From assembly GCF_928381405.1 (NCBI RefSeq), contig NZ_CAKMSB010000004.1, positions 186,001 through 250,000 on the forward strand: a stretch of DNA of 64,000 nt, given 5' to 3'. Below, one piece after another: positions 1 to 64,000 of the stretch (position 1 is its first letter; every line of letters starts with the position of its first letter). Source of the stretch: Rothia nasisuis. Lineage in GTDB: Bacteria > Actinomycetota > Actinomycetes > Actinomycetales > Micrococcaceae. The notes under the pieces were generated by a model. The model searched no databases, was not told where the DNA came from, and was given only the letters and a program-made list of their open reading frames with translations. Made by a program: the position numbers and the translations under genes.

Positions 1-739
1 TGGGGGGCTCACACATAACACCCGCCGCAGTTGCGTCCTTAAAGGTCATATCCTCTGCGCGAACCCGGGCGTGGATAGCCGGGTCAACCTGTTTCAGGTG
101 CAGGTAGCCAATGCGATCGGGGTACTTCTCAATCAGCTCAACCGAGGAAGCGCCGCCGTACTCCGCATGTCCGGTATCCAGGCAGAGAGTCACTAGCCTG
201 GGGTCGGTCACCGCCAGGAACTTCTCAATCTGCTCCATGGTTTCAACGTGGGAATCAGCGTGGGAGTGAAACTGCTGATAGATGCCGTAGTCACGCTGCA
301 GAGTTTCACCCAGACGGTTGTGGCCCGTAGCCAGGTCTTCCCATTGCCTCTCACTCAAATCGCGGGGTTCGATGGCCCCACCGGTCTTATCGTCACGCCA
401 CAGGGCGGGAATAACCACCATGTGCTGGGCGCCCATAGCTGCGGTCAGCTCAGCCACCTTGCGGGCAGGCTCCCAGGCTACATCCCACTGATCCAGGCCG
501 CGGTGGAAGGCGGTGAACACGGTACCGGCAGAGACCTGTAAATCACGCTCCTGCAACTCCTTGGCCAGGGTTGCGGGGTCGGTGGGCATATAGCCGTAGG
601 GGCCCAGCTCAATCCACTTGTAGCCTGCTTCTACCACCTCATCGAGGAAGCGCTGCCAGGGGGTCTGCCGGTCGTCCTCGGGGAACCAGACACCCCAGGA
701 GTCGGGGGCGGTACCGATGATGAGATTGTTCTCAGTCAT
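1..739 (-). CDS. iolE: IolE-like inosose dehydratase / sugar phosphate isomerase (partial, 3' end off the left edge)
   Basis: Reading leftward from the ATG at 739, 246 codons stay open to the window edge, so the C-terminus is missing. The start MTENNLIIGTAPDSWGVW, followed by HSHADSHVE, CLDTGH and IGYLHLKQV segments, matches the xylose-isomerase-like TIM barrel of IolE and related sugar epimerases, where His and Asp/Glu residues bind a divalent metal. IolE dehydrates scyllo-inosose (2-keto-myo-inositol) in the cytosol. The family normally has about 300 residues, so roughly 50 are lost here. It is transcribed away from the LacI gene from its own promoter region (740-840). An IolH-like isomerase role remains possible; the inositol context favours IolE. 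iolB is not in the window and could lie beyond the edge. Confidence 0.75.
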   Translation of the reverse strand, partial: MTENNLIIGTAPDSWGVWFPEDDRQTPWQRFLDEVVEAGYKWIELGPYGYMPTDPATLAKELQERDLQVSAGTVFTAFHRGLDQWDVAWEPARKVAELTAAMGAQHMVVIPALWRDDKTGGAIEPRDLSERQWEDLATGHNRLGETLQRDYGIYQQFHSHADSHVETMEQIEKFLAVTDPRLVTLCLDTGHAEYGGASSVELIEKYPDRIGYLHLKQVDPAIHARVRAEDMTFKDATAAGVMCEPP

Positions 740-812
740 GCTCGTTTCCACGCTTTCGTCGTCGGAATGTTGCCGTTATGTGGCTTAACGAGGCTGAAAA
801 ACCTCAGCCTAA

Positions 813-833
813 TATGTACTTACATACTATCAA
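813..833 (-). promoter_or_regulatory. Putative promoter/operator of the iolE-like gene
   Basis: A perfect inverted repeat TATGTA-CT-TACATA lies at 813-826. It abuts a TTGATA hexamer at 828-833 on the minus strand that could serve as the -35 element. The same 12-mer TGTACTTACATA recurs between the divergent iolC and iolH-like genes at 26536-26547. The conserved arrangement suggests a shared regulator site; the protein that binds it is not known. Confidence 0.5.
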
Positions 834-900
834 AGCTGGTGGTAGGGGTCACCAAAATTTGGTAGAGGGCACGATAGTTTTTCCAACTTTAACCAGCAAC

Positions 901-933
901 AAGCCCGCACCGCCCAAAAGGCAGTGCGGGCTT
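901..933 (-). terminator. Hairpin downstream of the LacI-family gene
   Basis: Arms AAGCCCGCAC (901-910) and GTGCGGGCTT (924-933) form a perfect 10-bp stem about 12 bases beyond the stop of the LacI-family gene. It probably ends that operon. No good U-run follows on the minus strand, so intrinsic termination may be inefficient. Confidence 0.5.
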
Positions 934-944
934 CGCACCATGAC

Positions 945-1964
945 CTAAACAGAGGGCAGGCGGGGCGGGGCGGTACTGGTGCGAACCACCAGAGTGGGCG
1001 CCTGCAAGTAGACCTTACCTTCGGTGTTCACAGTAGCGGCGTCCGCCTGCTTAATGAGCTCTTCTAAGGCCTGATTGGTGAGTTCTTCAATTCCGTAATC
1101 CACGCTGGTCATATCGAGGTAGGGCAGGCAGCTAATGGAGCTGTTGTCGTACCCCGCCACCGAGACGTCCTCGGGGACTCTTACCCCGGCTGTACGCAAG
1201 GTGCCAATCACGCCGCGGGCACACCGGTCATTAGCGGCGATGATTGCGGTGGGCAGATTCCCCTTCAGAACATCTGCGGCAGCAGTTGCACCCCCAATTT
1301 CTGTCATGGACCCTTCCACGGTGCGCGGGGCGAGCCCGTGTGCTGCCATTGCCTCCCTAAAGCTTTCGGAGCGTCGCTCCCCATTAGGGTGCGCCCCACC
1401 GCTCACGTGAAGAATGTCCCGGTGCCCCAGACCAACCAGGTGGTCTACCAGCAGGCGGATTCCGGCGGTGTCATCAGCACGGAAGTCGCAGACCCCGGCG
1501 GTCGGGCCCATCAGGGTAACAGCAGGTAATCCCTGCGGTAGGGCGGAGAACCTGGTGCCACTACCCTCGGCAGAGAGAATGCAGAGGCCTTCTACACGCT
1601 GGCTGAGGAGATCAGCAACCGCGTCCTGTTCTGTTCGCTGCTCGGTGAGCGGGGCAAGCACCAGAGTGAAGTTCTTGCGTTTTGCGTAGACGAAGAGCCG
1701 CTCAACCATGTCTACCTCAAACTGCTCTCGCATGGAGAAAATAATGCCCAGGCGGCGGGTGCGTTTACCCCTCAGTGCCTGGGCGGAGGCGTCAGGAAAG
1801 TAGCCCATGGCGCGGGCTGCGTCTTTGACGCGCTGGCGGGTTTCATCGCTGGCACCCGGCTGGTCACGCATGACGATGGACACGAGCTGGCGAGAGATAC
1901 CCAGTTCGTCCGCAATCATTTTCATGGTGGGGCGCACGGGGGTGGTTTTTTTCTCAGTTGCCAT
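945..1964 (-). CDS. LacI-family transcriptional regulator of inositol genes
   Basis: A 339-residue regulator starting at the ATG at 1964. The frame stays open further upstream, but the extra residues are low-complexity and overlap the neighbouring gene. Residues near 10-60 hold the LacI helix-turn-helix and hinge (MKMIADELGISRQLVS, then SAQALRGKRTRRLGI). The rest is a periplasmic-binding-protein-like effector domain ending in the usual GYDNSSIS and dimer-interface segments. Length is typical of the family. It is the third gene of a leftward unit after the IolG-like and Hyi-like genes, 43 bp after the latter. Palindromes with a central CG, the usual LacI operator form, lie at 3904, 3938 and 4080. 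Autoregulation and control of iolG/iolT are therefore likely. The effector is not evident; an inositol intermediate is an inference. Confidence 0.85.
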   Translation of the reverse strand: MATEKKTTPVRPTMKMIADELGISRQLVSIVMRDQPGASDETRQRVKDAARAMGYFPDASAQALRGKRTRRLGIIFSMREQFEVDMVERLFVYAKRKNFTLVLAPLTEQRTEQDAVADLLSQRVEGLCILSAEGSGTRFSALPQGLPAVTLMGPTAGVCDFRADDTAGIRLLVDHLVGLGHRDILHVSGGAHPNGERRSESFREAMAAHGLAPRTVEGSMTEIGGATAAADVLKGNLPTAIIAANDRCARGVIGTLRTAGVRVPEDVSVAGYDNSSISCLPYLDMTSVDYGIEELTNQALEELIKQADAATVNTEGKVYLQAPTLVVRTSTAPPRLPSV

Positions 1965-2007
1965 AGTGCCTATTGTAAGGTGAGTCGCCGGGTACCTGCC
2001 GTTGGGC

Positions 2008-2778
2008 TTACTGGAAAGCCTGCGCGAAGGCGTCGAGTGCCGCTGCGGGATCCGAGGACGCCCATGCCTCCATGGCGACGGTGCCCTCGTATCCCATGTC
2101 GTGCAGGGCGCAGGCAATGCCGGGGTAGTTGAGTTCCCCGGTGCCGGGTTCGCACCTGCCCGGCACATCTGCCACCTGGATTTCACCGATGAGAGGCAGG
2201 TAGGCGCGGGTGCGCTCGATAATGTTTCCCTCGTCAATTTGGGCGTGGTACATATCGAAGTTCATGCGCAGACCGGGGCTGTTGACCGCTGCCACCAACT
2301 GAGAAATTTCTTCGGACGTCGCGAATGGAGTACCCGGGTGGTCTACCCGCAGGTTGAGGTTCTCCAGGGTGAAGACGCGCCCTTCATTCTCACCTAGTTC
2401 AGCCAGGGCACCGAGGGTGTCTACCGCGCGGTGCCAGTCTCCCCCGCTGGGGTTCCAGGGGATGATGGGGAGCCCATTGGAATCCAGCCCGGTTCCGTGG
2501 ATATTAAGGCGCGGGCAGGTCAGCTGATCGGCGACCGCCAGGGACTGCTGGGCGGTTTCAAGGAGGCGGTTCACCCCGTCAGTAGTGAGTAGGTCCCCCT
2601 CGATGTAGCCGGTCATGGACGAAAAAGTTGCACCGGTTGCCACCAGGGCAGCAATATCTTTGGTGGTCCAGTTCCATATTTCTACCTCAAAGCCCCTGCC
2701 GTGAATTTCGCGGACGCGGTCTTCAAAGGGTAGGTCGGTAAAGAGCATTTCGGCACTGGCAGCCAGGGTGAAAGCCAT
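2008..2778 (-). CDS. Hydroxypyruvate isomerase-like TIM-barrel protein (Hyi/OtnI family)
   Basis: A 256-residue protein starting at the ATG at 2778, with AAGGAG just upstream. The family signature is clear: NFDMYHAQI near residue 170 and IGEIQVADVPGR followed by EPGTGELNYP near 198-218, as in hydroxypyruvate isomerase and 2-oxo-tetronate isomerase, plus a metal-ligand Glu in TLENLN. These enzymes interconvert small ketoses and tartronate semialdehyde. In an inositol locus the protein may act on an inosose-derived ketone or serve a side pathway. It lies 26 bp downstream of the IolG-like gene and is followed by the LacI gene, which indicates one operon. Family assignment is firm; the substrate is not. 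Confidence 0.8.
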   Translation of the reverse strand: MAFTLAASAEMLFTDLPFEDRVREIHGRGFEVEIWNWTTKDIAALVATGATFSSMTGYIEGDLLTTDGVNRLLETAQQSLAVADQLTCPRLNIHGTGLDSNGLPIIPWNPSGGDWHRAVDTLGALAELGENEGRVFTLENLNLRVDHPGTPFATSEEISQLVAAVNSPGLRMNFDMYHAQIDEGNIIERTRAYLPLIGEIQVADVPGRCEPGTGELNYPGIACALHDMGYEGTVAMEAWASSDPAAALDAFAQAFQ

Positions 2779-2804
2779 GGGTTTCTCCTTATATACGCCC
2801 TCTC

Positions 2805-3812
2805 TTAGAGGGCTACGGGTGCGTTGTTTTCACAGGACTGAATGCAGGCGAGAGCGATGGCGAGCGCCGCCTTGGCATCCTCACCTCGGGCGCCCTTAAC
2901 CTCACCGGTGCGGATTGCGGCAACAAAGTCGATGAGTTCGTCGGTGTATGCCTGGTGGAAGAGGTCGATGTTGAGGCGAGAGGTGTCTGCGGCGACACCT
3001 TCGACGCTGTAGTAGCGGGTGCTGATGGTTGCGGGGTCACCGGCAGTAACCATACCGGCGGATCCGAAGTATTCTCCGCGCACATCGTAGCCGTAGGCGG
3101 CAGAGAAGTTTGCTTCTGCGGTGGCGATGGCGCCGTTGTCGTAGCGGATGGTGACGACGGCGGTATCTAGCAAGCCGCCGTCCTTGTATTCAGGGGCGAC
3201 CAGGGCGTCTGCTACCGCAAAGACCTCGGTGGGGCGGGCGTCCTTGTTAATCCAGTTGAGGGTGTCGAAGTCATGGATGAGGGTTTCATAGAAGATGGTC
3301 CAGGGCTTGACGCGCTCGGGGTGGGCGAGGCCGGGGTCGCGGGTAAGGGAGCGGAGCAGCTGGGGGGTGCCGATTTTGCCGTCGTGAACGTATTCGCCGG
3401 CGCGGGCGAAGTCGGTGGAGTAGCGACGGTTGAAGCCTACCTGTAGGGGGACGCCGGCGGTTTTTGCGGCTTCGATGGCGCGGTCTGCGTCTTCGAGGGT
3501 GAGCGCCATGGGCTTTTCAACGAAGATTGCCTTGCCGGCTTCTGCCGCTGCGATAACGGTTTCGGTGTGGGTGAAGGCTGGGGAGGCGATGACGACGCCG
3601 TGTACGTCGGGGTTTGCCAGCAGGTCTGCGGTGTCGGTGTAGGCGAGGGCTCCGTATTTTTCGGCGAGCTGTTCTGCCGCACCGGGTACCGGGTCTGCAA
3701 CGGCAAGCAGGCGGGCGCCGGGGATACGCTGGGCGACGGTTTCTGCGTGGAAGGTGCCGATCCAGCCGGCGCCGATGACGCCGAGGTTGATGGTTTCGGT
3801 GGAGGAAGTCAT
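2805..3812 (-). CDS. iolG: Inositol 2-dehydrogenase-like oxidoreductase (Gfo/Idh/MocA family)
   Basis: A 335-residue NAD(P)-dependent dehydrogenase. The chosen start is the ATG at 3812, preceded by AAAGGAG. The longer frame adds 29 poor residues covering an operator. The N-terminus INLGVIGAGWIGTFHA is a Rossmann dinucleotide-binding loop. VEKPMAL near residue 95 carries the family EKP motif, and a His/Asp pair in LIHDFDTLNWI fits the catalytic site. Such enzymes oxidise myo-inositol to scyllo-inosose as the first step of catabolism. It is the promoter-proximal gene of a leftward operon (iolG, hyi-like, lacI) and is divergent from the transporter. Operator palindromes TAGCACGTGCTA (3904) and TAGCTCGTGCTA (3938) lie just upstream. 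Another polyol or sugar could be the substrate. Confidence 0.82.
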   Translation of the reverse strand: MTSSTETINLGVIGAGWIGTFHAETVAQRIPGARLLAVADPVPGAAEQLAEKYGALAYTDTADLLANPDVHGVVIASPAFTHTETVIAAAEAGKAIFVEKPMALTLEDADRAIEAAKTAGVPLQVGFNRRYSTDFARAGEYVHDGKIGTPQLLRSLTRDPGLAHPERVKPWTIFYETLIHDFDTLNWINKDARPTEVFAVADALVAPEYKDGGLLDTAVVTIRYDNGAIATAEANFSAAYGYDVRGEYFGSAGMVTAGDPATISTRYYSVEGVAADTSRLNIDLFHQAYTDELIDFVAAIRTGEVKGARGEDAKAALAIALACIQSCENNAPVAL

Positions 3813-3903
3813 GTGGGGTCTCCTTTGACGATGGGTGGGCAGGTGGGGTGACAGGGTGGTGTTACGGGGTGGGAGGGCTGGCGCCTTTTCACCCCCCATG
3901 AAC

Positions 3904-3949
3904 TAGCACGTGCTAACTCAGGTGACGCAAGCAATACTAGCTCGTGCTA
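3904..3949. promoter_or_regulatory. Two LacI-type operators upstream of the iolG operon
   Basis: TAGCACGTGCTA at 3904-3915 is a perfect palindrome with a central CG. TAGCTCGTGCTA at 3938-3949 differs from it at one position. They are 34 bp apart, close to three helical turns, and flank a TAGTAT hexamer that could be the iolG -10 element. A third perfect copy sits before the transporter at 4080. The LacI-family product encoded at 945-1964 is the natural binding candidate. Confidence 0.7.
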
Positions 3950-4033
3950 TGTTTCTTTGTCCAGGCGCTTTGTTAAAAAATTCGCCGACGGCGGTGTCAT
4001 CACTCGCGCACCAGAATTCTTTCATAAAAGAAC

Positions 4034-4091
4034 TTGTCTTAACAAAGTTTCAGTCGTAGGCTATGACTCAACCCACAATTAGCACGTGCTA
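4034..4091 (+). promoter_or_regulatory. Promoter and operator of the inositol transporter gene
   Basis: TTGTCT (4034-4039) and TAGGCT (4057-4062) are separated by 17 bp and resemble a sigma-70-type promoter. The perfect operator TAGCACGTGCTA at 4080-4091 would lie just downstream of the transcription start, a typical repression position. A ribosome-binding AAAGGAG follows at 4094-4100. Confidence 0.55.
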
Positions 4092-4106
4092 GCAAAGGAG
4101 TTAAAC

Positions 4107-5576
4107 GTGTCAGGTTCAACCCCCTCGCTCAGAGAGTCCAACCTCCCACCCCTCACAACCGGCCCCCACACCAAACGGCTAGGGCTCATTTCTATCGTCG
4201 CCTGCTTCGGTGGTCTCCTCTTCGGCTACGACACCGGCGTCATCAATGGAGCCCTGCGCCCCATGTCAGCAGAGCTCGGCCTCACACCACTCACCGAAGG
4301 TGTAGCCACCAGCTCCCTCGTCTTCGCGGCAGCCTTCGGCGCCCTCTTCGCCGGTAAAATCTCAGACGCATTTGGGCGCCGCACCACCATCATCATGCTG
4401 GCAATTCTCTTCTTTGTCGGCTCCCTCTTTGTTGTCTTCACCCCCGGCTTGGGGCTCCTCGTCACCGGTCGTATCCTCCTCGGTCTCGCCGTCGGTGGTG
4501 CCTCCACCGTAGTCCCCGTGTTCCTCGCTGAGCTGGCACCCTACGAAATTCGCGGTTCTATCACCGGTCGTAACGAGGTAGCTATCGTTACCGGTCAGCT
4601 CTCCGCCTTCGTCATCAACGCCATTATCGGCAACGTCCTCAGCGATCTCGCTGGCGTTTGGCGCATCATGTTTGCAATCTGCGCTATCCCCGCTGCGTGT
4701 CTCTTCTTCGGTATGCTCCGTATGCCAGAGTCTCCTCGCTGGCTCGTTGACCAGGGTCGTTACGACGACGCCCTCACCGTCCTCAAAACCATACGCCCAG
4801 CCGACCGAGCAGAGGCAGAACTCCAGGACGTTATCGCCATCGCACAGCAGGAAGAAAGGGCACCCGATACCGGACTGAAGGCGATTCTTTCGAACAAGTT
4901 CCTCTTCCGGATCCTGCTCGTGGGTATCGGCGTCTCAATGACTCAACAGCTCACCGGCATTAACTCCATCATGTACTACGGCCAGGAAGTACTCATCGAG
5001 TCTGGCTTTGCCGCTAACGCCGCGCTTATCGCCAATATTGCGCCGGGTGTTGTTGCGGTCATCGGTGGTTTTATTGCCCTCTACATGATGGACCGGGTTG
5101 ACCGCCGCAAAACCTTTGCTATCGGCCTAACCCTGACAACCACCTGCCACGTGCTGATTGGTATTTCGTCTATGGTGCTTCCCGTTGGTAACGCCGCCCG
5201 CCCCTTTGTTCTGCTCTTCCTGGTGGTTGCTTTCGTGGCGTCCATGCAGACCTTCCTGAATGTTGCCGTGTGGGTGTGGCTTGCTGAGATTTTCCCCCTA
5301 CACATGCGCGGTATCGGTATTGGTGTGTCTGTGTTCTTTGGCTGGATGGTCAACGGCTTCCTTGCCCTCTTCTTCCCCACCCTGATTAATGGGCTGGGTA
5401 TTACCGGGGTGTTCTTCCTCTTCGCCGGCATTGGTGCCCTCGCCCTGCTCTTTGTGGTGACGCAGGTCCCCGAGACACGCGGCAGGACCCTGGAAGCCCT
5501 TGAGGAGGACGTTACTACCGGTGCTATCTACGTCGTCAAGAAGGAGGATTCGCAGGCCACCATCAAGAACAACTAG
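4107..5576 (+). CDS. iolT: MFS sugar/inositol:H+ symporter (IolT-like)
   Basis: A 489-residue, 12-helix sugar-porter protein of the cytoplasmic membrane. The start is the GTG at 4107, seven bases after AAGGAG; an upstream in-frame GTG at 4086 lies inside the operator and lacks a ribosome site. Sugar-porter signatures occur in order: GYDTGVINGAL, GRRTT in loop 2-3, GRILLGLAVGGAS, PESPRWL after helix 6, QQLTGINSIMYYG in helix 7, DRVDRRK in loop 8-9 and PETRGRTLEALE at the end. The closest functional model is IolT of Corynebacterium and Bacillus, which import myo-inositol. It is divergent from iolG and carries the same operator, so induction with inositol catabolism is likely. A strong terminator follows. 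Confidence 0.85.
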   Translation: MSGSTPSLRESNLPPLTTGPHTKRLGLISIVACFGGLLFGYDTGVINGALRPMSAELGLTPLTEGVATSSLVFAAAFGALFAGKISDAFGRRTTIIMLAILFFVGSLFVVFTPGLGLLVTGRILLGLAVGGASTVVPVFLAELAPYEIRGSITGRNEVAIVTGQLSAFVINAIIGNVLSDLAGVWRIMFAICAIPAACLFFGMLRMPESPRWLVDQGRYDDALTVLKTIRPADRAEAELQDVIAIAQQEERAPDTGLKAILSNKFLFRILLVGIGVSMTQQLTGINSIMYYGQEVLIESGFAANAALIANIAPGVVAVIGGFIALYMMDRVDRRKTFAIGLTLTTTCHVLIGISSMVLPVGNAARPFVLLFLVVAFVASMQTFLNVAVWVWLAEIFPLHMRGIGIGVSVFFGWMVNGFLALFFPTLINGLGITGVFFLFAGIGALALLFVVTQVPETRGRTLEALEEDVTTGAIYVVKKEDSQATIKNN

Positions 5577-5595
5577 CTCACTCCTTAACCATCGT

Positions 5596-5628
5596 ATCGG
5601 GGCCCAGTCATATAGGCTGGGCCCCGAT
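5596..5628 (+). terminator. Rho-independent terminator after the transporter gene
   Basis: Arms ATCGGGGCCCAG (5596-5607) and CTGGGCCCCGAT (5617-5628) form a perfect 12-bp GC-rich stem with a 9-base loop. TTGTATC follows. It separates the inositol transporter from hsdR, which converges from the right. Confidence 0.85.
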
Positions 5629-5695
5629 TGTATCGTATACCCAGGTTTAACCCGCCAGGGGCAGCTATGTCGTAGCCCCTACGGGCATGCAAGAC

Positions 5696-8600
5696 CTATT
5701 CACTCTGCCTCTTACTCTTTTCTTCGGCTATGATTTCCATCTGCTCTAGAACGCGGCGGCGGGCTTCGTCCTGACCTTCCGGCGGATACTTGTGCTTGCG
5801 AAGCAGGCGTTTGACAACCTTGCGCAGTTTGGCACGCTGAGTGGGCTGAGAGAGCCAGTCCCGGTGTGAGCCCTGGATAGCTTTTACGATTCCGCGGGCG
5901 ATATCTGCCAGAGCGTCGGCAGAATATTCCAGTTCGGCTCGGTCACAAGCTTCGAGAGCGTCATAAAAAATCATTTCATCGTCGCTGAGGCCCAGCTCCT
6001 TGCTACGCATTGCTTCTTGCTTAAGCTCTTTACCCAGTTCGATGATGTGCTCTATGATTTCAACGAAGCTTAGCTGTGAGTTGTTGTATTTCGTGACGAG
6101 GTCCTGCAGTTTTTCGCCGTAGTAGGCCTGGCGGGTCTGGTTATGCCCGACGGTATCTCGCATTTGTCGCTGCATTGCCTTACGCAAGGCTTCCAGGGCT
6201 AGTGGTTCACTGGAATTCTCGGCTGCCTGTCGGGCGAAGTCTAAGTTGAGCTCACTAAGATCGGGGGCGGGAATTCCTGCGAGCTTGTAGAGGTCTTTCA
6301 CTTCACCGGTTTCAATGAGCCCTTCGGTGTAGTTTTCTAGCAGGCGCTTGATATCTTCGGGTACAGGCAGGCCACGGCTGGCCCGGTCTTCGGCTAGGTT
6401 CTTGGCTGCGGCTACACGTACTTCTTCGAAGAACTGTACATAGACCGTTTTCTGTTTAAGTTCTTTGACTTTGTCGTTCTCATGGGTAGAAGCAACAAAG
6501 TTGTACAGCCTGGTGACTTGGGAACTGCGTTCTACAAACTTGCTGTAGATACTCTTCTCTGTTTTTTGGGGACGGCGTGATGCTCCGTCAATAGAGTCCG
6601 AATCCTTAACGATGGGCTCGGTTACCTGGCGGTTGCTGAGCAGGAACCCCATAACCATGCGCAGGGCTGCAATACGGTCTGCTGGGCTAGGGCAATGGCT
6701 ACCCTCACCGAGAATTTTCTCTTTCCAGCCCTGGACAGGTTGTAGCAGGTATTCAATTTCGGTGATGAGATTGAGAGCGTTTTCCGCAGCGGTTTGCATA
6801 TCGTGCTCACCAGGTGCACCTACAGTATGGCTACTCGCATAGATGCCAAGGGCCTCACGCAAATTATCGATAATGGGCGCGTAACCAACGAGCAGGGCTT
6901 CCTGTTTTTCTTTGTAGGTTCGGTTGACGCGGGCAAGGGCCTGCATGAGCAGGGCGCCCTTGAGAGGGCGGTCAAGGTACATGGTGTGGAGCGCTGGCGC
7001 ATCAAACCCTGTGAGAAGCATTGACTGCACGATGATGAGCTCGAGCGGGTCATTGGGATTCTTCAGACGGGCCTGGAGCGTCTTTGACGCCTGGCCGTTG
7101 CGGGCGAACCGGGCAATATCCTCTTCATCTGAGGCGGATCCGGTGTAGAGCACCTGGATCTTTCCGTCGTTAATACCGCTTCCTGCCCAGTCCGGGCGAA
7201 GGGCAATGATGTGATCGTACAGGTCAGCGCAAACCTGCCTGGTCACGCCGACGATCATGCCTTTACCGGGTACTCCGATGAGCTGTTTCATGGAGCTACT
7301 GCGGATTTCCCAGTGTTCTACAAGGTCTGCAGCTAGTTTCTTGAGGCGGTTTGGTGAACCGTACATGGTGTTCATACGGAGCACAGCCTGTTCGGTCTTC
7401 CTGCGCTCTGCTTCGTCGAGCTCTTCAGTCATGCGCTCAGCAACATCGTTGATGTTTTCGATGGTTTCGCCGTCTGGCAGTTCCAGGGGAATGTAACGGG
7501 ACTCGTATTTGACGGGTACGGTGGCACCGTCTTTGACCGCGCGGGTGAGGTCGTAGATATCGATGTAGTCGCCAAAGACTGCTTGGGTGTTGGTTTCTAG
7601 CTTTTCGATGGGGGTGCCGGTGAAGGCGATGAAGCTGGCCTTAGGTAGCGCGTCGCGGATGTTGCGGGCAAAACCGTCGAGATTGTCGTAGTGGGAGCGG
7701 TGTGCTTCGTCCACCATGATGATGATGTTTGAGCGGTCTGAGAGCATCTGGTGGCTGAGACCGGCGTCTTTTTCGTCTTTGGTTTTGGCGAATTTTTGAA
7801 GGGTGGTGAAGTAGATGCCACCCTGCTGGCGCCCCTGTAGTTCGCTGCGAAGCTCAGCGATACTCTCAATTTCATAGGGGGTTTCCGGCAGGAAATCTAG
7901 GGTGGATGAGAAGGTGTTAAAGAGCTGGTCGTCAAGGTCGGTGCGGTCAGTGACGACGATGGTGGTGGGGTTGTTGAGGTGTTGGTTGCGCATGACGATA
8001 TTGTCGTAGAAGACCATTTCGAGGGATTTACCTGAGCCCTGGGTGTGCCAGACAACGCCGATTTGGCGGTTTCCGGTGACTGCTCGCATGGTTTCGGTGA
8101 CAGCGCGGCTTACGGCGAAATATTGGTGGGGCTTGGCGATGATTTTGGTGGTTTGGACGCCGCCCTGTTCATTGGGAACGCTGGTGAACACAATGTAGTT
8201 GTTGAGCAGGTCAAGGAAGCGTTCTTGGTTGGCAACGCCGAAGAGGAGAGCTTCGAGGGCAGTTTGGGATTCGTAGTCTGAGGGGTCTGGTGCTTCTGCG
8301 GTGAAGTCGATGAGTTCGCCGTCGTCGTCCACGTTCCAGACGGACATGTGGGTGTAGGGGGTGAAGGGGGTTCCGTAGCGGGCGGTGATGCCGTCGCTGA
8401 TGATGGTAAGGACGTTGTAGCGGAAGGCTAGGGGGAAGTCGCGCATGTACTGGTTGATTTGGTTGTGGGCACCCCGGAGGTCTGCGTTGGGGTCGCCTGC
8501 GCGTTTGAGTTCGATGATGCCGACGGGCAGACCGTTGCAGTAGAGCACGATGTCGAAGCGGCGTTCTTTGTCGAGGGTTTTGAGGGTGACTTGTTGGACG

Positions 8601-9016
8601 GCGAGCCAGCGGTTTTCGTCGGGATTGCGGCTGATGATGCGTACAGTGGGGTTGTATTCGCTGCCATCGTGGCGTTTGATGGTGAGGCCCTTGTAACCCT
8701 TGGTGATGTATTTGTGGGCTTCACGGTTTTCGGCTTTGGGGTCCACAGATGCGGCGGTAAGGACGCTTTCGGCGACGGTTCGTATGTCTTCTGGGGTGAG
8801 TTCGGGGTTGAGGCGGGCGATGGCTTCGCGGAGCATACCGGGGATTTCGAGGGTGTCGTTTTTCTCGCGGAGGTGCTCGTAGGGGAGCTTGCCGTTGATG
8901 TCGTCCTCGCCTCTGGCGTTAGGGGCGATTTGTGTGCCGTGGAGGGGTTGCCAGCTGAGTTCGCCGAGGATGTCGAGCGCGAAGCTTTCCCATTCTGATT
9001 CGTCGATGAATGCCAT
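5696..9016 (-). CDS. hsdR: Type I restriction enzyme, R subunit (HsdR)
   Basis: A 1106-residue restriction and translocation subunit starting at the ATG at 9016 after AAAGGA. An N-terminal PD-(D/E)xK nuclease is seen near residues 155-180 (FDIVLYCNGLPVGIIELK). The SF2 motor follows: Walker A HTQGSGKS near 325, DEAH in MVDEAHRS near 435, TGTP near 467 and motif VI QALARVNRTY near 695. The C-terminal helical region would dock on the methylase. With HsdM and HsdS it cleaves unmodified DNA after ATP-driven translocation. It is on the same strand as hsdM and hsdS but 6.8 kb away, with four accessory genes between. The frame is intact with all motifs present, so activity is expected. A palindromic operator candidate lies 160 bp upstream. 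Confidence 0.95.
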   Translation of the reverse strand: MAFIDESEWESFALDILGELSWQPLHGTQIAPNARGEDDINGKLPYEHLREKNDTLEIPGMLREAIARLNPELTPEDIRTVAESVLTAASVDPKAENREAHKYITKGYKGLTIKRHDGSEYNPTVRIISRNPDENRWLAVQQVTLKTLDKERRFDIVLYCNGLPVGIIELKRAGDPNADLRGAHNQINQYMRDFPLAFRYNVLTIISDGITARYGTPFTPYTHMSVWNVDDDGELIDFTAEAPDPSDYESQTALEALLFGVANQERFLDLLNNYIVFTSVPNEQGGVQTTKIIAKPHQYFAVSRAVTETMRAVTGNRQIGVVWHTQGSGKSLEMVFYDNIVMRNQHLNNPTTIVVTDRTDLDDQLFNTFSSTLDFLPETPYEIESIAELRSELQGRQQGGIYFTTLQKFAKTKDEKDAGLSHQMLSDRSNIIIMVDEAHRSHYDNLDGFARNIRDALPKASFIAFTGTPIEKLETNTQAVFGDYIDIYDLTRAVKDGATVPVKYESRYIPLELPDGETIENINDVAERMTEELDEAERRKTEQAVLRMNTMYGSPNRLKKLAADLVEHWEIRSSSMKQLIGVPGKGMIVGVTRQVCADLYDHIIALRPDWAGSGINDGKIQVLYTGSASDEEDIARFARNGQASKTLQARLKNPNDPLELIIVQSMLLTGFDAPALHTMYLDRPLKGALLMQALARVNRTYKEKQEALLVGYAPIIDNLREALGIYASSHTVGAPGEHDMQTAAENALNLITEIEYLLQPVQGWKEKILGEGSHCPSPADRIAALRMVMGFLLSNRQVTEPIVKDSDSIDGASRRPQKTEKSIYSKFVERSSQVTRLYNFVASTHENDKVKELKQKTVYVQFFEEVRVAAAKNLAEDRASRGLPVPEDIKRLLENYTEGLIETGEVKDLYKLAGIPAPDLSELNLDFARQAAENSSEPLALEALRKAMQRQMRDTVGHNQTRQAYYGEKLQDLVTKYNNSQLSFVEIIEHIIELGKELKQEAMRSKELGLSDDEMIFYDALEACDRAELEYSADALADIARGIVKAIQGSHRDWLSQPTQRAKLRKVVKRLLRKHKYPPEGQDEARRRVLEQMEIIAEEKSKRQSE

Positions 9017-9175
9017 GGTTCTGTTCCTTTGCTAGGGGGTGTCTTATCTGTTCCTAGCTTATGCAAGGGGAAATCATTGGGAGAAGTATGACAGTGATAA
9101 CGGGGCGTATCAGATGCTCCCTTGATGTTTGGGCGGGCACCCGCTGCACCCCCTCCAGCAGCAATAAACTGAAAA

Positions 9176-9225
9176 ATTGTACAGTGACTGTACAATCTTT
9201 TGCACACTCACTGTACAATCTTTTG
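9176..9225. promoter_or_regulatory. Perfect palindrome plus third half-site between hsdR and the ImmA/IrrE gene
   Basis: ATTGTACAGT (9176-9185) and ACTGTACAAT (9187-9196) are perfect mirror arms around one G. A third copy of the right arm, as ACTGTACAATCTTTTG, recurs at 9210 exactly 23 bp after its first occurrence at 9187. The rest of 9017-9518 shows no convincing gene. The site lies between two divergent transcription units and is a strong operator candidate; the helix-turn-helix-type regulator encoded just downstream could bind it. Confidence 0.6.
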
Positions 9226-9518
9226 GGCTTCCAACCGCTTGCCAAGGAGCGTGTTCTGAACTCTCAGTCGTGCCCTGTGCGAGGTATTCATCGCGCTATG
9301 GTTCAGCTAGCGCTGGAACCGTAGGTGGCTTATCTCTATAGAACCGGCACCGGGAACGTGCCATGCTTTTCTTCACTTTTGTGTAGCGCTGGTTTACATC
9401 AATAGATTAAATTTAGAGAGTACAGTCCCCTCATACCGCTAAGAGGTCTAGTCTCAAGCTACCTCGGTCATGCCCATAGGGGGCGTTTTCTGAAGCAGTT
9501 TTTGTGAGGGGGTGCGGT

Positions 9519-10682
9519 GTGAGCGTTCGGGTCCCGGTGAAACCCGCCTTGATTTCTTGGGCCTTGGAACAAGCTAGTGTTGAGCCTGGCGATTTGCGAC
9601 TGGGCGACAAGGTGGCGGGCTGGCTTGAGGGCTCGTTACAGCCAACTTTAAAACAGTTGCAGGATTTTGCGAAGAGCACTCACGTTCCCTTTGGCTACTT
9701 GATGATGAGTGAGCCACCAGTGTTTGAGAAGCCTCTGCCTGATTTTCGCAGGCGTGATGAGCGCAGTAGTCGTTATTCTCAGGAACTGACCGATGAAATT
9801 TACGCACAGCAGCGTAAGCAGGTTTGGTTCCGCGATTATGCGCTCGATCAGGGTCTAGATGTTGTGGATTGGGTTGGTAGTGCCAGCTTAAGTGACGCAC
9901 CTGAGACTGTGGCAATGCGTTTGCGTGAGCAGTGGAGTTTTTCTACTGCTAGCAGAGCACAGGGCTATGTTGAGTCTCGTAAGGAGGTTTTTTCTTTCCT
10001 TGAGAATCAGGATGTTCTTGTAAGTGTTGCTGGCTATTTTGGCTCTACCCGTAGACCTTTTGATACCAAAGAGTTCAGTGGCTTTTCTCTTTCGGACGAG
10101 TACGCTCCGCTTATTTTTGTGAATGGCAAAGAGTCTCATGCTGCCCAGGTTTTCACGATGTTCCATGAAGTGGGGCATTTAGTGCTAGGTGAGTCTGGTG
10201 TGTCTGGTGTGTCTGGTGTGTCTGATGATGCTGAAGAGAGCGGAAGCTCGAATCGTTCTGAGCGTTGGTGTGATGAGTTTGCGGCGGCCTTTCTCATGCC
10301 AGTAGGTGAGGTGCGCAGGTTTGCTCCGCGCTCCTTGAGTGAGGATGCGGTGTTGCCTGTGGCAAAGCGTTTTAGGGTGAGTGCGTTGGCTTTGCTGAAT
10401 CGGCTTCGGGATTTGAAGCTAATCTCTTTTGAGCAGTGGTCTGTTGCTTACCCTGAGTTTGAGGCTCAGGCTTTGGAGGTTCTGCGGCAGAAGACCGAGA
10501 AGGGGTCTTCTGGTGGCGAGTTTTATAAGTCGCATCCCTTTGTAGTGGGGCCGCGTTTTGCGCGGGCAGTGTACCGTGAGGCTCGTAGCGGTAGGATGTC
10601 GTATCCTGATGCTCAGCGTTTGTTGGGGGTTAGGCAGACTGAGACTTTTGAGCGTTTCGCGCGTGAGGTTGGTGCTTGGTGA
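9519..10682 (+). CDS. ImmA/IrrE-family metallopeptidase regulator (antitoxin-like partner of DUF4411)
   Basis: A 387-residue protein. The chosen start is the GTG at 9519, six bases after GAGGGGG and giving MSVRVPVKPALISWA; an earlier in-frame GTG at 9504 has no ribosome site. The N-terminal ~70 residues resemble an Xre-like helix-turn-helix. The core carries the zinc peptidase motif HEVGH near residue 215 and CDEFAAAFLMP near 250, hallmarks of ImmA/IrrE, which cleave repressors. Three 9-bp repeats insert a Gly-Val-Ser tract next to the active site. It overlaps the next gene as TGATG, so the two are translationally coupled. Such ImmA/IrrE plus DUF4411 pairs are classed as type II toxin-antitoxin-like modules. 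It runs opposite to the flanking restriction genes. Confidence 0.85.
   Translation: MSVRVPVKPALISWALEQASVEPGDLRLGDKVAGWLEGSLQPTLKQLQDFAKSTHVPFGYLMMSEPPVFEKPLPDFRRRDERSSRYSQELTDEIYAQQRKQVWFRDYALDQGLDVVDWVGSASLSDAPETVAMRLREQWSFSTASRAQGYVESRKEVFSFLENQDVLVSVAGYFGSTRRPFDTKEFSGFSLSDEYAPLIFVNGKESHAAQVFTMFHEVGHLVLGESGVSGVSGVSDDAEESGSSNRSERWCDEFAAAFLMPVGEVRRFAPRSLSEDAVLPVAKRFRVSALALLNRLRDLKLISFEQWSVAYPEFEAQALEVLRQKTEKGSSGGEFYKSHPFVVGPRFARAVYREARSGRMSYPDAQRLLGVRQTETFERFAREVGAW
10194..10220 (+). repeat. In-frame 9-bp tandem repeat inside the ImmA/IrrE gene
   Basis: Three exact copies of TCTGGTGTG (10194-10202, 10203-10211, 10212-10220) encode Gly-Val-Ser units immediately after the HEVGHLVLGE active-site helix. 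Slippage in whole units would keep the frame and change only the loop length. Confidence 0.85.
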
Positions 10683-11158
10683 TGTTCCTGGTAGATACCA
10701 ATATTTTGGTTGAGGCATACCGCCGCTACTATGCTTTTGACCTTGTGCCGAGCTTCTGGGAGTTCCTAGATCGGAATTTTGACGCTGGGAGCCTGGTAAG
10801 TATTAAACCTGTGCTGGATGAGCTCAAGGAGGGCAACGATGCTCTGACTGAGTGGGCAAAGAACAGATCTCATTTCTTCAGGGATATTGCTGATGCTACA
10901 ACCATTCAGGCGATGGGTGAGATTGCGGATTGGGTAAAGCAGCAAGGTTATTGGCAGTCAGCGGTAGATGAGTTTTTGGGAATTGCTGATTACTTTCTAG
11001 TGGCCTATGCTGCAGCGCATGGTTTGACTGTATTGACTCATGAACTGCCGCGCCCTGAGTCTAAGAAGCGCGTTCTGATTCCAGATGTTTGCCGTGCTTT
11101 CGGCGTGGATTACGTTGATACATTCACGATGATGCGTGCGTTAGGAGCCCGATTCTAA
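10682..11158 (+). CDS. DUF4411 family protein (PIN-like putative toxin)
   Basis: A 158-residue protein whose ATG at 10682 overlaps the preceding TGA. An in-frame TTG at 10676 is less likely. The N-terminus MFLVDTNILVEAYRRYY with FWEFLDR matches DUF4411, a PIN-related fold in which early Asp and later acidic residues (DELKEGND, DEFLGIADYFLVAYA, THE) form a metal-dependent RNase site. The sequence supports the family. RNase toxicity neutralised by the upstream ImmA/IrrE partner is known or proposed for such pairs and is inferred here. A long hairpin follows the gene, which closes a two-gene operon. Confidence 0.8.
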   Translation: MFLVDTNILVEAYRRYYAFDLVPSFWEFLDRNFDAGSLVSIKPVLDELKEGNDALTEWAKNRSHFFRDIADATTIQAMGEIADWVKQQGYWQSAVDEFLGIADYFLVAYAAAHGLTVLTHELPRPESKKRVLIPDVCRAFGVDYVDTFTMMRALGARF

Positions 11159-11173
11159 CTCTTCAAACAGGTA

Positions 11174-11220
11174 GCCGCTACTTCATTTGTTTCAAAAAAT
11201 ACAACAGATGAAGTAGCGGC
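11174..11220 (+). terminator. Long stem-loop ending the ImmA-DUF4411 operon
   Basis: Arms at 11174-11191 and 11203-11220 (starting GCCGCTACTTCA and ending TGAAGTAGCGGC) pair over 18 positions with one wobble. Bases CTCATCCTTTT follow. The stem could also stop leftward transcription from the 554-residue membrane protein gene at 11291. Confidence 0.75.
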
Positions 11221-11290
11221 CTCATCCTTTTAGTCTAACGAAATATAGAATCACTGCGTAACTAATGGATTGCCCCCGTATAGATAAGCT

Positions 11291-12955
11291 CTACTTACCA
11301 CTAATGGCTCCAGATATTTTCTCTTTAACGCTCTTTCGGTGCATGCCGCTAATCGCGTTCACAGTACGTTTGACTTCACGGATACGAAGGTAAGTCATTA
11401 AAATGTCAAGCTCGGTTCGTACGATAAACGAACGAGTTTCTGCTCGTACTTTCTGCATCGATTGGACAGAGTCAAAGTAAGAATTTCTAAAATTTTCTGT
11501 TGCACTGCCTATCTTTTTTTCAGCATTTCCCGGTATTTCAAATTGCTCAGAAAACTTTGAGTAACCGTCAATAAACTGGTATTGATCTAGGTAGCCAAAT
11601 AGTAGATTGCGTTTCAGTAAGAATTTTCTGACAACCGTTGCCTCTGTCTTATTATGAATCTCTTCGAAAATCTGATCTATCGAATCGAGAATTTTAAGCA
11701 ACTCATCTATATGAGAAATCTCTCCAGTTCGATAGAAGAAACCGGGATTATTAAATTTATAAATGCCCGCAACAGTAATCACTTCATGACTTTCAGAAAT
11801 ATTCTCAAGGTATGCATAATATACGTCATTCAAATGTCTTGACAGATTTGACTCGTAGTGCTCAATCCAGATATCTAATAAATTGGAATATCCAGTATAG
11901 AGATCAGAAATTTTCTCTACAGCCTTTTCATAATTGTAGCTTCTAAAAATCGGAGAAATTTGCTCAACTCGTAAGTAGGCAAAATATATACCTACGACCA
12001 GCAAGGTTCCAGTGACAATACTTGCCCAGGAATCCCATTCTGAGAACTGAATTTTTAAGATTTTGTCTGAGATAAACCGTTCAGCTGATTCTTGCTGAGA
12101 TTCGGGGATAACGAACCAAAGGCCCCATCCTGTGAGGATAACCCCGATAGCTACATTCACTTTGGTGAATACTGCATTCAGGTAGAAATATGTTCCTGAT
12201 AAAGATGTAGCTCCAAACACCCTAAGAATTTTTCTAACTTTAGCTTTATTAGCCACTTTTGCATCTAGTGCAGCTGAAATCTTTTCGAAGTCATCACCAT
12301 GCATAATTTTATTCAAATGCTTACGGTGCCACTTGTGAATAGCATCCCTGACGGTAAGGTAACCAGCATGTTCTTGCGCACCACAGACACATAGAAGTGC
12401 TGTTGATAATAAGACCAGAGTTAATACAGTGGTTAAAAACAGTGCGAAACAGGTTACCGTCCAAGCGAACCATTCAGGAGCCTCGTTTTTACTAAGAGAG
12501 TGAAAGATATTTTCTTTGGTCAACTGAGCGTACGTAGGGACTAGCTGCATCGGCTTATCGAAAGCACCAAGAATACTCAGAGCTGAGTACAGATACCCCA
12601 GGTAGGCTACAGAATTGATTTTCCCTGTCTCCACATAGATGCTCAGTTTTTTAGCTACAACTAACGTCAAGAAAAAAACTATACAGAAGAAAAAGGATAA
12701 AGTTGAAAGAGTAAGGATCTTTCCAGCAATAAGATACGACCCAAAGTATCCTGCAGCGGACATAAAACTGAGTATTTTTACCCAGCGATAATTCCATTCT
12801 AAGTTTATTTCCTGCTCTTCCTGTTTCAGCTCATTTTTACAGATTTCATTAGCCTGCCGTTCAACAGTCTTTGCTTTGATATAAAGCTTTGCTGAAACGA
12901 TTAACAGAATAATGAATAGGACCCATAGCCCTATCTTTATAAAAGTTTCCATCAT
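11291..12955 (-). CDS. Multi-pass membrane protein of unknown function in a defence island
   Basis: A 554-residue protein I do not recognise. It has an N-terminal hydrophobic helix (residues 6-22) and further hydrophobic stretches around 60-80, 82-102, 115-135, 165-190, 265-285 and 310-328. A soluble, charged, helix-rich C-terminal half of about 220 residues follows, ending in basic residues. No peptidase, nuclease or nucleotide-binding motif is visible. Two adjacent ATGs open the gene and the ribosome site (AAGAAAG) is weak. Its DNA is clearly more AT-rich than the inositol and siderophore regions. It runs in the same direction as the nuclease-like gene 363 bp upstream, with no terminator seen between them. 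A role as a membrane effector of an anti-phage system is an inference from location and topology. Confidence 0.6.
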   Translation of the reverse strand: MMETFIKIGLWVLFIILLIVSAKLYIKAKTVERQANEICKNELKQEEQEINLEWNYRWVKILSFMSAAGYFGSYLIAGKILTLSTLSFFFCIVFFLTLVVAKKLSIYVETGKINSVAYLGYLYSALSILGAFDKPMQLVPTYAQLTKENIFHSLSKNEAPEWFAWTVTCFALFLTTVLTLVLLSTALLCVCGAQEHAGYLTVRDAIHKWHRKHLNKIMHGDDFEKISAALDAKVANKAKVRKILRVFGATSLSGTYFYLNAVFTKVNVAIGVILTGWGLWFVIPESQQESAERFISDKILKIQFSEWDSWASIVTGTLLVVGIYFAYLRVEQISPIFRSYNYEKAVEKISDLYTGYSNLLDIWIEHYESNLSRHLNDVYYAYLENISESHEVITVAGIYKFNNPGFFYRTGEISHIDELLKILDSIDQIFEEIHNKTEATVVRKFLLKRNLLFGYLDQYQFIDGYSKFSEQFEIPGNAEKKIGSATENFRNSYFDSVQSMQKVRAETRSFIVRTELDILMTYLRIREVKRTVNAISGMHRKSVKEKISGAISGK

Positions 12956-13318
12956 GGCTTCTTTCTTAGCGGTAGTTGAGGGAAGTGGTGAGCTCCCCTC
13001 TGAGGGGTATCGAGGATTCTGTAGTTTTCTGGTCGTTCTTCTTTATTTGTGCAGTCGGATGCTTGGTCTAGGTTCTTACGAGGTAACGCGAAGTTCAGGG
13101 GGTGAAACGGAGAGCCGGTTTTTAGAGAGATAGAGCGCTTCACCAGACACAAAGGAGGACTTAGATTACAAAGCTACTGGCACGAATCGCCTTATACCTG
13201 AATCAAATCAGGTGAGAGGGGCGGCAGCGATCACGAGACTGGGGGCCTAGGACAAAAACACTTTTGAAATCTAGCCTTTCACCATTTACGCAAATAATTG
13301 CATACACTAAATCTTGAA
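12956..13318. other. Gene-free spacer between the two AT-rich genes
   Basis: No convincing coding region was found. It holds a small inverted repeat ACCTGA-ATCAAA-TCAGGT (13195-13212) and an AAAGGAGG at 13151 on the plus strand that is not followed by a start codon. It probably contains the promoter for the leftward membrane-protein gene. Confidence 0.4.
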
Positions 13319-15712
13319 TTACCGCTTTCTCCTCTTTTTCTTTTTTGCAGCAGGTGGAGAGCATCTAGGAATCACGCTAAGCGGGACGCACCCTCGCCGT
13401 CTCGCCTCACGGTCTAATTCTGGATTTTCTTGATAAGGATATTCCAGCAGTAAGGTCTCAACAACTTTTAGATTGGGATCAAGCAATATTCCAAAAGCAG
13501 ACCTAACTCTCATCCAATGTTTTTTAATTTCAACATATTCTTTAAAATAATCAAAAAGGTAGCTTCTGGGAATTCCAACCATAAAACAAAATATCACATT
13601 GTGATCATACCCCCACGAGGCAAAACTAAAATCTACTCCGCCACGCCTTTGCATACTTCTAATACTAGCTTCATTTAATTTATTTAGAACATTTCCTTGC
13701 GCCTCAGAGCTTAGACTCCCCAAGGTGGCAGTCAGTCTCAACCAGCCCTCACCTTTGAGGCTCTCAACCTGTTCAATTATTGAAGTCAAAGGTTGGTCAA
13801 TTATTTCTATTTTGGACACCGGATATCTGACAGGATCTTCAGAGTGATACATGAATGAATCCAACTCGCCTGTTAAGGTATGTATAAAAACTTTACTTTG
13901 AGAATTATAAATTCTAATATCTTTCTTTGTTGGAGGAAGCAAAGAATTATCTAATTCATATTTTCTTTGTGGATTAGGATGAAAGAATAAACCTCCATAT
14001 ATAAACCACATCAATAAGTCAAGTTCATCTTGTGCGGTAATAAATTTAACAGCCTCTGCTGATACCCTCGAACGTAAATAACGAATAAAGTGGACTGGGC
14101 GCTGTATTAATTTTGAGAAGACTAAAAGATCCGAAACGCTGACTACCCAGGGTAAGTTTTCATTTTGAATTATTCCGGAATCAACGAGTGTGCTTAGAGT
14201 AGGCGAGATAGAATTTAAATCTTCAAGACAAACCACAATTTGGTGAATTTCTTTTATTTCACTAAAATCGCGCCAGTTCCCATCTTTATCCCAAACACCA
14301 CCGTTATACTTTAACAAATTTTTTAATCGCTGTGCCTGCCTAGAAGCTCCGGCAATAGTTTTTTCCAAGTCGGTAAAAAGTTTATTTTTATCACCTTCAC
14401 GCCCGGGTTCACGAATTCCCCCTGCTTTAATTTCTACACAAATCGCGATTCCGTCAATAACGCACAGCAGATCACATTCTGTAGAGTCGGTTTTTAGATG
14501 ATCTTGCGAATTTTTTGATAAGTCAAATTCATTGTTTTTCCCCGGGTTTTTATATTTAAAAGAAGGATAGAACCTTGCCTCACTACCCAAAATTAATTTA
14601 AACGTATCACAAACAAAATCTTCAAATAGCTTATCTCTAGCTTTGGAATATTTACTCCACTCTTTGAGATCCTTTTTGATCTCAGCCTCAGAAACTTTGA
14701 TTATTTCATCTAGAAGAATCCCCTCAGCTATTAAATACCAAGAGTCTTCATCAATTCTAAGAATATTTTTTCTTCGCAACGGATTAAATCCATCAACGTA
14801 TTTTTGCAGGACCTCTTCGCTTGTTAGCTCTGTTCTTCCTACGGAAAATATGGACAGAATTCTCCGCACCGTATCTACACTTAGATGAGATAGCATGGAT
14901 ATTTCTTGTGAACTAAATTCGTGATATTCAGAAGGAGAATTTGGAAAAGCGGAACTAAAAGCCTTTTCTGCCCTAATTTTCTCTTCAGAGCTCAAATCAA
15001 CGGCTGAAAAATTATCACTAATTTCTCGAATTTCATTCAAAGAATCAAAAGTTGTCTTGAGCTTTCTATAAGTAGCTTCATGCGCCGCTTCCCTCACTAA
15101 GAGAACATCATTATACGTAAAACCAAAAATTTTTTTCCAGTATTTTTGAATACTAAATTTATTTATGATTGCTTCATTGATTTCACTGGATATCGATTGA
15201 TACTGACGTCCACGCACAGAAGCTTCATGAGACTTCAACGATTCAGAAATTTTATTCTTTGAATCACTGTCTCTAGCCATTGATTCAAATGCATTAAAAT
15301 AAGATTCTTGGATTACTTCATACAAAGCAATCCTAAGTCTATCAATATCAAGTTCCCCACCCTGACAATTCGCATCAGAATCAGAGACTAAGCTCAGCAA
15401 AGCTAACACATCCCATATCGCAATAGAGAATTGGGGAGGAGTATCGCTTTCTCGGGTATCTATAATATTTTGCTGAATTTGGATGATGCTAAGAGCATCT
15501 AAAGCATCGCTCGCACCCAAGAAGGAATATATTTCTTTTACAAAATCCTTTTTCTTCTCCAAGGGATAGTATTGGATTTCCTTATCTGATTTTACATCCT
15601 CGATATGTGCAATCATTTCTGTCATATACGAAATATGCATCTGGCTTTCGGAGACAATTAGAAATTTATTTCCATCGACGTCTTCGTACTCTAATTTATA
15701 ATAATTTTCCAT
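13319..15712 (-). CDS. Large protein with putative PD-(D/E)xK nuclease domain
   Basis: A 797-residue protein from the ATG at 15712, preceded by AGGGGTGA. The frame is open to a TTG at 15814 that overlaps hsdS by 8 bp but lacks a ribosome site. I do not recognise the full-length family. A restriction-endonuclease-like core is suggested by a helix with EDFVCDTF near residue 363, then ECDLLCVIDGIAICVEIKAGG near 408-430: an Asp, a hydrophobic strand and E-x-K. N-terminal residues are helical and acidic; the last ten are nearly all Lys/Arg. The DNA is very AT-rich (22 and 12 G+C in the 60-base lines at 14641 and 15121), unlike its surroundings, which points to acquisition by transfer. It follows hsdS on the same strand and may be co-transcribed with the restriction genes. 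Confidence 0.6.
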   Translation of the reverse strand: MENYYKLEYEDVDGNKFLIVSESQMHISYMTEMIAHIEDVKSDKEIQYYPLEKKKDFVKEIYSFLGASDALDALSIIQIQQNIIDTRESDTPPQFSIAIWDVLALLSLVSDSDANCQGGELDIDRLRIALYEVIQESYFNAFESMARDSDSKNKISESLKSHEASVRGRQYQSISSEINEAIINKFSIQKYWKKIFGFTYNDVLLVREAAHEATYRKLKTTFDSLNEIREISDNFSAVDLSSEEKIRAEKAFSSAFPNSPSEYHEFSSQEISMLSHLSVDTVRRILSIFSVGRTELTSEEVLQKYVDGFNPLRRKNILRIDEDSWYLIAEGILLDEIIKVSEAEIKKDLKEWSKYSKARDKLFEDFVCDTFKLILGSEARFYPSFKYKNPGKNNEFDLSKNSQDHLKTDSTECDLLCVIDGIAICVEIKAGGIREPGREGDKNKLFTDLEKTIAGASRQAQRLKNLLKYNGGVWDKDGNWRDFSEIKEIHQIVVCLEDLNSISPTLSTLVDSGIIQNENLPWVVSVSDLLVFSKLIQRPVHFIRYLRSRVSAEAVKFITAQDELDLLMWFIYGGLFFHPNPQRKYELDNSLLPPTKKDIRIYNSQSKVFIHTLTGELDSFMYHSEDPVRYPVSKIEIIDQPLTSIIEQVESLKGEGWLRLTATLGSLSSEAQGNVLNKLNEASIRSMQRRGGVDFSFASWGYDHNVIFCFMVGIPRSYLFDYFKEYVEIKKHWMRVRSAFGILLDPNLKVVETLLLEYPYQENPELDREARRRGCVPLSVIPRCSPPAAKKKKRRKR

Positions 15713-15806
15713 TTGATTATATTCACCCCTGGTAATATTTAAATAGGTGCGCAATGAAAAAGATTGTAGACTGAACAGCTTATCAGAAAATTGAGACAGC
15801 CCTCTA

Positions 15807-16904
15807 TTATTCAATAAGTTTTCGAATTAACAAATCACGAGTTTCTGACAAAGCGAGATTTTCTTGAGTCAAGCTAAGAATATCTTTTTCAATGTCCTCA
15901 AACTCCTCAAAATTATCTACGACTGGGATCTGAAGGTTTTGTACCTGCTTGCGGTTAATTGAGCTAAATACTGTACCTTCACCCTCATACGGAGACCAAA
16001 GACCAGGTATGTTCTTCAGCAGATAGAACAGCTGGGCAGTATTGCCGTTCTTAGCTCGAATAGCAGCAACACCACGACCCACGCAGCACTCTTCGTCAGT
16101 ACGGTTTAAGTCTCCGACAGGAGCTCGAACACTCAGCAAGATATCTCCTGGCTCCGCGACGCGAGTCGGAGCAGAAGTAAACACACGCGGAGTCGGATAG
16201 CGAAACCCAAAATCACGACGACCCTGATAAAAAATCAGACCTTCGCTGTCTTCGTTAAGAGTTGTGCCGGCTGGTGACTGCCCCATCACGATTTCAGCAA
16301 CCTCAGATAGTTGGCAGGTCTCAGAAACATCATTTTTTTTCTGAAGGATTAAGGCATTGCCCAACCCATCCAGAGAATTCAGCAAAGCATTATTCGCCTC
16401 AATCTTGTCGTCCAAAGACCCCAAAATCTCAGCCACACGTCGCTGCTCTGAAAGTGGTGGAAGGTTACCGATGTCTAGCTTAGGGATATCCTTGACATTC
16501 AAATGTGCAACAGTTGAGCCCTCAGACCAAACCTGCATCAGCCGTTGCATTCGCGGGGATATTAGCTTGTAATGCAGATATCTTGGAACACACAATTTCT
16601 TATTCACTTTGAGCAGCACGGTGCGTTGTCCCAATGCAACCCTGACGTTTCCTACTAGCCCCACCTGACCGACTGGTGCTTCACGAGCAAGAATTAAATC
16701 ACCCGCTTCTGGCTCTCCCCTCTTAGTCCATTGCAGATAAGTTTCTTGAGAAATTGGTTTAGCTTGGCTGTATAAAATTCTGCCCTCTTTTAGATGAGGG
16801 GTACCAACAGAGTACGCGTAGACTTCTTCTATGGTTTCTGGAGCTGTTTTATGCTCACAGTCAATGATTTTATCTAGAACGTCGCCCAGCTTTGCTGAAG
16901 TCAT
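15807..16904 (-). CDS. hsdS: Type I restriction enzyme, specificity subunit (HsdS)
   Basis: A 365-residue specificity subunit with two target-recognition domains (about residues 1-150 and 195-330). They are separated by the conserved helix LPPLSEQRRVAEILGSLDDK near 150-175, and a second helix at the C-terminus ends DLLIRKLIE. Each domain reads half of a bipartite target; the helices act as a spacer and dock HsdM. The protein is slightly short for the family but complete. Its ATG at 16904 lies 2 bp after the hsdM stop, so translation is coupled. Base composition shifts from GC-rich to AT-rich along this gene, as expected when recognition domains are exchanged. The target sequence cannot be read from the protein alone. 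Confidence 0.93.
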   Translation of the reverse strand: MTSAKLGDVLDKIIDCEHKTAPETIEEVYAYSVGTPHLKEGRILYSQAKPISQETYLQWTKRGEPEAGDLILAREAPVGQVGLVGNVRVALGQRTVLLKVNKKLCVPRYLHYKLISPRMQRLMQVWSEGSTVAHLNVKDIPKLDIGNLPPLSEQRRVAEILGSLDDKIEANNALLNSLDGLGNALILQKKNDVSETCQLSEVAEIVMGQSPAGTTLNEDSEGLIFYQGRRDFGFRYPTPRVFTSAPTRVAEPGDILLSVRAPVGDLNRTDEECCVGRGVAAIRAKNGNTAQLFYLLKNIPGLWSPYEGEGTVFSSINRKQVQNLQIPVVDNFEEFEDIEKDILSLTQENLALSETRDLLIRKLIE

Positions 16905-16906
16905 CG

Positions 16907-18616
16907 CTACTTCACCTCGTTCTCTGCAGCCTCAGCTGCGGCGTCCTGCCCCACTTCATCGTCCTCGCTATCAGTTGGAACCGGCGGCAAATCCAAACTC
17001 GCCAGATTCTTCTGCACCACCTCAGCAAGACGCTGGGACTCCGCAAACTGCACACTCAGCTTCTCACGCAAACGAGCAATATGAACCTCCACCGGCTCGC
17101 CGTCCTCAACTACAGCCGCAGAACCCACAAAACGTCCCGGAGTCAAAGCCCAGTCTTCATCCTCAACATCCTTCACAGATACAGACCTGGTGAAACCAGC
17201 AACATCCTCGTACTCACCCGTATTCAGCTCCGAATCAGTACCGCGCCAGCGATGCCAGGTGCCCGCAATCTTCGCAACGTCCTCATCAGAAAATACCCGA
17301 GTCGTCCGGTCAACCATATGGCCCATATCGCGGGCATCAATCATCAAAATCTCGCCCTTGCGGTCATTCTTACCGCGCTTACCAGCACCCTTATCCTTGG
17401 CAAGAACCCACACGCACACCGGAATCGCAGTACCCAAGAAGAGGTTGGCAGGCAGGGCAATCATCGCCGCCACAGCATCCCCCCGCACCATCTCCTCACG
17501 AATAGTGTTCTCACCACCCGTATTAGAGCTCATTGAGCCGTTCGCCAGCACCACAGCCGCAGTACCGCCAGCATTCAACTTGCTCCAAATATGCTGCAAC
17601 CAGGCATAATTCGCATTACGCACCGGCGGAACACCAAAATTCCAGCGCGGATCATCAGTACGACGATCCCAGTCCTTCGAGTTAAAAGGCGGGTTAGCCA
17701 GCACATAGTCAAAATTCGTGCCCGCATGCTTATCCTCGGTGAAGGTATCAGCCCAACGATCACCCAAATCACCAAAAATACCGTGAATCGCAAGATTCAA
17801 ACGCGCAAGGCGCCAGGTTTGGTCATTAAGCTCCTGACCATAAACCATCAGCGCAGGCTCATAGCCCTTCTCCTGCTTAAAGTAGGCACCGTGCTGCTCC
17901 ACAAACTTCTCAGACTGCACAAACATGCCACCTGAACCACAGCAGGGGTCGTAGAGCTTGCCATCCACCGGCTCCAAAATATCAACCAGCGTTCGCACCA
18001 CAGACCTCGGAGTATAAAACTCGCCACCACGCTGGCCCTGCTTGGCCGCAAACTTCCCCAAGAAGTACTCGTAAACTTCACCCAACACGTCCTGAGAAGA
18101 ACGGCCAGTCTGCTCACGAATACCCTTAAAGTCAGCGTTCGAGAACAAATCAATCAGCCCAGCAAGACGGCGCTGATCCACATTCTCCTTGTTATAAATC
18201 TCGCTCAGCGCACCACGCAAACGATCATTCTGCTCCATAATCTCCCGCATGGCCGCATCCAGCACCTCACCAATACTGTCAGTCTTAGCAAAGTTAGTGA
18301 TGTAACCCCAGCGAGCCTTCTCAGGCACAAAATAGACACCCTCACTATAGAAAGAATCAGGATCCTGGAGGGAAACCTCTAGCTCTTCGTCGAGCTCTTC
18401 CCCCTCATAACCTTCATCGATCAGCTCCTGCTTAATCTGCTGTGCACACGCATCAAAACTATCACTCACATACTTAAGGAAAATCAGGCCCAGCACAAAG
18501 TTCATGTAGTCCGCCGCGTTCATCGAACCACGCAACTTATCGGCGGCAGCCCACATCATATCGCGCAGTTCCTCAGGGGTAGAGGCAGAGGACTTATCCT
18601 TCTTCACAGTAGCCAT
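16907..18616 (-). CDS. hsdM: Type I restriction-modification, N6-adenine methylase subunit (HsdM)
   Basis: A 569-residue methylase starting at the ATG at 18616 after AAAGGTGA. The N-terminal helical HsdM domain (about 15-160) precedes the SAM-dependent domain. Motif I DPCCGSGGMF lies near residue 225 and catalytic motif IV NPPF near 308 (DYVLANPPFNSKDW). GGEFYTPRSVVRTLVDI, just before motif I, is typical of HsdM. It methylates adenine in the HsdS target to protect host DNA. It is the first gene of the hsdM-hsdS pair and appears to have its own promoter with an inverted repeat at 18690. Motifs are intact, unlike those of the upstream 708-residue protein. Confidence 0.95.
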   Translation of the reverse strand: MATVKKDKSSASTPEELRDMMWAAADKLRGSMNAADYMNFVLGLIFLKYVSDSFDACAQQIKQELIDEGYEGEELDEELEVSLQDPDSFYSEGVYFVPEKARWGYITNFAKTDSIGEVLDAAMREIMEQNDRLRGALSEIYNKENVDQRRLAGLIDLFSNADFKGIREQTGRSSQDVLGEVYEYFLGKFAAKQGQRGGEFYTPRSVVRTLVDILEPVDGKLYDPCCGSGGMFVQSEKFVEQHGAYFKQEKGYEPALMVYGQELNDQTWRLARLNLAIHGIFGDLGDRWADTFTEDKHAGTNFDYVLANPPFNSKDWDRRTDDPRWNFGVPPVRNANYAWLQHIWSKLNAGGTAAVVLANGSMSSNTGGENTIREEMVRGDAVAAMIALPANLFLGTAIPVCVWVLAKDKGAGKRGKNDRKGEILMIDARDMGHMVDRTTRVFSDEDVAKIAGTWHRWRGTDSELNTGEYEDVAGFTRSVSVKDVEDEDWALTPGRFVGSAAVVEDGEPVEVHIARLREKLSVQFAESQRLAEVVQKNLASLDLPPVPTDSEDDEVGQDAAAEAAENEVK

Positions 18617-18689
18617 TAGATTTCACCTTTCATTAAAAGTTTTGGTGCAAGACTACCAGCCCTGAGTTTTTCCGTGCATCAACATATGA

Positions 18690-18707
18690 TGATACGGAAA
18701 CGTATCA
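18690..18707. promoter_or_regulatory. Inverted repeat in the hsdM promoter
   Basis: Perfect arms TGATACG (18690-18696) and CGTATCA (18701-18707) surround GAAA. On the minus strand TTGATA at 18704-18709 could be the -35 element, followed after 16 bp by TATGTT. The repeat would thus cover the -35 and spacer of hsdM, consistent with a repressor site. The binding protein is unknown. Confidence 0.5.
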
Positions 18708-18719
18708 ATATAGAATATA

Positions 18720-20846
18720 TTATGAAAACCTGATTGAGCCCTCAGCCAAGCCCCCCAGGGTATCTTTCTCAAGAGACTCCAGAGCCAGCAACTGCTCCCG
18801 CAAAAACAGCTTCTGCTCTCGCACCTTCTTCAACTGCTGGTCCAACCGATCCACCTGCTCATTAGATACATCGCTCAACACAGCATTCAGTAGCTCGCCC
18901 GAAATACGAGCCCTCTGCCAGCTCACCTTTGACGACCCATCTCGCGCCTGAGCATCAAGCGCAGCCTGCACTAAACCAGCAAAAACCTCCAACCGAAAAT
19001 CAGGCTGAACCCTACCAGGCAAGTTCCGCCTCACAATAAAGACCGGAGACTTAGCCACCATCAGACCACCACGAACCGCAAAAACAGCCGGTTGCGGGCC
19101 CTCGCACACCAAAAGATCACCATCCCGTGCAATCTCCAGATTCAGCACATCCATTGCGCTCAAAGCATCATACTCAGCAGGTAAAACGCCCACCTGGCGA
19201 TAATGCTCCATAGCCTCAACATCAACAACCCGCACAGTACCCTCACCAGAAGAACCCACAGCAAGCTCAGCCAGCTTCTGCGCAGTCATACCAGCAACAC
19301 GGCGCAGCTGACCGTCCTCACGAGCGCCCCCAAGCGTCCTCGTCGAGGAGCCAGAAACAGAATCTACCCGCCAGTCCAAAGAAAACGACGGGTACACAGC
19401 GCTATTAACACGCTCAACATCCCGCTCAATCCCCGATACCGCATCTGGAATACTAGACACCCGTGAAGACAACTCCACCGCACCATCAAAACCCAACTCT
19501 TTAACATCCGGCCACGGCACACGAAGTCCGCTCACCATACGGTGCTCACCAGAGGAACTATAAACTACTGCCTGCCGACTCTCATACGCCAAAGACTCAA
19601 TATCATGTAAAGCCTGCTCCTGGGCTTCACGATAAAAAACGTCAAGCTTCTCAGAAAGATTTATCAAAGCAACCAGAGGGTTCTTCTCAGAACCCGATCT
19701 TCTACGATTCTCAAACACACCCAGCATAAGGCGAGCGCCAGACTCCGTCACCAGCTGCTTCTGGCCACAACTCACCAAAGCCAACAGATGGCCAGCCTCA
19801 AGCACAGACTGCCGAGGCGAATTGTCCCCAGCTACAAAGGCGGACCCAAGCACCTCCGCCCTGCCCAACACCACAACAGGCACTCCCAGAGGAGCATCAA
19901 AAAGCAGGTCCTCAATATCAGACCACTGCTGCACATCATCAACCGCAGACTTCGCAAGAGGCAGCACCACAACAATCAAGGCAGGCTCCCAGGCGCGCCT
20001 ACCGCTCTCGGGCACCAGCAGAAGTTCCTCATCTGCCAAAAAGCCCAGAACCTTAGCGAAATCACTATCACCGGCTACCCCTGCACTGGTGAGCTGTAGG
20101 CCCCGCCGAGCGTCCTGAGTGAGCGCCGTAGTCTGCGCCACCTGCACCATCAAAGCCGAATCAGTACCAGACGCAAAGTGCAGCCGCACATCACCAGAAA
20201 AACGCGCACTGATACTCCGCAGGAACCCACCCAGATCATCAGAAATCTGCTCGCCCAGCTTCTGCCGCCCCATCACCAAAGAAGAAAAAAGCTGCACACC
20301 GCCCAGCACATCATCAGAGAAACGAGCTAGTGCATAGGCAGGGCACAACAAGAGAGCTAAATCTGCCGGAGTAACCTTCAAAATAAAAGGCTCTAAGTTC
20401 CCTACCATGTCAGGCGAAGCAGCCGCATAACGCCGCAACAGGGCGACAGGGCGCTCCCCCGGAGTAGGGTCCACCACCCGAAAAACCAGCACCAAGGTCA
20501 TCAATGACTGAATAAGGTGCCTAAGCGCAACATTCTTCTCAAGCGCCGGAGCAACGCTACCCTCAACGGCCGCCTGCACCAGCATTTCTTCGAAAGTTCG
20601 CTTTGCCCGCAGGCGGCTCGAAGCCCACACAGCAAAATCAAAAGCATCATAGAGTGTCTCGCGGGAGGCAAGGCTCTGCTCTACCGCACGCGGGAAACCA
20701 GTACCACCATGCCGTGAAGCCCACGTAGCAATCACAGGGCGCTTCACACCAGCAACACGGGCAGCCTGCGAAGCATTCAGCCTCAACCCTGAAAAAAGAG
20801 AACGAAGCTGCTCCATATCATGCTGCTCAACAGTGCTAGACGTCAT
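18720..20846 (-). CDS. Methylase-like protein lacking catalytic motifs, with N-terminal HTH and HsdS-like C-terminus
   Basis: A 708-residue protein from the ATG at 20846. The N-terminus (LNASQAARVAGVKRPVIATW, then GTGFPRAVEQS) looks like the DNA-binding domain that precedes actinobacterial N6-DNA methylases. The C-terminus resembles their recognition end: GDLLVCEGPQPAVFAVRGG near residue 580, then a coiled coil (DQQLKKVREQKLFLREQLLA) and GLAEGSI. Between them the expected SAM motif DPxCGSG and NPP(Y/F) are absent; LHFASGTDSALMV and IVVVLPLAK sit in the corresponding places. It is upstream of hsdM on the same strand. A TAGAAT hexamer exactly 6 bases before the ATG suggests a leaderless mRNA. 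Likely roles (inference) are a DNA-binding accessory or regulator of the restriction locus, or a target-marking scaffold. Confidence 0.6.
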   Translation of the reverse strand: MTSSTVEQHDMEQLRSLFSGLRLNASQAARVAGVKRPVIATWASRHGGTGFPRAVEQSLASRETLYDAFDFAVWASSRLRAKRTFEEMLVQAAVEGSVAPALEKNVALRHLIQSLMTLVLVFRVVDPTPGERPVALLRRYAAASPDMVGNLEPFILKVTPADLALLLCPAYALARFSDDVLGGVQLFSSLVMGRQKLGEQISDDLGGFLRSISARFSGDVRLHFASGTDSALMVQVAQTTALTQDARRGLQLTSAGVAGDSDFAKVLGFLADEELLLVPESGRRAWEPALIVVVLPLAKSAVDDVQQWSDIEDLLFDAPLGVPVVVLGRAEVLGSAFVAGDNSPRQSVLEAGHLLALVSCGQKQLVTESGARLMLGVFENRRRSGSEKNPLVALINLSEKLDVFYREAQEQALHDIESLAYESRQAVVYSSSGEHRMVSGLRVPWPDVKELGFDGAVELSSRVSSIPDAVSGIERDVERVNSAVYPSFSLDWRVDSVSGSSTRTLGGAREDGQLRRVAGMTAQKLAELAVGSSGEGTVRVVDVEAMEHYRQVGVLPAEYDALSAMDVLNLEIARDGDLLVCEGPQPAVFAVRGGLMVAKSPVFIVRRNLPGRVQPDFRLEVFAGLVQAALDAQARDGSSKVSWQRARISGELLNAVLSDVSNEQVDRLDQQLKKVREQKLFLREQLLALESLEKDTLGGLAEGSIRFS

Positions 20847-20948
20847 AGGTCAATTCTACTAACGAGCGCCGGGCAGACCACTGCAGAAACCGCCGTTTTA
20901 CAGGCACCCAACCACTACCGGTACATATACCCATCATCAATAAGAAAA

Positions 20949-20980
20949 CCGCCCGCCCCGGTGGATACCGAGGCGGGCGG
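20949..20980 (-). terminator. Terminator after mmsA
   Basis: Arms CCGCCCGCC (20949-20957) and GGCGGGCGG (20972-20980) form a perfect stem. On the minus strand TTTTCTTA follows, so it ends the leftward iolC-to-mmsA operon and marks the border with the defence island. Confidence 0.85.
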
Positions 20981-21002
20981 TGCCGTCCTGAACTAACTAA
21001 CG

Positions 21003-22502
21003 CTAGTTGCGGGACTCGAAGTTAAAGGAGGTTGCGGAGACGTCCTTGCGCTCGGGGAAGCGCTGAGTCACAGCCTTGTTGCGGGTGTAGAAGCGCAGGC
21101 CGTCCTCACCGTAGACGTGGTGCTCGCCGAACAGCGAGTCGTTCCAGCCACCGAAGGAGTGGTTAGCCAGGGGCACAGGCAGGGGAACATTAACACCCAC
21201 CATGCCGACCTTGATATCACGGGTGAACTTGCGGGCAGCGTAGCCAGAGTCGGTGAAAATGCAGGTGCCGTTGCCAAAGGGGTTGGAGTTAATCACCTCG
21301 ATACCCTCTTCCAGGGAATCAACACGCACAACAACCAGTACAGGGCCGAAGATTTCCTCGGCGTAGGCACTCATCTCACGCTTGACGTTATCAATCAGGG
21401 TAGGGCCTACGAAGTAGCCGTTCTCATGGTCTTCTACCAGGATGTCGCGGCCGTCCACCACGATAGCTGCGCCGTCAGCCTCAGCTTCGGTGATGATGCG
21501 CTTGACGCGATCTCGAGAGGCGGGGGTGATGAGCGGGCCCATGTCGGCGCCAGCGTCCATACCGTTGGCCACCTTGACCTCGCGTGCCTTGGCGGCAACA
21601 CGCTCAACGACGATATCCGCAGCCTCGCCCACCGCGACGGCTACGGAAATCGCCATGCAACGCTGGCCTGCTGCACCGAAGGCAGCGGCGGTCAGGTGGT
21701 CTGCCACAACATCCATGTTGGCGTCAGGCATAATGAGCGCATGGTTCTTAGCGCCGCCAAGAGCCTGCACGCGCTTGCCGTTCTTGGTGGCGGTAGCGTG
21801 AACGTACTGGGCGATGGGGGTGGAGCCGACGAAGGAGACACCGTCAATATCACTATGGTTGAGTAGGCCGTCTACCATTTCCTTGCCGCCATGCAGCACG
21901 TTGAAGACGCCGTCGGGCAGGCCGGCTTCCTTCCAGAGCTTGGCAATGAAGTTGGCTGCGCCAGGGTCACGCTCGGAGGGCTTGAGGATGAAGGTGTTAC
22001 CGGCTGCGATAGCCAGGGGGGCCATCCAGAGCTGGATCATGACGGGGAAGTTGAAGGGGGTGATACCCGCGACGACACCCAGGGGCTGACGGAGCGAGTA
22101 GGCATCGATGCCGGTGGCTGCCTGGGGGGTGTAGGTGCCAGAGATGAGGTTTGTGATACCGCAGGCATACTCAACAATTTCCTGGCCGCGGGCAATCTCA
22201 CCCTTGGCATCAGAGAGGACCTTGCCGTGTTCACGCACTACAAGCTCTGCCAGTTCGTCAGTGTTGGCAACCAGCAGTTCACGGAACTTGAAGAGAATGG
22301 AGGTGCGCTTGGCGAGGGAAAGTTCACGCCAGGTTTCGGATGCGGTCTTTGCAGCACCTACTGCTGCCTCGAGTTCGGTGGTACCACCCAGGTGCAGAGA
22401 GCCGATGGTTTCACCGGTGGCGGGGTTGAAGATGTCCTGGCGTTCGGTGCCTGCACTGGCTACTTCTGCGCCGTTGATGAAGTGCTGTACTTGGTAGGTC
22501 AC
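21003..22502 (-). CDS. mmsA: Methylmalonate-semialdehyde dehydrogenase (CoA-acylating), IolA/MmsA
   Basis: A 499-residue aldehyde dehydrogenase. The start is the GTG at 22502, preceded by AAGGAG; the open frame extends upstream but reads nonsense across the iolD stop. The catalytic Cys is in AAGQRCMAIS near residue 283, with the family segments GITPFNFPVMIQLWM, SFVGSTPIAQYVH and EEIFGPVL. Length matches MmsA (about 500). In inositol catabolism it converts malonate semialdehyde to acetyl-CoA and CO2, and it can also serve valine breakdown. It is the last gene of the leftward iolC-aldolase-iolD-mmsA operon and is followed by a strong terminator. Confidence 0.93.
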   Translation of the reverse strand: MTYQVQHFINGAEVASAGTERQDIFNPATGETIGSLHLGGTTELEAAVGAAKTASETWRELSLAKRTSILFKFRELLVANTDELAELVVREHGKVLSDAKGEIARGQEIVEYACGITNLISGTYTPQAATGIDAYSLRQPLGVVAGITPFNFPVMIQLWMAPLAIAAGNTFILKPSERDPGAANFIAKLWKEAGLPDGVFNVLHGGKEMVDGLLNHSDIDGVSFVGSTPIAQYVHATATKNGKRVQALGGAKNHALIMPDANMDVVADHLTAAAFGAAGQRCMAISVAVAVGEAADIVVERVAAKAREVKVANGMDAGADMGPLITPASRDRVKRIITEAEADGAAIVVDGRDILVEDHENGYFVGPTLIDNVKREMSAYAEEIFGPVLVVVRVDSLEEGIEVINSNPFGNGTCIFTDSGYAARKFTRDIKVGMVGVNVPLPVPLANHSFGGWNDSLFGEHHVYGEDGLRFYTRNKAVTQRFPERKDVSATSFNFESRN

Positions 22503-22578
22503 GGGGTTCTCCTTGGTCGGGGTTTGATAGATGGAGTGTGGGGTAGGCGGGGCAGGGTGCAAGGGGCCCTCCTGGTCT

Positions 22579-24507
22579 TTAGAGGAAGGTGCGCTGCTTG
22601 GTCTTCCAGTCAGCGTAGGTTTCGTAGGCCTTCTGGGTGGATTCCAGGTCACTAGCGCCGGTGACGGGCACATCCCACCAGGACTCTGATGAGGGGGCGT
22701 CGACGAGCGGGTCTGATTCAACGTGAATGACGATAGGGCCGGACCCTTCGGGCGCTGCCTTGGCTTCTGCTATGGCTACCATGAGGTCTTCGCGGGCGTT
22801 CTCACCGGGTTCGACTCGGACGACGCGGACGCCCAGGGATTCAGCGTTGGCTGCCAGGTCAATGGGCAGGGTGTCACCGTGATCGAAGGAGTGATTCTCT
22901 GCATCGTGCATGCGGTACTTGGTGCCGAAACGCTGGGAACCCAGGGACTCAGATAGAGCGCCGATGGAGGCATAGCCGTGGTTCTGAATAAGAACGGTGA
23001 TGAGCTTGATTCCCTCAGCAACAGCAGTCACCAGCTCAGTGTGCATCATCAGGTAGGAGCCGTCGCCCACCATGACCACCACGTCGCGGCCGTCCTTGGT
23101 ATCCAGGGAGGCGCGCTTAACGCCAAGGCCGCCGGGGATTTCGTAACCCATGCAGGAGTAGGCGTACTCAACGTGGTAGCCGTGAGTGTCTTTGACACGC
23201 CAGAGCTTGTGCAGGTCCCCGGGCAGAGAGCCGGCGGCGCAGATGACGACGTCGCGGTCGTCCATTGCCTCGTTGACGGCGCCGATGATTTCGTTCTGGC
23301 TCATCAGGGGGCGGTGGCGCTCTGCGAAGGCGGAGTCTACGATGCCGTCCCAGCGCTTCTTCTCGTCGGCAACCTGCTGACGGACAGCGTCCGAGACGCT
23401 AAAGCCACTCGTTGCCTCATTGAGCTTGACCAGCGCCTTGCGGGCGTCGGCGACGACGGTGAGGGAGGTGCCCTGCTTGTAGGCGTCGAAGGAGGCGACG
23501 TTGATGTTGACGAACTTGACATCGGGGTTCTGGAAGGCGGTACGGGAGGCGGTGGTGAAGTCCTCGTAGCGGGTGCCGATACCGATGATGAGGTCGGCTT
23601 CGCGAACCAGAGCGTTAGATGCAGTGGAGCCGGTGGAGCCAACGGCACCGAGGCAGAGGGGGTGGTCCCAGTTCATGACGCCCACAGCTGCCTGAGTGTA
23701 GGCGACGGGAATGCCGGTTGCTTCTGCGAACTTCTGCAGCTCGTCAGTGGCGAAAGCATAGTGCACACCGCCACCGGCGATGATGACGGGCTTCTTAGCG
23801 TCGCGGATCGCTGATACTGCGGCGCGGATTTCCGCATCCTCCGCTTCGGGGCGGCGGATACGCCATTCGCGGGGAGCGAGGAATTCGTCCGGCACCTCGA
23901 TGATTTCCGCCTGGACGTCCTGGGGCAGAGCAATAGTGACGGCACCGGTTTCAACGGGGTCAGTCAGCACACGCATGCCACCCAGCAGGGAGGCAAAGAG
24001 CATTTCGGGGCGCCAGACGCGGTCAAAGTAGCGAGAGACAGGGCGGAAGATGTCGTTGACAGTGATGTCGCCTGCATCGGGCCGTTCCAGCTGCTGCAGC
24101 ACAGGGTCAGCAGCGCGGGTGGCGAACTGGTCTGAGGGCAGCAGAAGCGCGGGCAGACGGTTGGTGGTCGCCAGGGCGGCGCCGGTAACCATGTTGGAGG
24201 AGCCGGGACCAATGGAGGTGGTGACGGCATAGGTTGCGCGGCGGCGGGTGTGGCGGGCGTAGCCCACTGCCTGGTGCACCTGAGCCTGTTCGTTGCGCCC
24301 CTGGTAGTAGGGCATAAGCTCAGGTTCAAGTTCCTGGTACTGGCGCAAGGCCTGGCCTACGCCTGCAACATTGCCGTGACCGAAGATACCGAACATGCCG
24401 GGGATTGTACGTTCACGATACTCAACGCCTGCAACCTCATCCACGGTGTATTGATTACCGAGGAACTTGACGGTGGCCTGAGCTACGGACATTTTCTGGG
24501 TTGCCAT
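22579..24507 (-). CDS. iolD: 3D-trihydroxycyclohexane-1,2-dione hydrolase (IolD)
   Basis: A 642-residue thiamine diphosphate enzyme starting at the ATG at 24507. The three ThDP-enzyme domains are apparent. The N-terminal pyrimidine-binding domain includes the catalytic Glu region and GIFGHGNVAGVGQAL, the central domain contains KKPVIIAGGGVHYA, and the C-terminal domain carries the diphosphate motif GDGSYLMMHTEL through QNHGYASIG near residue 480. IolD opens the diketo-inositol ring to 5-deoxy-glucuronate. It sits between the aldolase-like gene (36 bp upstream) and mmsA. Acetolactate-synthase homology is expected but its length and sequence details favour IolD. Confidence 0.95.
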   Translation of the reverse strand: MATQKMSVAQATVKFLGNQYTVDEVAGVEYRERTIPGMFGIFGHGNVAGVGQALRQYQELEPELMPYYQGRNEQAQVHQAVGYARHTRRRATYAVTTSIGPGSSNMVTGAALATTNRLPALLLPSDQFATRAADPVLQQLERPDAGDITVNDIFRPVSRYFDRVWRPEMLFASLLGGMRVLTDPVETGAVTIALPQDVQAEIIEVPDEFLAPREWRIRRPEAEDAEIRAAVSAIRDAKKPVIIAGGGVHYAFATDELQKFAEATGIPVAYTQAAVGVMNWDHPLCLGAVGSTGSTASNALVREADLIIGIGTRYEDFTTASRTAFQNPDVKFVNINVASFDAYKQGTSLTVVADARKALVKLNEATSGFSVSDAVRQQVADEKKRWDGIVDSAFAERHRPLMSQNEIIGAVNEAMDDRDVVICAAGSLPGDLHKLWRVKDTHGYHVEYAYSCMGYEIPGGLGVKRASLDTKDGRDVVVMVGDGSYLMMHTELVTAVAEGIKLITVLIQNHGYASIGALSESLGSQRFGTKYRMHDAENHSFDHGDTLPIDLAANAESLGVRVVRVEPGENAREDLMVAIAEAKAAPEGSGPIVIHVESDPLVDAPSSESWWDVPVTGASDLESTQKAYETYADWKTKQRTFL

Positions 24508-24542
24508 GGTCTTCTTTCTGCCTGCAGAGAGTTTAGGTAGGT

Positions 24543-25451
24543 TTACGCTTGCTGGTTAAGCAGGGAGGCGGCGGTTGCTACTGCTCCAGCGACGTCGCCG
24601 TCTTCGGGGTAGAGCAGGGTACGGCCCACGGTAAGTCCCTGCACCCCAGGGAGTTTGAGGGCTGCTTCCCAAGTGGCGAAGACTTCGTCGGGGGCACCTG
24701 AGGGGTCGCCGCCGAGCAGGACGGTAGGCAGGGTGGTTGCCGCCATGACGCGTTCCATCTCGTCCACGACGGGGAGCTTCATCCAGGTGTAGGCACTTGA
24801 AGCACCCAGGGCGGAGGCGATACCCACGGACTTGATGACCGCATCTGCGCTCAGATTATTGCGGATAGCACCGTCCACGGTTTCGGAGATGAAAGGCTCC
24901 ACCATGGCATAGAGACCACGCTCAACCAGGGAGTCTACTGCTTTCGCGGTGGCTTCGAGAGTGGCAACGGTATTGGGGTCACCATAGTGAATGCGGGTGA
25001 GCATTTTGCCGCCGTCTGCGCCGAGCCTAACCAGCATGTCTGCGGTATGGCCTGTGAAGCGGTCGTCCATTTCGTTAATCAGGCCGGAGAGACCGCCGCG
25101 ATTCATGGAACCAAAGACGAGCTTGCCGTCGAGGGCACCGAGCAGGAGCAGGTCGTCGAGGATATCAGGGGAGGCGAGGACGCCATCCACGGCGGGGTTG
25201 GCGAGGGCTACCTGCAGGCGGTCGAGCAAATCACGGCGGTCTGCCATTGCCAGGGGGTTGCTACCGACCTTGTTGGCACCGCGGGCAGGGTGATCTGCGG
25301 CCACAATGAAGTTCTGCGTGCCGTAGGTGGCACCGGGGTGACGCTTACGGTTTTCAGCCGCACGGAAAACTGCCTGTGGGTCCTCAAGGCGGAGCTGAGT
25401 GAGGTGTTCGTAGCGCTTGGGGTCGCGCTCTTCGGTGAGGTTGATTGACAT
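24543..25451 (-). CDS. Cgl0158-like aldolase domain protein (probable DKGP aldolase equivalent)
   Basis: A 302-residue (beta/alpha)8-barrel protein related to the DeoC/LacD and Cgl0158 group often found in actinobacterial iol clusters. Features include NFIVAADHPARG near residue 47, GKMLTRIHYGDP near 148, with a possible Schiff-base Lys, and VQGLTVGRTLLYP near the end, a phosphate-binding-like loop. No IolJ is present in the window, so this protein may cleave 2-deoxy-5-keto-gluconate 6-phosphate to DHAP and malonate semialdehyde. That role is inferred from position between iolC (35 bp upstream) and iolD. The ribosome-binding site is weak, suggesting coupling with iolC. Confidence 0.7.
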   Translation of the reverse strand: MSINLTEERDPKRYEHLTQLRLEDPQAVFRAAENRKRHPGATYGTQNFIVAADHPARGANKVGSNPLAMADRRDLLDRLQVALANPAVDGVLASPDILDDLLLLGALDGKLVFGSMNRGGLSGLINEMDDRFTGHTADMLVRLGADGGKMLTRIHYGDPNTVATLEATAKAVDSLVERGLYAMVEPFISETVDGAIRNNLSADAVIKSVGIASALGASSAYTWMKLPVVDEMERVMAATTLPTVLLGGDPSGAPDEVFATWEAALKLPGVQGLTVGRTLLYPEDGDVAGAVATAASLLNQQA

Positions 25452-25485
25452 GGGGTGTACTGTACTTCTTCCGTGAAGAGGGCTT

Positions 25486-26454
25486 TTAGAAGCTGCGGCC
25501 GCGTTCTTCGAGCAGAGCCTTGACCTCTGACTCTACGGGCATTGCTTCAGAGCAGGCGATTTGGGAAGCGACGATAGCACCAGCGGCATTGGCGAAGTCT
25601 AGGACCTGTTGCAGGGGCCAGCCTGAGAGAATACCGTGGGTGAAAGCACCGCCAAAGGAGTCACCTGCACCGAGGCCGTTAGCGGTTTCAACGGGCACGG
25701 GTGCAGAGACGATACGTTCGGTAGCGGTCTTAGCCATAACACCCTGAGCACCCATCTTGACGACAGCAATCTTGACGCCTGCTTCGAGGAGGCGATCTGC
25801 CTGCTCGTCAGGGGTGCCGTCACCGACTGCGGTGGCGCATTCTTCACGGTTGCCGATGGCGATAGTAGCGTATTTGAGGGATTCCCTAGCCGCTGCCGTA
25901 GCGTCATCGGGCTTGGCCCAAAACATGGGGCGGAAGTCTAGGTCTAGAATCGTGTGCTGGTCTTCTGCCAGGTCTTCGCGGGGGCGGGCTGCATGGGCTG
26001 CTAGCTGGGCCTCGCGGGCTGGTTCCTGGCAGAGACCGGTGAGGGTAGTCCAGAAAATCTTGGTGGTTTTAACCGCGTCCATGTCAATCTCATCTGCGGT
26101 AATCTGCAGGTCTGGGGCGGTGGGAAAACGGCCGTAGAAGTAGAGGGGAAAGTCTTCGGGGGGCCTGATAGCGCAGAAGGTGACGCAGGTCTGAAGGTCG
26201 TTGTTAACGATGACGTTCTTGTCGTCTGAGCCGTAGCGGTTGAGTTCGCGGCGTAGGAAGACACCGAAGGGGTCGTTACCGACGCTGGTGATGACCGAGG
26301 TCTTGTGCCCGTACTTTGCAGCGGCAACGGCAACATTGGCCGGTGATCCCCCAAGATATTTGCCGAAGCTGGTGACATCTTCCAGCCCAACTCCGATGTC
26401 GTGGGGGTAAACATCTACGCTGATACGGCCCATGGTTAGTAGTTCGTAGCTCAT
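25486..26454 (-). CDS. iolC: 5-dehydro-2-deoxygluconokinase (IolC)
   Basis: A 322-residue PfkB/ribokinase-family enzyme from the ATG at 26454. LLTMGRISVDVYP begins the substrate lid, GGSPANVAVAAAKYG near residues 34-50 is PfkB signature 1, and GLGAGDSFGGAF near 260-272 carries the anion hole and the catalytic Asp. It phosphorylates 2-deoxy-5-keto-D-gluconate in inositol breakdown. It is the first gene of a four-gene leftward operon and diverges from the IolH-like gene across a 186-bp promoter region. The AAAGGA ribosome site is 13 bases from the ATG, rather far. Confidence 0.92.
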   Translation of the reverse strand: MSYELLTMGRISVDVYPHDIGVGLEDVTSFGKYLGGSPANVAVAAAKYGHKTSVITSVGNDPFGVFLRRELNRYGSDDKNVIVNNDLQTCVTFCAIRPPEDFPLYFYGRFPTAPDLQITADEIDMDAVKTTKIFWTTLTGLCQEPAREAQLAAHAARPREDLAEDQHTILDLDFRPMFWAKPDDATAAARESLKYATIAIGNREECATAVGDGTPDEQADRLLEAGVKIAVVKMGAQGVMAKTATERIVSAPVPVETANGLGAGDSFGGAFTHGILSGWPLQQVLDFANAAGAIVASQIACSEAMPVESEVKALLEERGRSF

Positions 26455-26525
26455 GATTACTTGTATGTCCTTTACACGATAGTAGAGGTTTACTACACAC
26501 TAGAGTGCTACAAGACATACCCATC

Positions 26526-26577
26526 TGTCAAACTTTGTACTTACATATTGACAAAAGAGGTTGCTGGGCATTTAAAT
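26526..26577. promoter_or_regulatory. Divergent iolC / iolH-like promoter region with shared operator
   Basis: On the plus strand TTGACA (26548-26553) and TTAAAT (26572-26577) are 18 bp apart, a good promoter for the gene at 26641. On the minus strand TTGACA reads at 26526-26531 toward iolC. Between the two -35 elements lies TTTGTA-CT-TACATA (26534-26547), nearly the same inverted repeat as in front of the iolE-like gene (813-826). One bound protein could control both directions. Confidence 0.6.
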
Positions 26578-26640
26578 AGTGCATCAAGGCAGGTCGTGTC
26601 ATCTGCCCAAGACCTACCCCACGTGCTCATAAGGAGAACC

Positions 26641-27654
26641 ATGAAGCTCGGTGTCTACAGCGCAATCCTGCACGACCGCCCCCTGGAAGAAGCCCTCAGC
26701 ATCGTCGCTGATCTTGGCCTCTCAGGTTACGAACTCAACACCGGCGGCTTCCTGCCGCCCGTCCACGTCCCCATTGATGACATTCTCGATAACCCCAAAC
26801 TCTCAAGGGACTACCTGAAAAAATTTGAAACAGCCGGAGTAGAAATTGCAGGTCTCAACTGCAACGGAAATCCCCTGCACCCCAACCCCAAAATTGGTGA
26901 AAAACACGCAGAAGACCTGCGCAAATCTATCCGCCTCGCTCCCCTACTAGGCCAAACCCGCGTGGTCACCATGAGCGGGCTCCCCGGCACAGAGCCCGGC
27001 ACCAAGCACCCGGCCTGGCACGTTAACGCCTGGAACTCCGGCACCCTGGACTCTCTTGACTACCAGTGGGACATCGCCGCAGAGTTCTGGGCTGAAATTG
27101 AGGAGCTAGCTGCCGATAACGGCGTGAAGGTAGCCCTAGAACTGCACCCTCAAAACCTGGTCTTCAACCCACCTACTGCCAGGCGCCTAGTAGAGCGTAT
27201 CGGTGCCACTCATATCGGCGTCGAGCTCGATGCCTCCCACCTTTTCTGGCAGCAGATGGACCCCATTAAGTGCGTTGAATGGCTCGGCGATCTCACCTAC
27301 CACGCCGCAGCCAAGGACGTCCGTATCAATCGAGAAAACGCCGAAATCTACGGCGTGCTTGACGAACGCTTCCGCCGCCTTGACCCCAGCGAAAACCGCA
27401 CCAACCTCGGTGGTGACGAATGGGTCAACGAGTGGCCCAAGGACTCCGCCTGGGACTTTGTCGCCGTTGGCGTTGGGCATGATGCCACCTATTGGGCAGA
27501 GTTTATGAAGGCCCTCTACAGCGTAGATGAGAACATGTGGGTCAACATTGAACATGAGGACACCTCCATGGGACCGATTGAAGGCCTGGAATACGCCGCC
27601 GAAACTCTTTTCGAAGCGGCCCGCATCGCGGGCATAGACATCAAGGGGAAGTAG
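26641..27654 (+). CDS. iolH: IolH-like sugar phosphate isomerase/epimerase
   Basis: A 337-residue TIM-barrel protein from the ATG at 26641, after AAGGAG. The start MKLGVYSAILHDRPLEEAL and the metal-site segments ALELHPQN, VELDASH, AAAKD and NIEHED fit the AP_endonuc_2/xylose isomerase-like family of iol clusters (IolE/IolH/IolI). It most likely isomerises or epimerises an inosose or other inositol intermediate. It is transcribed alone, divergently from iolC, and ends at a perfect palindromic terminator. The exact reaction cannot be read from sequence. Confidence 0.75.
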   Translation: MKLGVYSAILHDRPLEEALSIVADLGLSGYELNTGGFLPPVHVPIDDILDNPKLSRDYLKKFETAGVEIAGLNCNGNPLHPNPKIGEKHAEDLRKSIRLAPLLGQTRVVTMSGLPGTEPGTKHPAWHVNAWNSGTLDSLDYQWDIAAEFWAEIEELAADNGVKVALELHPQNLVFNPPTARRLVERIGATHIGVELDASHLFWQQMDPIKCVEWLGDLTYHAAAKDVRINRENAEIYGVLDERFRRLDPSENRTNLGGDEWVNEWPKDSAWDFVAVGVGHDATYWAEFMKALYSVDENMWVNIEHEDTSMGPIEGLEYAAETLFEAARIAGIDIKGK

Positions 27655-27709
27655 CCACCAGTCACAGGCAAAAACCCTTAGACATAGGCTCGGCTGCACC
27701 CGTCCACCT

Positions 27710-27741
27710 GAAAAGAGCGGGCCAGCTGGCCCGCTCTTTTC
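27710..27741. terminator. Perfect 32-bp palindromic terminator
   Basis: The 16-base arm starting GAAAAGAGCGGGCC at 27710 is followed directly by its exact complement ending at 27741, with GCTCTTTTC at the 3' end. It should terminate in either direction and separates the inositol genes from pxpA. Confidence 0.85.
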
Positions 27742-27864
27742 AATCACACACACATTTCTTGCGGCCCTCACGGGCGGCTTACCTTTATTTCAGAAGAAAC
27801 ACACACTTTTTCTGAAAGGGACTCTCTCAAGTCTTGTCAGCTCCACCGGTTATCTCTCCGGCTG

Positions 27865-27879
27865 ACTGGTACTACCAGT
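27865..27879. promoter_or_regulatory. Candidate GntR/FadR-type operator before pxpA
   Basis: ACTGGTA (27865-27871) and TACCAGT (27873-27879) are perfect arms around one C. TGGT-N3-ACCA is the usual form of FadR-subfamily GntR operators. It lies about 70 bp before the pxpA start; a GntR/FCD regulator is encoded at 38597. Confidence 0.5.
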
Positions 27880-27947
27880 ATGGCAAGACGGCCTATGCGC
27901 TGACCTAGGTGAACCTGTGTAGCTGCTGTGCGAGTTAGGCTTAGGGC

Positions 27948-28709
27948 ATGAGCACTGTAACGATTGACTTGAACTCTGATTCTGGGGAGTCTTTTGGCTC
28001 CTGGGCCATGGGCGACGACGCTGCAATGATGCAGACCGTCTCTTCAGCCAATATCGCGTGCGGTTTTCATGCAGGTGACCCGTCGGTTGCCCGGTCAACG
28101 GTGCGCTCTGCTCGTGAGAACGGGGTGACGGTGGGCGCCCACGTTTCTTACCCTGACCTGGCTGGATTTGGGCGCCGCTTTATAGATATGACCGCTACCG
28201 AGCTCACCGATGCGGTGATCTACCAGGTAGGGGCACTTGAGGCGGTGGCCCGGGTTGAGGGCACCGAGGTGCGCTACTGTAAGCCCCACGGTGGGCTCTA
28301 CAACGCCATTGTTCACCACGAGGTGCAGGCTGCGGCGGTGGCTCAGGCCCTGCATGAGCTCGGTGACCTGCCGATTCTCTGTATGCCCAACTCGGCGGTT
28401 GCCCGTGAAGCCGAGGCGCTGGGCGTTCCGGTTTTCTATGAGGCTTTTGCCGACCGTGGCTACACCCCGGCAGGCAAGCTGGTCTCGCGCCGCGAGCCCG
28501 GCGCGGTCATTCACGACCCGGACGTCGTGGCCTCCCGGGTGCTCCGCATGGCAGTGGAGCACAAGGTTGTAGCCGTTGACGGCTCAGTTGTTCCCCTGCA
28601 CGCCGATAGTATCTGTGTGCACGGCGATACCCCCGGTGCCGTAGCCATCGCCGCGCGCGTTCGGGCCGAACTGGAGAAGACGGGGGTGGGCGTCCGCGCC
28701 TTCATCTAG
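27948..28709 (+). CDS. pxpA: 5-oxoprolinase subunit A (LamB/YcsF family)
   Basis: A 253-residue cytosolic protein from the ATG at 27948. The family start [20 protein letters not shown], then [28 protein letters not shown] near 107-114 and HGDTPGAV near the end are all present at the usual spacing. With PxpB and PxpC it hydrolyses 5-oxoproline (pyroglutamate) to glutamate using ATP. Its partners lie 5.2 kb downstream, because a beta-glucoside operon sits between. A GntR-type operator candidate precedes it. Confidence 0.95.
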
Positions 28710-28789
28710 CCCCACCTGGTTAAAGCTCCTGACCTGTGGATAAATCTCGTCATGCAGAAGTCACATTTCGCCCAAGTCATATAAAGTAG

Positions 28790-28912
28790 CAAAATAGACG
28801 GCAGCATCAGTTGGAGCGGCTTGCCTACCGGGTGGTTCGTGCCCAGTGGGAGGACCTTGTGACCCACCCTGAGCGGCTACGGGAACGGCTGCTAGCGGCC
28901 GGTGTTCGGTAG
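28790..28912 (+). pseudogene. C-terminal remnant of a DUF559-like endonuclease-domain protein
   Basis: An open stretch without a start codon encodes LERLAYRVVRAQWEDLVTHP and then RLRERLLAAG before the TAG at 28910. This resembles the last strand and helix of DUF559-type endonuclease domains, which end with an R-W-E-D-L block followed by P-E-x-L. An in-frame TAG at 28787 closes it upstream. It looks like a decayed gene end at the junction between pxpA and the bgl operon. Confidence 0.45.
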
Positions 28913-28934
28913 CTGGCTGAGTTCGCGGCTGGTT

Positions 28935-28999
28935 GAATGCCCCTGTTTTTGCCGAGCACCCCTCTCTAGGTGGCACTCTCGGCAAAAACAGGGGCATTC
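28935..28999. repeat. Large perfect inverted repeat
   Basis: Arms of 22 bp at 28935-28956 (GAATGCCCCTG...GCCGAG) and 28978-28999 (CTCGGC...CAGGGGCATTC) match exactly around a 21-base loop. The T-run within the first arm and the A-run within the second make it unlike an ordinary terminator. It sits next to the DUF559-like remnant and may be a terminator, a mobile palindromic unit or a scar. The rest of 28710-29084 shows no gene. Confidence 0.7.
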
Positions 29000-29084
29000 G
29001 GCGCTACAGCCCAAAGGGGTTGCAGCTGGCCCCACCCTGCACTAGAGTGGGGTGCACAACAGTTATGATTAACTGGCAATCCTA

Positions 29085-29188
29085 GGGTTGTTACTTAGGC
29101 AGCTACCTGTCCGCAAGGCCGGTAGCTGTACTGGAGGCAAGACCTAAGCATTACCGCCACACGTGGCGTTAAGGCTTGGGTCTTTTTT
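29085..29188 (+). promoter_or_regulatory. LicT/BglG ribonucleic antiterminator (RAT) with overlapping terminator
   Basis: GGGTTGTTACT (29085-29095) and GGAGGCAAGACCTAAGC (29133-29149) match the two halves of the consensus RAT. Between them is an unusually long apical insert. GACCTAAGC (29141-29149) also pairs with GCTTGGGTC (29174-29182), followed by TTTTTT (29183-29188), a Rho-independent terminator. The two structures exclude each other. Binding of the LicT-type protein encoded at 32897 should stabilise the RAT and let transcription continue into the PTS gene. Confidence 0.88.
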
Positions 29189-29334
29189 ATTTCCCTATGG
29201 CAGGACGCCCGCTTCGGCAGGCTCCTACCACGGCAGGTAGAAAAGACCCCGGCACCGTACACCAGCACATCACCCTTTCATGGTGGTCTGCTCCTGTAAG
29301 GGCCCGGGACTGCCTGACTATCAAGGAGAATACC

Positions 29335-31311
29335 GTGGCAACAACCAAGGTAGATTACGCCCAGACCGGGCTTGCTGTGCTCGATGCCGTAGGCGGCGAA
29401 GAAAACGTCAGCTCGCTGGCCCACTGCGCCACTCGCCTACGCTTCACCCTCGAAGATAACTCCGTGCCCAATAAGGCAGAGGTTATGGCAATCCCCGGCG
29501 TTATTACCGTGATGGAAGCCGGAGGTCTGTACCAGGTCGTCATCGGTAACGATGTGGTGAAGTCATACGATTCCATCATGGCTCACACCAGCCTAGCTTC
29601 AGACGTCAGGGAAGGAGGAGCAGGAGAGAAGTCCAAGAACCCCTTCAGCCGGTTCATCTCCATGATTTCAGCTCTCTTCTCACCGATTATTTGGACTCTT
29701 GCTGCGACCGGCCTAATCAAGGCGTTCCTGGCGCTCTTCACCGCGGGTATTCCCCTATTGAATACAGAGTCACAAAGCTACGCTATCCTCAATTCGTTAG
29801 GCGACGCCTTTATCTACTTCATGCCTCTTGCTCTTGCAGTTTCAGGCGCTAAATACTTCAAGGTCAATGTTGGTACGTCAATTGCGATCGCTGCCTTCTT
29901 GGTCTATCCCACAATTTACGGCATGTTTGAAGCCGGTAATCCGGTGAGCTTCTTCGGTATTCCGGTTGTCATGGCGCCCTACGTTTACTCAGTGTTCCCC
30001 ATTGTCGTCGCTGTATGGGTGCAGAGCATTATTGAGCCTCGCCTCATGAAGAGCCTCCCCTCATGGATGCGTAACTTCACGGTGCCGTTCATCGTGCTCG
30101 CCGTGGTTGGCCTACTGACTTTGATCATTGTAGGCCCTATCATTACGGCTGCCACCAACCTTGTCGCGGCTGGTCTCACCTGGATTTGGGGTCCTATGCC
30201 ATGGCTTGGTGGCTTCATGATGGGTATGTTCTGGCAGGTCTTCGTGATGTTTGGTCTGCACTGGGGTCTTACTCCCATCATGATGAATGAGATTGCCTTA
30301 GACGGATACTCACTCCTCTTCGGCGCTCTGCCCTCAGCAGTGGTAGCACAGTGTGCTGCGGCACTTGCTGTTTCTCTGCGCACTAAAGACCAAAAGCTCC
30401 GCCAGATGGGTCTCCCCACCTCGATTGCTGGCTTCTTCTCAGGTGTGACAGAACCCATCGTCTATGGTGTAAACCTTCCTCTCAAAAAGCCCTTTCTGAT
30501 TGGTATTACAGCAGGCGGTATCGGTGGTGCTCTTGCAGCTACAGGTGGTAGCGGTTCAACTGCGAATGTTTTCGCATCTGTGCTCACCCTCCCCGCCTTC
30601 CTCGGCGTAGGTAACTTTACACTGCAACTTATCGGTGTTGCTACTGCGGGCATTCTCGGTTTTGTCGTTACCTTCATGTTCGGTATACCCAAGGAGCAAG
30701 CTGAGGTAGCGGTCGCTTCTACCGGCGGTGCACCCGACCTAAGCCCCGAGGCATCGCAGCTATCGGCACCCCTGCCCGCCGATTCTAAGATTGTTCCTGC
30801 AGACGCTGTTGTGGTTCCTGCTAACGCGGTAGTCACCCTGCCGGCTGACTCCACCAACACCACCGACCTGGTTGCCCCTGCAACCGGCCAGGCGATTCCC
30901 CTGTCAGCAATTGACGACCCGGTTTTCTCCTCCGGTGCCATGGGCCAGGGCCTGGGCGTCATCCCCACAGACGGGCGTGTTTATGCCCCTATCGCAGGTA
31001 AGGTAGTCACCGCTATGGCTACTGGTCACGCCTTCGGTATCCGCTCAGAGACCGGGGTTGAAGTACTCATTCACGTGGGGGTCGACACCGTGCAGATGAA
31101 CGGGGACGGCTTCACCCCCCACGTGACCAAAGGCGATACAGTGACAGCAGGCCAGCCCCTACTCACCTTTGACCGTTCCAAGGTTGCTGCCGCAGGCTAC
31201 TCCGATACCGTCATCACCATCATCACAAACTCAGGCTCTTTTACCACCATTGAACCTCGGGTAGGCGGTAGCCTCGTAGCCGGTGAAATCGCCGTCATCG
31301 TCGAGCGCTAA
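29335..31311 (+). CDS. bglP: Beta-glucoside PTS permease EIIBCA
   Basis: A 658-residue membrane permease. The start is the GTG at 29335 after AAGGAG; the frame is open upstream but crosses the RAT terminator. EIIB is first, with the phosphorylated Cys in AHCATRLRF near residue 30. EIIC follows (about 100-470) with roughly ten membrane helices and GVTEPIVYGVNLPLKKPF. EIIA is last (about 515-658), with the active His in VLIHVGVDTVQ near 580. The B-C-A order is typical of BglF/BglP. It imports and phosphorylates aryl-beta-glucosides or cellobiose-like sugars. Control is by antitermination through the leader. The linker near 475-515 is Ala/Val/Pro-rich. Confidence 0.95.
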   Translation: MATTKVDYAQTGLAVLDAVGGEENVSSLAHCATRLRFTLEDNSVPNKAEVMAIPGVITVMEAGGLYQVVIGNDVVKSYDSIMAHTSLASDVREGGAGEKSKNPFSRFISMISALFSPIIWTLAATGLIKAFLALFTAGIPLLNTESQSYAILNSLGDAFIYFMPLALAVSGAKYFKVNVGTSIAIAAFLVYPTIYGMFEAGNPVSFFGIPVVMAPYVYSVFPIVVAVWVQSIIEPRLMKSLPSWMRNFTVPFIVLAVVGLLTLIIVGPIITAATNLVAAGLTWIWGPMPWLGGFMMGMFWQVFVMFGLHWGLTPIMMNEIALDGYSLLFGALPSAVVAQCAAALAVSLRTKDQKLRQMGLPTSIAGFFSGVTEPIVYGVNLPLKKPFLIGITAGGIGGALAATGGSGSTANVFASVLTLPAFLGVGNFTLQLIGVATAGILGFVVTFMFGIPKEQAEVAVASTGGAPDLSPEASQLSAPLPADSKIVPADAVVVPANAVVTLPADSTNTTDLVAPATGQAIPLSAIDDPVFSSGAMGQGLGVIPTDGRVYAPIAGKVVTAMATGHAFGIRSETGVEVLIHVGVDTVQMNGDGFTPHVTKGDTVTAGQPLLTFDRSKVAAAGYSDTVITIITNSGSFTTIEPRVGGSLVAGEIAVIVER

Positions 31312-31357
31312 GCCACCGAACCCAATACCAACGTCCTCAACAGAAAAGGAAAAGACC

Positions 31358-32806
31358 GTGTACCACAAGCAGCTCAAGCCCTTCCCCCAGAACTTCCTCT
31401 GGTCAGCCTCCACCTCCGCCTACCAGGTCGAAGGTGCCTGGAACGAAGGCGGCCGAGGCCCCATCGGCACCGACCTTCGCACCGATTTTCCCGAAGGCAC
31501 CAGCGACTACAAGGTGGGGGCAGACCACTACCACCGCTATAAAGAAGACGTAGCCCTCATGGCTGAGATGGGCTTTACCGCCTACCGTTTCTCTATCGCC
31601 TGGTCCCGTATTCTGCCTACCGGCCGAGGCGAGGTAAACCCCGAAGGCATCCAGTTCTACCACAATCTCATCGACGAACTGCGCGCCCACAACATCGAAC
31701 CGATCGTCACCATGTTCCACTTCGACACCCCTGCGGCCCTCGACGAGATGGGCGGCTGGGCCAACCGCGAAGTATCAGAACTCTTTGTCGATTACGCCCG
31801 CGTACTCTTCGAAGAATACGGTGGCAAGGTCAAGTACTGGCTGACCATCAATGAACAGAATATGATGATTCTGCACGGGGCAGCCATCGGTATCCTCAAG
31901 ACCCTCACCGACAACCCCGCCAAGGAGCTCAACCAGATTAACCACAACATGTTCCTAGCCCAGGCCAAGAGCATGATTCTGTTGCACGAGATGCACCCGC
32001 AGGCCAAGATTGGCCCGGCCCCCAACATCGCCTACGTCTACCCGGCCTCATCCAAGCCTGAGGACGTCATTGCAGCTGATAATTACAACGCGGTACGCAA
32101 CTGGCTCTACCTCGACCTTGCCGCCCGCGGCGAGTACAACTCCACGGCCTGGGCCATCATGGAGGCAAAGGGCACCGCCCCCGACATTGCCGAGGGTGAT
32201 ATGCAGATTCTTAGAGCAGCCCGCCCTGACTTCATCGCCTTCAACTACTACGCCACCCACACCATGGCCAATGCCCCCTACGGCCAGTCTGCTTCTGAGC
32301 TTGACCAGGAGGCCGACCAGCAGATTGCCCTGGGAGAGGAGGGCTTCTTCAAGGCCGTCTCGAACCCACACCTGCAGAAGACCCAGTTTGGCTGGGAGAT
32401 TGACCCGGTGGGTATGCGTATGACCTACCGCGCGATCTGGGATCGCTACCATCTGCCCCTTATCGTCACCGAGAACGGCCTGGGAGCCTTCGATGAGCTC
32501 ACCGAGGACGGCCGCGTACACGATGACTACCGTATCGACTACCTGCGCAAACACCTGGAGCAGACCCAGCTAGCGATCTCAGACGGGGTGCAGGTGCTGG
32601 GCTACTCCCCCTGGAGCGCCATTGACCTGGTTTCAACCCACCAGGGCATTTCAAAGCGCTACGGCTTTATCTACGTCAACCGTGACGAGTTCGATCTCAA
32701 GGATCTGGCCCGCTACCGTAAGGACTCCTTCTTCTGGTACCAGCAGCTCATTGCCACAGGTGAGCTACCCGCTGAGGACTGGGAACCTACCTATCCTGAG
32801 AATTAG
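31358..32806 (+). CDS. bglA: 6-phospho-beta-glucosidase (GH1)
   Basis: A 482-residue glycosidase from the GTG at 31358, after AAAAGGA, 46 bp downstream of the PTS gene. GH1 features are complete: FLWSASTSAYQVEGAWNEGG at the start, the acid/base Glu in TINEQN near residue 164, the nucleophile Glu in VTENGLG near 371, and SPWSAIDLVS followed by ISKRYGFIYVN. Ser, Lys and Tyr of the last segment bind the 6-phosphate, so the substrate is the phosphorylated beta-glucoside delivered by the PTS. NEQN instead of the common NEP or NEI is a small variation. It acts in the cytosol. Confidence 0.93.
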   Translation: MYHKQLKPFPQNFLWSASTSAYQVEGAWNEGGRGPIGTDLRTDFPEGTSDYKVGADHYHRYKEDVALMAEMGFTAYRFSIAWSRILPTGRGEVNPEGIQFYHNLIDELRAHNIEPIVTMFHFDTPAALDEMGGWANREVSELFVDYARVLFEEYGGKVKYWLTINEQNMMILHGAAIGILKTLTDNPAKELNQINHNMFLAQAKSMILLHEMHPQAKIGPAPNIAYVYPASSKPEDVIAADNYNAVRNWLYLDLAARGEYNSTAWAIMEAKGTAPDIAEGDMQILRAARPDFIAFNYYATHTMANAPYGQSASELDQEADQQIALGEEGFFKAVSNPHLQKTQFGWEIDPVGMRMTYRAIWDRYHLPLIVTENGLGAFDELTEDGRVHDDYRIDYLRKHLEQTQLAISDGVQVLGYSPWSAIDLVSTHQGISKRYGFIYVNRDEFDLKDLARYRKDSFFWYQQLIATGELPAEDWEPTYPEN

Positions 32807-32821
32807 GGGCGTGAGGACGTC

Positions 32822-32858
32822 GGCAGGTGAGTAGCACTGGCGGTGCAGCTCACCTGCC
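32822..32858 (+). promoter_or_regulatory. Stem-loop between bglA and licT
   Basis: Arms GGCAGGTGAG (32822-32831) and CTCACCTGCC (32849-32858) pair perfectly, and inner bases GCAC/GTGC extend the structure. Only CCTACGG follows, so it is more likely a processing or attenuation element than a strong terminator. Confidence 0.5.
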
Positions 32859-32896
32859 CCTACGGTGAGGCAGTAGGAGGATGTGAAGGAAGCACC

Positions 32897-33769
32897 ATGA
32901 AAATAGCACATGTCTATAACAATAATGTGGTGCTCGCCCGCACCAATGAAGGTAAAGAGGTCGTTGTCATCGGGCGAGGCCTGGCCTTCAACAAAAAGAA
33001 GGGTGCCACGGTTGACCCTGCTCAGGTGGAGCAGACCTTCGTACCTGAGAACCCAGGTACGGATTACGCTGCCGCCATGCTCGCGGAGCTGCCCTCGGAC
33101 GTCCTGGCCCTGGCCTCAGAGCTGGAGCAGCATGCCAGCCGGGTACTTGGCTTTAACCTGGCGCACTCGCTGGTACTCCCTCTAGCGGATCACCTTTCCT
33201 ACGCCCTGGAACGTGTGCGGGAGGGTCAGACCATGGAGTTTCCGCTGTCGATAGAGGTTTCGCAGTTGTACCCGCGGGAGTACGGTTTTGGCCAGTATGC
33301 GGTGCAGCTGGTGAGCCAGCGGCTGGGGGTGGAGTTGCAGCCTGAGGAAGCAACTGCTTTTGCTATGCACCTGGTCAACACCCAGTTTGAAGGGTCTGAT
33401 TTGAATAAGACCTACCGCATGACTGAGGTGTTCTCGCAGATTTTCAGCGTCATTTCTTTTGCCTACAATCGGCCGCTGAATCAGAATCACATGTCGGTGG
33501 CCCGCTTTGTGACCCACCTGCGCTATCTTTTTGTGCGCACGGAACAAAATACCGGAGAGAGGGGCAGTGGTGGGCAGGCCAGCGCTATTCCGGCGATTCA
33601 CGAGGCGGTGATGTCTAGCTACCCTAAGGCCTATAGCTGTGCTGGCAAGGTAAGGGTTCTTTTAGAGATGCATTTGGGCACTGAGCTGAGCCGTGATGAA
33701 CAGACCTATTTGGCGATTCATATCTCGCGACTAGCTCAGGATTTGTGGGGGGACCCCTCAACAGACTAG
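32897..33769 (+). CDS. licT: BglG/LicT-family transcriptional antiterminator
   Basis: A 290-residue regulator from the ATG at 32897 after GAAGGAAG; the upstream extension runs through the hairpin and is unlikely. Residues 1-55 are the CAT RNA-binding domain (MKIAHVYNNNVVLART, GRGLAFNKKKG). Two PTS regulation domains follow, with conserved His residues in LEQHASR and LAHSLVLPLADHLSYALER (PRD1) and in IHEAVMS and LAIHISRL (PRD2). Phosphorylation by HPr and the EII protein would set its activity. It should bind the RAT at 29085 and is the last gene of the bgl operon. Confidence 0.94.
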   Translation: MKIAHVYNNNVVLARTNEGKEVVVIGRGLAFNKKKGATVDPAQVEQTFVPENPGTDYAAAMLAELPSDVLALASELEQHASRVLGFNLAHSLVLPLADHLSYALERVREGQTMEFPLSIEVSQLYPREYGFGQYAVQLVSQRLGVELQPEEATAFAMHLVNTQFEGSDLNKTYRMTEVFSQIFSVISFAYNRPLNQNHMSVARFVTHLRYLFVRTEQNTGERGSGGQASAIPAIHEAVMSSYPKAYSCAGKVRVLLEMHLGTELSRDEQTYLAIHISRLAQDLWGDPSTD

Positions 33770-33818
33770 CTCGGGCAATAACTAGCTTACTTGCGTGCCG
33801 CCCGCCACATCTGCCAGA

Positions 33819-33833
33819 ATTGTTGAACAATCA
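33819..33833. promoter_or_regulatory. Candidate operator before pxpBC, shared with the NRAMP gene
   Basis: ATTGTT-G-AACAAT (33819-33831) is a perfect inverted repeat. The 14-mer TTGTTGAACAATCA (33820-33833) recurs exactly at 60146-60159 upstream of the NRAMP-family gene. GT-N3-AC is also the core of the repeat before pxpA. A common GntR-family regulator is inferred. Confidence 0.55.
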
Positions 33834-33914
33834 AGAGGTGATGAGGGCAGTTGCTCTGGCAGAGCCACCCACAGCCTCTCGGTTGCCCCGCAGTCGCACC
33901 AGAGAGGCGAGACC

Positions 33915-35678
33915 ATGCACCCCACGCACAGCACCGATATCTACACGGTCAAACCCTTCGGCCCCCTAGCGACTCTGGTTAACTGCAGTACTCTCGAAAA
34001 TGCCCTACACCTGCACGAGTACCTACAAATCCACCCCGCCGCTGGCCAAACTGAGCTCGTTCCTGCCGCGCAGACCGTCCTGGTGCGGTTTGAGACCCCA
34101 GCCCACACTGCGTCCTTTCTAACGGCCCCCCACCTACCCGAGGTGTCCGGCGGCGTGCGCGCACACGGCCGCACCGCCACCATCCCTGTGGTCTACGACG
34201 GTCAGGATCTCGCGGACGTCGCCGCCCACCTGGACATCAGCGAGCAGGCTGTTATCTACGCCCACACGACCGGGCGCTGGTCGGTGGCCTTTGCGGGGTT
34301 CGCACCCGGTTTCTTCTATCTGCACCGGCACGATAATGTACTGGAGGTTCCGCGACGGGCCACCCCGCGCACCTCCGTCCCCGCCGGGGCGGTGGGCCTG
34401 GCCGGTGATTTTTCGGGTATCTACCCGCGTTCTTCACCCGGCGGCTGGCAGCTGATCGGTCGCACCAATGCGCCCCTCTGGGACCTCGCTCAAAATCCGC
34501 CCGCCCTGCTGAAGCCGGGTATGCAGGTGCAGTTCGAGGCGGTGCGCGAGCTCATTACAGCTGGTCAGGTAGGGGTTCAGGACGCCCCCGCCCCGGCCAG
34601 CCAGCCCCGGGCAGGTTCGCACCCGGTAAGATCTAGGCAGGCGGACGCCCCCACAACAGTTCCCCGTGAGGTGTTGGAAGTCAAGAGCCCGGGCCTGCTG
34701 ACCCTCTTCCAGGACGGGGGACGAGCCGGACTAACCCACTGGGGCGTCTCCCCCTCTGGGCCTGCGGACCGGGCTGCGGCAGCTGAAGCTAACCGTTTGG
34801 TCGGTAATTCGGCGAGTGCCACCGTACTCGAAAACCTCGCTGGCGGGCTGAAGCTGACCGCCCTAGCCGATGTGGCGCTGGCCCTGACCGGGGCAGATAC
34901 CCCGGCGCAGATTACCGAGGACGCCCCCGGGCAGGTTACAGACCCTGCAGAGGATTCAGCCCCGGCGGCAGTGGCACCCCTGACTGTGCCCTCCTATACC
35001 CCCTTTGCCCTAAAGCCCGGCCAGACGCTCACCCTGGGGGCACCGATCCGGGGCTTGCGCACCTATATCGCGGTACGCGGAGGGTTTGCGGCTGCTACCG
35101 AGGCGGCGAGCGCCTCCCGAGATACCCTGGCTGGCCTGGGGCCGGCCCCGCTGTCTGCCGGCGATCGTCTGTATCGGGCCCGGGCGGGCTCTACTGTGGT
35201 TGCTACCCCCTCCCCCGCTCTGCCCCTGCCGGAGCCGGGCAAAGTGCTGAAAATCCGTACCTATGCTGGGCCGCGGGAGGACTGGTTTACCCCCGAATCC
35301 CTGGGCAGGTTTACCAATGTGACCTGGGAAGTTTCCCAGTCCAGTGACCGCATTGGGATCAGGCTCCTGTTGGCAGCCACCCCCGCCGACGGGTCTGCAG
35401 CCCCCCAGCCCACCGGCGTCCTCACCCGGGCCATCACCCGCGAGCTGCCCAGCGAGGGCATGGTGGCCGGGGCTGTTCAGGTGCCTCCCAGCGGAGAGCC
35501 GGTTGTCTTTATGGCTGATCACCCGGTGACCGGCGGCTACCCCGTCATTGCGACGGTTCACCCTGCTGACCTGCGCTTACTGGCCCAGGCCCCGCCCGGT
35601 ACCCGCCTGCGGTTTGACCTCCTGAACTTCCCCGATTGCACCCCTGCCCGCCCCCGCCCCTCCGAGACCGAAAAGTGA
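33915..35678 (+). CDS. pxpBC: Fused 5-oxoprolinase subunits B and C (KipI-KipA fusion)
   Basis: A 587-residue fusion from the ATG at 33915, the first plausible start with a GAGAGGCGAG ribosome site. Residues 1-210 are PxpB/KipI-like (FAPGFFYLHR, VPRRATPRTSVPAGAVGLAG, GGWQLIGRTNAPLWD). An Ala/Pro/Arg-rich linker follows. From about 257 the PxpC/KipA-like part begins (PGLLTLFQDGGRAGLTHWG, SGPADRAAAAEANRLVGN) and ends with the typical GGYPVIATVHPADL. Both halves are related to allophanate/urea-carboxylase domains. With PxpA it hydrolyses 5-oxoproline. The stop overlaps or abuts the carboxylase gene, which indicates one transcription and translation unit. Confidence 0.93.
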   Translation: MHPTHSTDIYTVKPFGPLATLVNCSTLENALHLHEYLQIHPAAGQTELVPAAQTVLVRFETPAHTASFLTAPHLPEVSGGVRAHGRTATIPVVYDGQDLADVAAHLDISEQAVIYAHTTGRWSVAFAGFAPGFFYLHRHDNVLEVPRRATPRTSVPAGAVGLAGDFSGIYPRSSPGGWQLIGRTNAPLWDLAQNPPALLKPGMQVQFEAVRELITAGQVGVQDAPAPASQPRAGSHPVRSRQADAPTTVPREVLEVKSPGLLTLFQDGGRAGLTHWGVSPSGPADRAAAAEANRLVGNSASATVLENLAGGLKLTALADVALALTGADTPAQITEDAPGQVTDPAEDSAPAAVAPLTVPSYTPFALKPGQTLTLGAPIRGLRTYIAVRGGFAAATEAASASRDTLAGLGPAPLSAGDRLYRARAGSTVVATPSPALPLPEPGKVLKIRTYAGPREDWFTPESLGRFTNVTWEVSQSSDRIGIRLLLAATPADGSAAPQPTGVLTRAITRELPSEGMVAGAVQVPPSGEPVVFMADHPVTGGYPVIATVHPADLRLLAQAPPGTRLRFDLLNFPDCTPARPRPSETEK

Positions 35679-35683
35679 GCCCC

Positions 35684-37492
35684 ATGCGTAAAGTTTTAGT
35701 TGCTAACCGTGGCGAGATTGCCGTCCGTATTATTGGCGCCTGCGCCGCCCAGGGTATCGCCTCGGTGGCGGTTTACGCCGATTCGGACGCCGAAGCCCTG
35801 CACACCGCCCTGGCCGATGAGGCCTACGCCCTGGAGGGCACCGGCCCGGCGGAAACCTACCTGGATATTGAGAAGGTGCTGGCGGTTGCGGTGGCCTCGG
35901 GGGCTACCGATGTTCACCCCGGCTACGGTTTTTTGGCGGAAAACGCCGACTTTGCCCGTGCCGTGATCGCTGCGGGGCTGACCTGGATTGGCCCGGCCCC
36001 TGAGACTATCGAGGCCCTGGGCGATAAGGTCAAGGCCCGGGAGCTGGCCCAGTCGGTGGGGGCTCCGCTGGCACCCGGGTCGGACGGCCCCGTCGCCTCC
36101 CCCGAAGAGGCCCGCGCCTTTGCCCAGGAGCACGGCCTGCCCTCCATTATCAAGGCTGCCCACGGCGGCGGCGGGCGCGGTATGCGTATCGTGCGGGAGC
36201 TGGGCGAGGTTGAGGACGCCTTCGTCGCAGCTTCGCGGGAGGCTGTAGCTGCTTTCGGCAACGGGGAGTGCTTCATTGAGCGTTTCCTAGAGAAGCCCCG
36301 CCATGTGGAGGCTCAGGTGGCAGCTGATTCCCACGGCAATGTGGTGGTGGTGGGCACCCGCGACTGCTCTCTGCAGCGCCGTAATCAGAAGCTGATTGAG
36401 GAGGCCCCTGCCCCCTTCCTCACCGAAGAGCAGCGGGCCCAGATTGAGCGGGCGTCCGCTGAGATTTTCCGGGCTGCCGGGTATGTGGGTGTGGGTACCG
36501 CCGAGTTTATGGTGGCCCTTGATGGCACCATTTCCTTCCTGGAGGTCAATACCCGCATTCAGGTGGAGCACCCGGTGACTGAGGAGGTCACCGGAGTTGA
36601 TCTGGTGGCTCTGCAGCTTGATATCGCGGCGGGCAGGCCCCTGCCCTTTACTGAGACTCCTGAGCCGGTTGGCCATGCCTTTGAGTTCCGCATCAATGCT
36701 GAGGACCCGGCCCGGGGCTTCCTGCCCGCAGCTGGCCGTCTTGAGTCCATCACCGTGCCCTCTGGCCCTGGGATCCGCTGGGATGCCGGGGTGCGCCCGG
36801 GCTCTGTGGTCAGCGGCGAGTTTGATTCTATGCTGGCCAAGCTGATTGTCACCGGACCCACCCGCCAGGTAGCCCTGCGCCGGGCCCGTTTCGCCCTGGC
36901 CCAGATGGACATCGCCGGGGTTGCAACTGTGCTGCCCTTTGACCGGCAGGTGCTTGAAGCACCAGCTTTTACCGCTGAGGGCGGAGACTTCGGGGTCTAC
37001 ACCACCTGGATTGAGGACGCCTTCCTCCCCTCCCTTGCCCAGGGCAAGGACGCCGCCACCGGGGCTTCCGGTGCCGAGGCTGGGGGCGGGGCGCAGGCGT
37101 CCTACCATCAGCCCCTGCTGCCGGTGGGTGCTAGCGTTTTCCCGGGCACCGGCATCACCCGCTTCACCCTGGAAATTGACGGCACCCCGCACCGGGTGGG
37201 CCTGCCTGATTCGGTTTTTGCAGCCCTGGGGTCCGGTGCGGACGCGCCCACCCCCGCGAGCGGGCAGGAGCAGGCAGGTGCCGGGCAGCTACTAGCCCCT
37301 ATGGGTGGGGCCCTGCTCAAGTACACCGTAGCTGTGGGCGATGAGGTTGCCGCAGGGGATCAGGTAGCCCTGCTAGAGGCCATGAAGACCGAGGTTCCGG
37401 TGCTGGCTGAAACCGCAGGCACCGTGGCTGAGCTCCCCGCCCAGGTAGGTAAGCGCCTGACCGCGGGCGAGGTGCTGGTGGTTTTTGAATAA
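35684..37492 (+). CDS. accC: Biotin carboxylase-BCCP fusion (acyl-CoA or urea carboxylase-type alpha chain)
   Basis: A 602-residue protein, ATG at 35684; an in-frame GTG at 35675 overlaps the pxpBC stop and is a possible alternative. The biotin carboxylase part has MRKVLVANRGEIAVRII at the start, the ATP-grasp loop AAHGGGGRGMRIV near 160-170, and FLEVNTRIQVEHPVTE near 285. The last ~75 residues form a biotin carrier domain with the biotinyl Lys in EAMKTE near residue 568, after a Gly/Ala-rich linker. No carboxyltransferase gene is nearby. Adjacency to pxpBC makes the locus look like a urea carboxylase taken apart, so a role linked to 5-oxoproline metabolism is possible. A general acyl-CoA carboxylase subunit is the conventional reading. 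Confidence 0.88.
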   Translation: MRKVLVANRGEIAVRIIGACAAQGIASVAVYADSDAEALHTALADEAYALEGTGPAETYLDIEKVLAVAVASGATDVHPGYGFLAENADFARAVIAAGLTWIGPAPETIEALGDKVKARELAQSVGAPLAPGSDGPVASPEEARAFAQEHGLPSIIKAAHGGGGRGMRIVRELGEVEDAFVAASREAVAAFGNGECFIERFLEKPRHVEAQVAADSHGNVVVVGTRDCSLQRRNQKLIEEAPAPFLTEEQRAQIERASAEIFRAAGYVGVGTAEFMVALDGTISFLEVNTRIQVEHPVTEEVTGVDLVALQLDIAAGRPLPFTETPEPVGHAFEFRINAEDPARGFLPAAGRLESITVPSGPGIRWDAGVRPGSVVSGEFDSMLAKLIVTGPTRQVALRRARFALAQMDIAGVATVLPFDRQVLEAPAFTAEGGDFGVYTTWIEDAFLPSLAQGKDAATGASGAEAGGGAQASYHQPLLPVGASVFPGTGITRFTLEIDGTPHRVGLPDSVFAALGSGADAPTPASGQEQAGAGQLLAPMGGALLKYTVAVGDEVAAGDQVALLEAMKTEVPVLAETAGTVAELPAQVGKRLTAGEVLVVFE

Positions 37493-37499
37493 AAGAAGT

Positions 37500-37525
37500 C
37501 CCCGCATTCATGAGCGAATGCGGGG
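37500..37525 (+). terminator. Terminator after the biotin carboxylase gene
   Basis: Arms CCCCGCATTC (37500-37509) and GAATGCGGGG (37516-37525) form a perfect stem eight bases after the stop codon, followed by ATTTA. Confidence 0.8.
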
Positions 37526-37668
37526 ATTTAAACTTCATTCAAAAATACCTGGGTCACTTTTAGTACCAACACAATAAGTTGGCGGCCCGGTTTCTGTTTA
37601 TAGCCTACGCGCACGCCGTAGGAGAATCAATAGAACATATTTTCTAAGATGCAGGTTACTATCTATAC

Positions 37669-38478
37669 ATGACCTACCCTTTTGAAGCTCATATGGCTCC
37701 TGCCCGATTTGCTTCCTACGCTTCATGGAGCCCGAATAGAGAGGCACAGAGAGCGCTTTATCTGTGGAATATCGAGTTGGCCCAGGCCCTCAATACAACG
37801 TTAGGTCATGTTGAAGTTTTCTTGAGACACGCTATCGACACCCAGCTACGCACCTGGAATTTACAGCAACCACGCTTAGACCCCATGTCAGAAGTTCCCC
37901 CTCGTGATCCCAGGCATCGGTACGGTGGAGCTAGCGAAGAGTGGCTAAAGCACCCGGCCAAAGAATTAGCCACACTTATCATCACCGGGCGAGGTAGAAA
38001 AACTTCCCCTTACGATACGGCCTACCAGCGAGCTGTTGCTGACCAAAGCAACCGAATTGCCACCCACCCCAGATACGGTCACACGGTTAACTACGACGAC
38101 ATTCTTGCTCATACAACTCTGGGGCTTTGGGGGCGCCTCTTACCCGATGCGAGATATAGGACTGACCCTTCCAATCCAAGGTATCTGAGCCGCGACAAGC
38201 AGAGAATACGCGATGCGCAGATTAAACTCTGGAATGAAAGTATCAAAAATGCCTTTCCTCACCAGAACGCCTATCCGTATCTCATCTCCCATCGAGTCAA
38301 CCAGGTAAGTACTGCTCGAAACCGCATAGCTCATCAAGAAAGCCTGCTCAACGTTGATGTTAAGAAGGTTTTCCGCTCCGCTGTCCGCCTTACTCAAGCT
38401 ATCGATCCAGCCCTTGGAAGCTGGGTAGCTGGCACTTCTCGCGTTATGCAGGTCTACGCTAATAAACCCTATGGATAG
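37669..38478 (+). CDS. Abi-like HEPN-domain protein (Abi_2-type)
   Basis: A 269-residue protein resembling the Abi_2/AbiD-F family: an early helical region (YLWNIELAQALNTTLGHVEVFLRHAID), a WGRLLPDARY segment and STARNRIAHQESL near residues 212-225. That last segment holds the R-N-x3-H HEPN signature of metal-independent RNases. Such proteins abort phage infection by cutting RNA; activity here is inferred. It is single, with terminators or regulators on both sides and no visible antitoxin. A TACTAT hexamer lies exactly 6 bases before the ATG, so the transcript may be leaderless. Confidence 0.75.
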   Translation: MTYPFEAHMAPARFASYASWSPNREAQRALYLWNIELAQALNTTLGHVEVFLRHAIDTQLRTWNLQQPRLDPMSEVPPRDPRHRYGGASEEWLKHPAKELATLIITGRGRKTSPYDTAYQRAVADQSNRIATHPRYGHTVNYDDILAHTTLGLWGRLLPDARYRTDPSNPRYLSRDKQRIRDAQIKLWNESIKNAFPHQNAYPYLISHRVNQVSTARNRIAHQESLLNVDVKKVFRSAVRLTQAIDPALGSWVAGTSRVMQVYANKPYG

Positions 38479-38584
38479 CAGGTCTTGTCACGATGAGTGC
38501 CCGCGCCACGTCAGCGAACTTCTGCACCTACCCGCATCCCCAGGTGCGGGGTTGGGCGCTTAACTGCCGTGGGTTCTTGCTCGG

Positions 38585-38599
38585 TAGAATGAAACCGTG
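38585..38599 (+). promoter_or_regulatory. Leaderless-type promoter of the GntR gene
   Basis: TAGAAT (38585-38590) is followed by GAAACC and then the GTG start at 38597. Transcription would begin at or beside the start codon. The same layout, with a hexamer six bases before the start, occurs for the genes at 20846 (TAGAAT) and 37669 (TACTAT). No purine-rich ribosome site is present before any of the three. Confidence 0.45.
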
Positions 38600-39322
38600 A
38601 ACCCCGAGACTACCAACCTTGATGTCGTCCCGTCTTTAGCTGATATTGCCCGCACCCGGCCGAATCATGCTCAAACTACCGATTGGGCTGCCGATACTCT
38701 GCGTACCGCCATGGACGCCGGTGCCCTTACCCCCGGCTCCAAGCTCACCGAGGAGCACCTGGCAGCTACTTTGGGGGTCTCCCGCAACACCCTGCGGGCA
38801 GCTTTCACCCTGTTGGAGGCCCAGAACCTGGTTGAGCGCGTTCCTAACCGGGGTGTTTTTGTAGCTAACCCAGGCCCGGAGCAGGTCACCGATCTCTTTA
38901 TCGAGCGGTGGGCTATTCAGGCTGCTGCCCTCGACGTGGCACCGGCAGGTCCTATCCCCCAGGCCCATCGGGCTCTAACTCGTGCTGAGGAGGCCCGGGA
39001 GCGCGGGTCGGTCACGGGCATGGCGGGCGCTAACCAGGATTTTCACCGGGCCCTGGTCGATAGCGCCGGCTCTGCCCGCCTGACCCAGGCAATGTCACGC
39101 ATCCTAGCTGAAATGCGCCTGCTCTTCTTTTCTCAGGTGACAGTGCCGGCTTTTCACGCCCCCTATGTGGAGCGCAACGCCCACCTCTTGGATCTGGTTG
39201 AGTCTGGCCAGCGGGAGGCAGCCCGCACCTACCTGCGTGATTACCTAGGTGAGTCCCGTAGCTACTTCACGCAGGGGGCGGGTTGCGGGGCAGAAAGAGG
39301 CGGCCCACAGGGCCCTGCGTAG
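38597..39322 (+). CDS. GntR-family regulator, FCD subfamily
   Basis: A 241-residue regulator from the GTG at 38597. The winged helix-turn-helix occupies about residues 30-95 (GSKLTEEHLAATLGVSRNTLRAAFTLLEAQNLVERVPNRGVFVA). The helical FCD effector domain follows, with metal-type ligands in NQDFHRALV and ERNAHLLDLVE. These proteins usually sense carboxylic acids. Position near the pxp genes and the GT-N3-AC palindromes before pxpA, pxpBC and the NRAMP gene make it the natural 5-oxoproline-responsive candidate; this is inference. The tail after FCD is Gly-rich and probably disordered. Confidence 0.88.
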   Translation: MNPETTNLDVVPSLADIARTRPNHAQTTDWAADTLRTAMDAGALTPGSKLTEEHLAATLGVSRNTLRAAFTLLEAQNLVERVPNRGVFVANPGPEQVTDLFIERWAIQAAALDVAPAGPIPQAHRALTRAEEARERGSVTGMAGANQDFHRALVDSAGSARLTQAMSRILAEMRLLFFSQVTVPAFHAPYVERNAHLLDLVESGQREAARTYLRDYLGESRSYFTQGAGCGAERGGPQGPA

Positions 39323-39331
39323 CTACCCGCT

Positions 39332-39349
39332 AGCCTAGAGCGATAGGCT
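39332..39349. terminator. Small hairpin between convergent GntR and MFS genes
   Basis: AGCCTA (39332-39337) and TAGGCT (39344-39349) form a 6-bp stem between the two converging genes. It is weak and has no U-run. Confidence 0.3.
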
Positions 39350-39413
39350 CCTGCAACAGCACGCGGAAGTCTGAATTCTTCTCGGAAAAGCACCTGCCCA
39401 ACTTCTCCTGGCC

Positions 39414-40817
39414 TTAGGCGGTCTCGGAGGTTGCCCCGTCCCACAGGGAGGCTGGCACTTTGGCAGTAAGGGCAAGGCTGAAACACCAAAGGGTAAGTAG
39501 CAGGAGGCTCACCAGCCACACCCCGGTCGTACTGGGCAGGTGGTGCCAGGTGATTACTACGCTCACCAGCACCACACCCCAGGCGCTCAGTATCGTTTTG
39601 ATCATCATGAAGAGCGTGGTGCTTTCGTCCATGGAGTCTGGGGGTATATCGAGAAAGGCAGCGGCTTGGGCGATGAGCACCGGCTGGCTTAGGAAGAGGC
39701 TAAAACAGAACATCGCTAGGGCAAACACCAGGCCAGGGTGGGGTAGGTGGGCAATAATTACGGTGATGAGTGCCGCACCTACATAACCCAAAATCATAAG
39801 TTTGCGGGTGCCTAGAAACTTCTTTAAGGGAATCATGAGCTGCCCGCCAACGAGCAATCCCAGAGTTTCGGGGAACATCATCAGGCCGATTGTCTGCGTA
39901 TCTATCCCACGCGCTGCGAGAAGAACCGGAACAAAAAATAAGAAGCCGGTCAGAGCTGCAAAACTGATACCCACCGATACCGTGGCAGAGCGGAACATCC
40001 TAGAGGTGAAAGCGCCAACCGCCAGCGCCGGGTACGGGCGCTTTTGCGCGCGTTTCCAGCTGTAGAACATCAGGGCTCCCGCGAGGAGGGTGAGCACAGT
40101 GAGCGCCAGGTAGGTCAGAGGGGAGCTTGCTCTGCTGGTAGCGTTCGCAATTGCTACCGGTAACAGGGCGAGACCCACCGTTGATATAAGGACGAGAACG
40201 AGACCCACCCTGTCAATCTTAAGAGCCGTAGCGGTCTGGTCTGGGGCCTCTGGTTTCATGCAGAAACAGGCCGCCAGAAATACCCCCATGCTGAAAGCGG
40301 CAAGAAGGGTGAAGATAGAGCGCCAGCCCATGTGTTGGGCCATAATCCCACCAAGAACCGGCCCAAGCATAGGGGCTATAGTAAGCGGGATGAGGGTCAG
40401 ACGAGAAATTCTCAGGCGGTCAGCACCCGTGGCGTTTCGATACATCATGGCAAGCCCCACGGGCACAAGTACACCCGAACTCACACCCTGGATAATCCGC
40501 CCTGCAAGAAGCATCCAGACGCTGTTAGCTATTCCTGATAGGAGCAGCCCTATGCCGAGCCCGGCGAGGAAGATACGAAAAACTCGGGCGGCACCCAGCC
40601 TAGCTCCCAACCATCCAGCAAGGGGAAGGACGGCTGCGGAAGCGATGAGAAAGGCCCACTCTACTCCGCTCAAATCAGCAGGGGTGACCTTGAAGGTTGC
40701 TGCCATCAGCGGGAGCACCGGTACGACCACGGTGCCGTCAAACCCGTTGATAGACATGGCACAGAGATAGATGATGATATGTGTCAGGGGGATGTTAGCG
40801 CCCTGGTGCTGCTTCAT
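39414..40817 (-). CDS. MFS exporter, probable siderophore efflux pump
   Basis: A 467-residue major facilitator with about 14 membrane helices, DHA2-like: INGFDGTVVVPVLPLMAATF in helix 1, GARLGAARVFRIFLAG in loop 2-3, and LIPLTIAPMLGPVLGGIMAQHMGWRSIF (helix 5 motif C). The ATG at 40817 lies 23 bp inside the end of the NRPS gene, so it is translationally coupled to it. The likely job is secretion of the finished catechol siderophore, comparable to EntS. Export of another drug-like compound cannot be excluded from sequence. Confidence 0.85.
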   Translation of the reverse strand: MKQHQGANIPLTHIIIYLCAMSINGFDGTVVVPVLPLMAATFKVTPADLSGVEWAFLIASAAVLPLAGWLGARLGAARVFRIFLAGLGIGLLLSGIANSVWMLLAGRIIQGVSSGVLVPVGLAMMYRNATGADRLRISRLTLIPLTIAPMLGPVLGGIMAQHMGWRSIFTLLAAFSMGVFLAACFCMKPEAPDQTATALKIDRVGLVLVLISTVGLALLPVAIANATSRASSPLTYLALTVLTLLAGALMFYSWKRAQKRPYPALAVGAFTSRMFRSATVSVGISFAALTGFLFFVPVLLAARGIDTQTIGLMMFPETLGLLVGGQLMIPLKKFLGTRKLMILGYVGAALITVIIAHLPHPGLVFALAMFCFSLFLSQPVLIAQAAAFLDIPPDSMDESTTLFMMIKTILSAWGVVLVSVVITWHHLPSTTGVWLVSLLLLTLWCFSLALTAKVPASLWDGATSETA

Positions 40818-43800
40818 TGTTGGTCACCTTAGCTACGATCCGGGCGGCGATGGTTGAGATAGGTAGAGCCTGCGTCATCTCACGGTGAGTGCAGTCAATG
40901 GGGTACACGGTGAGCGAACCCTTGATGAACCTGTCCCATTCATGGGGGTCATGATCGGGGCCAACGCCAGCACGGGTAGCCTGGAAGAAGAGAACGTCCG
41001 CCGCAAGAGCCGGGTGGGCGTACTCTCTCAAGATTTTTGCGGTATTGCGGTATGTGAGGGTGAGCGCCTCAATAATTTCTGCGGGAAGGCCTGCCATCGG
41101 TGAGGCGTGTTCTTTGAGGGCACCTTGCAGTGCAGCTAGGGTGAAGTCCCCCGCGAGGACTTCATCTTCTAGTCCAGACATCGCGAGCACCGCTGAGACG
41201 GCGTCCTCTAACGGGGGCTCACCTACGCCCGTTTCGGCTTCAGACGGGTAGGCATCCAGAAGTGCTACAACACCCAGGTCTAGTCCGGCCGTGAGGGCAC
41301 GGTGGGCAAGGACCTGGGCGACCATACCACCCAGGGACCACCCGATGATATGGATGGGGCCACCGGGGTGCACCCGGCGAATTTCATTGAGGTAGTCCTC
41401 TGCCATATCTGCAAGGGAGCCGGGCTGTTGACCGGGTTCCAGGACGCCGCGTGCTTGTAGCCCCCAGATGGGGATGGCAGCGGGGACGTGTTGGGTGAGG
41501 GAAGAGTAGCACCAGGACAGTCCACCAGCGGGGTGAAGACAGTAGATGGCACCGTAGGGAGAGGGGCCTTCTGAGCGTTGGAGGGGAATAAGCACCTGTA
41601 GGTCCTCTTTAGTACCCGTGGCATCGCGCTCTAAGGCGTCAGCCAGTAGCTCAATCGAAGGAGAACGCATCACTGTGCCCACACGCAGGCTGTGGCCGGT
41701 AGCTTTTTCTATAGCGGCAACTAGTTCGACTGCCAGCATAGAATGGCCCCCCAGGTCGAAGAAAGAGTCTTCGACGGAGCAACTCTCAATGCCCAGCACT
41801 TGAGTGAAGCAGCTGTGTAGCTGGCCTTCTAGCTCGCTACCTGGCGGGCGGGCGCCGCTGGTCTTCAAGAGGGGGAGGGGGAGGGCGTCAACGTCCAGCT
41901 TGCCGTTGACAGTCAGGGGTAGTTTTTCCATGAAGATAATCGAGGAGGGCACCATGTAGGCGGGTAGGATTGCTGCGAGATATTTTCGCACAGCGGCCGA
42001 ATCCGCCTGTTCGGTAGAAGGTACAACCATGTAGAGCAGCAGCCTTTTATCTCTTTCACTGCGGCCGATAACCCGGGCAAAGCTGTCCTGTGCGGCAGGG
42101 TAGCTCAGTGCGGCTGTTTCTACCTCACCCAGTTCGATACGGAACCCGCGTAACTGAACCTGGCGATCTGCGCGTCCTCTGAAATCAAGGGTCCCGTCAG
42201 GGAGCCGAACTGCGAGGTCACCTGACCGGTACATTTTGGGGGCACCGGTAATTTTGAGCCCGTTGTGGGGTAGGGTTGCGAGCGCTGCACGGGCGAAGGG
42301 GTCATCGACAAATTTCTGGGCGGTGAGGTCTTCACGCCCCCAATAGCCCTGGGCAAGGCCTGCACCGCCAACACAGATTTCACCGGTGATACCGTCGGGG
42401 ACGGGGTGCCCGCCCTCGTCAAGCAGGTAAACCGAGAGATCTGGTATGGGTTCACCTACGGGGCTGGTGCCGCTACTTGTTTCGGTGACCACCTGGTAGG
42501 TAACGTGCACCGTTGTCTCAGTAATTCCATACATATTGATGACCTGGCATTCGGTGGACGGGTGGTTCTGCTGCCAGCGGTGCACCATAGGCAGGTCCAT
42601 TGCTTCACCTCCCAGCACAACGGCTCTCAAGGAGGGCAGATCTAAGGGTGTCTGCTCGTCGAGGATAACCAACTGGCTAAAAGCGGATGGTGTCTGGTTC
42701 AGAATAGTGACGTTTTCGCGGCTAAGGAGCTGGCCAAATTCTTGGGGGCTCCTGCTAAGGTCGTGGGGCACCAATACTAGGGAGCCGCCAGTGAGCAGTG
42801 CACCGAACATTTCCCACACCGCAAAGTCGAAGGCATAGGAATGGAAGAGCGCCCAGGTATCAACGGGCGAAGCGCCAAACCAGTGGTCGGTTGAGGCCAG
42901 CAGGCGCAGGACGTTGCGCTGGGGGATTACTACGCCCTTGGGGCGGCCGGTAGAGCCTGAGGTAAAGATGATGTAAGCGGGGGTGTCTGCTGTAATCTTA
43001 GGCGCTTCGAGGCCCCCGTGGCAGGGGCTAATCTTTTCGAGGTCAACGAGGGCACAATGATCGATCAGTTGCGAATCGAGCTCCTGTAGCACAGGTGCCC
43101 GATGATGCAGAATTGCCGAGACCTCAGCGTCCTGCAGAATGATGCTTAGACGTGATAAGGGGTATTCCGGGTCTAGGGGGACATAGGTCACCCCAGCCCG
43201 CACGGCTCCTATGACAGCAGCAATCTGCTGGCTTGACCGTGGCACCAGGAGCGCCACGCGGTTGCCGGGACCTAGGCCCTGTGACCACAGATAGTCGCGC
43301 ACCAGTCTGGACTGGTCGTCCAGTTGACGGTAGGTCACCTCTTTACGAGCGCCGTCGGGCTGGACGTCGATGAGCGCGCGGCGGTCTGCATGTTGCGTCA
43401 GCAACTTTTCGAGGTGTTCACTCAGAGAGCGGTCGTCTGCTAAAGCTGCCGCCCCGGTCAGTTCATCGGTATTTTGTTCGTGTTGCTGTAACCGGTAAGT
43501 CAGCATGCGCTGGGCCTCCCGATGGGCGCTGTGCACACCTGCCTGGTCGAGAGGCCGGTCCCAGAGTTTTATATCGGGCTTTTTTAGGGTTACTTCTACC
43601 AGTTCGAGTAGCCATCGCAGTATTCTCTGGGCGGTTTCTGCATCAAAAATATCCGTAGCGTATTCAAGGCGCACTTCTCGTGTCTCAGCCTCACTGCCAG
43701 TATGCACGGTTGAGAATTCAAAGGTCAGATCGAACTTTGAGGTGCCCGTACCCACGGTGTAAGGGGTCACGCTGTGGCCGGGGGTAATCTGCCAGGCTTC

Positions 43801-46800
43801 CTGCTCAATATTTTGTTCTATCACCATCACTTGAAAGAGGGGGTGGTAGGCGGTTGAGCGCACCGGGTTCACCGCGTTAACTACCTCGTCAAAGGGCACG
43901 TGGGCGTGGGCCAGCAGCTGGGTGGTGTTCATTTTAATACGCTGGATGAGCTCCTCAAAGCGCGGGTTACCAGAAGTATCTACCCTGGTGAGTACCGTGT
44001 TAGCTGCAAAAGTGATTGCAGCTTCTTCCTGCGGGGTAGACCGGTTAGCTATCACGGTACCCAGTGCAATATCATTTCCTGCCCCGCAACGGGTGAGCAG
44101 CATAGAGGTAAAGCCCTGGAGGAGCATAAAAGGGGTGGCTCCCAGGTTCTGGGCTTGTTGTTTTAGCAAGGATGCCAGCTCTACCGGCATTCTCGCTCGG
44201 ACTTCACCGCCGCTGTGGTTACGTTCTTGAGGGCGCGGGCGATCGCTGGGCAAATCCAGAACGGCGGGTAGGGCTTGGGCGTATTTCTTCCACCATTGCA
44301 GATCTTCCTCTGTTGTGTTTGCCACCTCCGGTGTTGCTGAAAGGGGTAGTACTTCGGTCAGCCTTGAGTCTGTTGCGTGCTGTGCATAAGCCCGGGCAAA
44401 GATGCGGGTGAAGGCAGAAAGCGCCCATCCGTCCACCGCGATATGGTGAAAAATCAGAATGAGCCGGGCAGCGGCCCCGGCACTGCTCACGAAAGCCTGG
44501 AGAGGTAGGTCTTGCGATACGTCGATGACTACGCCAAGACGGTTCACTTGCTCCCGAGCATCTGTTAGATACTCCACGGGGTGCACTCTGAAGCGCCGCC
44601 GAATATCGGCCGCGTCTAGCCGGTGTAGACGGACTTCTCCCTGCTGGTCGATACGGTACAGTGAACCCAGCGAGGGGTAGCTTTGCAGTACATCCAGCAA
44701 AGCGTGTTCGCACCGTTCTTGGTCAAAGTCTTGAGCGGGGATATCAAAAATAAGGGGGACGGTATACAGGGCTGAGGCCCCTTCAGCCCGATCAATAAAC
44801 CAGATGCGTTTCTGCGCACTTGTCAGAACTTCATCGCTCTTAGAGGGCAGGGAAGTTTTTTCTTGCGCTACCCCTAGCAACTGTGGTGGGTTCTCAGCGC
44901 AGAGGGCTCCCACCGATGCCACACTGGAATCGGCAAAGAGGTGGGTAAGGTTCACCCCTGTGTATCCGAGGTCGTGTAACTGACTGACCGTGCGCATGGC
45001 ACTCAGTGAGTTACCGCCCAGAGAGAAGAGGGTGGTTTCAGAAGAAACGTGGTCTAGGGGTACCGATGTGCATTCCGCGTATATTTCGGCCACTAGATGT
45101 TCCTCTACGCTCAACTCGGCTCCCTTTCGGCCCGTGTGACCGAGAGCGCCCGGGGCCGGTAACCGGGAGCGATCAACCTTGCCTCTGTCGGTCAGAGGCA
45201 GGGAGGTAAGCGGTACGAGAACAGCAGGGACGTGAGCTACTGGCAGGGAATCCATCAGACGATGGCGTAGCTCATCCGAGAAAGCTGGATTTTGGTATTC
45301 TGGCTCCACGACGACGTACCCCACCAGGCGTTCCCCAGCGCCGTCGTCTCGCACCAGTACAACTGCTTGGGCCACCTCAGGTTGTGCACACAGCGCAAGC
45401 TCAACCTCCTGCCCCTCAATGCGCACCCCGTTCAAAGACAGTTGGCTATCGATCCGCCCGAGAAGCGTGTACCTACCGTCATGCTCTTCCCTCACCAAGT
45501 CACCGCTACGGTACATACTCCCGGCATCAGTTTCAATAAATCGAGCTGCGGTTTCTTCAGGCAGATCAAGGTAGCCCGCTGACACAGAAGCACCGCCAAG
45601 CCATAGTTCACCGGGGAACCCCACAGGGCAGGCCTGCCCCCATGAGGTGGTCACCAGAGCGAACTGCCGGGGTGACGAAGTACCGATAGTGGGCTGCTCG
45701 TAATCGGCAATCACAGCAAAGGTGGCCTCAACGGTATTCTCAGTGGGACCGTAAGAGTTGATAGCGTTGAGGTGCGGGCGGGTGTGCAGGTAGTCCCATA
45801 AACTTTCAGGGCAGGCATCCCCGCCGATAATAATTGTTGAGGGGCCAGGTTTACCCTGGTCGCATTCAAGACCTACACACAATAGCTCTTGCAGCATCAC
45901 CGGTGAAATGTCTATACCATCAATGCAGTGCCCCAAGAGGTAGTCTCGGTGCGCCCTGGGGTCTCTCAGAGTATTTGTATCAGGCAGGTAGAGCGCATGG
46001 CCCAGCATGAAGAAACCCAGGGGGCTCAGCGACGAGTCGAAGGCAAAAGAATGTTCGTGAACGAACCGATGGGGGCGTTGCTGCCCAGAGGCAGCATAGA
46101 CTCTAGGTAGGTATTCTTCTGCAAGGGTACGCACGTAGTTTTCTAGATTTCGGTAACGCACCATCACCCCTTTAGGGGTCCCGGTTGTACCCGAGGTGAA
46201 GAGGATGTAGGCAATGTCGTCGGGGCGGGGCTCTGCGAGTTCACCTGTGCTCTGCAAAGTGTAGTTAGCGAGAGCCTGTTGTACATGGTAGTTATCGAGA
46301 GTAATGACGGTTTTTACTTGACTCAAGAACTCCTGACACCCGTATTTATCAACGGTATTTTGCAAAGTGAGCACTATATCTGGCTGGACTTGTTCCACCA
46401 GGTCGCGCACACGGTTTTTAGGCCAGCTCGTATCGCAAGGGATGAAGGTATGCCCGCTGTAGAGAGCCGCTAAGGGCGCTATAACTGCCCAGATGCTACG
46501 CTCCAAAAGTAATAGGACTCTTTTCTGCGGTGTAGTCGCGGCACCGAGCAAACGGGCCAAAGCCACAATGTATCGCTGCACTTGGTCACCGGTGAGTACC
46601 CGGTCAGGAGCGTAAAGTACCGGGGTTTTACCTTTAAATCGCTCCAGAAAACGAGATAGGTAGTGCATCTCGTCTGTGGTCTCCGCCGGGACTTGCGGCA
46701 ACCGGTCGGTCAGGCTTAGGCTGCTGAGTGCACGGCTATCTGTATACCGGCGCTGACTCAGCACACCACGGTAGAGCCGTTCAAATACTTTGGCGTAGGC

Positions 46801-47958
46801 CGTCAAGACCTGAGGCTGGCAACTCCCCCTGGGAGCAACTAATGTCACTTCATGCCCCCGGCCGGCAGTAGCGCGCACATCAACGGTTAAGATGTCAGTG
46901 GGACCATCCCACAGTGGCTCTGCCTTTCCCACCGCTTGCCCAAAGGAAAGTTCAGTATTAAAGGGAACAATATTAAGGGAAATATCGGCAAAAGGTAGAT
47001 GGGCGGCCATAGCCCGGTCACGGCGAATGTGCTCCTTCCGGTACCCCTGGTACGCGCTCATTAACCTCCACTGATTCTGCACGTTCTGAAGGCTCTCTGC
47101 TACCGATACGTCTGGTGCGAACTTGACGCGCATGGGGAGCTCGTTCTGCACGGTGCAAGCAGTCTGCGCCAGTGCCGCAGTGGTTCGTGCCGCCATGTGC
47201 ACACCAATCACTACTTCGTCTTTACGGTTTGCTGCCTGGGCAAGCAAACCTGTAGCTAAAGCAAGGTGCGCGGGCGAGAGAGTCTCGTGGTACATTCCAG
47301 CAGGCTCACGCACACTCGCGTAGCTTTCACGAGCTGCGGCAAGAGGTAGGGTGTCTTCGGTCGGTTTCTGAGAGGCCCAGTAGTCGCGGGCTTCTGCACT
47401 CGCTCCAGACAAAGCGTCCTGCAAGGCTTGCCTGTAGCTCGCAACATGATCGGTAGCAGCTATAGGTGGTTCTTGCCCACCGATGAGAGCCTCGTAGGTT
47501 TCTGAAATGTGTTGCGCCACTACCGCAAATCCATACCCATCTAAAGCAATGTGGTGAACGCGCAAAAACCAGCAAAACTCCTCTGCTCCTACATGGAACA
47601 GAAAGGCGTGAGAAACCAGGCTCTCGCAGTCATCAAAGGGGCTTTGTAGCGCCTGCTGGATCACAGCATCTACTTCGGCCTCAGGGTCTCCATGCTCTCG
47701 CAGGTTGTAGAGGACGCACCGTGCGGGCTTCCCTACCACTGTATGCGGGAACTCGTCCCCTCCCCTGTCAAGTCGCAAACGCAAGGCGGGTAGGGAGGCC
47801 AAAACCAGGTCAGCGGCTTGGCACCAGGCATCAGGGTTAAGCGGGCCGCGCACCCGTATCATTTCAGCAACCCCATATACCGCAGGATCATCTAGTTGTT
47901 GCTGTGAAAGCCATATCGCCTGTTGAGCTTCTGTCATAGGGAAACGCAGAGTATTCAT
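40795..47958 (-). CDS. Dimodular siderophore NRPS (DhbF-type, C-A-T-C-A-T-TE)
   Basis: A 2387-residue synthetase. Order and landmarks: C1 with HHIALDG near residue 135; A1 with FTSGTTGTPKG near 589 and YGPTEN near 737; carrier 1 LGGNSL near 979; C2 HHIAVDG near 1170; A2 FTSGSTGRPKG near 1669 and YGITET near 1809; carrier 2 LGGHSM near 2072; thioesterase GWSLGG near 2208. Pocket residues aligned by eye give D-F-W-N-V-G-M-V-H-K for A2, which is the threonine code. A1 gives D-S-S-D-I-G-S-V-E-K, closest to ornithine/lysine/arginine codes, not to the glycine of bacillibactin. The enzyme would join DHB to two residues and trimerise through the thioesterase. AAGGATG precedes the ATG at 47958. No MbtH-like gene is visible. 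Confidence 0.93.
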   Translation of the reverse strand: MNTLRFPMTEAQQAIWLSQQQLDDPAVYGVAEMIRVRGPLNPDAWCQAADLVLASLPALRLRLDRGGDEFPHTVVGKPARCVLYNLREHGDPEAEVDAVIQQALQSPFDDCESLVSHAFLFHVGAEEFCWFLRVHHIALDGYGFAVVAQHISETYEALIGGQEPPIAATDHVASYRQALQDALSGASAEARDYWASQKPTEDTLPLAAARESYASVREPAGMYHETLSPAHLALATGLLAQAANRKDEVVIGVHMAARTTAALAQTACTVQNELPMRVKFAPDVSVAESLQNVQNQWRLMSAYQGYRKEHIRRDRAMAAHLPFADISLNIVPFNTELSFGQAVGKAEPLWDGPTDILTVDVRATAGRGHEVTLVAPRGSCQPQVLTAYAKVFERLYRGVLSQRRYTDSRALSSLSLTDRLPQVPAETTDEMHYLSRFLERFKGKTPVLYAPDRVLTGDQVQRYIVALARLLGAATTPQKRVLLLLERSIWAVIAPLAALYSGHTFIPCDTSWPKNRVRDLVEQVQPDIVLTLQNTVDKYGCQEFLSQVKTVITLDNYHVQQALANYTLQSTGELAEPRPDDIAYILFTSGTTGTPKGVMVRYRNLENYVRTLAEEYLPRVYAASGQQRPHRFVHEHSFAFDSSLSPLGFFMLGHALYLPDTNTLRDPRAHRDYLLGHCIDGIDISPVMLQELLCVGLECDQGKPGPSTIIIGGDACPESLWDYLHTRPHLNAINSYGPTENTVEATFAVIADYEQPTIGTSSPRQFALVTTSWGQACPVGFPGELWLGGASVSAGYLDLPEETAARFIETDAGSMYRSGDLVREEHDGRYTLLGRIDSQLSLNGVRIEGQEVELALCAQPEVAQAVVLVRDDGAGERLVGYVVVEPEYQNPAFSDELRHRLMDSLPVAHVPAVLVPLTSLPLTDRGKVDRSRLPAPGALGHTGRKGAELSVEEHLVAEIYAECTSVPLDHVSSETTLFSLGGNSLSAMRTVSQLHDLGYTGVNLTHLFADSSVASVGALCAENPPQLLGVAQEKTSLPSKSDEVLTSAQKRIWFIDRAEGASALYTVPLIFDIPAQDFDQERCEHALLDVLQSYPSLGSLYRIDQQGEVRLHRLDAADIRRRFRVHPVEYLTDAREQVNRLGVVIDVSQDLPLQAFVSSAGAAARLILIFHHIAVDGWALSAFTRIFARAYAQHATDSRLTEVLPLSATPEVANTTEEDLQWWKKYAQALPAVLDLPSDRPRPQERNHSGGEVRARMPVELASLLKQQAQNLGATPFMLLQGFTSMLLTRCGAGNDIALGTVIANRSTPQEEAAITFAANTVLTRVDTSGNPRFEELIQRIKMNTTQLLAHAHVPFDEVVNAVNPVRSTAYHPLFQVMVIEQNIEQEAWQITPGHSVTPYTVGTGTSKFDLTFEFSTVHTGSEAETREVRLEYATDIFDAETAQRILRWLLELVEVTLKKPDIKLWDRPLDQAGVHSAHREAQRMLTYRLQQHEQNTDELTGAAALADDRSLSEHLEKLLTQHADRRALIDVQPDGARKEVTYRQLDDQSRLVRDYLWSQGLGPGNRVALLVPRSSQQIAAVIGAVRAGVTYVPLDPEYPLSRLSIILQDAEVSAILHHRAPVLQELDSQLIDHCALVDLEKISPCHGGLEAPKITADTPAYIIFTSGSTGRPKGVVIPQRNVLRLLASTDHWFGASPVDTWALFHSYAFDFAVWEMFGALLTGGSLVLVPHDLSRSPQEFGQLLSRENVTILNQTPSAFSQLVILDEQTPLDLPSLRAVVLGGEAMDLPMVHRWQQNHPSTECQVINMYGITETTVHVTYQVVTETSSGTSPVGEPIPDLSVYLLDEGGHPVPDGITGEICVGGAGLAQGYWGREDLTAQKFVDDPFARAALATLPHNGLKITGAPKMYRSGDLAVRLPDGTLDFRGRADRQVQLRGFRIELGEVETAALSYPAAQDSFARVIGRSERDKRLLLYMVVPSTEQADSAAVRKYLAAILPAYMVPSSIIFMEKLPLTVNGKLDVDALPLPLLKTSGARPPGSELEGQLHSCFTQVLGIESCSVEDSFFDLGGHSMLAVELVAAIEKATGHSLRVGTVMRSPSIELLADALERDATGTKEDLQVLIPLQRSEGPSPYGAIYCLHPAGGLSWCYSSLTQHVPAAIPIWGLQARGVLEPGQQPGSLADMAEDYLNEIRRVHPGGPIHIIGWSLGGMVAQVLAHRALTAGLDLGVVALLDAYPSEAETGVGEPPLEDAVSAVLAMSGLEDEVLAGDFTLAALQGALKEHASPMAGLPAEIIEALTLTYRNTAKILREYAHPALAADVLFFQATRAGVGPDHDPHEWDRFIKGSLTVYPIDCTHREMTQALPISTIAARIVAKVTNNEAAPGR

Positions 47959-47999
47959 AGAAAACGTGCATCCTTGCCATAGTCGAGGGCAAAAGGGAA

Positions 48000-48049
48000 A
48001 ACCAGGCGGTGTGGGAGCAAGGGGAGCCTTACCCCAGCACCGCCTGGTT
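48000..48049 (-). terminator. Stem-loop between fepB and the NRPS gene
   Basis: AACCAGGCGGTG (48000-48011) and CACCGCCTGGTT (48038-48049) pair over 12 bp with a 26-base loop. On the minus strand TTTCCCTTTTG follows. It probably attenuates read-through from the fep operon into the NRPS gene. Confidence 0.65.
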
Positions 48050-48063
48050 ATTCTTGGGGGAGG

Positions 48064-49104
48064 CTAGCTCTGAGAGAAGGTTTCTTCGAGTGAGTCAAGC
48101 ATGATTTGTGCAGAGTAGTAATCCAGGCGGAAGGTCTCACCGGGGGTGGTGTAGATCTTTCCAGCTGTCACGGCCGCTGATGTGCTGAAGGCCTGTTCGT
48201 TTTCTAGTGCTTCACGGGCCGTGTCGTCGGCAGCAACCGCGATCCAGTTCTCACCCAGTAGGCCTTTCTGGACGTTTTCTAGTGACAGGTTCACGATATC
48301 TTTTCGGTCTGCCCCCATGGACGTATCGCCCTTCACCTCATCGGGGATTTCAGCCATGGTGAAGCCTAGAGAGGTGAGAAGCTGAACTTGAGGGGCGTCC
48401 TCAGTCAGCGCCGCGGCACCTGAGCCGTCACCAAAGATGATGAAGGCTGATGTGGTACCTTCAGGTACTTCGATAGCGTTTTTTACTTCTTCAACCCGCT
48501 GGTCATAGTCAGAGATTACTTTCTCAGCATTTTCCTCGTAGCCGGTTGCCTCAGCGATTTTACGGGTCACCTCTTGCCAGGAGGCACCGGAGTAATCAAT
48601 CACAAGTACAGGAGCGATTTTACGTAGTTGGTCTACGCTATCCATCACTGAATCACCGCTGTTCTTTGATACAACGATGAGATCTGGTGCGTACTCAGCA
48701 ACTTTCTCAAGGTTAGGTGAGCTATTTTCGTAGAGCTTTTCGACCCCTGCTGCCTTGGCTTCTTCACTCCACTGGGTAAAGAAACCTTGGTCATCGCTTA
48801 GTTCAGGGACGTTGGGCGCTGTCGCAGCAGAGGCGACTACCGGGGCACCTACTGCCAGTAGACTACCCGTCAATGTGGTTGAGGTTGAAACGATTTTCTG
48901 GGGCTGTGCTTCAAGGGTCAGTTCACCGTCATCCGTTTGGATGGTCCGCGGCCACTGGTCGGTTGACCCGCTTACCACGCTCGGTGAGCTACCGGAAGAA
49001 GCTGAGTCACCTGCTGACGAGCACCCGGTAGCGGTGAGTCCAAGTAGGGTAGCCATAAAGGCAATGATGAGAAACCGTAGGCGGTGTATGAAGGGGGTCT
49101 TCAT
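48064..49104 (-). CDS. Siderophore ABC transporter, substrate-binding lipoprotein (FepB-like)
   Basis: A 346-residue lipoprotein with signal peptide MKTPFIHRLRFLIIAFM and lipobox LTATGCSS, so Cys28 is lipidated and the protein sits on the outer face of the membrane. A Ser/Gly-rich tether follows. The mature part matches class III iron-siderophore binding proteins: PQKIVSTSTTLTGSLLAVGAPV, APDLIVVSKNS and ITETFS-like C-terminal helices. It would capture the ferric catecholate and deliver it to the FepDG-C permease encoded upstream. It is the last gene of the leftward fepD-fepG-fepC-fepB operon. Confidence 0.9.
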   Translation of the reverse strand: MKTPFIHRLRFLIIAFMATLLGLTATGCSSAGDSASSGSSPSVVSGSTDQWPRTIQTDDGELTLEAQPQKIVSTSTTLTGSLLAVGAPVVASAATAPNVPELSDDQGFFTQWSEEAKAAGVEKLYENSSPNLEKVAEYAPDLIVVSKNSGDSVMDSVDQLRKIAPVLVIDYSGASWQEVTRKIAEATGYEENAEKVISDYDQRVEEVKNAIEVPEGTTSAFIIFGDGSGAAALTEDAPQVQLLTSLGFTMAEIPDEVKGDTSMGADRKDIVNLSLENVQKGLLGENWIAVAADDTAREALENEQAFSTSAAVTAGKIYTTPGETFRLDYYSAQIMLDSLEETFSQS

Positions 49105-49119
49105 ATGTTTCCTTTCAGA

Positions 49120-49938
49120 TTAGGTGTTGGAAGAAGCCGGTGAGGTTGAGTAGCTCCCCGACTCGAGGGGTATGACTAGGGGCGTACCAGAGACCGGATC
49201 TTCGATAATTCTGGTGCGTAACCCAAAGACTTTCTCGACGGTGTCTTCTGTGACAACGTCATGCGCGGGGCCTTGAGCTAGCACCGCACCATCGTTCATT
49301 GCTATGAGGTGGGTAGCGTAGCGTACCGCCTGGTTGAGGTCGTGCAATACGGCCACGATGGTGCGGTTTTCTTCTCTGTGAAGTTTTTTGCACAGCTCAA
49401 GAATTTCAATCTGATGTCTCAGATCTAAAAATGTGGTGGGCTCATCGAGCAGAATAGTCTCGGTGTCTTGGGCGAGAACCATTGCAATCCAGACACGTTG
49501 CTGCTGGCCGCCGGAGAGTTCATCGATGTGCCGGTGTTGAAGTTCAGCGATTTTGGTGAGTTCCATGGCCTTTTCAACGGCAGCGTAGTCAGCGCTACTC
49601 CACTGCCGGATGATGCTTTGGTGGGGAGCACGCCCTCTTGCCACAAGATCTCGTACCACCATCTTTTCTGGGGCGATCGCGTTTTGTGAGAGGAACCCTA
49701 CAGACCGGGCCACCTCTTTGCTTTTCAGCGAGTGTAGGTCGCGCTGGTCAAGCGTAATGGTGCCTTCAGTTGGTCTAATGATGCGGGCGAGCGATTTAAG
49801 AAGCGTTGACTTTCCGCAGGCGTTCGCTCCCACGATAACCGTAAATTCTTGTGCGGGTACTCTCAGCGTGAGGCCCTTGGAAATGACGCGTTGATCGTAG
49901 GCCAGGGTGACGTTATTGATTTCAAAGCGTGCGTGCAC
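49120..49938 (-). CDS. Siderophore ABC transporter ATPase (FepC-like)
   Basis: A 272-residue ABC ATPase. Walker A GANACGKSTLLKSL is near residue 36, Q-loop GFLSQNAIAPEKMVVRDLVARG near 90, signature LSGGQQQRVWIAMVLAQ near 137, Walker B ILLDEPTTFLDLRHQ near 165 and the H-loop in VAVLHDLNQAVRYA. It powers ferric-siderophore uptake. The start at 49938 lies 17 bp inside the fepG-like gene, so the two are coupled. It belongs to the FecE/FepC group of iron importers. Confidence 0.95.
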   Translation of the reverse strand: MHARFEINNVTLAYDQRVISKGLTLRVPAQEFTVIVGANACGKSTLLKSLARIIRPTEGTITLDQRDLHSLKSKEVARSVGFLSQNAIAPEKMVVRDLVARGRAPHQSIIRQWSSADYAAVEKAMELTKIAELQHRHIDELSGGQQQRVWIAMVLAQDTETILLDEPTTFLDLRHQIEILELCKKLHREENRTIVAVLHDLNQAVRYATHLIAMNDGAVLAQGPAHDVVTEDTVEKVFGLRTRIIEDPVSGTPLVIPLESGSYSTSPASSNT

Positions 49939-50998
49939 TGTTTTTTCTCGCTTCCATTACCAGAAGGGCCATGAAGTAAAAGCCGCCGACCGCTGCGGTC
50001 ACAATGCCAACCGGTAGGTTTTCAAAAAGAGATTGACTCAGTAAATCTGCCCCCAGTAGGAGGAGGGCGCCGGTGAGACCCGATACTAAGAGTGGGGCGT
50101 TGGGTGTTTTGCTGATGCTACGTGCGATATGAGGGGCCAGCAGGGCGACGAATGAGATGGGCCCAGCGATGATGGTTGAAAAAGCAACGAGGGTGACGCC
50201 CAGGAGCACGAGCAGGCCCTGGCAGAGATTGAGGCGGACGCCTAGGACGGTGCTGAGTTCGGTTCCCAGCAACAGTAGGTCGAGAACGCGCTTAAAGAGC
50301 AGTGATGCGCATACAGTAACCCCAATACCAATCATGCAGGGGCCTGCCACCTCCCAGCTGACTTTGGCTAGGGTTCCGGTGACTGCTTTCATCGCACCAT
50401 AAGCTGTGTCTGTGTCTGCCTGCACTATAAGCCAGCGGTTAACTGAACCCAACATCGAGCTGATGGCAACGCCGCAGAGAATAAGACGTAACCGCCCAAA
50501 ACCGCCCTGGGCTGCAAGCAGGTAGATAATGAGGCCTGAGCTAAGACCTCCCAGCAAGGAAAACGTGGTGATAGACGCCAGTGAGCTACCCATAACGATG
50601 ACGCCGACCAAGATGCCTGTTTGCGCGCCCATAGTAAAACCTATGAGGTCCGGGCTACCTAAAGGATTCTGAGTAATGGTTTGGAAGATGCTGCCAGATA
50701 CACCTAGGGCGATACCTACTGTAATCGCAGCAAGTATTCTGGGTAGCCGCCACTCTATGACGATAAGTTCTTGCCCGGCGGTTGCTGCTCCTCTGAGCAC
50801 CTCAATAACTTCACGGTGGGTTAGAGAGGATCCGCCGATTCCTGCGCCGTAAATTCCAAGCGCGATTACTAGCAGGGTCAGCGCTACAGCGAGCAGGGTA
50901 GGGCGACGATCTAGGAGGAGGCTGTATTCCCCTGCCCTCAGCCAAAAATGGCGGGCAGAACCTTTCTTTTTCATGTTCTGGGTGGAGGGTACAGTCAT
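49922..50998 (-). CDS. Siderophore ABC transporter permease (FepG-like)
   Basis: A 358-residue FecCD-family permease with about ten membrane helices and a longer cytosolic N-terminus. Family segments include WRLPRILAAITVGIALGVSG, NPLGSPDLIGFTMGAQTGIL and GPISFVALLAPHIAR followed by the basic loop that contacts the ATPase. It starts 3 bp after the fepD-like stop. It pairs with that protein as a heterodimeric channel for ferric catecholate import. Confidence 0.93.
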   Translation of the reverse strand: MTVPSTQNMKKKGSARHFWLRAGEYSLLLDRRPTLLAVALTLLVIALGIYGAGIGGSSLTHREVIEVLRGAATAGQELIVIEWRLPRILAAITVGIALGVSGSIFQTITQNPLGSPDLIGFTMGAQTGILVGVIVMGSSLASITTFSLLGGLSSGLIIYLLAAQGGFGRLRLILCGVAISSMLGSVNRWLIVQADTDTAYGAMKAVTGTLAKVSWEVAGPCMIGIGVTVCASLLFKRVLDLLLLGTELSTVLGVRLNLCQGLLVLLGVTLVAFSTIIAGPISFVALLAPHIARSISKTPNAPLLVSGLTGALLLLGADLLSQSLFENLPVGIVTAAVGGFYFMALLVMEARKNSARTL

Positions 50999-51001
50999 GG
51001 C

Positions 51002-52036
51002 TTACTTTGCGCCTTTCATGGTGAATACCAGGTAGAGCAAGACCGGGGAGCCCATAAAGGCAGTCAGCAAACCGACCTGCATCTCTGCCGGTCTCATGAT
51101 GACTCGCCCCAACACGTCTGCGCTCAGTACCAGCACTGGGCCCATCACTGCGCACGCTGCGATAATCCAACCACGGCTCTCACCGATTAGAGCACCAGCG
51201 ATGTAGGGGACCATCAAACCTACAAAGCTGATGGGCCCGGCAGCGGCTGTTGCAGTTGCGCACAGCAGGGTCAGAGCGACTAGAGAGCAGGTGCGTGTGA
51301 GCGCTATATTTGTTCCCAGAGAGGTCGCTATGTCATCGCCCAAAGCTAATGATGACAGCGCCGGGGCCATGAAGAGAATCAGGGTTAACCCCACGACGGT
51401 AGGCAACACCAGTGACCAGAGGGATACGTCGGTCCGTGTCAGCGCTCCTACGTCCCAAAACCGAAAAGCGTCGAAAACCTGAGGGTTGATAATGAGCAGG
51501 GCACTAATTACCCCGCCGCTGGCTGTTGAAAAGGCGATACCAGCAAGCACTAAGCGCAGAGGTGAGCCCGCTGTGATTCCGGTATGACCAATCAGGTAGA
51601 CCAGGGCGCTGGCTGCAAGGGCTCCGAAGAAGGCTAAAAGGACCTGACTTGCGGTGCTGGTTGCAATCCCTACGGTTGCCCCTAAGACAATTGCTAGAGA
51701 CGCCCCCGAATTAACGCCGAGTAGGCCCGGGTCTGCCAGGGGGTTGCGGGTAATAGCCTGCATGACGGCCCCAGCAACGGCTAGCGAGAGGCCAACCAAA
51801 ATACCGATCAGCGTGCGGGTCTGGCGCATGCCGTTGATGATGTAGCTCTCATGTGATGCGTCTGGGTGCTGAAGATAGTGGATGACTTGGGTGAGGGGAA
51901 TCGTTGAAGACCCCACCGCTAGGGACAGGGCAACGCAGCCCACCAGCAAGACACTGGATACAGCGATGACGAATATCCTTTTGGAGGTGGTGTGGCCCGC
52001 GAGATTGGGGTGACTATACATTTTGGGTGAGTACAT
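51002..52036 (-). CDS. Siderophore ABC transporter permease (FepD-like)
   Basis: A 344-residue FecCD-family permease; the ATG at 52036 is chosen, with an in-frame ATG at 52021 as alternative. Typical segments are RQTRTLIGILVGLSLAVAGA, NPLADPGLLGVNSGASLAIV and GPISFVGLMVPYIAGALIG. It is first in the operon and divergent from the esterase gene. The short intergenic region carries two iron-box-like sequences, so induction by iron limitation is likely. Confidence 0.92.
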   Translation of the reverse strand: MYSPKMYSHPNLAGHTTSKRIFVIAVSSVLLVGCVALSLAVGSSTIPLTQVIHYLQHPDASHESYIINGMRQTRTLIGILVGLSLAVAGAVMQAITRNPLADPGLLGVNSGASLAIVLGATVGIATSTASQVLLAFFGALAASALVYLIGHTGITAGSPLRLVLAGIAFSTASGGVISALLIINPQVFDAFRFWDVGALTRTDVSLWSLVLPTVVGLTLILFMAPALSSLALGDDIATSLGTNIALTRTCSLVALTLLCATATAAAGPISFVGLMVPYIAGALIGESRGWIIAACAVMGPVLVLSADVLGRVIMRPAEMQVGLLTAFMGSPVLLYLVFTMKGAK

Positions 52037-52067
52037 TGAGGTGTGCTACCTGCCGAGTCACTAGAGA

Positions 52068-52106
52068 TTAGGTTAAACAACATTGATATTTAGGATATCC
52101 TTAAAT
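52068..52106. promoter_or_regulatory. Tandem DtxR/IdeR-like iron boxes between fepD and the esterase gene
   Basis: TTAGGTTAAACA starts at 52068 and TTTAGGATATCCTTAAA at 52089; their TAGG cores (52069 and 52091) are 22 bp apart. TTAAAT at 52101-52106 could be the -10 element for the rightward gene. The layout repeats at 55367-55406 and 56211-56250. The consensus for this regulator family is TTAGGTTAGGCTAACCTAA. Confidence 0.7.
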
Positions 52107-52152
52107 GTGTATTAGGCAAATCAAACTTTTGAATGTTAACGGTTGCTACGTA

Positions 52153-53406
52153 ATGATTGATACCCACACAGGCCGCCGAACTCTCAACCTGACTGCGATT
52201 CAACAGACAGAGTTCTGCCCACCTACACCGGCTCGCAAGGACGCCCCCCACCACCTCCCCCAGCAGGTACGTGAGCTACTGCGCACTGCAGGTAGCCACC
52301 CACTATCGGGCTTCTATACCGAAGCCGTAGATACCCCAAACCAGCAGGCGCTGGTCATCGTTCTGAGCTGCTCAAGTGCAGACGAACAGGTAGTAGCGGT
52401 CTTTGACACCCTCACTCATATGCACAAACATGACCTGGGGCCTTTCATCCTTACCCGGCATCACATCGAAGGCAGAGCAGTGCACTACGGCAGGTTTGTG
52501 ATAGACGCAAACCTGCGATGCACCCTAGAGAGTATTCGCACCACAGAGCAAGAGCTGGCGGGGATAGCCACCAGGGCTCAGTGGAAAGGTTTTTTTGGCC
52601 GGGCCCAGCCCCTCTACCCCTTACTAGACACAGGCCTTCGGCGCCAAGCCATCGTGGAACCCAGTGCTCTGGAGCTAGCAGACGCTTCAGCTCTCGCATT
52701 CCAGAGCTCCCACTCAGCCTTGCTGGCGGGGCTTGAGCCAGGCGAGTGCGTCCGGGTGGAGCTGTTCGCGCCCAATCGTGCGGATAAGCTACTCATCGTG
52801 TGTGATGGCCAGGTTTACTTGCAGAACTACCCGCTCTGGCCAGCGGTGTCGCACCTGAACCAGATTCTTTTTGCCTCGGCCCCCTGTGCGGTACTGTTTT
52901 TAGACCCCGCAGAGCAGCTTGAGCGAGACCGGTTCTTGGGGTGCGAAGGCTACCTGTCGCAGTGGCTCACTTCTACAGGGCTCCCCTGGGCAGGCACCCA
53001 TATGCCCTTACCAGCAGCTGACCACTGTGTTATCGCTGGTAGCTCGCTCGGTGGCTTGGCCGCAGCGCAGACAGTCAAGAACATCCCGGGCACAGTTGCC
53101 AAAGCAGTTGTTCAGTCTGGATCCTTCTGGTGGCATAAGCAAGAGGCCCCTGGAGAAGAAGGGGAGGTACTTCAGCAGTGGCTTGAAGCCCCGCTATCAC
53201 CCACCATCGAGATATTTCACGAGGTGGGGCATAACGAAGGCTATCTCTTGGGCTGGAACCTTACCTTTCACGAAGTTCTAACCGAGCGCACAGTCAACCA
53301 TACCCACCGCATCTACAAGGGCGGTCACGATTACGCCTGTTGGCGGCAGGGCATTGTAGATGCACTCACTCACTTTTTTGCGAGCGCGAAACTTCCTAAC
53401 GCATAA
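52153..53406 (+). CDS. fes: Enterochelin esterase-like ferric-siderophore hydrolase (Fes family)
   Basis: A 417-residue cytosolic esterase with the start placed at the ATG at 52153. The upstream ATG at 52105 falls inside the predicted -10 element of the iron-box promoter. The C-terminal alpha/beta hydrolase half carries the nucleophile in AGSSLGGLAAA near residue 296, then VVQSGSFWWHK, an acidic position in EVGHNEGYLLGWN and the catalytic His in YKGGHDYACWRQGI. The N-terminal half is the Fes cap domain. It cleaves the trilactone of the imported ferric siderophore to free iron. It faces the fep operon and its 3' end overlaps the aryl carrier gene by 11 bp. Confidence 0.85.
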   Translation: MIDTHTGRRTLNLTAIQQTEFCPPTPARKDAPHHLPQQVRELLRTAGSHPLSGFYTEAVDTPNQQALVIVLSCSSADEQVVAVFDTLTHMHKHDLGPFILTRHHIEGRAVHYGRFVIDANLRCTLESIRTTEQELAGIATRAQWKGFFGRAQPLYPLLDTGLRRQAIVEPSALELADASALAFQSSHSALLAGLEPGECVRVELFAPNRADKLLIVCDGQVYLQNYPLWPAVSHLNQILFASAPCAVLFLDPAEQLERDRFLGCEGYLSQWLTSTGLPWAGTHMPLPAADHCVIAGSSLGGLAAAQTVKNIPGTVAKAVVQSGSFWWHKQEAPGEEGEVLQQWLEAPLSPTIEIFHEVGHNEGYLLGWNLTFHEVLTERTVNHTHRIYKGGHDYACWRQGIVDALTHFFASAKLPNA

Positions 53407-53623
53407 GTTCTCGCAGACCGTTCACCGTTGAATGAGCCAGGAAGGAGACGTAGTCGAGGCTGACGCCCTGGTCTTGGAGATCATCAATCAGCGCAAAGGC
53501 AGACATAGAATCGAGCCCCAGGGCAAAAAGATCTCTGTCTGGTTCATCGAAGGCAAGCGCCAAGTTTTCTGGTTCTTTTAGGTAGTGAGCTAGTAGGTGG
53601 CGCAGGGTTTCTTGCTGAGTCAT
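53396..53623 (-). CDS. Stand-alone aryl carrier protein
   Basis: A 75-residue acyl-carrier-fold protein with the phosphopantetheine Ser in ALGLDSMSAFALIDDL near residue 38. It would carry the DHB group that EntE activates and hand it to the C1 domain of the NRPS. In Escherichia coli and Bacillus this domain is fused to isochorismatase; here it is separate and lies downstream of entE with an ATGA-type 4-bp overlap. Its stop region overlaps the convergent esterase gene. Confidence 0.9.
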   Translation of the reverse strand: MTQQETLRHLLAHYLKEPENLALAFDEPDRDLFALGLDSMSAFALIDDLQDQGVSLDYVSFLAHSTVNGLRELMR

Positions 53624-55320
53624 TTGTTTTCTTTCTGGAAAAGTTCTTGTAAGGATGAGCGCAGGTCTCTACGTGAAATTTTTCCTATATTGGTCAAGGG
53701 GAGCTGGCCGATAGTCCTAAATTTTTCGGGGATTTTAAAGGTAGCCAGTCCGCAGTCAAGGAGGTGCTGACGCATCTCTTGCGCGGTGGGGTTCGGCCCT
53801 TTCTCTGCCACGGGCACCAGTACCATGGCTATGCGCTCACCGACCTTCTCATCAGGAAGGCCCAGTGCTACGGCATCGTGGATTCGGGGGTGCCGCACCG
53901 CGAGTTCTTCAAGTTCATCTACCGCAATTTTTTCTCCCGCACGATTAATCTGATCTTTGGCTCGGCCAGTGACTTCTAAGTACCCGTCGGAGTATTTTCG
54001 CACGATGTCTCCGGTACGGTAGTAGCCATCTACGGTAAAGCTTGATTGGTTAGCGTATTCTTCATCAAAATACTGGCGAATGGTATAGGGGCCTCGGGTG
54101 AGCAGGTGCCCGGGTGCCCCCTCTCCCACGGGAGCATCATGATCATCAACGATACGCACTTCGTCGTGGGGGCTGATGGGCTTCCCCTGTCTAGTAGCAA
54201 CCAGGTCATCAGGGTCTTGGAGGTGGGTGTAGTTCACCAGCCCCTCGGCCATACCGAAGACCTGCTGCACCCTAACGTCCAAGTGCGACATGATGCTTCG
54301 GGCCACTGAGGGTAGCAGTTTGGCTCCGCCTACTTGCATGACCTGCAAGGACGAGAGATCGGGGCGGCGGCGCTGGGCAGAGGCAAGCCAGGCTTGAGCC
54401 AGGGGCGGAACCAGAGCCACTCTGGTGATTTTCTCGCTTTCAATGAGGGAGAAGGAGGTTTGAGGGCTGGGGTCTGCGGCTAGCACTACGGTTGCTCCAG
54501 CCTCCATTGCCCCCAGGAAACCGGGGGAACTCATGGTGAAATTATGGGCGCAGGGTAGCACAGTGAGAACCCTATCGTCGCCGGTAAGCTGACAGATTTT
54601 CACCGATTCACGCACACTGTAGAGGTAATCTGCGTGGCTACGTGGAATGAGCTTGGAGGTACCTGTGGTGCCCCCCGATAGCTGCAGGAGGGCAATGTGC
54701 TCACTCTTGTAGGCAGACTCAGTGTTCACTGCACCGGCAGGAAAATCTGGATCACCGTTTTTTGCTGGCGAGAGAGGCTGGGAAATATCAATAATCCGGG
54801 GAGGGGCTATACCGTCAGCCCGGAGTTCGTTCGAGTACGCATCATAGGCATCCTGGTAGGTTCCTTTTTCCGCGGTCGTTGAAAAAATATGTGCGGTGGG
54901 GCGGGCCTTCCGGGCAAAATGTAGTAGCTCATGGTGTCGGTGCTGAGGGAGGCAGAAGATAGGCAGGGCCCCTGCCCAGAAGATACCCAGGAGGTAGATT
55001 GGATATTCCACCGTGTTGCCCACCTGTAGTAGCACACCGTCACCGGGTTTCACTCCCTGTTCGATGAGGCGCTGGGCAGCCGCTTGCCCCTCCTGTTCGA
55101 GCTGGTGATAGGTGAGACGCACAAGCGCGTTACCCGGATTCTCGGTGGCAAGCTGTGCAGTATGGCCAACGACCGCCTCTCGATTCTTATGTTGGTGACA
55201 TTTTTCTCGCAAAAATTCTGGGATGGTTTGATCTATCCAATACCCGAGGTCACGGTATAGGCGTGCAGTATCTGGCGGGTAGAGGGCCTTGATCCAGATT
55301 GTTGGGGCGGGCTTGGTCAT
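53620..55320 (-). CDS. entE: 2,3-dihydroxybenzoate-AMP ligase (EntE/DhbE)
   Basis: A 566-residue stand-alone adenylation enzyme. Landmarks are LLQLSGGTTGTSKLIPRSH near residue 205 (P-loop), VLPCAHNFTMSSPGFLGAM near 255 with the aryl-acid pocket Asn, QVFGMAEGLVNYT near 355, YRTGDIVRKYSDGYLEVTGR near 440 and the catalytic Lys in PLTNIGKISRRDLR near 545. It activates DHB and loads the adjacent aryl carrier protein. It is divergent from the PPTase gene across tandem iron boxes. Confidence 0.94.
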   Translation of the reverse strand: MTKPAPTIWIKALYPPDTARLYRDLGYWIDQTIPEFLREKCHQHKNREAVVGHTAQLATENPGNALVRLTYHQLEQEGQAAAQRLIEQGVKPGDGVLLQVGNTVEYPIYLLGIFWAGALPIFCLPQHRHHELLHFARKARPTAHIFSTTAEKGTYQDAYDAYSNELRADGIAPPRIIDISQPLSPAKNGDPDFPAGAVNTESAYKSEHIALLQLSGGTTGTSKLIPRSHADYLYSVRESVKICQLTGDDRVLTVLPCAHNFTMSSPGFLGAMEAGATVVLAADPSPQTSFSLIESEKITRVALVPPLAQAWLASAQRRRPDLSSLQVMQVGGAKLLPSVARSIMSHLDVRVQQVFGMAEGLVNYTHLQDPDDLVATRQGKPISPHDEVRIVDDHDAPVGEGAPGHLLTRGPYTIRQYFDEEYANQSSFTVDGYYRTGDIVRKYSDGYLEVTGRAKDQINRAGEKIAVDELEELAVRHPRIHDAVALGLPDEKVGERIAMVLVPVAEKGPNPTAQEMRQHLLDCGLATFKIPEKFRTIGQLPLTNIGKISRRDLRSSLQELFQKENK

Positions 55321-55366
55321 GGAAACAACCTCGTACGGGATAAGCGATAACTATGAATCCATATAC

Positions 55367-55406
55367 ATAGTATAGGCTAACCTAACATATAATTAAGTCT
55401 TACCTA
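55367..55406. promoter_or_regulatory. Tandem DtxR/IdeR-like iron boxes between entE and the PPTase gene
   Basis: On the minus strand a box TTAGGTTAGCCTATACTAT (55385 to 55367) matches 16 of 19 positions of the DtxR consensus, and GTAGGTAAGACTTAA lies 22 bp upstream. TAGG cores are at 55381-55384 and 55403-55406 (as CCTA on plus). A perfect TATAAT at 55388-55393 could serve the rightward gene, and TTAATT/TACTAT the leftward one, so a bound repressor would block both. Confidence 0.82.
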
Positions 55407-55417
55407 CAACAAGTTCT

Positions 55418-56209
55418 ATGGCTACTACTTCACCACCCCAGTTCAATAGCATTTCCCAGCGCGCCACCACAGCCTCACGCACCGTCCCCCTGCGCACCCT
55501 CACCCGCTTCACCCTGCGAGGCTCGCACAAAGACCTTCCCGTCTTTATTGCCCCCAACACCCCCAAGAATCGCAACTCACTCTTCCTGGCACACCCACCA
55601 GACAGCAGCCTCGCCGCCGCCGAACTAGAACGAGCACGCACCATCCCACACAGCGAGCATCGGAACCACTGGCTTTTCTCCAGGGTCCTTCTCAAAACAT
55701 TCCTTGCACAGATACTCGAGCGCACCATTACAGAAGTTCGCCTTCACCACTCACCCCTGGGTAAACCCCAGCTTGCGCACCTGTCATTTTCACTGTCTCA
55801 CTGCCAGCAGTACACCGCCTTGGTTTTTGGGGGCCCTGAATGGTCTCTTGGAGTAGATATTGAGCAAGTCTGCTCACCAGCAACAGCGCAGTCCATACAG
55901 CCCTTTTTGCACCCGGATGAACAAAGGCAACTCGTGCTCGCAGGTACAGAGGGCGCACCCCACAATGTCACTCAACTCTGGTCGCGCAAAGAAGCCTTCC
56001 TCAAGGCCCTGGGCACGGGGTTGCTACGTGAACCTTCTCGTGACTTTCTAGGTACCATCGCCACCCCCGCACTCCCCGACGCACTCACAGGGGGGATTCT
56101 CGAAGACCTTACCCACCCCCACATCACTCACCACCGGGTAGCGCTCTGCGCCCTACCCGCCAGCACACTGCGTAACTTCCATCTTGAATTTAAGGACAAA
56201 GACCTTTAG
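55418..56209 (+). CDS. 4'-phosphopantetheinyl transferase (Sfp/EntD type)
   Basis: A 263-residue PPTase. The family motifs are SLGVDIEQV near residue 147, which provides metal-binding Asp and Glu, and WSRKEAFLKALGTGL near 188, which supplies the catalytic Glu and Lys, with SLSHCQQ before them. It transfers phosphopantetheine from CoA to the NRPS carriers and the aryl carrier protein. The N-terminal ~60 residues are basic and less conserved. The ribosome-binding site is weak. It has a perfect TATAAT within the iron-box region. Confidence 0.88.
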   Translation: MATTSPPQFNSISQRATTASRTVPLRTLTRFTLRGSHKDLPVFIAPNTPKNRNSLFLAHPPDSSLAAAELERARTIPHSEHRNHWLFSRVLLKTFLAQILERTITEVRLHHSPLGKPQLAHLSFSLSHCQQYTALVFGGPEWSLGVDIEQVCSPATAQSIQPFLHPDEQRQLVLAGTEGAPHNVTQLWSRKEAFLKALGTGLLREPSRDFLGTIATPALPDALTGGILEDLTHPHITHHRVALCALPASTLRNFHLEFKDKDL

Positions 56210-56210
56210 C

Positions 56211-56250
56211 TTAGGTTAAACATAATTATTAATTAGGCAGACCTTACTAT
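56211..56250. promoter_or_regulatory. Tandem DtxR/IdeR-like iron boxes before the isochorismatase operon
   Basis: TTAGGTTAAACA at 56211 and ATTAGGCAGACCTTA at 56232 have TAGG cores at 56212 and 56234, again 22 bp apart. TACTAT at 56245-56250 could be the -10 element. The first 12 bases are identical to the copy at 52068. Confidence 0.75.
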
Positions 56251-56269
56251 TGATTCTTGAAAGCTCCCC

Positions 56270-56926
56270 ATGTTGCCCTCCATTGATTCCTACCGCCTCT
56301 CCACCTCGTCCCTACCTGCCAACAGAACACGGTGGCAACCAGACCCACACCAGGCGGTACTCCTGGTACACGATATGCAGAACCACTTCGTCCAAGCATT
56401 CGACAGAACCCCGCACAGTCAAATCACTCAAACCATCCGCAACATCCAACAACTCCACCGTATGGCAACCGACCTAGACATCCCCACCGTCTTTACCGCA
56501 CAACCGCCCCAGCAAGACCCAGCAGATCGGCAACTCCTCACGGATTTCTGGGGCCCGGGCCTACAAGACCCGCACGCTGCACACATTATTCAGGAACTCA
56601 CCCCCCACCCCAACGACACCGTGCTGACCAAATGGCGCTATTGCGCCTTCTACCGATCAGACCTAGAAGACCGAATGCGCAACCACGCTAAGACACAACT
56701 ATGGATTACCGGCATCTACTCACACATCGGGTGCATGACAACCGCGCTATCAGCCTTTATGCGGGGCTTTCAAGTTTTCTTTATCGCAGACGCTCAAGCG
56801 GATTTTTCTGAAGAAAACCACCGGCAGGCCCTCACTTACGTTAGCCAACGCTGCGGCCAGGTTTTGCTCACCCGTGACATCATCACGGCAGCCAAACAGC
56901 ATGAGGAGCAAGAAGCAATAGCATGA
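56270..56926 (+). CDS. entB: Isochorismatase (EntB/DhbB N-terminal type, no carrier domain)
   Basis: A 218-residue hydrolase that converts isochorismate to 2,3-dihydro-2,3-DHB and pyruvate. Catalytic-type residues are visible: Asp in LLVHDMQNHFV near residue 35, Lys in DTVLTKWRYCAF near 120 and the loop WITGIYSHIGCMTTAL near 145. It ends soon after the hydrolase fold and lacks the C-terminal aryl carrier found in EntB/DhbB, consistent with the separate carrier gene at 53396. It overlaps the next gene by 4 bp. Confidence 0.93.
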   Translation: MLPSIDSYRLSTSSLPANRTRWQPDPHQAVLLVHDMQNHFVQAFDRTPHSQITQTIRNIQQLHRMATDLDIPTVFTAQPPQQDPADRQLLTDFWGPGLQDPHAAHIIQELTPHPNDTVLTKWRYCAFYRSDLEDRMRNHAKTQLWITGIYSHIGCMTTALSAFMRGFQVFFIADAQADFSEENHRQALTYVSQRCGQVLLTRDIITAAKQHEEQEAIA

Positions 56927-57702
56927 ATCAGCCACCCTGCATCATCATCACCGGGGCTCGCGGCGGTATTGGCACCGCCACCCTAGCCCACTTTCTCTCT
57001 GTTCAAGAATTCGACCGCTACCACTTCCACGCCCTAGATATCACCCCACCCCCAAGAGACGCTCCTGGCTCCCGCGTCCACCACCACAGCGTCAATGTAG
57101 CTGACCAGCAGTGTGTAGAGCAGCTGGTGGCGACCATTCAAGAAAAATACCTCATTGCGGGAGCCGTCAACGGGGCAGGAGTACTAGCTCACGGACCAGC
57201 TCTCGACCTGAAAGAAGTCGATATGCAGCGCCTCATCGACGTCAACATCCGTGGAGTGATTAACGTGAGCCAGGCAGTTGCCCGCGCCATGATACAGCAA
57301 AGCCCCCAACCCATTGACTCACTCAGCAGGTCACTGCTCACCATTGCGTCAAACTCAGCGCCTGGCCCACGGGCATCGCTTGCAGCATATGGGGCATCCA
57401 AAGCATTTGCCTCCCACTACACACGTTCCTTGGGGCTAGAAATCGCCTCGGCGGGTATCCGCTGCAACGTTATCTGCCCCGGCACCACCAAGACATCCAT
57501 GGTCAAGGCCATGTGGGGAGGCAAAGACCAATCTCAAAAAGCGATTGCTGGTAGCCCTGAACTGTACCGCCTCGGTATTCCACTACAAAGGATTGCCGAC
57601 CCGGCAGATATCGCTCCCGCAGCTGTATTTCTCATGAGCCAAGATGCCCGCCACATCACACTTCAGGAACTCACGATTGACGGAGGAGCAACTCAGCGAT
57701 GA
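56923..57702 (+). CDS. entA: 2,3-dihydro-2,3-dihydroxybenzoate dehydrogenase (EntA)
   Basis: A 259-residue short-chain dehydrogenase. ITGARGGIGTATLA at the N-terminus binds NAD+, NGAGVL is the structural NAG motif, and SNSAPG with YGASKAF near residue 155 supply Ser, Tyr and Lys of the active site. PGTTKTSM and DGGATQ near the end are typical of EntA. It oxidises dihydro-DHB to DHB. Start and stop overlap its neighbours by 4 bp each, so the entB-entA-entC genes are translationally coupled. Confidence 0.93.
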   Translation: MNQPPCIIITGARGGIGTATLAHFLSVQEFDRYHFHALDITPPPRDAPGSRVHHHSVNVADQQCVEQLVATIQEKYLIAGAVNGAGVLAHGPALDLKEVDMQRLIDVNIRGVINVSQAVARAMIQQSPQPIDSLSRSLLTIASNSAPGPRASLAAYGASKAFASHYTRSLGLEIASAGIRCNVICPGTTKTSMVKAMWGGKDQSQKAIAGSPELYRLGIPLQRIADPADIAPAAVFLMSQDARHITLQELTIDGGATQR

Positions 57703-58805
57703 CCCCGGCACCAGAGAAAGTAACGCCCCTTTTTCAATTTGCTTCGCAGGGAAAGGTGCTGACTGTCGACACTGCCTGCGAACTACACGCGCCCATCACC
57801 CCGGAACTTATTTCAGATTTCCTGACCGCCGGGGCTGCACACAGGATTCTCTGTGGCATTATTCCCTTTGATACGCTCCAACCCAGCACCCTGTGGATCA
57901 CAGACCAGTACCGCTGGGAGAGCTCCTCTGCAACCGAAAACCCAGTAGCTACCTCCACCACCCAGCGTAACGCAGCACCATCACGCAGTCACGATCAGCA
58001 ATACCTCAGTGCAGTTGCCCACGCCCTGCAACTCATACCAAAGGCGGGCGTCCACAAAATCGTCCTTGCCCGGCAACAACACCTCAGCCACGCCCGGGGC
58101 ATAGGTAGTGACGCCGCAGCACAGCACACCTTTACCCGCCTCCTCTCAGCCTGCCCCACCGCCGATGTTTTCAGAGCATACACCGGCCAAGAGACACATT
58201 GGGTAGGGGCGTCTCCCGAAGTCATTGCCGATGTTCAAGACCGCCGCTTCACTACTCACCCTCTAGCGGGTTCCCTACCCAAGGCAGTCGAACCCAGCCC
58301 TACACGGGCAACTTCACTACTGACCACATCAGAAAAGGACCTACGGGAGCATGCCTACGTAGTGGAGTACATCAGCGAAGTCCTCAAAAAGATAGGTCTC
58401 ACCGACCTCAACATGCCAGACAAGCCCACCATCACAGAAACCGACAGCATGTGGCACCTGGGTACACCTATCGCCGCTACTACGAGCGAAGGGCTTTCCT
58501 CGCTTGATATCGCCCTAGCCCTGCACCCCACCCCCGCAGTAGCTGGTGTGCCACTTGAATCTGCGCTGAATTATATTTCTCAGCTTGAGCAGGAACCCAG
58601 GTCGTATTACAGCGGGCTCGTGGGGTGGATGGACGGCGAGGGCAACGGCCGCTGGTCTCTAGTATTGCGTTGCGCCCGCCACCGCCCCGACTGCACTACC
58701 CTTTTTGCTGGCGCCGGGATCGTTGCGGGTTCTCAACCAACACTGGAACTCCAAGAAACAGAAGCCAAGATGCAGACGGTTCTGCACGCTCTAAACGCAG
58801 CATAG
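57699..58805 (+). CDS. entC: Isochorismate synthase (EntC/DhbC)
   Basis: A 368-residue chorismate-utilising enzyme from the ATG at 57699, overlapping the entA stop. Family segments are HKIVLARQQHLSH near residue 120, GASPEVIADVQDRRFTTHPLAGS near 165-190, EKDLREHAYVVEYI near 210 and HPTPAVAGVPLESAL near 285, with GLVGWMDGEGNGRWSLVLR near 308 and AGAGIVAGSQP near the end. It makes isochorismate from chorismate, the first committed step to DHB. It ends the operon. Confidence 0.93.
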   Translation: MTPAPEKVTPLFQFASQGKVLTVDTACELHAPITPELISDFLTAGAAHRILCGIIPFDTLQPSTLWITDQYRWESSSATENPVATSTTQRNAAPSRSHDQQYLSAVAHALQLIPKAGVHKIVLARQQHLSHARGIGSDAAAQHTFTRLLSACPTADVFRAYTGQETHWVGASPEVIADVQDRRFTTHPLAGSLPKAVEPSPTRATSLLTTSEKDLREHAYVVEYISEVLKKIGLTDLNMPDKPTITETDSMWHLGTPIAATTSEGLSSLDIALALHPTPAVAGVPLESALNYISQLEQEPRSYYSGLVGWMDGEGNGRWSLVLRCARHRPDCTTLFAGAGIVAGSQPTLELQETEAKMQTVLHALNAA

Positions 58806-58827
58806 CAGGTACCCCACAGCCCCAATG

Positions 58828-58840
58828 AGCTAATTTAGCT
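58828..58840. terminator. Small palindrome at the convergent entC/NRAMP ends
   Basis: AGCTAA (58828-58833) and TTAGCT (58835-58840) pair around one T. It overlaps the NRAMP stop codon and lies between two converging genes; it is too short to be a strong terminator. Confidence 0.3.
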
Positions 58841-60070
58841 ACCCCAAAGGGCAGCAATTCCGCTGAGAGACTTGTAGCCCAGGTAGATGGTCAGCAACCA
58901 GGAGGCCCAGCCAATAATGATGAGCCAGAGCGGGTACCTGTAGCTGCCAAGCAGGGTTTTGGAACGGAAGGTTGCCACGAACATGAGCACCGCAAAACCG
59001 ACCGGTAGAATCAGGCCGTTGACCGCTCCCGCAACAATCAGCAGGGTAGCCGGTGCCTTACCGGCGATCACAAAGACGATGGTTGAGATAACGATAAAGC
59101 TGATGGTCAGGGCGTTCTTGACGGTGACCGAGGTCTTTGAACTGGTCAAGAAGGAGACCGAGGTGAAAGCCGCACCGATAACCGACGAGACAGCTGCGCC
59201 CCAGAGAATCAGCCCGAAGAGGCGGGTACCGATTTCACCGGCTGCGATGCCAAAGGCCTGACCGGCGATGGACTTATCGGTATCGAGGGCGACGCCGGTA
59301 GCTACCACGCCCAGAATGGCCAGGAAGAGTAGGAAGCGCATGACACCGGTGATGATGATGCCGGTGACCGAGGAGCGAGAGATGTCTCGCACGTACTCGG
59401 GGCCCTGAATACCTGCATCAATCATGCGGTGGGCGCCGGCGTAGGTGATGTAGCCGCCCACGGTGCCGCCCACCAGCGTCGTAATGACGGTAAAGTTGAC
59501 TTCACTGGGTAGGACGGTATTTTTGAGGGCGTCACCTACCGGCGGGTTAGAAACAATAGCAACGTAAAGGGTCGCCAGAATCATGACGACGCCCAGGGCA
59601 ACAACGATGCGATCTAGGGCCACGCCCGCGCGCTTGGAGATAAAGACGGCGATAGCCAGCACGGCTGTGATGATGCCGCCGGTAGTGGCATCCATACCCA
59701 GCATGGAATTAAGGCCCAGGCCACCTCCAGCCACGTTGCCAACGTTGAAAACAAAGCCACCGAGGGCAACCAGGACGGCCAGGAAGATGCCTAGGCCGGG
59801 TAGCACCGAGTTGGCGAGTTCTTGGGCTTTGCGGCCCGATACACCGATGACGCGCCAGACGTTAAGCTGCACGGCGATATCAATCAGGATTGACACCAGA
59901 ATGGCAAAAGCGAAGGCTGCCCCCATCTGGTAGGTGAACTGGCCTGTCTGGGTGATGAAGCCGGGGCCAATGGCGCTGGTCGCCATGAGAAAGAGGGAGC
60001 CCAGCAGGGCGGCGCGGCGGCCCTTGGAGGCCTGGTCCTGGGCGGTGACAGGGGCGCGGGTGTCTGCCAT
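58835..60070 (-). CDS. NRAMP-family transporter without canonical metal-binding residues (YcsG-like)
   Basis: A 411-residue membrane protein from the ATG at 60070 after AAGGAG, with about 11 helices. The overall pattern is NRAMP-like, but helix 1 has GPGFITQTGQ where metal transporters have DPGN, and helix 6 has YITYAGAHRMIDAG in place of the Met-Pro-His motif. Manganese transport is therefore doubtful. Bacillus subtilis YcsG, a similar protein, is encoded with the 5-oxoprolinase (ycsF/kip) genes. Here the gene shares the motif TTGTTGAACAATCA with the pxpBC promoter. A role in 5-oxoproline or related transport is an inference. Confidence 0.85.
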   Translation of the reverse strand: MADTRAPVTAQDQASKGRRAALLGSLFLMATSAIGPGFITQTGQFTYQMGAAFAFAILVSILIDIAVQLNVWRVIGVSGRKAQELANSVLPGLGIFLAVLVALGGFVFNVGNVAGGGLGLNSMLGMDATTGGIITAVLAIAVFISKRAGVALDRIVVALGVVMILATLYVAIVSNPPVGDALKNTVLPSEVNFTVITTLVGGTVGGYITYAGAHRMIDAGIQGPEYVRDISRSSVTGIIITGVMRFLLFLAILGVVATGVALDTDKSIAGQAFGIAAGEIGTRLFGLILWGAAVSSVIGAAFTSVSFLTSSKTSVTVKNALTISFIVISTIVFVIAGKAPATLLIVAGAVNGLILPVGFAVLMFVATFRSKTLLGSYRYPLWLIIIGWASWLLTIYLGYKSLSGIAALWGS

Positions 60071-60145
60071 GTCTCTCCTTGGGTTGTGGGAGCACGCGGG
60101 CCACATTGCCTCACTGCGTGCTGGGTTATAGACCCAGATTACATC

Positions 60146-60159
60146 TTGTTGAACAATCA
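60146..60159. promoter_or_regulatory. Candidate operator before the NRAMP-family gene, shared with pxpBC
   Basis: TTGTTGAACAATCA is identical to 33820-33833. The site is about 76 bp before the ATG at 60070. The rest of the 60071-60267 spacer shows no gene. Confidence 0.55.
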
Positions 60160-60267
60160 GGGCTCAGGCCGCGCTGAAACTTATTTGACAACCCCTTCAC
60201 AAGCCCCAGGCTCGCGCTCGGTACAAGTTTTGAGCCGGGGCCAGGGCTACTTGAATGGGTCTTATGG

Positions 60268-61323
60268 CTACTGGCTTCGTGAGATAACCACCTTCACAGC
60301 ATTGTTTTCCGCTGCATTGGAGAAAAGATCATAGGCCTCTTCGAACTGATCAAAAGTGAAGTGGTGGGTAGCCATAGCCTTGGCCTTCAGGCGGCCCGAG
60401 CGCACCATATTCAGCAGGTTCTCCACGGTGTTGCAGTTAACCAGGCCCATGTTGATGGAGACATTAGAAATCCACATGTCCTGGATAGGTAGCTCTACAG
60501 CTTTGCCGTGTACTCCAGCATTAGCGATGGTACCGTAGGGGCGAACGATGTCGGTGCATGTCTTGAAGGTTGCGGGTATTCCTACAGCCTCAATGGCAAC
60601 ATCAACACCCAGGCCGTCGTGTGAGAGGGCCTTAATCTTCTCTACCGCATCGGGGTCACCCGCGTTGATTTTGTGAGTGGCACCGAGTTCGAGGGCCTTG
60701 TTCATGCGGTTTTCGTCCATATCGACGGTAATGACGGTGCCAGCGCCTGCCAGGTTGGCGGTCATAATGGCGCCGAGGCCTACGGGGCCCGCACCGATGA
60801 CTGCGACGGTGTCGCCGGGCTTGGTACGGCCGTTGAGGATTCCAATTTCGAAGCCGGTGGGTAGGGCGTCGGTTAGGAACAGGACGTCCTCGTCAGATAA
60901 GCCTTCGGGAACTCTGTGCAGGGAGGTTTCAGCGAAAGGGATACGCACATATTCAGCCTGGGTGCCGTCGATGAGGTGGCCAAAGATCCAGCCAATGCCA
61001 CCAACGGTCTGGCAGTGTGAGTACTGGCCTTTTTTACAGTAGGAGCATTTTCCGCAGTTGGTAACGGCGGGAATGATAACGCGGTCTCCCACTTGTAGTT
61101 CGGTGACGGCGGATCCAACTTCGGTGATGGTGCCGATGGCCTCGTGGCCGAGAATACGGCCGGGCTCAACGGCGGGTACGTCTCCCTTGAGTATATGCAG
61201 GTCTGTACCACAGATGGTGGTGGTATCGACCTGGGCAATGACGTCGGTAGGTTCCAGAATGGTGGGCTCGGGGACTTCGTCCCAGCTACGTTTGCCGGGG
61301 CCGTGGTAGACGAGTGCTTTCAT
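60268..61323 (-). CDS. Zinc-dependent alcohol dehydrogenase (MDR family)
   Basis: A 351-residue medium-chain dehydrogenase from the ATG at 61323 after AAAGGAG. Catalytic zinc ligands are in TTICGTDLH near residue 38 and ILGHEAIG near 58. The structural zinc site is NCGKCSYCKKGQYSHC near 89-104. The NAD(P) fold is AVIGAGPVGLGAIMTA near 170-185. ICGTDLHILKGDVP resembles the IsoP/secondary alcohol dehydrogenase and glutathione-independent formaldehyde dehydrogenase-like group. The substrate is not evident. It stands alone, leftward, with no clear link to neighbours. Confidence 0.9.
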   Translation of the reverse strand: MKALVYHGPGKRSWDEVPEPTILEPTDVIAQVDTTTICGTDLHILKGDVPAVEPGRILGHEAIGTITEVGSAVTELQVGDRVIIPAVTNCGKCSYCKKGQYSHCQTVGGIGWIFGHLIDGTQAEYVRIPFAETSLHRVPEGLSDEDVLFLTDALPTGFEIGILNGRTKPGDTVAVIGAGPVGLGAIMTANLAGAGTVITVDMDENRMNKALELGATHKINAGDPDAVEKIKALSHDGLGVDVAIEAVGIPATFKTCTDIVRPYGTIANAGVHGKAVELPIQDMWISNVSINMGLVNCNTVENLLNMVRSGRLKAKAMATHHFTFDQFEEAYDLFSNAAENNAVKVVISRSQ

Positions 61324-61541
61324 GGGATGTTCTCCTTTAGGCAGTCTTTTACAGAACAGGTGTTTATGACTTAGGTCACCACTATACTCTGCTTGTCGGA
61401 GTGTTCCACATTACTTTCCTGTGTGAGGCTGTGTGAGGTGCAGGGCACCGCAAGAATGGGTAGGCTCTTGCTACATCTTGCATTTTTGTGGGGCTCTCGC
61501 AAAGATGGAAAGTGCACTGTTTTCTATGGAGAGGGATTGAT

Positions 61542-61862
61542 GTGATTTTCATTGTTGTGAAGTATCGGGTTAGGGGCGGCGACCGCGAGGGTTTTCTTAC
61601 TGCGGCCCGTGAGTTCACTGAGGCTACCCGTGCCGAGCCGGGTAATAAGTGGTTTGAGTGGTCGCTGAGTGTTGAGGACCCTCATGAGGTTGTTCTGGTT
61701 GAGGCTTTTGAGGACGACGCCGCGGCAGCTCACGTGGAGTCAGACCACTTTGCCAAGGGATTGGAGACCATGAAGCCCTGGCTGACCGAAACTCCTAAGA
61801 TTATTTCCCGCACTATCGACGGCAACGACTGGGATGAAATGGGAGAGCTGAAAATTTCGTAG
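61542..61862 (+). CDS. Small antibiotic biosynthesis monooxygenase (ABM) domain protein
   Basis: A 106-residue protein. The start is the GTG at 61542 after GGAGAGGG; the ATG two bases earlier is out of frame. The ABM/YgiN-type ferredoxin-like fold is suggested by IFIVVKYRVRGGDREGFLTAA, then EPGNKWFEWSLSVEDPHEVVLVEAFED and the HVESDHFAK segment. Members are cofactor-free quinol monooxygenases or related enzymes, usually dimeric. The real substrate is unknown. The last codons are part of a 14-bp-arm hairpin. Confidence 0.78.
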   Translation: MIFIVVKYRVRGGDREGFLTAAREFTEATRAEPGNKWFEWSLSVEDPHEVVLVEAFEDDAAAAHVESDHFAKGLETMKPWLTETPKIISRTIDGNDWDEMGELKIS

Positions 61863-61884
61863 CTTGCGGAGAAATTTTCAGCTC
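61845..61884 (+). repeat. Perfect hairpin spanning the ABM stop codon, with a diverged direct copy downstream
   Basis: GAGCTGAAAATTTC (61845-61858) and GAAATTTTCAGCTC (61871-61884) are exact complements; the stop TAG at 61860-61862 is in the loop. A related sequence GGAAAATTTCGTAGCTGGCG recurs at 61962-61981, and GTTTGTAGCTTTTTG follows at 62036. The rest of 61885-62123 is GC-rich without a gene. Confidence 0.7.
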
Positions 61885-62123
61885 GACCGAAGGGATGAAG
61901 CAGGCGGGTGCGAGCGCGCGAGCACGCAAGAGCCTGCTGAATCAGCCGAGCCTGTGAGGCTGGAAAATTTCGTAGCTGGCGAATCGGCGGAGCCTGCGGA
62001 GCCGCTAAGCGCAACAAGGCGACCGAGCGCGAGGAGTTTGTAGCTTTTTGTTTGACTAGAATAGGTTGAGTAGCCCCGTTATGGGGACTGTTTGACTTTT
62101 TCTAGTACCTGACAGGGGTCCTT

Positions 62124-62951
62124 ATGACTTTGCCGAATGCCGCCCAGGGCCGTCACGAAGAGCACCTTGATGCTGACCATACGTCGGTTTCGTTGGCGGT
62201 TTCTACGGTGATCCTGGCTTTACGCCGCAAGGAGGGCGAGTCACATCATTCACTGTGGCTGCCTCTGGTGCGGCGGTTGCGTGAACCTTATAAGGGTCAG
62301 TGGGCGTTACCTGGGGGGCCTTTGCAACCTGATTTGTCGTTGGAGGAGGCGGCTGGCTTCACCCTCAAGCGCGCGACCGGCCTGGTGCCGGGTTATCTGG
62401 AGCAGCTCTATGCTTTTGGTGATGTGCACCGTACTCCCGACTATAAGCTTATGCGTGAGGGCGGTTCTTTGCCGGTGCCGTCCGAGGAGAATGAGCATGA
62501 GCGTGTGGTTTCGGTGATTTATTGGGCTTCTATCCCGCAGACTGAGGTGAACCGTACCCGCGTTCATGAGAATATCCGCTGGTTCCCTGTTGACGAGCTG
62601 CCGATTTTGGCTTTTGACCACAATGAAATTGTGGAGTATGCCCTCTACCGTCTGCAGAATAAGGTGGAGTATTCGCGTATCGCTCATTCTTTTTTGGGTG
62701 AGGAGTTCACCTTGGCACAGTTGCGTGAGGTGTATGAGGCGATTTTGGGCAGGCCTCTTGATCCGGCTAATTTTCGCCGGCAGATTGCTGCGTCTAAGTC
62801 AATTATTGATACCGGCCGCCGTGTGGAGGGTACCCGTCATCGCCCGCCTAGGCTCTACCGTTACAACCATTCGCGGGCTTTCGCTGATCAGGGCCCGCTT
62901 GGCATGTACCGCGAGGCGGCCTATAGGGCAGAACAGGGGAATCTGTCGTGA
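62124..62951 (+). CDS. NrtR-like regulator with degenerate Nudix domain and winged helix
   Basis: A 275-residue protein. The Nudix fold is evident (STVILALRRKEGESHHSLWL, GQWALPGGPLQPDLSLEEAA), but the box expected as REUxEExGU reads TLKRATGL, so the catalytic Glu residues are missing. The C-terminal part (EFTLAQLREVYEAILGR, DPANFRRQIAAS) is the winged helix of NrtR-type regulators of NAD biosynthesis, which bind ADP-ribose. Regulation rather than hydrolysis is therefore likely. No NAD gene is in the window. The stop overlaps the next gene by 4 bp (GTGA). Confidence 0.82.
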   Translation: MTLPNAAQGRHEEHLDADHTSVSLAVSTVILALRRKEGESHHSLWLPLVRRLREPYKGQWALPGGPLQPDLSLEEAAGFTLKRATGLVPGYLEQLYAFGDVHRTPDYKLMREGGSLPVPSEENEHERVVSVIYWASIPQTEVNRTRVHENIRWFPVDELPILAFDHNEIVEYALYRLQNKVEYSRIAHSFLGEEFTLAQLREVYEAILGRPLDPANFRRQIAASKSIIDTGRRVEGTRHRPPRLYRYNHSRAFADQGPLGMYREAAYRAEQGNLS

Positions 62952-63802
62952 AGCGTTTGGTGCCTTTCGTTGCCGTTGCCGCCCTTGCTTTGAGCGGGTG
63001 TGGGCAGGGCGGTAGCTCTTCTGTGGAGGCTACGCCTGCTGTGACGTATACCGATGGTATGGCCGCGACTGTGGTGGCCGTTGACTCGGCCAATACCTTT
63101 ACCGCTGACTTTGGTGGTACTCAAAAGCAGGTTCGCCTTATTAACGTTGCTGCGCCCTCGCCGAACGGTGTGGCTAATTCTAGTAGCTGTTTGGTTGATG
63201 AGTCGAAGAACCTTTTGGTCGAGAAGCTGCCTGTGGGTACCCAGGTGACCCTGAATTTTGATGAGACTCAGCGTGGGTCAACCGGCTATGTTGAGGCTGC
63301 CGTGTATGCAGGTGACGCTTTCATTAATCGCGAGATGGCACGCGCTGGCATGGTTGCGACCACTTTCACCACGGCTGAGGACGAGTTCTACGGTGAGATT
63401 TCGCAGGCTCAGCAGGAGGCTGCGAGTGACGGTGTGGGGCTCTACTCAAAGGGCGTTGAGTGTACTATTCCTGCGCAGCTTGAGGCGCAACGGGTTAGGG
63501 TTGAGGAGGCCCGCACCTGGCAGGTGGATCTTTCACCCGATGCGTCTGCTGAAGACAAGCAGCGTGAGACTGAGCGGCAGGATATCTACCGGGAGGCCTC
63601 TGCTTTACACAGGGAGCTGGAAGGGCAGGTGCAGGCCCCTGCCCAGTGGGTGGGTTCGATTGTCACCCTGGACGCTGTGAGCGACCAGTTGAAAGATTTG
63701 CGTGAGCTTCTGGGTGATGACTTCTACTCTGATAATGGCTCGAGTGTGAATCAGCAGAAGAAGGCTGAGACTGAGGCAACTCCGGTCCGCCCGGGTTCCT
63801 GA
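62948..63802 (+). CDS. Lipoprotein with degenerate thermonuclease (SNase-like) domain
   Basis: A 284-residue exported lipoprotein starting at the GTG at 62948, with signal MKRLVPFVAVAALALSGC and Cys18 as the lipid site. Residues about 35-175 follow the staphylococcal nuclease pattern (ATVVAVDSANTFTADF, VRLINVAAPSP, FINREMARAGMV). However, D and E of the VDTPE motif are replaced by A and S, and the Arg of the RYGR loop is absent. Nuclease activity is therefore unlikely. A charged helical region (185-240) and a Ser/Glu-rich tail follow. Coupling with the NrtR-like gene by a 4-bp overlap is clear; a functional link is not. Confidence 0.75.
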   Translation: MKRLVPFVAVAALALSGCGQGGSSSVEATPAVTYTDGMAATVVAVDSANTFTADFGGTQKQVRLINVAAPSPNGVANSSSCLVDESKNLLVEKLPVGTQVTLNFDETQRGSTGYVEAAVYAGDAFINREMARAGMVATTFTTAEDEFYGEISQAQQEAASDGVGLYSKGVECTIPAQLEAQRVRVEEARTWQVDLSPDASAEDKQRETERQDIYREASALHRELEGQVQAPAQWVGSIVTLDAVSDQLKDLRELLGDDFYSDNGSSVNQQKKAETEATPVRPGS

Positions 63803-63880
63803 CTAGTCGCCGGGAGTCAGCCGCTGGCACTTTCATCGCCGGAGGGAGAGTCGCTGGTCTCGTCGCGGTCAGCCGGTACG

Positions 63881-64000
63881 CTAGTGGGGGGGCGGGTGCC
63901 TCTCAGGGCTGGCGTCTTGAGAGTCTTCCTCATGTTGGGCCCGTTCCCGTTCAGCCTCTTCAGCAACGGAGTAGGCCACGCGCTTACTATCGGCTGCGCG
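63881..64000 (-). CDS. 3' end of an unidentified gene (partial)
   Basis: Reading leftward from the right edge, 39 codons stay open to a TAG at 63881. The peptide contains KRVAYSVAEEAERERAQHEE followed by a Ser/Pro/His tail, a plausible helical C-terminus. Nothing identifies the family. It converges on the lipoprotein gene with 78 bp between. Confidence 0.35.
   Translation of the reverse strand, partial: RAADSKRVAYSVAEEAERERAQHEEDSQDASPERHPPPH

Follow-up and report, generated by a model that had tools for sequence, protein, structure and literature searches.

The window, by which we mean the whole 64,000-nucleotide stretch of Rothia nasisuis DNA analysed here, contains a type I restriction-modification locus, in which a gene for a 797-residue predicted protein, designated NUC, follows hsdS on the same strand. 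The features of the locus are collected in Table 1. The sequence-only reading had described an AT-rich protein of this length directly after hsdS, and its ORF, strand, length and start were right: the ORF translation gives 797 codons on the minus strand from an ATG at 15712, which is located 94 bp downstream of the hsdS stop. An in-frame TTG at 15814, upstream of this ATG, overlaps the hsdS stop. The NUC gene has a G+C content of 36.6%, whereas the window has 55.7% and the hsdM and hsdR genes have 53.2% and 55.2%, respectively. NUC is present as a single copy in its own genome. A promoter-like match lies within the 94-bp gap between hsdS and NUC, while the promoter and terminator scans of 10900-16100 as a whole were at chance level. 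No family assignment for NUC was obtained from Pfam, NCBIfam or PADLOC: PADLOC gave zero matches at E ≤ 1, and the sole Pfam row was a sub-threshold RelA domain (E = 0.056). Elsewhere in the 64-kb window, an ORF of 2387 aa is located at 40795-47958, and no tRNA genes were found.

Table 1. Features of the hsd locus in the window and predicted parts of NUC
Feature	Position	Strand	Basis
hsdR	5696..9016	-	SWI2_SNF2 2.4e-74, HSDR_N 3.7e-32
M78/IrrE-type protease gene, conserved backbone	9504..10682	+	Peptidase_M78 3.2e-15; kept in L125-L127
DUF4411/PIN gene, conserved backbone	10676..11158	+	DUF4411 4.1e-52; 3' end borders slot
Variable cargo slot, 38.1% G+C, 4648 bp	11159..15806		between PIN gene and hsdS; blastn and slot comparison
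554-aa predicted membrane protein, second cargo gene	11291..12955	-	membrane nature judged from sequence
NUC, 797-aa predicted sensor-nuclease	13319..15712	-	translation, homologues
C-terminal region, residues 500-797	13322..14215	-	alignments; separate model
Predicted PD-(D/E)xK core, residues 349-500	14213..14668	-	AF2 secondary structure, invariant columns, VIA-align matches
Q459	14336-14338	-	core residue
K429	14426-14428	-	K of E-x-K
E427	14432-14434	-	E of E-x-K
D414	14471-14473	-	core residue
E412	14477-14479	-	core residue
E364	14621-14623	-	core residue
Possible winged-helix-like segment, residues ~255-330	14723..14950	-	secondary structure and weak structural matches
N-terminal all-helical region, residues 24-254	14951..15643	-	AF2 secondary structure
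AGGGGTG ribosome-binding-like site	15724..15730	-	sequence, ahead of ATG 15712
hsdS	15807..16904	-	Methylase_S 3.8e-19
hsdM	16907..18616	-	N6_Mtase 9.2e-99

The same hsd locus was found in three genomes of the same genus (loci L125-L127), with HsdR proteins 96-97% identical. The backbone, i.e., hsdR, the M78/PIN pair, part of hsdS, hsdM and the portion of the upstream gene that was compared, is 88-95% identical at the DNA level. The M78 protease gene (an RmrA-like PADLOC match) and the DUF4411/PIN gene form a pair at 9504-11158 that is conserved on the opposite strand in all four hsd loci. On the other hand, DNA comparison revealed that the segment from the PIN stop to the hsdS stop is replaced in the three relatives. 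In the window, this segment holds NUC and the 554-aa predicted membrane protein. The corresponding slot of genome G027 (2615 bp, 39.3% G+C) holds a 478-aa PDC-M36A-like protein (2.6e-25) and a 209-aa protein, that of G002 (3455 bp, 38.8% G+C) holds a DUF6119 protein and an ApeA-like protein, and that of G005 (4569 bp, 38.0% G+C) holds SIR2 (3.1e-113), HerA (2.2e-200) and an ApeA-like protein. The two ApeA-like proteins matched ApeA_NTD1 of Pfam at 2.3e-16 and 9.9e-13, but at E 0.01 PADLOC had no model for either of them. ApeA itself belongs to the defence genes that have been tested. In G005 the slot is filled by an established defence system, SIR2-HerA, which is listed among the anti-phage systems in PMC10952713. 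Because the slots of the three relatives hold other AT-rich cargo, the slot occupied by NUC is a swappable one. In all four slots, the first cargo gene has the same direction as hsdS and either lies at most 94 bp from its stop or overlaps it.

By blastn, the similarity between the window and G027 slots consists only of a 226-bp piece beside the PIN gene. Of the membrane protein encoded in the window, the last 35 residues survive in G027 as a remnant (77% identical), and therefore the two slots share ancestry at the PIN-side edge. Between the G002 and G005 slots, blastn aligned only one stretch, at 66% identity, whose coordinates are those of the ApeA-like gene. The two halves of hsdS are also exchanged among these loci: the 3' half of the window gene (15807-16424) matches L127, and the 5' half (from about 16370 on) matches L125 and L126, which suggests, from the sequence comparison, swapping of the target domains. 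The interval that separates hsdR from the M78/PIN pair is also variable: in L126 (9841-12285) it holds a RES-domain protein with others, and in L127 (4944-5840) an AbiEi-like gene. Upstream of hsdM, a 708-aa protein with no family match (18720-20846), possibly a regulator, is kept in L125, L127 and, over the portion covered, L126.

Early scans with peptide patterns found no homologues of NUC. A whole-genome search gave matches in five of 149 relatives, in ten out of 396 genomes from the order and in eight out of 396 from the phylum. These three sets overlap, and the genome of the window is included in every count. Within the genus Rothia, compared with 34 other genomes (G001-G034), NUC was found only in the window's genome. 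The plasmid collection contained matches in 18 records, the phage collection contained none, and pattern scans of viral contigs were likewise negative. A profile-guided scan of genome contigs yielded 85 relatives, and the best 80 of the 85, which were kept, are all from Actinomycetota by their record titles. The ORFs in the homologous loci were called with our own scripts. Further plasmid matches were obtained from Exiguobacterium and from Halobaculum, a genus of archaea, whose matches are limited to the core and its surroundings (21-23% of the query). A profile of ten distant proteins (A5; L024 left out), four from plasmids of Salimicrobium, Lactococcus, Acuticoccus and Mycolicibacterium and six from genomes belonging to the same order or phylum as the window, could be aligned with the profile of the NUC family (probability 100, E = 6.3e-61); the 615 aligned columns cover most of the length of NUC. 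When seven members of A5 were compared with Pfam, two (L015 and L016) passed the cut-off for NERD and one (L030) matched SEC-C. We rejected SEC-C/PDC-S12/E2 as family evidence, since the PADLOC matches of L029 and L030 are confined to the last ~35 residues. The Streptomyces plasmid homologues L009, L010 and L011 carry the annotation 'preprotein translocase subunit SecA', for which there is no support in the alignment. In the tree, NUC is on a branch of 1.67 with Knoellia sinensis L035 as the nearest row (~30% identity, support 89); because of this long branch and the unusual composition, its position is unsure. The median G+C content of the NUC-family genes in 87 loci is 62.1%, and the AT-rich window copy is therefore atypical of its family.

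The sequence-only reading had also proposed a nuclease-like block with E near 363, D near 410 and E-x-K near 427. These residues were recovered as E364, E412/D414 and E427-x-K429, and together with Q459 they are invariant in 64/64 rows of alignment A2, which consists of the window protein and 63 of the 80 genome loci. The other 17 loci (L045, L058, L059, L062, L063, L067, L071, L073, L075, L078, L081, L082, L086, L092, L096, L109 and L110) were left out of A2 because they were near-duplicates, truncated or split copies, or sequences made too long by the choice of ORF. Because just 23 of the 797 positions are invariant in A2, the landing of the motif residues on invariant columns is far beyond chance. 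A wider alignment of 90 rows, representing the window and 86 loci (two of which contribute only pieces) at ~20-34% identity, includes all 80 genome loci and the plasmid loci L007-L012, and excludes the distant L013-L016 as well as L002-L006 and L017-L030, some of which duplicate included loci. In this alignment, E364, E412, D414, E427 and K429 are identical in all 87 rows that cover the site, so that the close homologues do keep the Asp and the E-x-K, and Q459 is kept in 86 of the 87, with S in one row. The three non-covering rows are pieces of the NUC gene copies of L086 and L110, which are split, probably by frameshifts. All ten remote relatives of A5 retain the residues that correspond to D414, K429 and Q459; E364 is retained in nine (D in one), E412 in eight (D in two) and E427 in seven. 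The other three (L016, L028 and L029) have QxK in place of E-x-K; a Q-x-K active site is described for Mrr in an excerpt of PMC12707154.

The AlphaFold2 model of NUC has a mean pLDDT of 86.7 and a pTM of 0.89. The core of the model runs through a helix at 349-375 with E364, strands at 380-388, 410-419 (E412 and D414) and 422-429 (E427 and K429), a helix at 442-470 with Q459, and a strand at 488-495. This helix-strand-strand-strand-helix-strand order over 349-495 is that of the PD-(D/E)xK fold, so the restriction-endonuclease fold, whose absence would have spoken against the earlier proposal, is present in the predicted model. The all-helical N-terminal region is a putative sensor or dimer part. 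The weak winged-helix matches in VIA-align (IclR-type, RPC62, TFE and others; Z 5.0-6.1) start at ~171-199, ahead of the segment at ~255-330. In the C-terminal region, D562-E563-L564-D565, Y726 and K730 are invariant and a basic tail is present; modelled separately (pLDDT 86.9), this region matched the PDB at best with a Z of 5.7 (phosphopentomutase, 4lr7), which is background and does not imply a new fold.

A Foldseek comparison of the full-length model, as the sequence-only reading had suggested, found nothing in the PDB at E 0.001 or better. The two leading rows by E-value were Wolbachia CidB chains (probability 0.30-0.35), followed by VC1899, Can2 and Cdn1. The fold search of BFVD was likewise negative at this E-value limit, and sequence searches of the PDB gave one chance row with NUC alone and only chance-level rows with profile A2. 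In VIA-align, run on the candidates from Foldseek, the core was matched best by nucleases of restriction and defence systems, with Nt.BspD6I at the top (Z 9.4, rmsd 4.5, 187 aligned), then R.BspD6I2 (Z 9.0), FokI (Z 8.4, but rmsd 11.2), Cdn1 (8.4), Can2 (8.3), McrC (7.1), SduA (6.9), Card1 (6.6) and NucC (6.0). The matches to nucleases span NUC residues ~171-573. Since Z values of about 9 exceed the stated background of the tool by only a little, the fold call rests on the motif and on the consistent identity of the matches. These results strongly support the prediction, from sequence and model, that NUC is a nuclease with PD-(D/E)xK chemistry.

The neighbourhoods of the homologues were analysed by tblastn with the window proteins, up to 10 kb on each side. 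Homologues of HsdM or HsdR were found near only one of the 80 genome loci (L074), and near two of 90 when ten plasmid loci were added (L014); at least 4 kb were available on both sides at 68 of 87 loci, and divergent hsd genes could escape this search. The type I link of NUC is thus local, and these counts give no support to a conserved association. The nearest-neighbour proteins (set A3, 142 of 149 after seven longer than 1000 aa were dropped; nine redundant loci had been skipped earlier) fall into 104 Pfam families, of which the commonest is Phage_integrase with seven members. A neighbour cluster common to 17 of the 87 loci is tyrosine-integrase-like, as judged by its sequences. Plasmid, relaxase and TniQ contexts also occur among the homologues.

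Defence-type immediate neighbours can be named at nine of the 87 loci, a count of hand-picked neighbours rather than a controlled survey, and generic models are present in PADLOC. At L012, HmaA precedes the homologue and a DUF1156 gene follows it, and one HmaB member fits this locus. At L034, a type IIG restriction-methylation gene of 1650 aa (4578-9530) overlaps the start of the homologue by 4 bp, an arrangement of sequence that suggests co-translation of the two. The neighbour at L099 is a type III methyltransferase, and PDC-S28 helicases are the neighbours at L057 (on the other strand) and L101. A TIR protein was found at L056, a KAP/PifA-like NTPase at L060, DitA at L037 and an HTH-Mrr_cat-AAA protein at L038. 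The tally of neighbours also contains single members of AbiU and Drt3a, and three of ten proteins in one scanned set of neighbours had no PADLOC match.

From these observations, we consider it reasonably probable that NUC is a sensor-nuclease complete in one polypeptide, and that it forms part of the swappable defence cargo in the slot behind hsdS of a type I operon. The sequence-only reading had offered two roles, an additional type I effector and a separate anti-phage nuclease. The former was rejected as the main reading, since within the flanks covered HsdM or HsdR homologues lie near only one of the 80 genome loci and the type I locus of three relatives has no NUC. The latter fits better, in view of the swappable slot, the varied defence-type neighbours and the partnerless plasmid homologues, and NUC is probably a swappable anti-virus weapon, as judged from sequence. 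We infer the defence role from context. A narrower form of coupling, in which the HsdMS(R) complex would hold NUC inactive and release it upon inhibition of the type I enzyme by a phage, in the manner of PrrC, appears quite unlikely. NUC does lie within the hsd locus, just behind hsdS on the same strand and with hsdR on the far side, the homologues at L012, L034 and L099 directly follow modification-type genes (HmaA, type IIG and type III methyltransferase, respectively), and prrC embedded in EcoprrI provides a precedent (PMC3874165 and PMC12707154, in excerpt), because of which a type-I-coupled role is conceivable for the window copy. However, the rarity of hsd genes near homologues, the operons lacking NUC in the three relatives, and the lack of any match of NUC to a PrrC-type ATPase or anticodon-nuclease family argue against this mechanism.

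The plasmid, relaxase and TniQ contexts, the seven Phage_integrase members among the 142 nearest neighbours and the integrase-looking cluster would be in accord with a competition or maintenance nuclease, which would guard the carrying plasmid or island from competing elements, and not the host from phages. We regard this role as unlikely, since the window copy is in a chromosomal-type hsd locus and the slots of the relatives hold phage-defence-type genes. The 554-aa membrane protein might also form a two-gene system with NUC, in which it would sense or execute with NUC as its partner, and the two genes are indeed both AT-rich and share strand and slot. This pairing is highly improbable: the genes are 363 bp apart, and the membrane protein, which has no significant Pfam family, was found across 149 genomes only as itself and the 35-residue remnant, which is in a genome without NUC, and in zero plasmids. 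Furthermore, four other genomes of the 149 carry NUC homologues without the membrane protein, and the co-occurrence of the two, which the sequence-only reading had suggested for examination, was not seen in this set beyond the window itself.

As a self-contained sensor-nuclease, NUC would be transcribed together with hsdMS. The N-terminal helical and winged-helix-like part and the conserved C-terminal part would recognise DNA or an infection signal, and would keep the nuclease inactive until the signal arrives. When phage or plasmid DNA invades the cell, DNA would be cut by the NERD-like core with no need for the type I complex; the target may be the DNA of the invader, or all DNA, in which case the infected cell would die. 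Because the homologues have no fixed partner, the regulation probably resides within the NUC polypeptide, as in Shedu. Several observations weigh against this explanation, namely the Q in the E-x-K of three of the ten remote relatives, the small number of loci with defence-type immediate neighbours, the Foldseek result in the PDB together with Z values close to background, the promoter-like match in the hsdS-NUC gap, and the lack of matches in the phage collection and viral contigs.

We put forward, tentatively and at somewhat less than even confidence, a broader combined proposal. NUC would represent a new single-gene defence family, composed of a helical/winged-helix-like sensor, a NERD-like nuclease and a conserved C-terminal regulator, which is patchy but broad in Actinomycetota and has remote kin in Firmicutes, Proteobacteria and haloarchaea (the nuclease core), and at the same time the gap after hsdS within the genus would be a dedicated exchange slot that swaps complete accessory defence modules between type I loci. 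A testable predicted nuclease function is now attached to an unnamed family. The slot also provides a handle for discovery, as related type I loci can be aligned and the position directly after hsdS inspected for candidate defence genes; of its alleles seen here, SIR2-HerA is an established system and the others are little known.

Among known systems, Shedu offers the best reading, by analogy, of how NUC may work, but the sequence gives no Shedu membership. SduA is likewise a single-gene protein with a variable sensor part and a PD-(D/E)xK core, and its N-terminal clamp binds DNA ends, by which the nuclease is relieved (PMC12904381, in excerpt). The NUC model aligned with SduA 8ps5 over model residues 171-537 (rmsd 4.5, 170 aligned), whereas NUC has no SduA/DUF4263 match in Pfam and none in PADLOC at E ≤ 1, and has an additional conserved C-terminal part of ~300 residues. 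The proposed mode of NUC would thus be that of a Shedu-type single-gene sensor nuclease with different sensor parts. The NERD nucleases (PF08378) share the layout of the active site, and L015 and L016 are recognised by this family; NUC itself has no NERD match at E ≤ 1, and no kinase or helicase domain was found in it, so that the relation, judged from sequence, is kinship rather than membership. NERD nucleases occur in PglW/BREX (PMC12839542), in Mokosh (Mokosh I) and Nhi-like systems (PMC10952713), and beside YprA-like helicases (PMC12458937), according to excerpts of these papers. EcoprrI, with PrrC, resembles the window in having an extra nuclease-type gene within the hsd locus, but the predicted core of NUC is PD-(D/E)xK and not an anticodon nuclease, its partner is not conserved, and no PrrC-type ATPase or anticodon-nuclease domain was matched in Pfam at E ≤ 1. 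Can2, Card1, Cdn1 and NucC also have a PD-(D/E)xK core (Z 5.8-8.4 against NUC), although, in comparison with Can2 and Card1, NUC has no CARF match in Pfam or PADLOC. Upx gives a long alignment beyond the core (NUC model residues 36-529, Z 9.0, 364 aligned), but the rmsd is 8.0 and NUC has no PADLOC family match; any relation is at most putative. In view of the reported NERD nucleases, the type of nuclease is already known, and neither the NUC family nor its stand-alone architecture was found among the open-licence papers listed by the literature searches.
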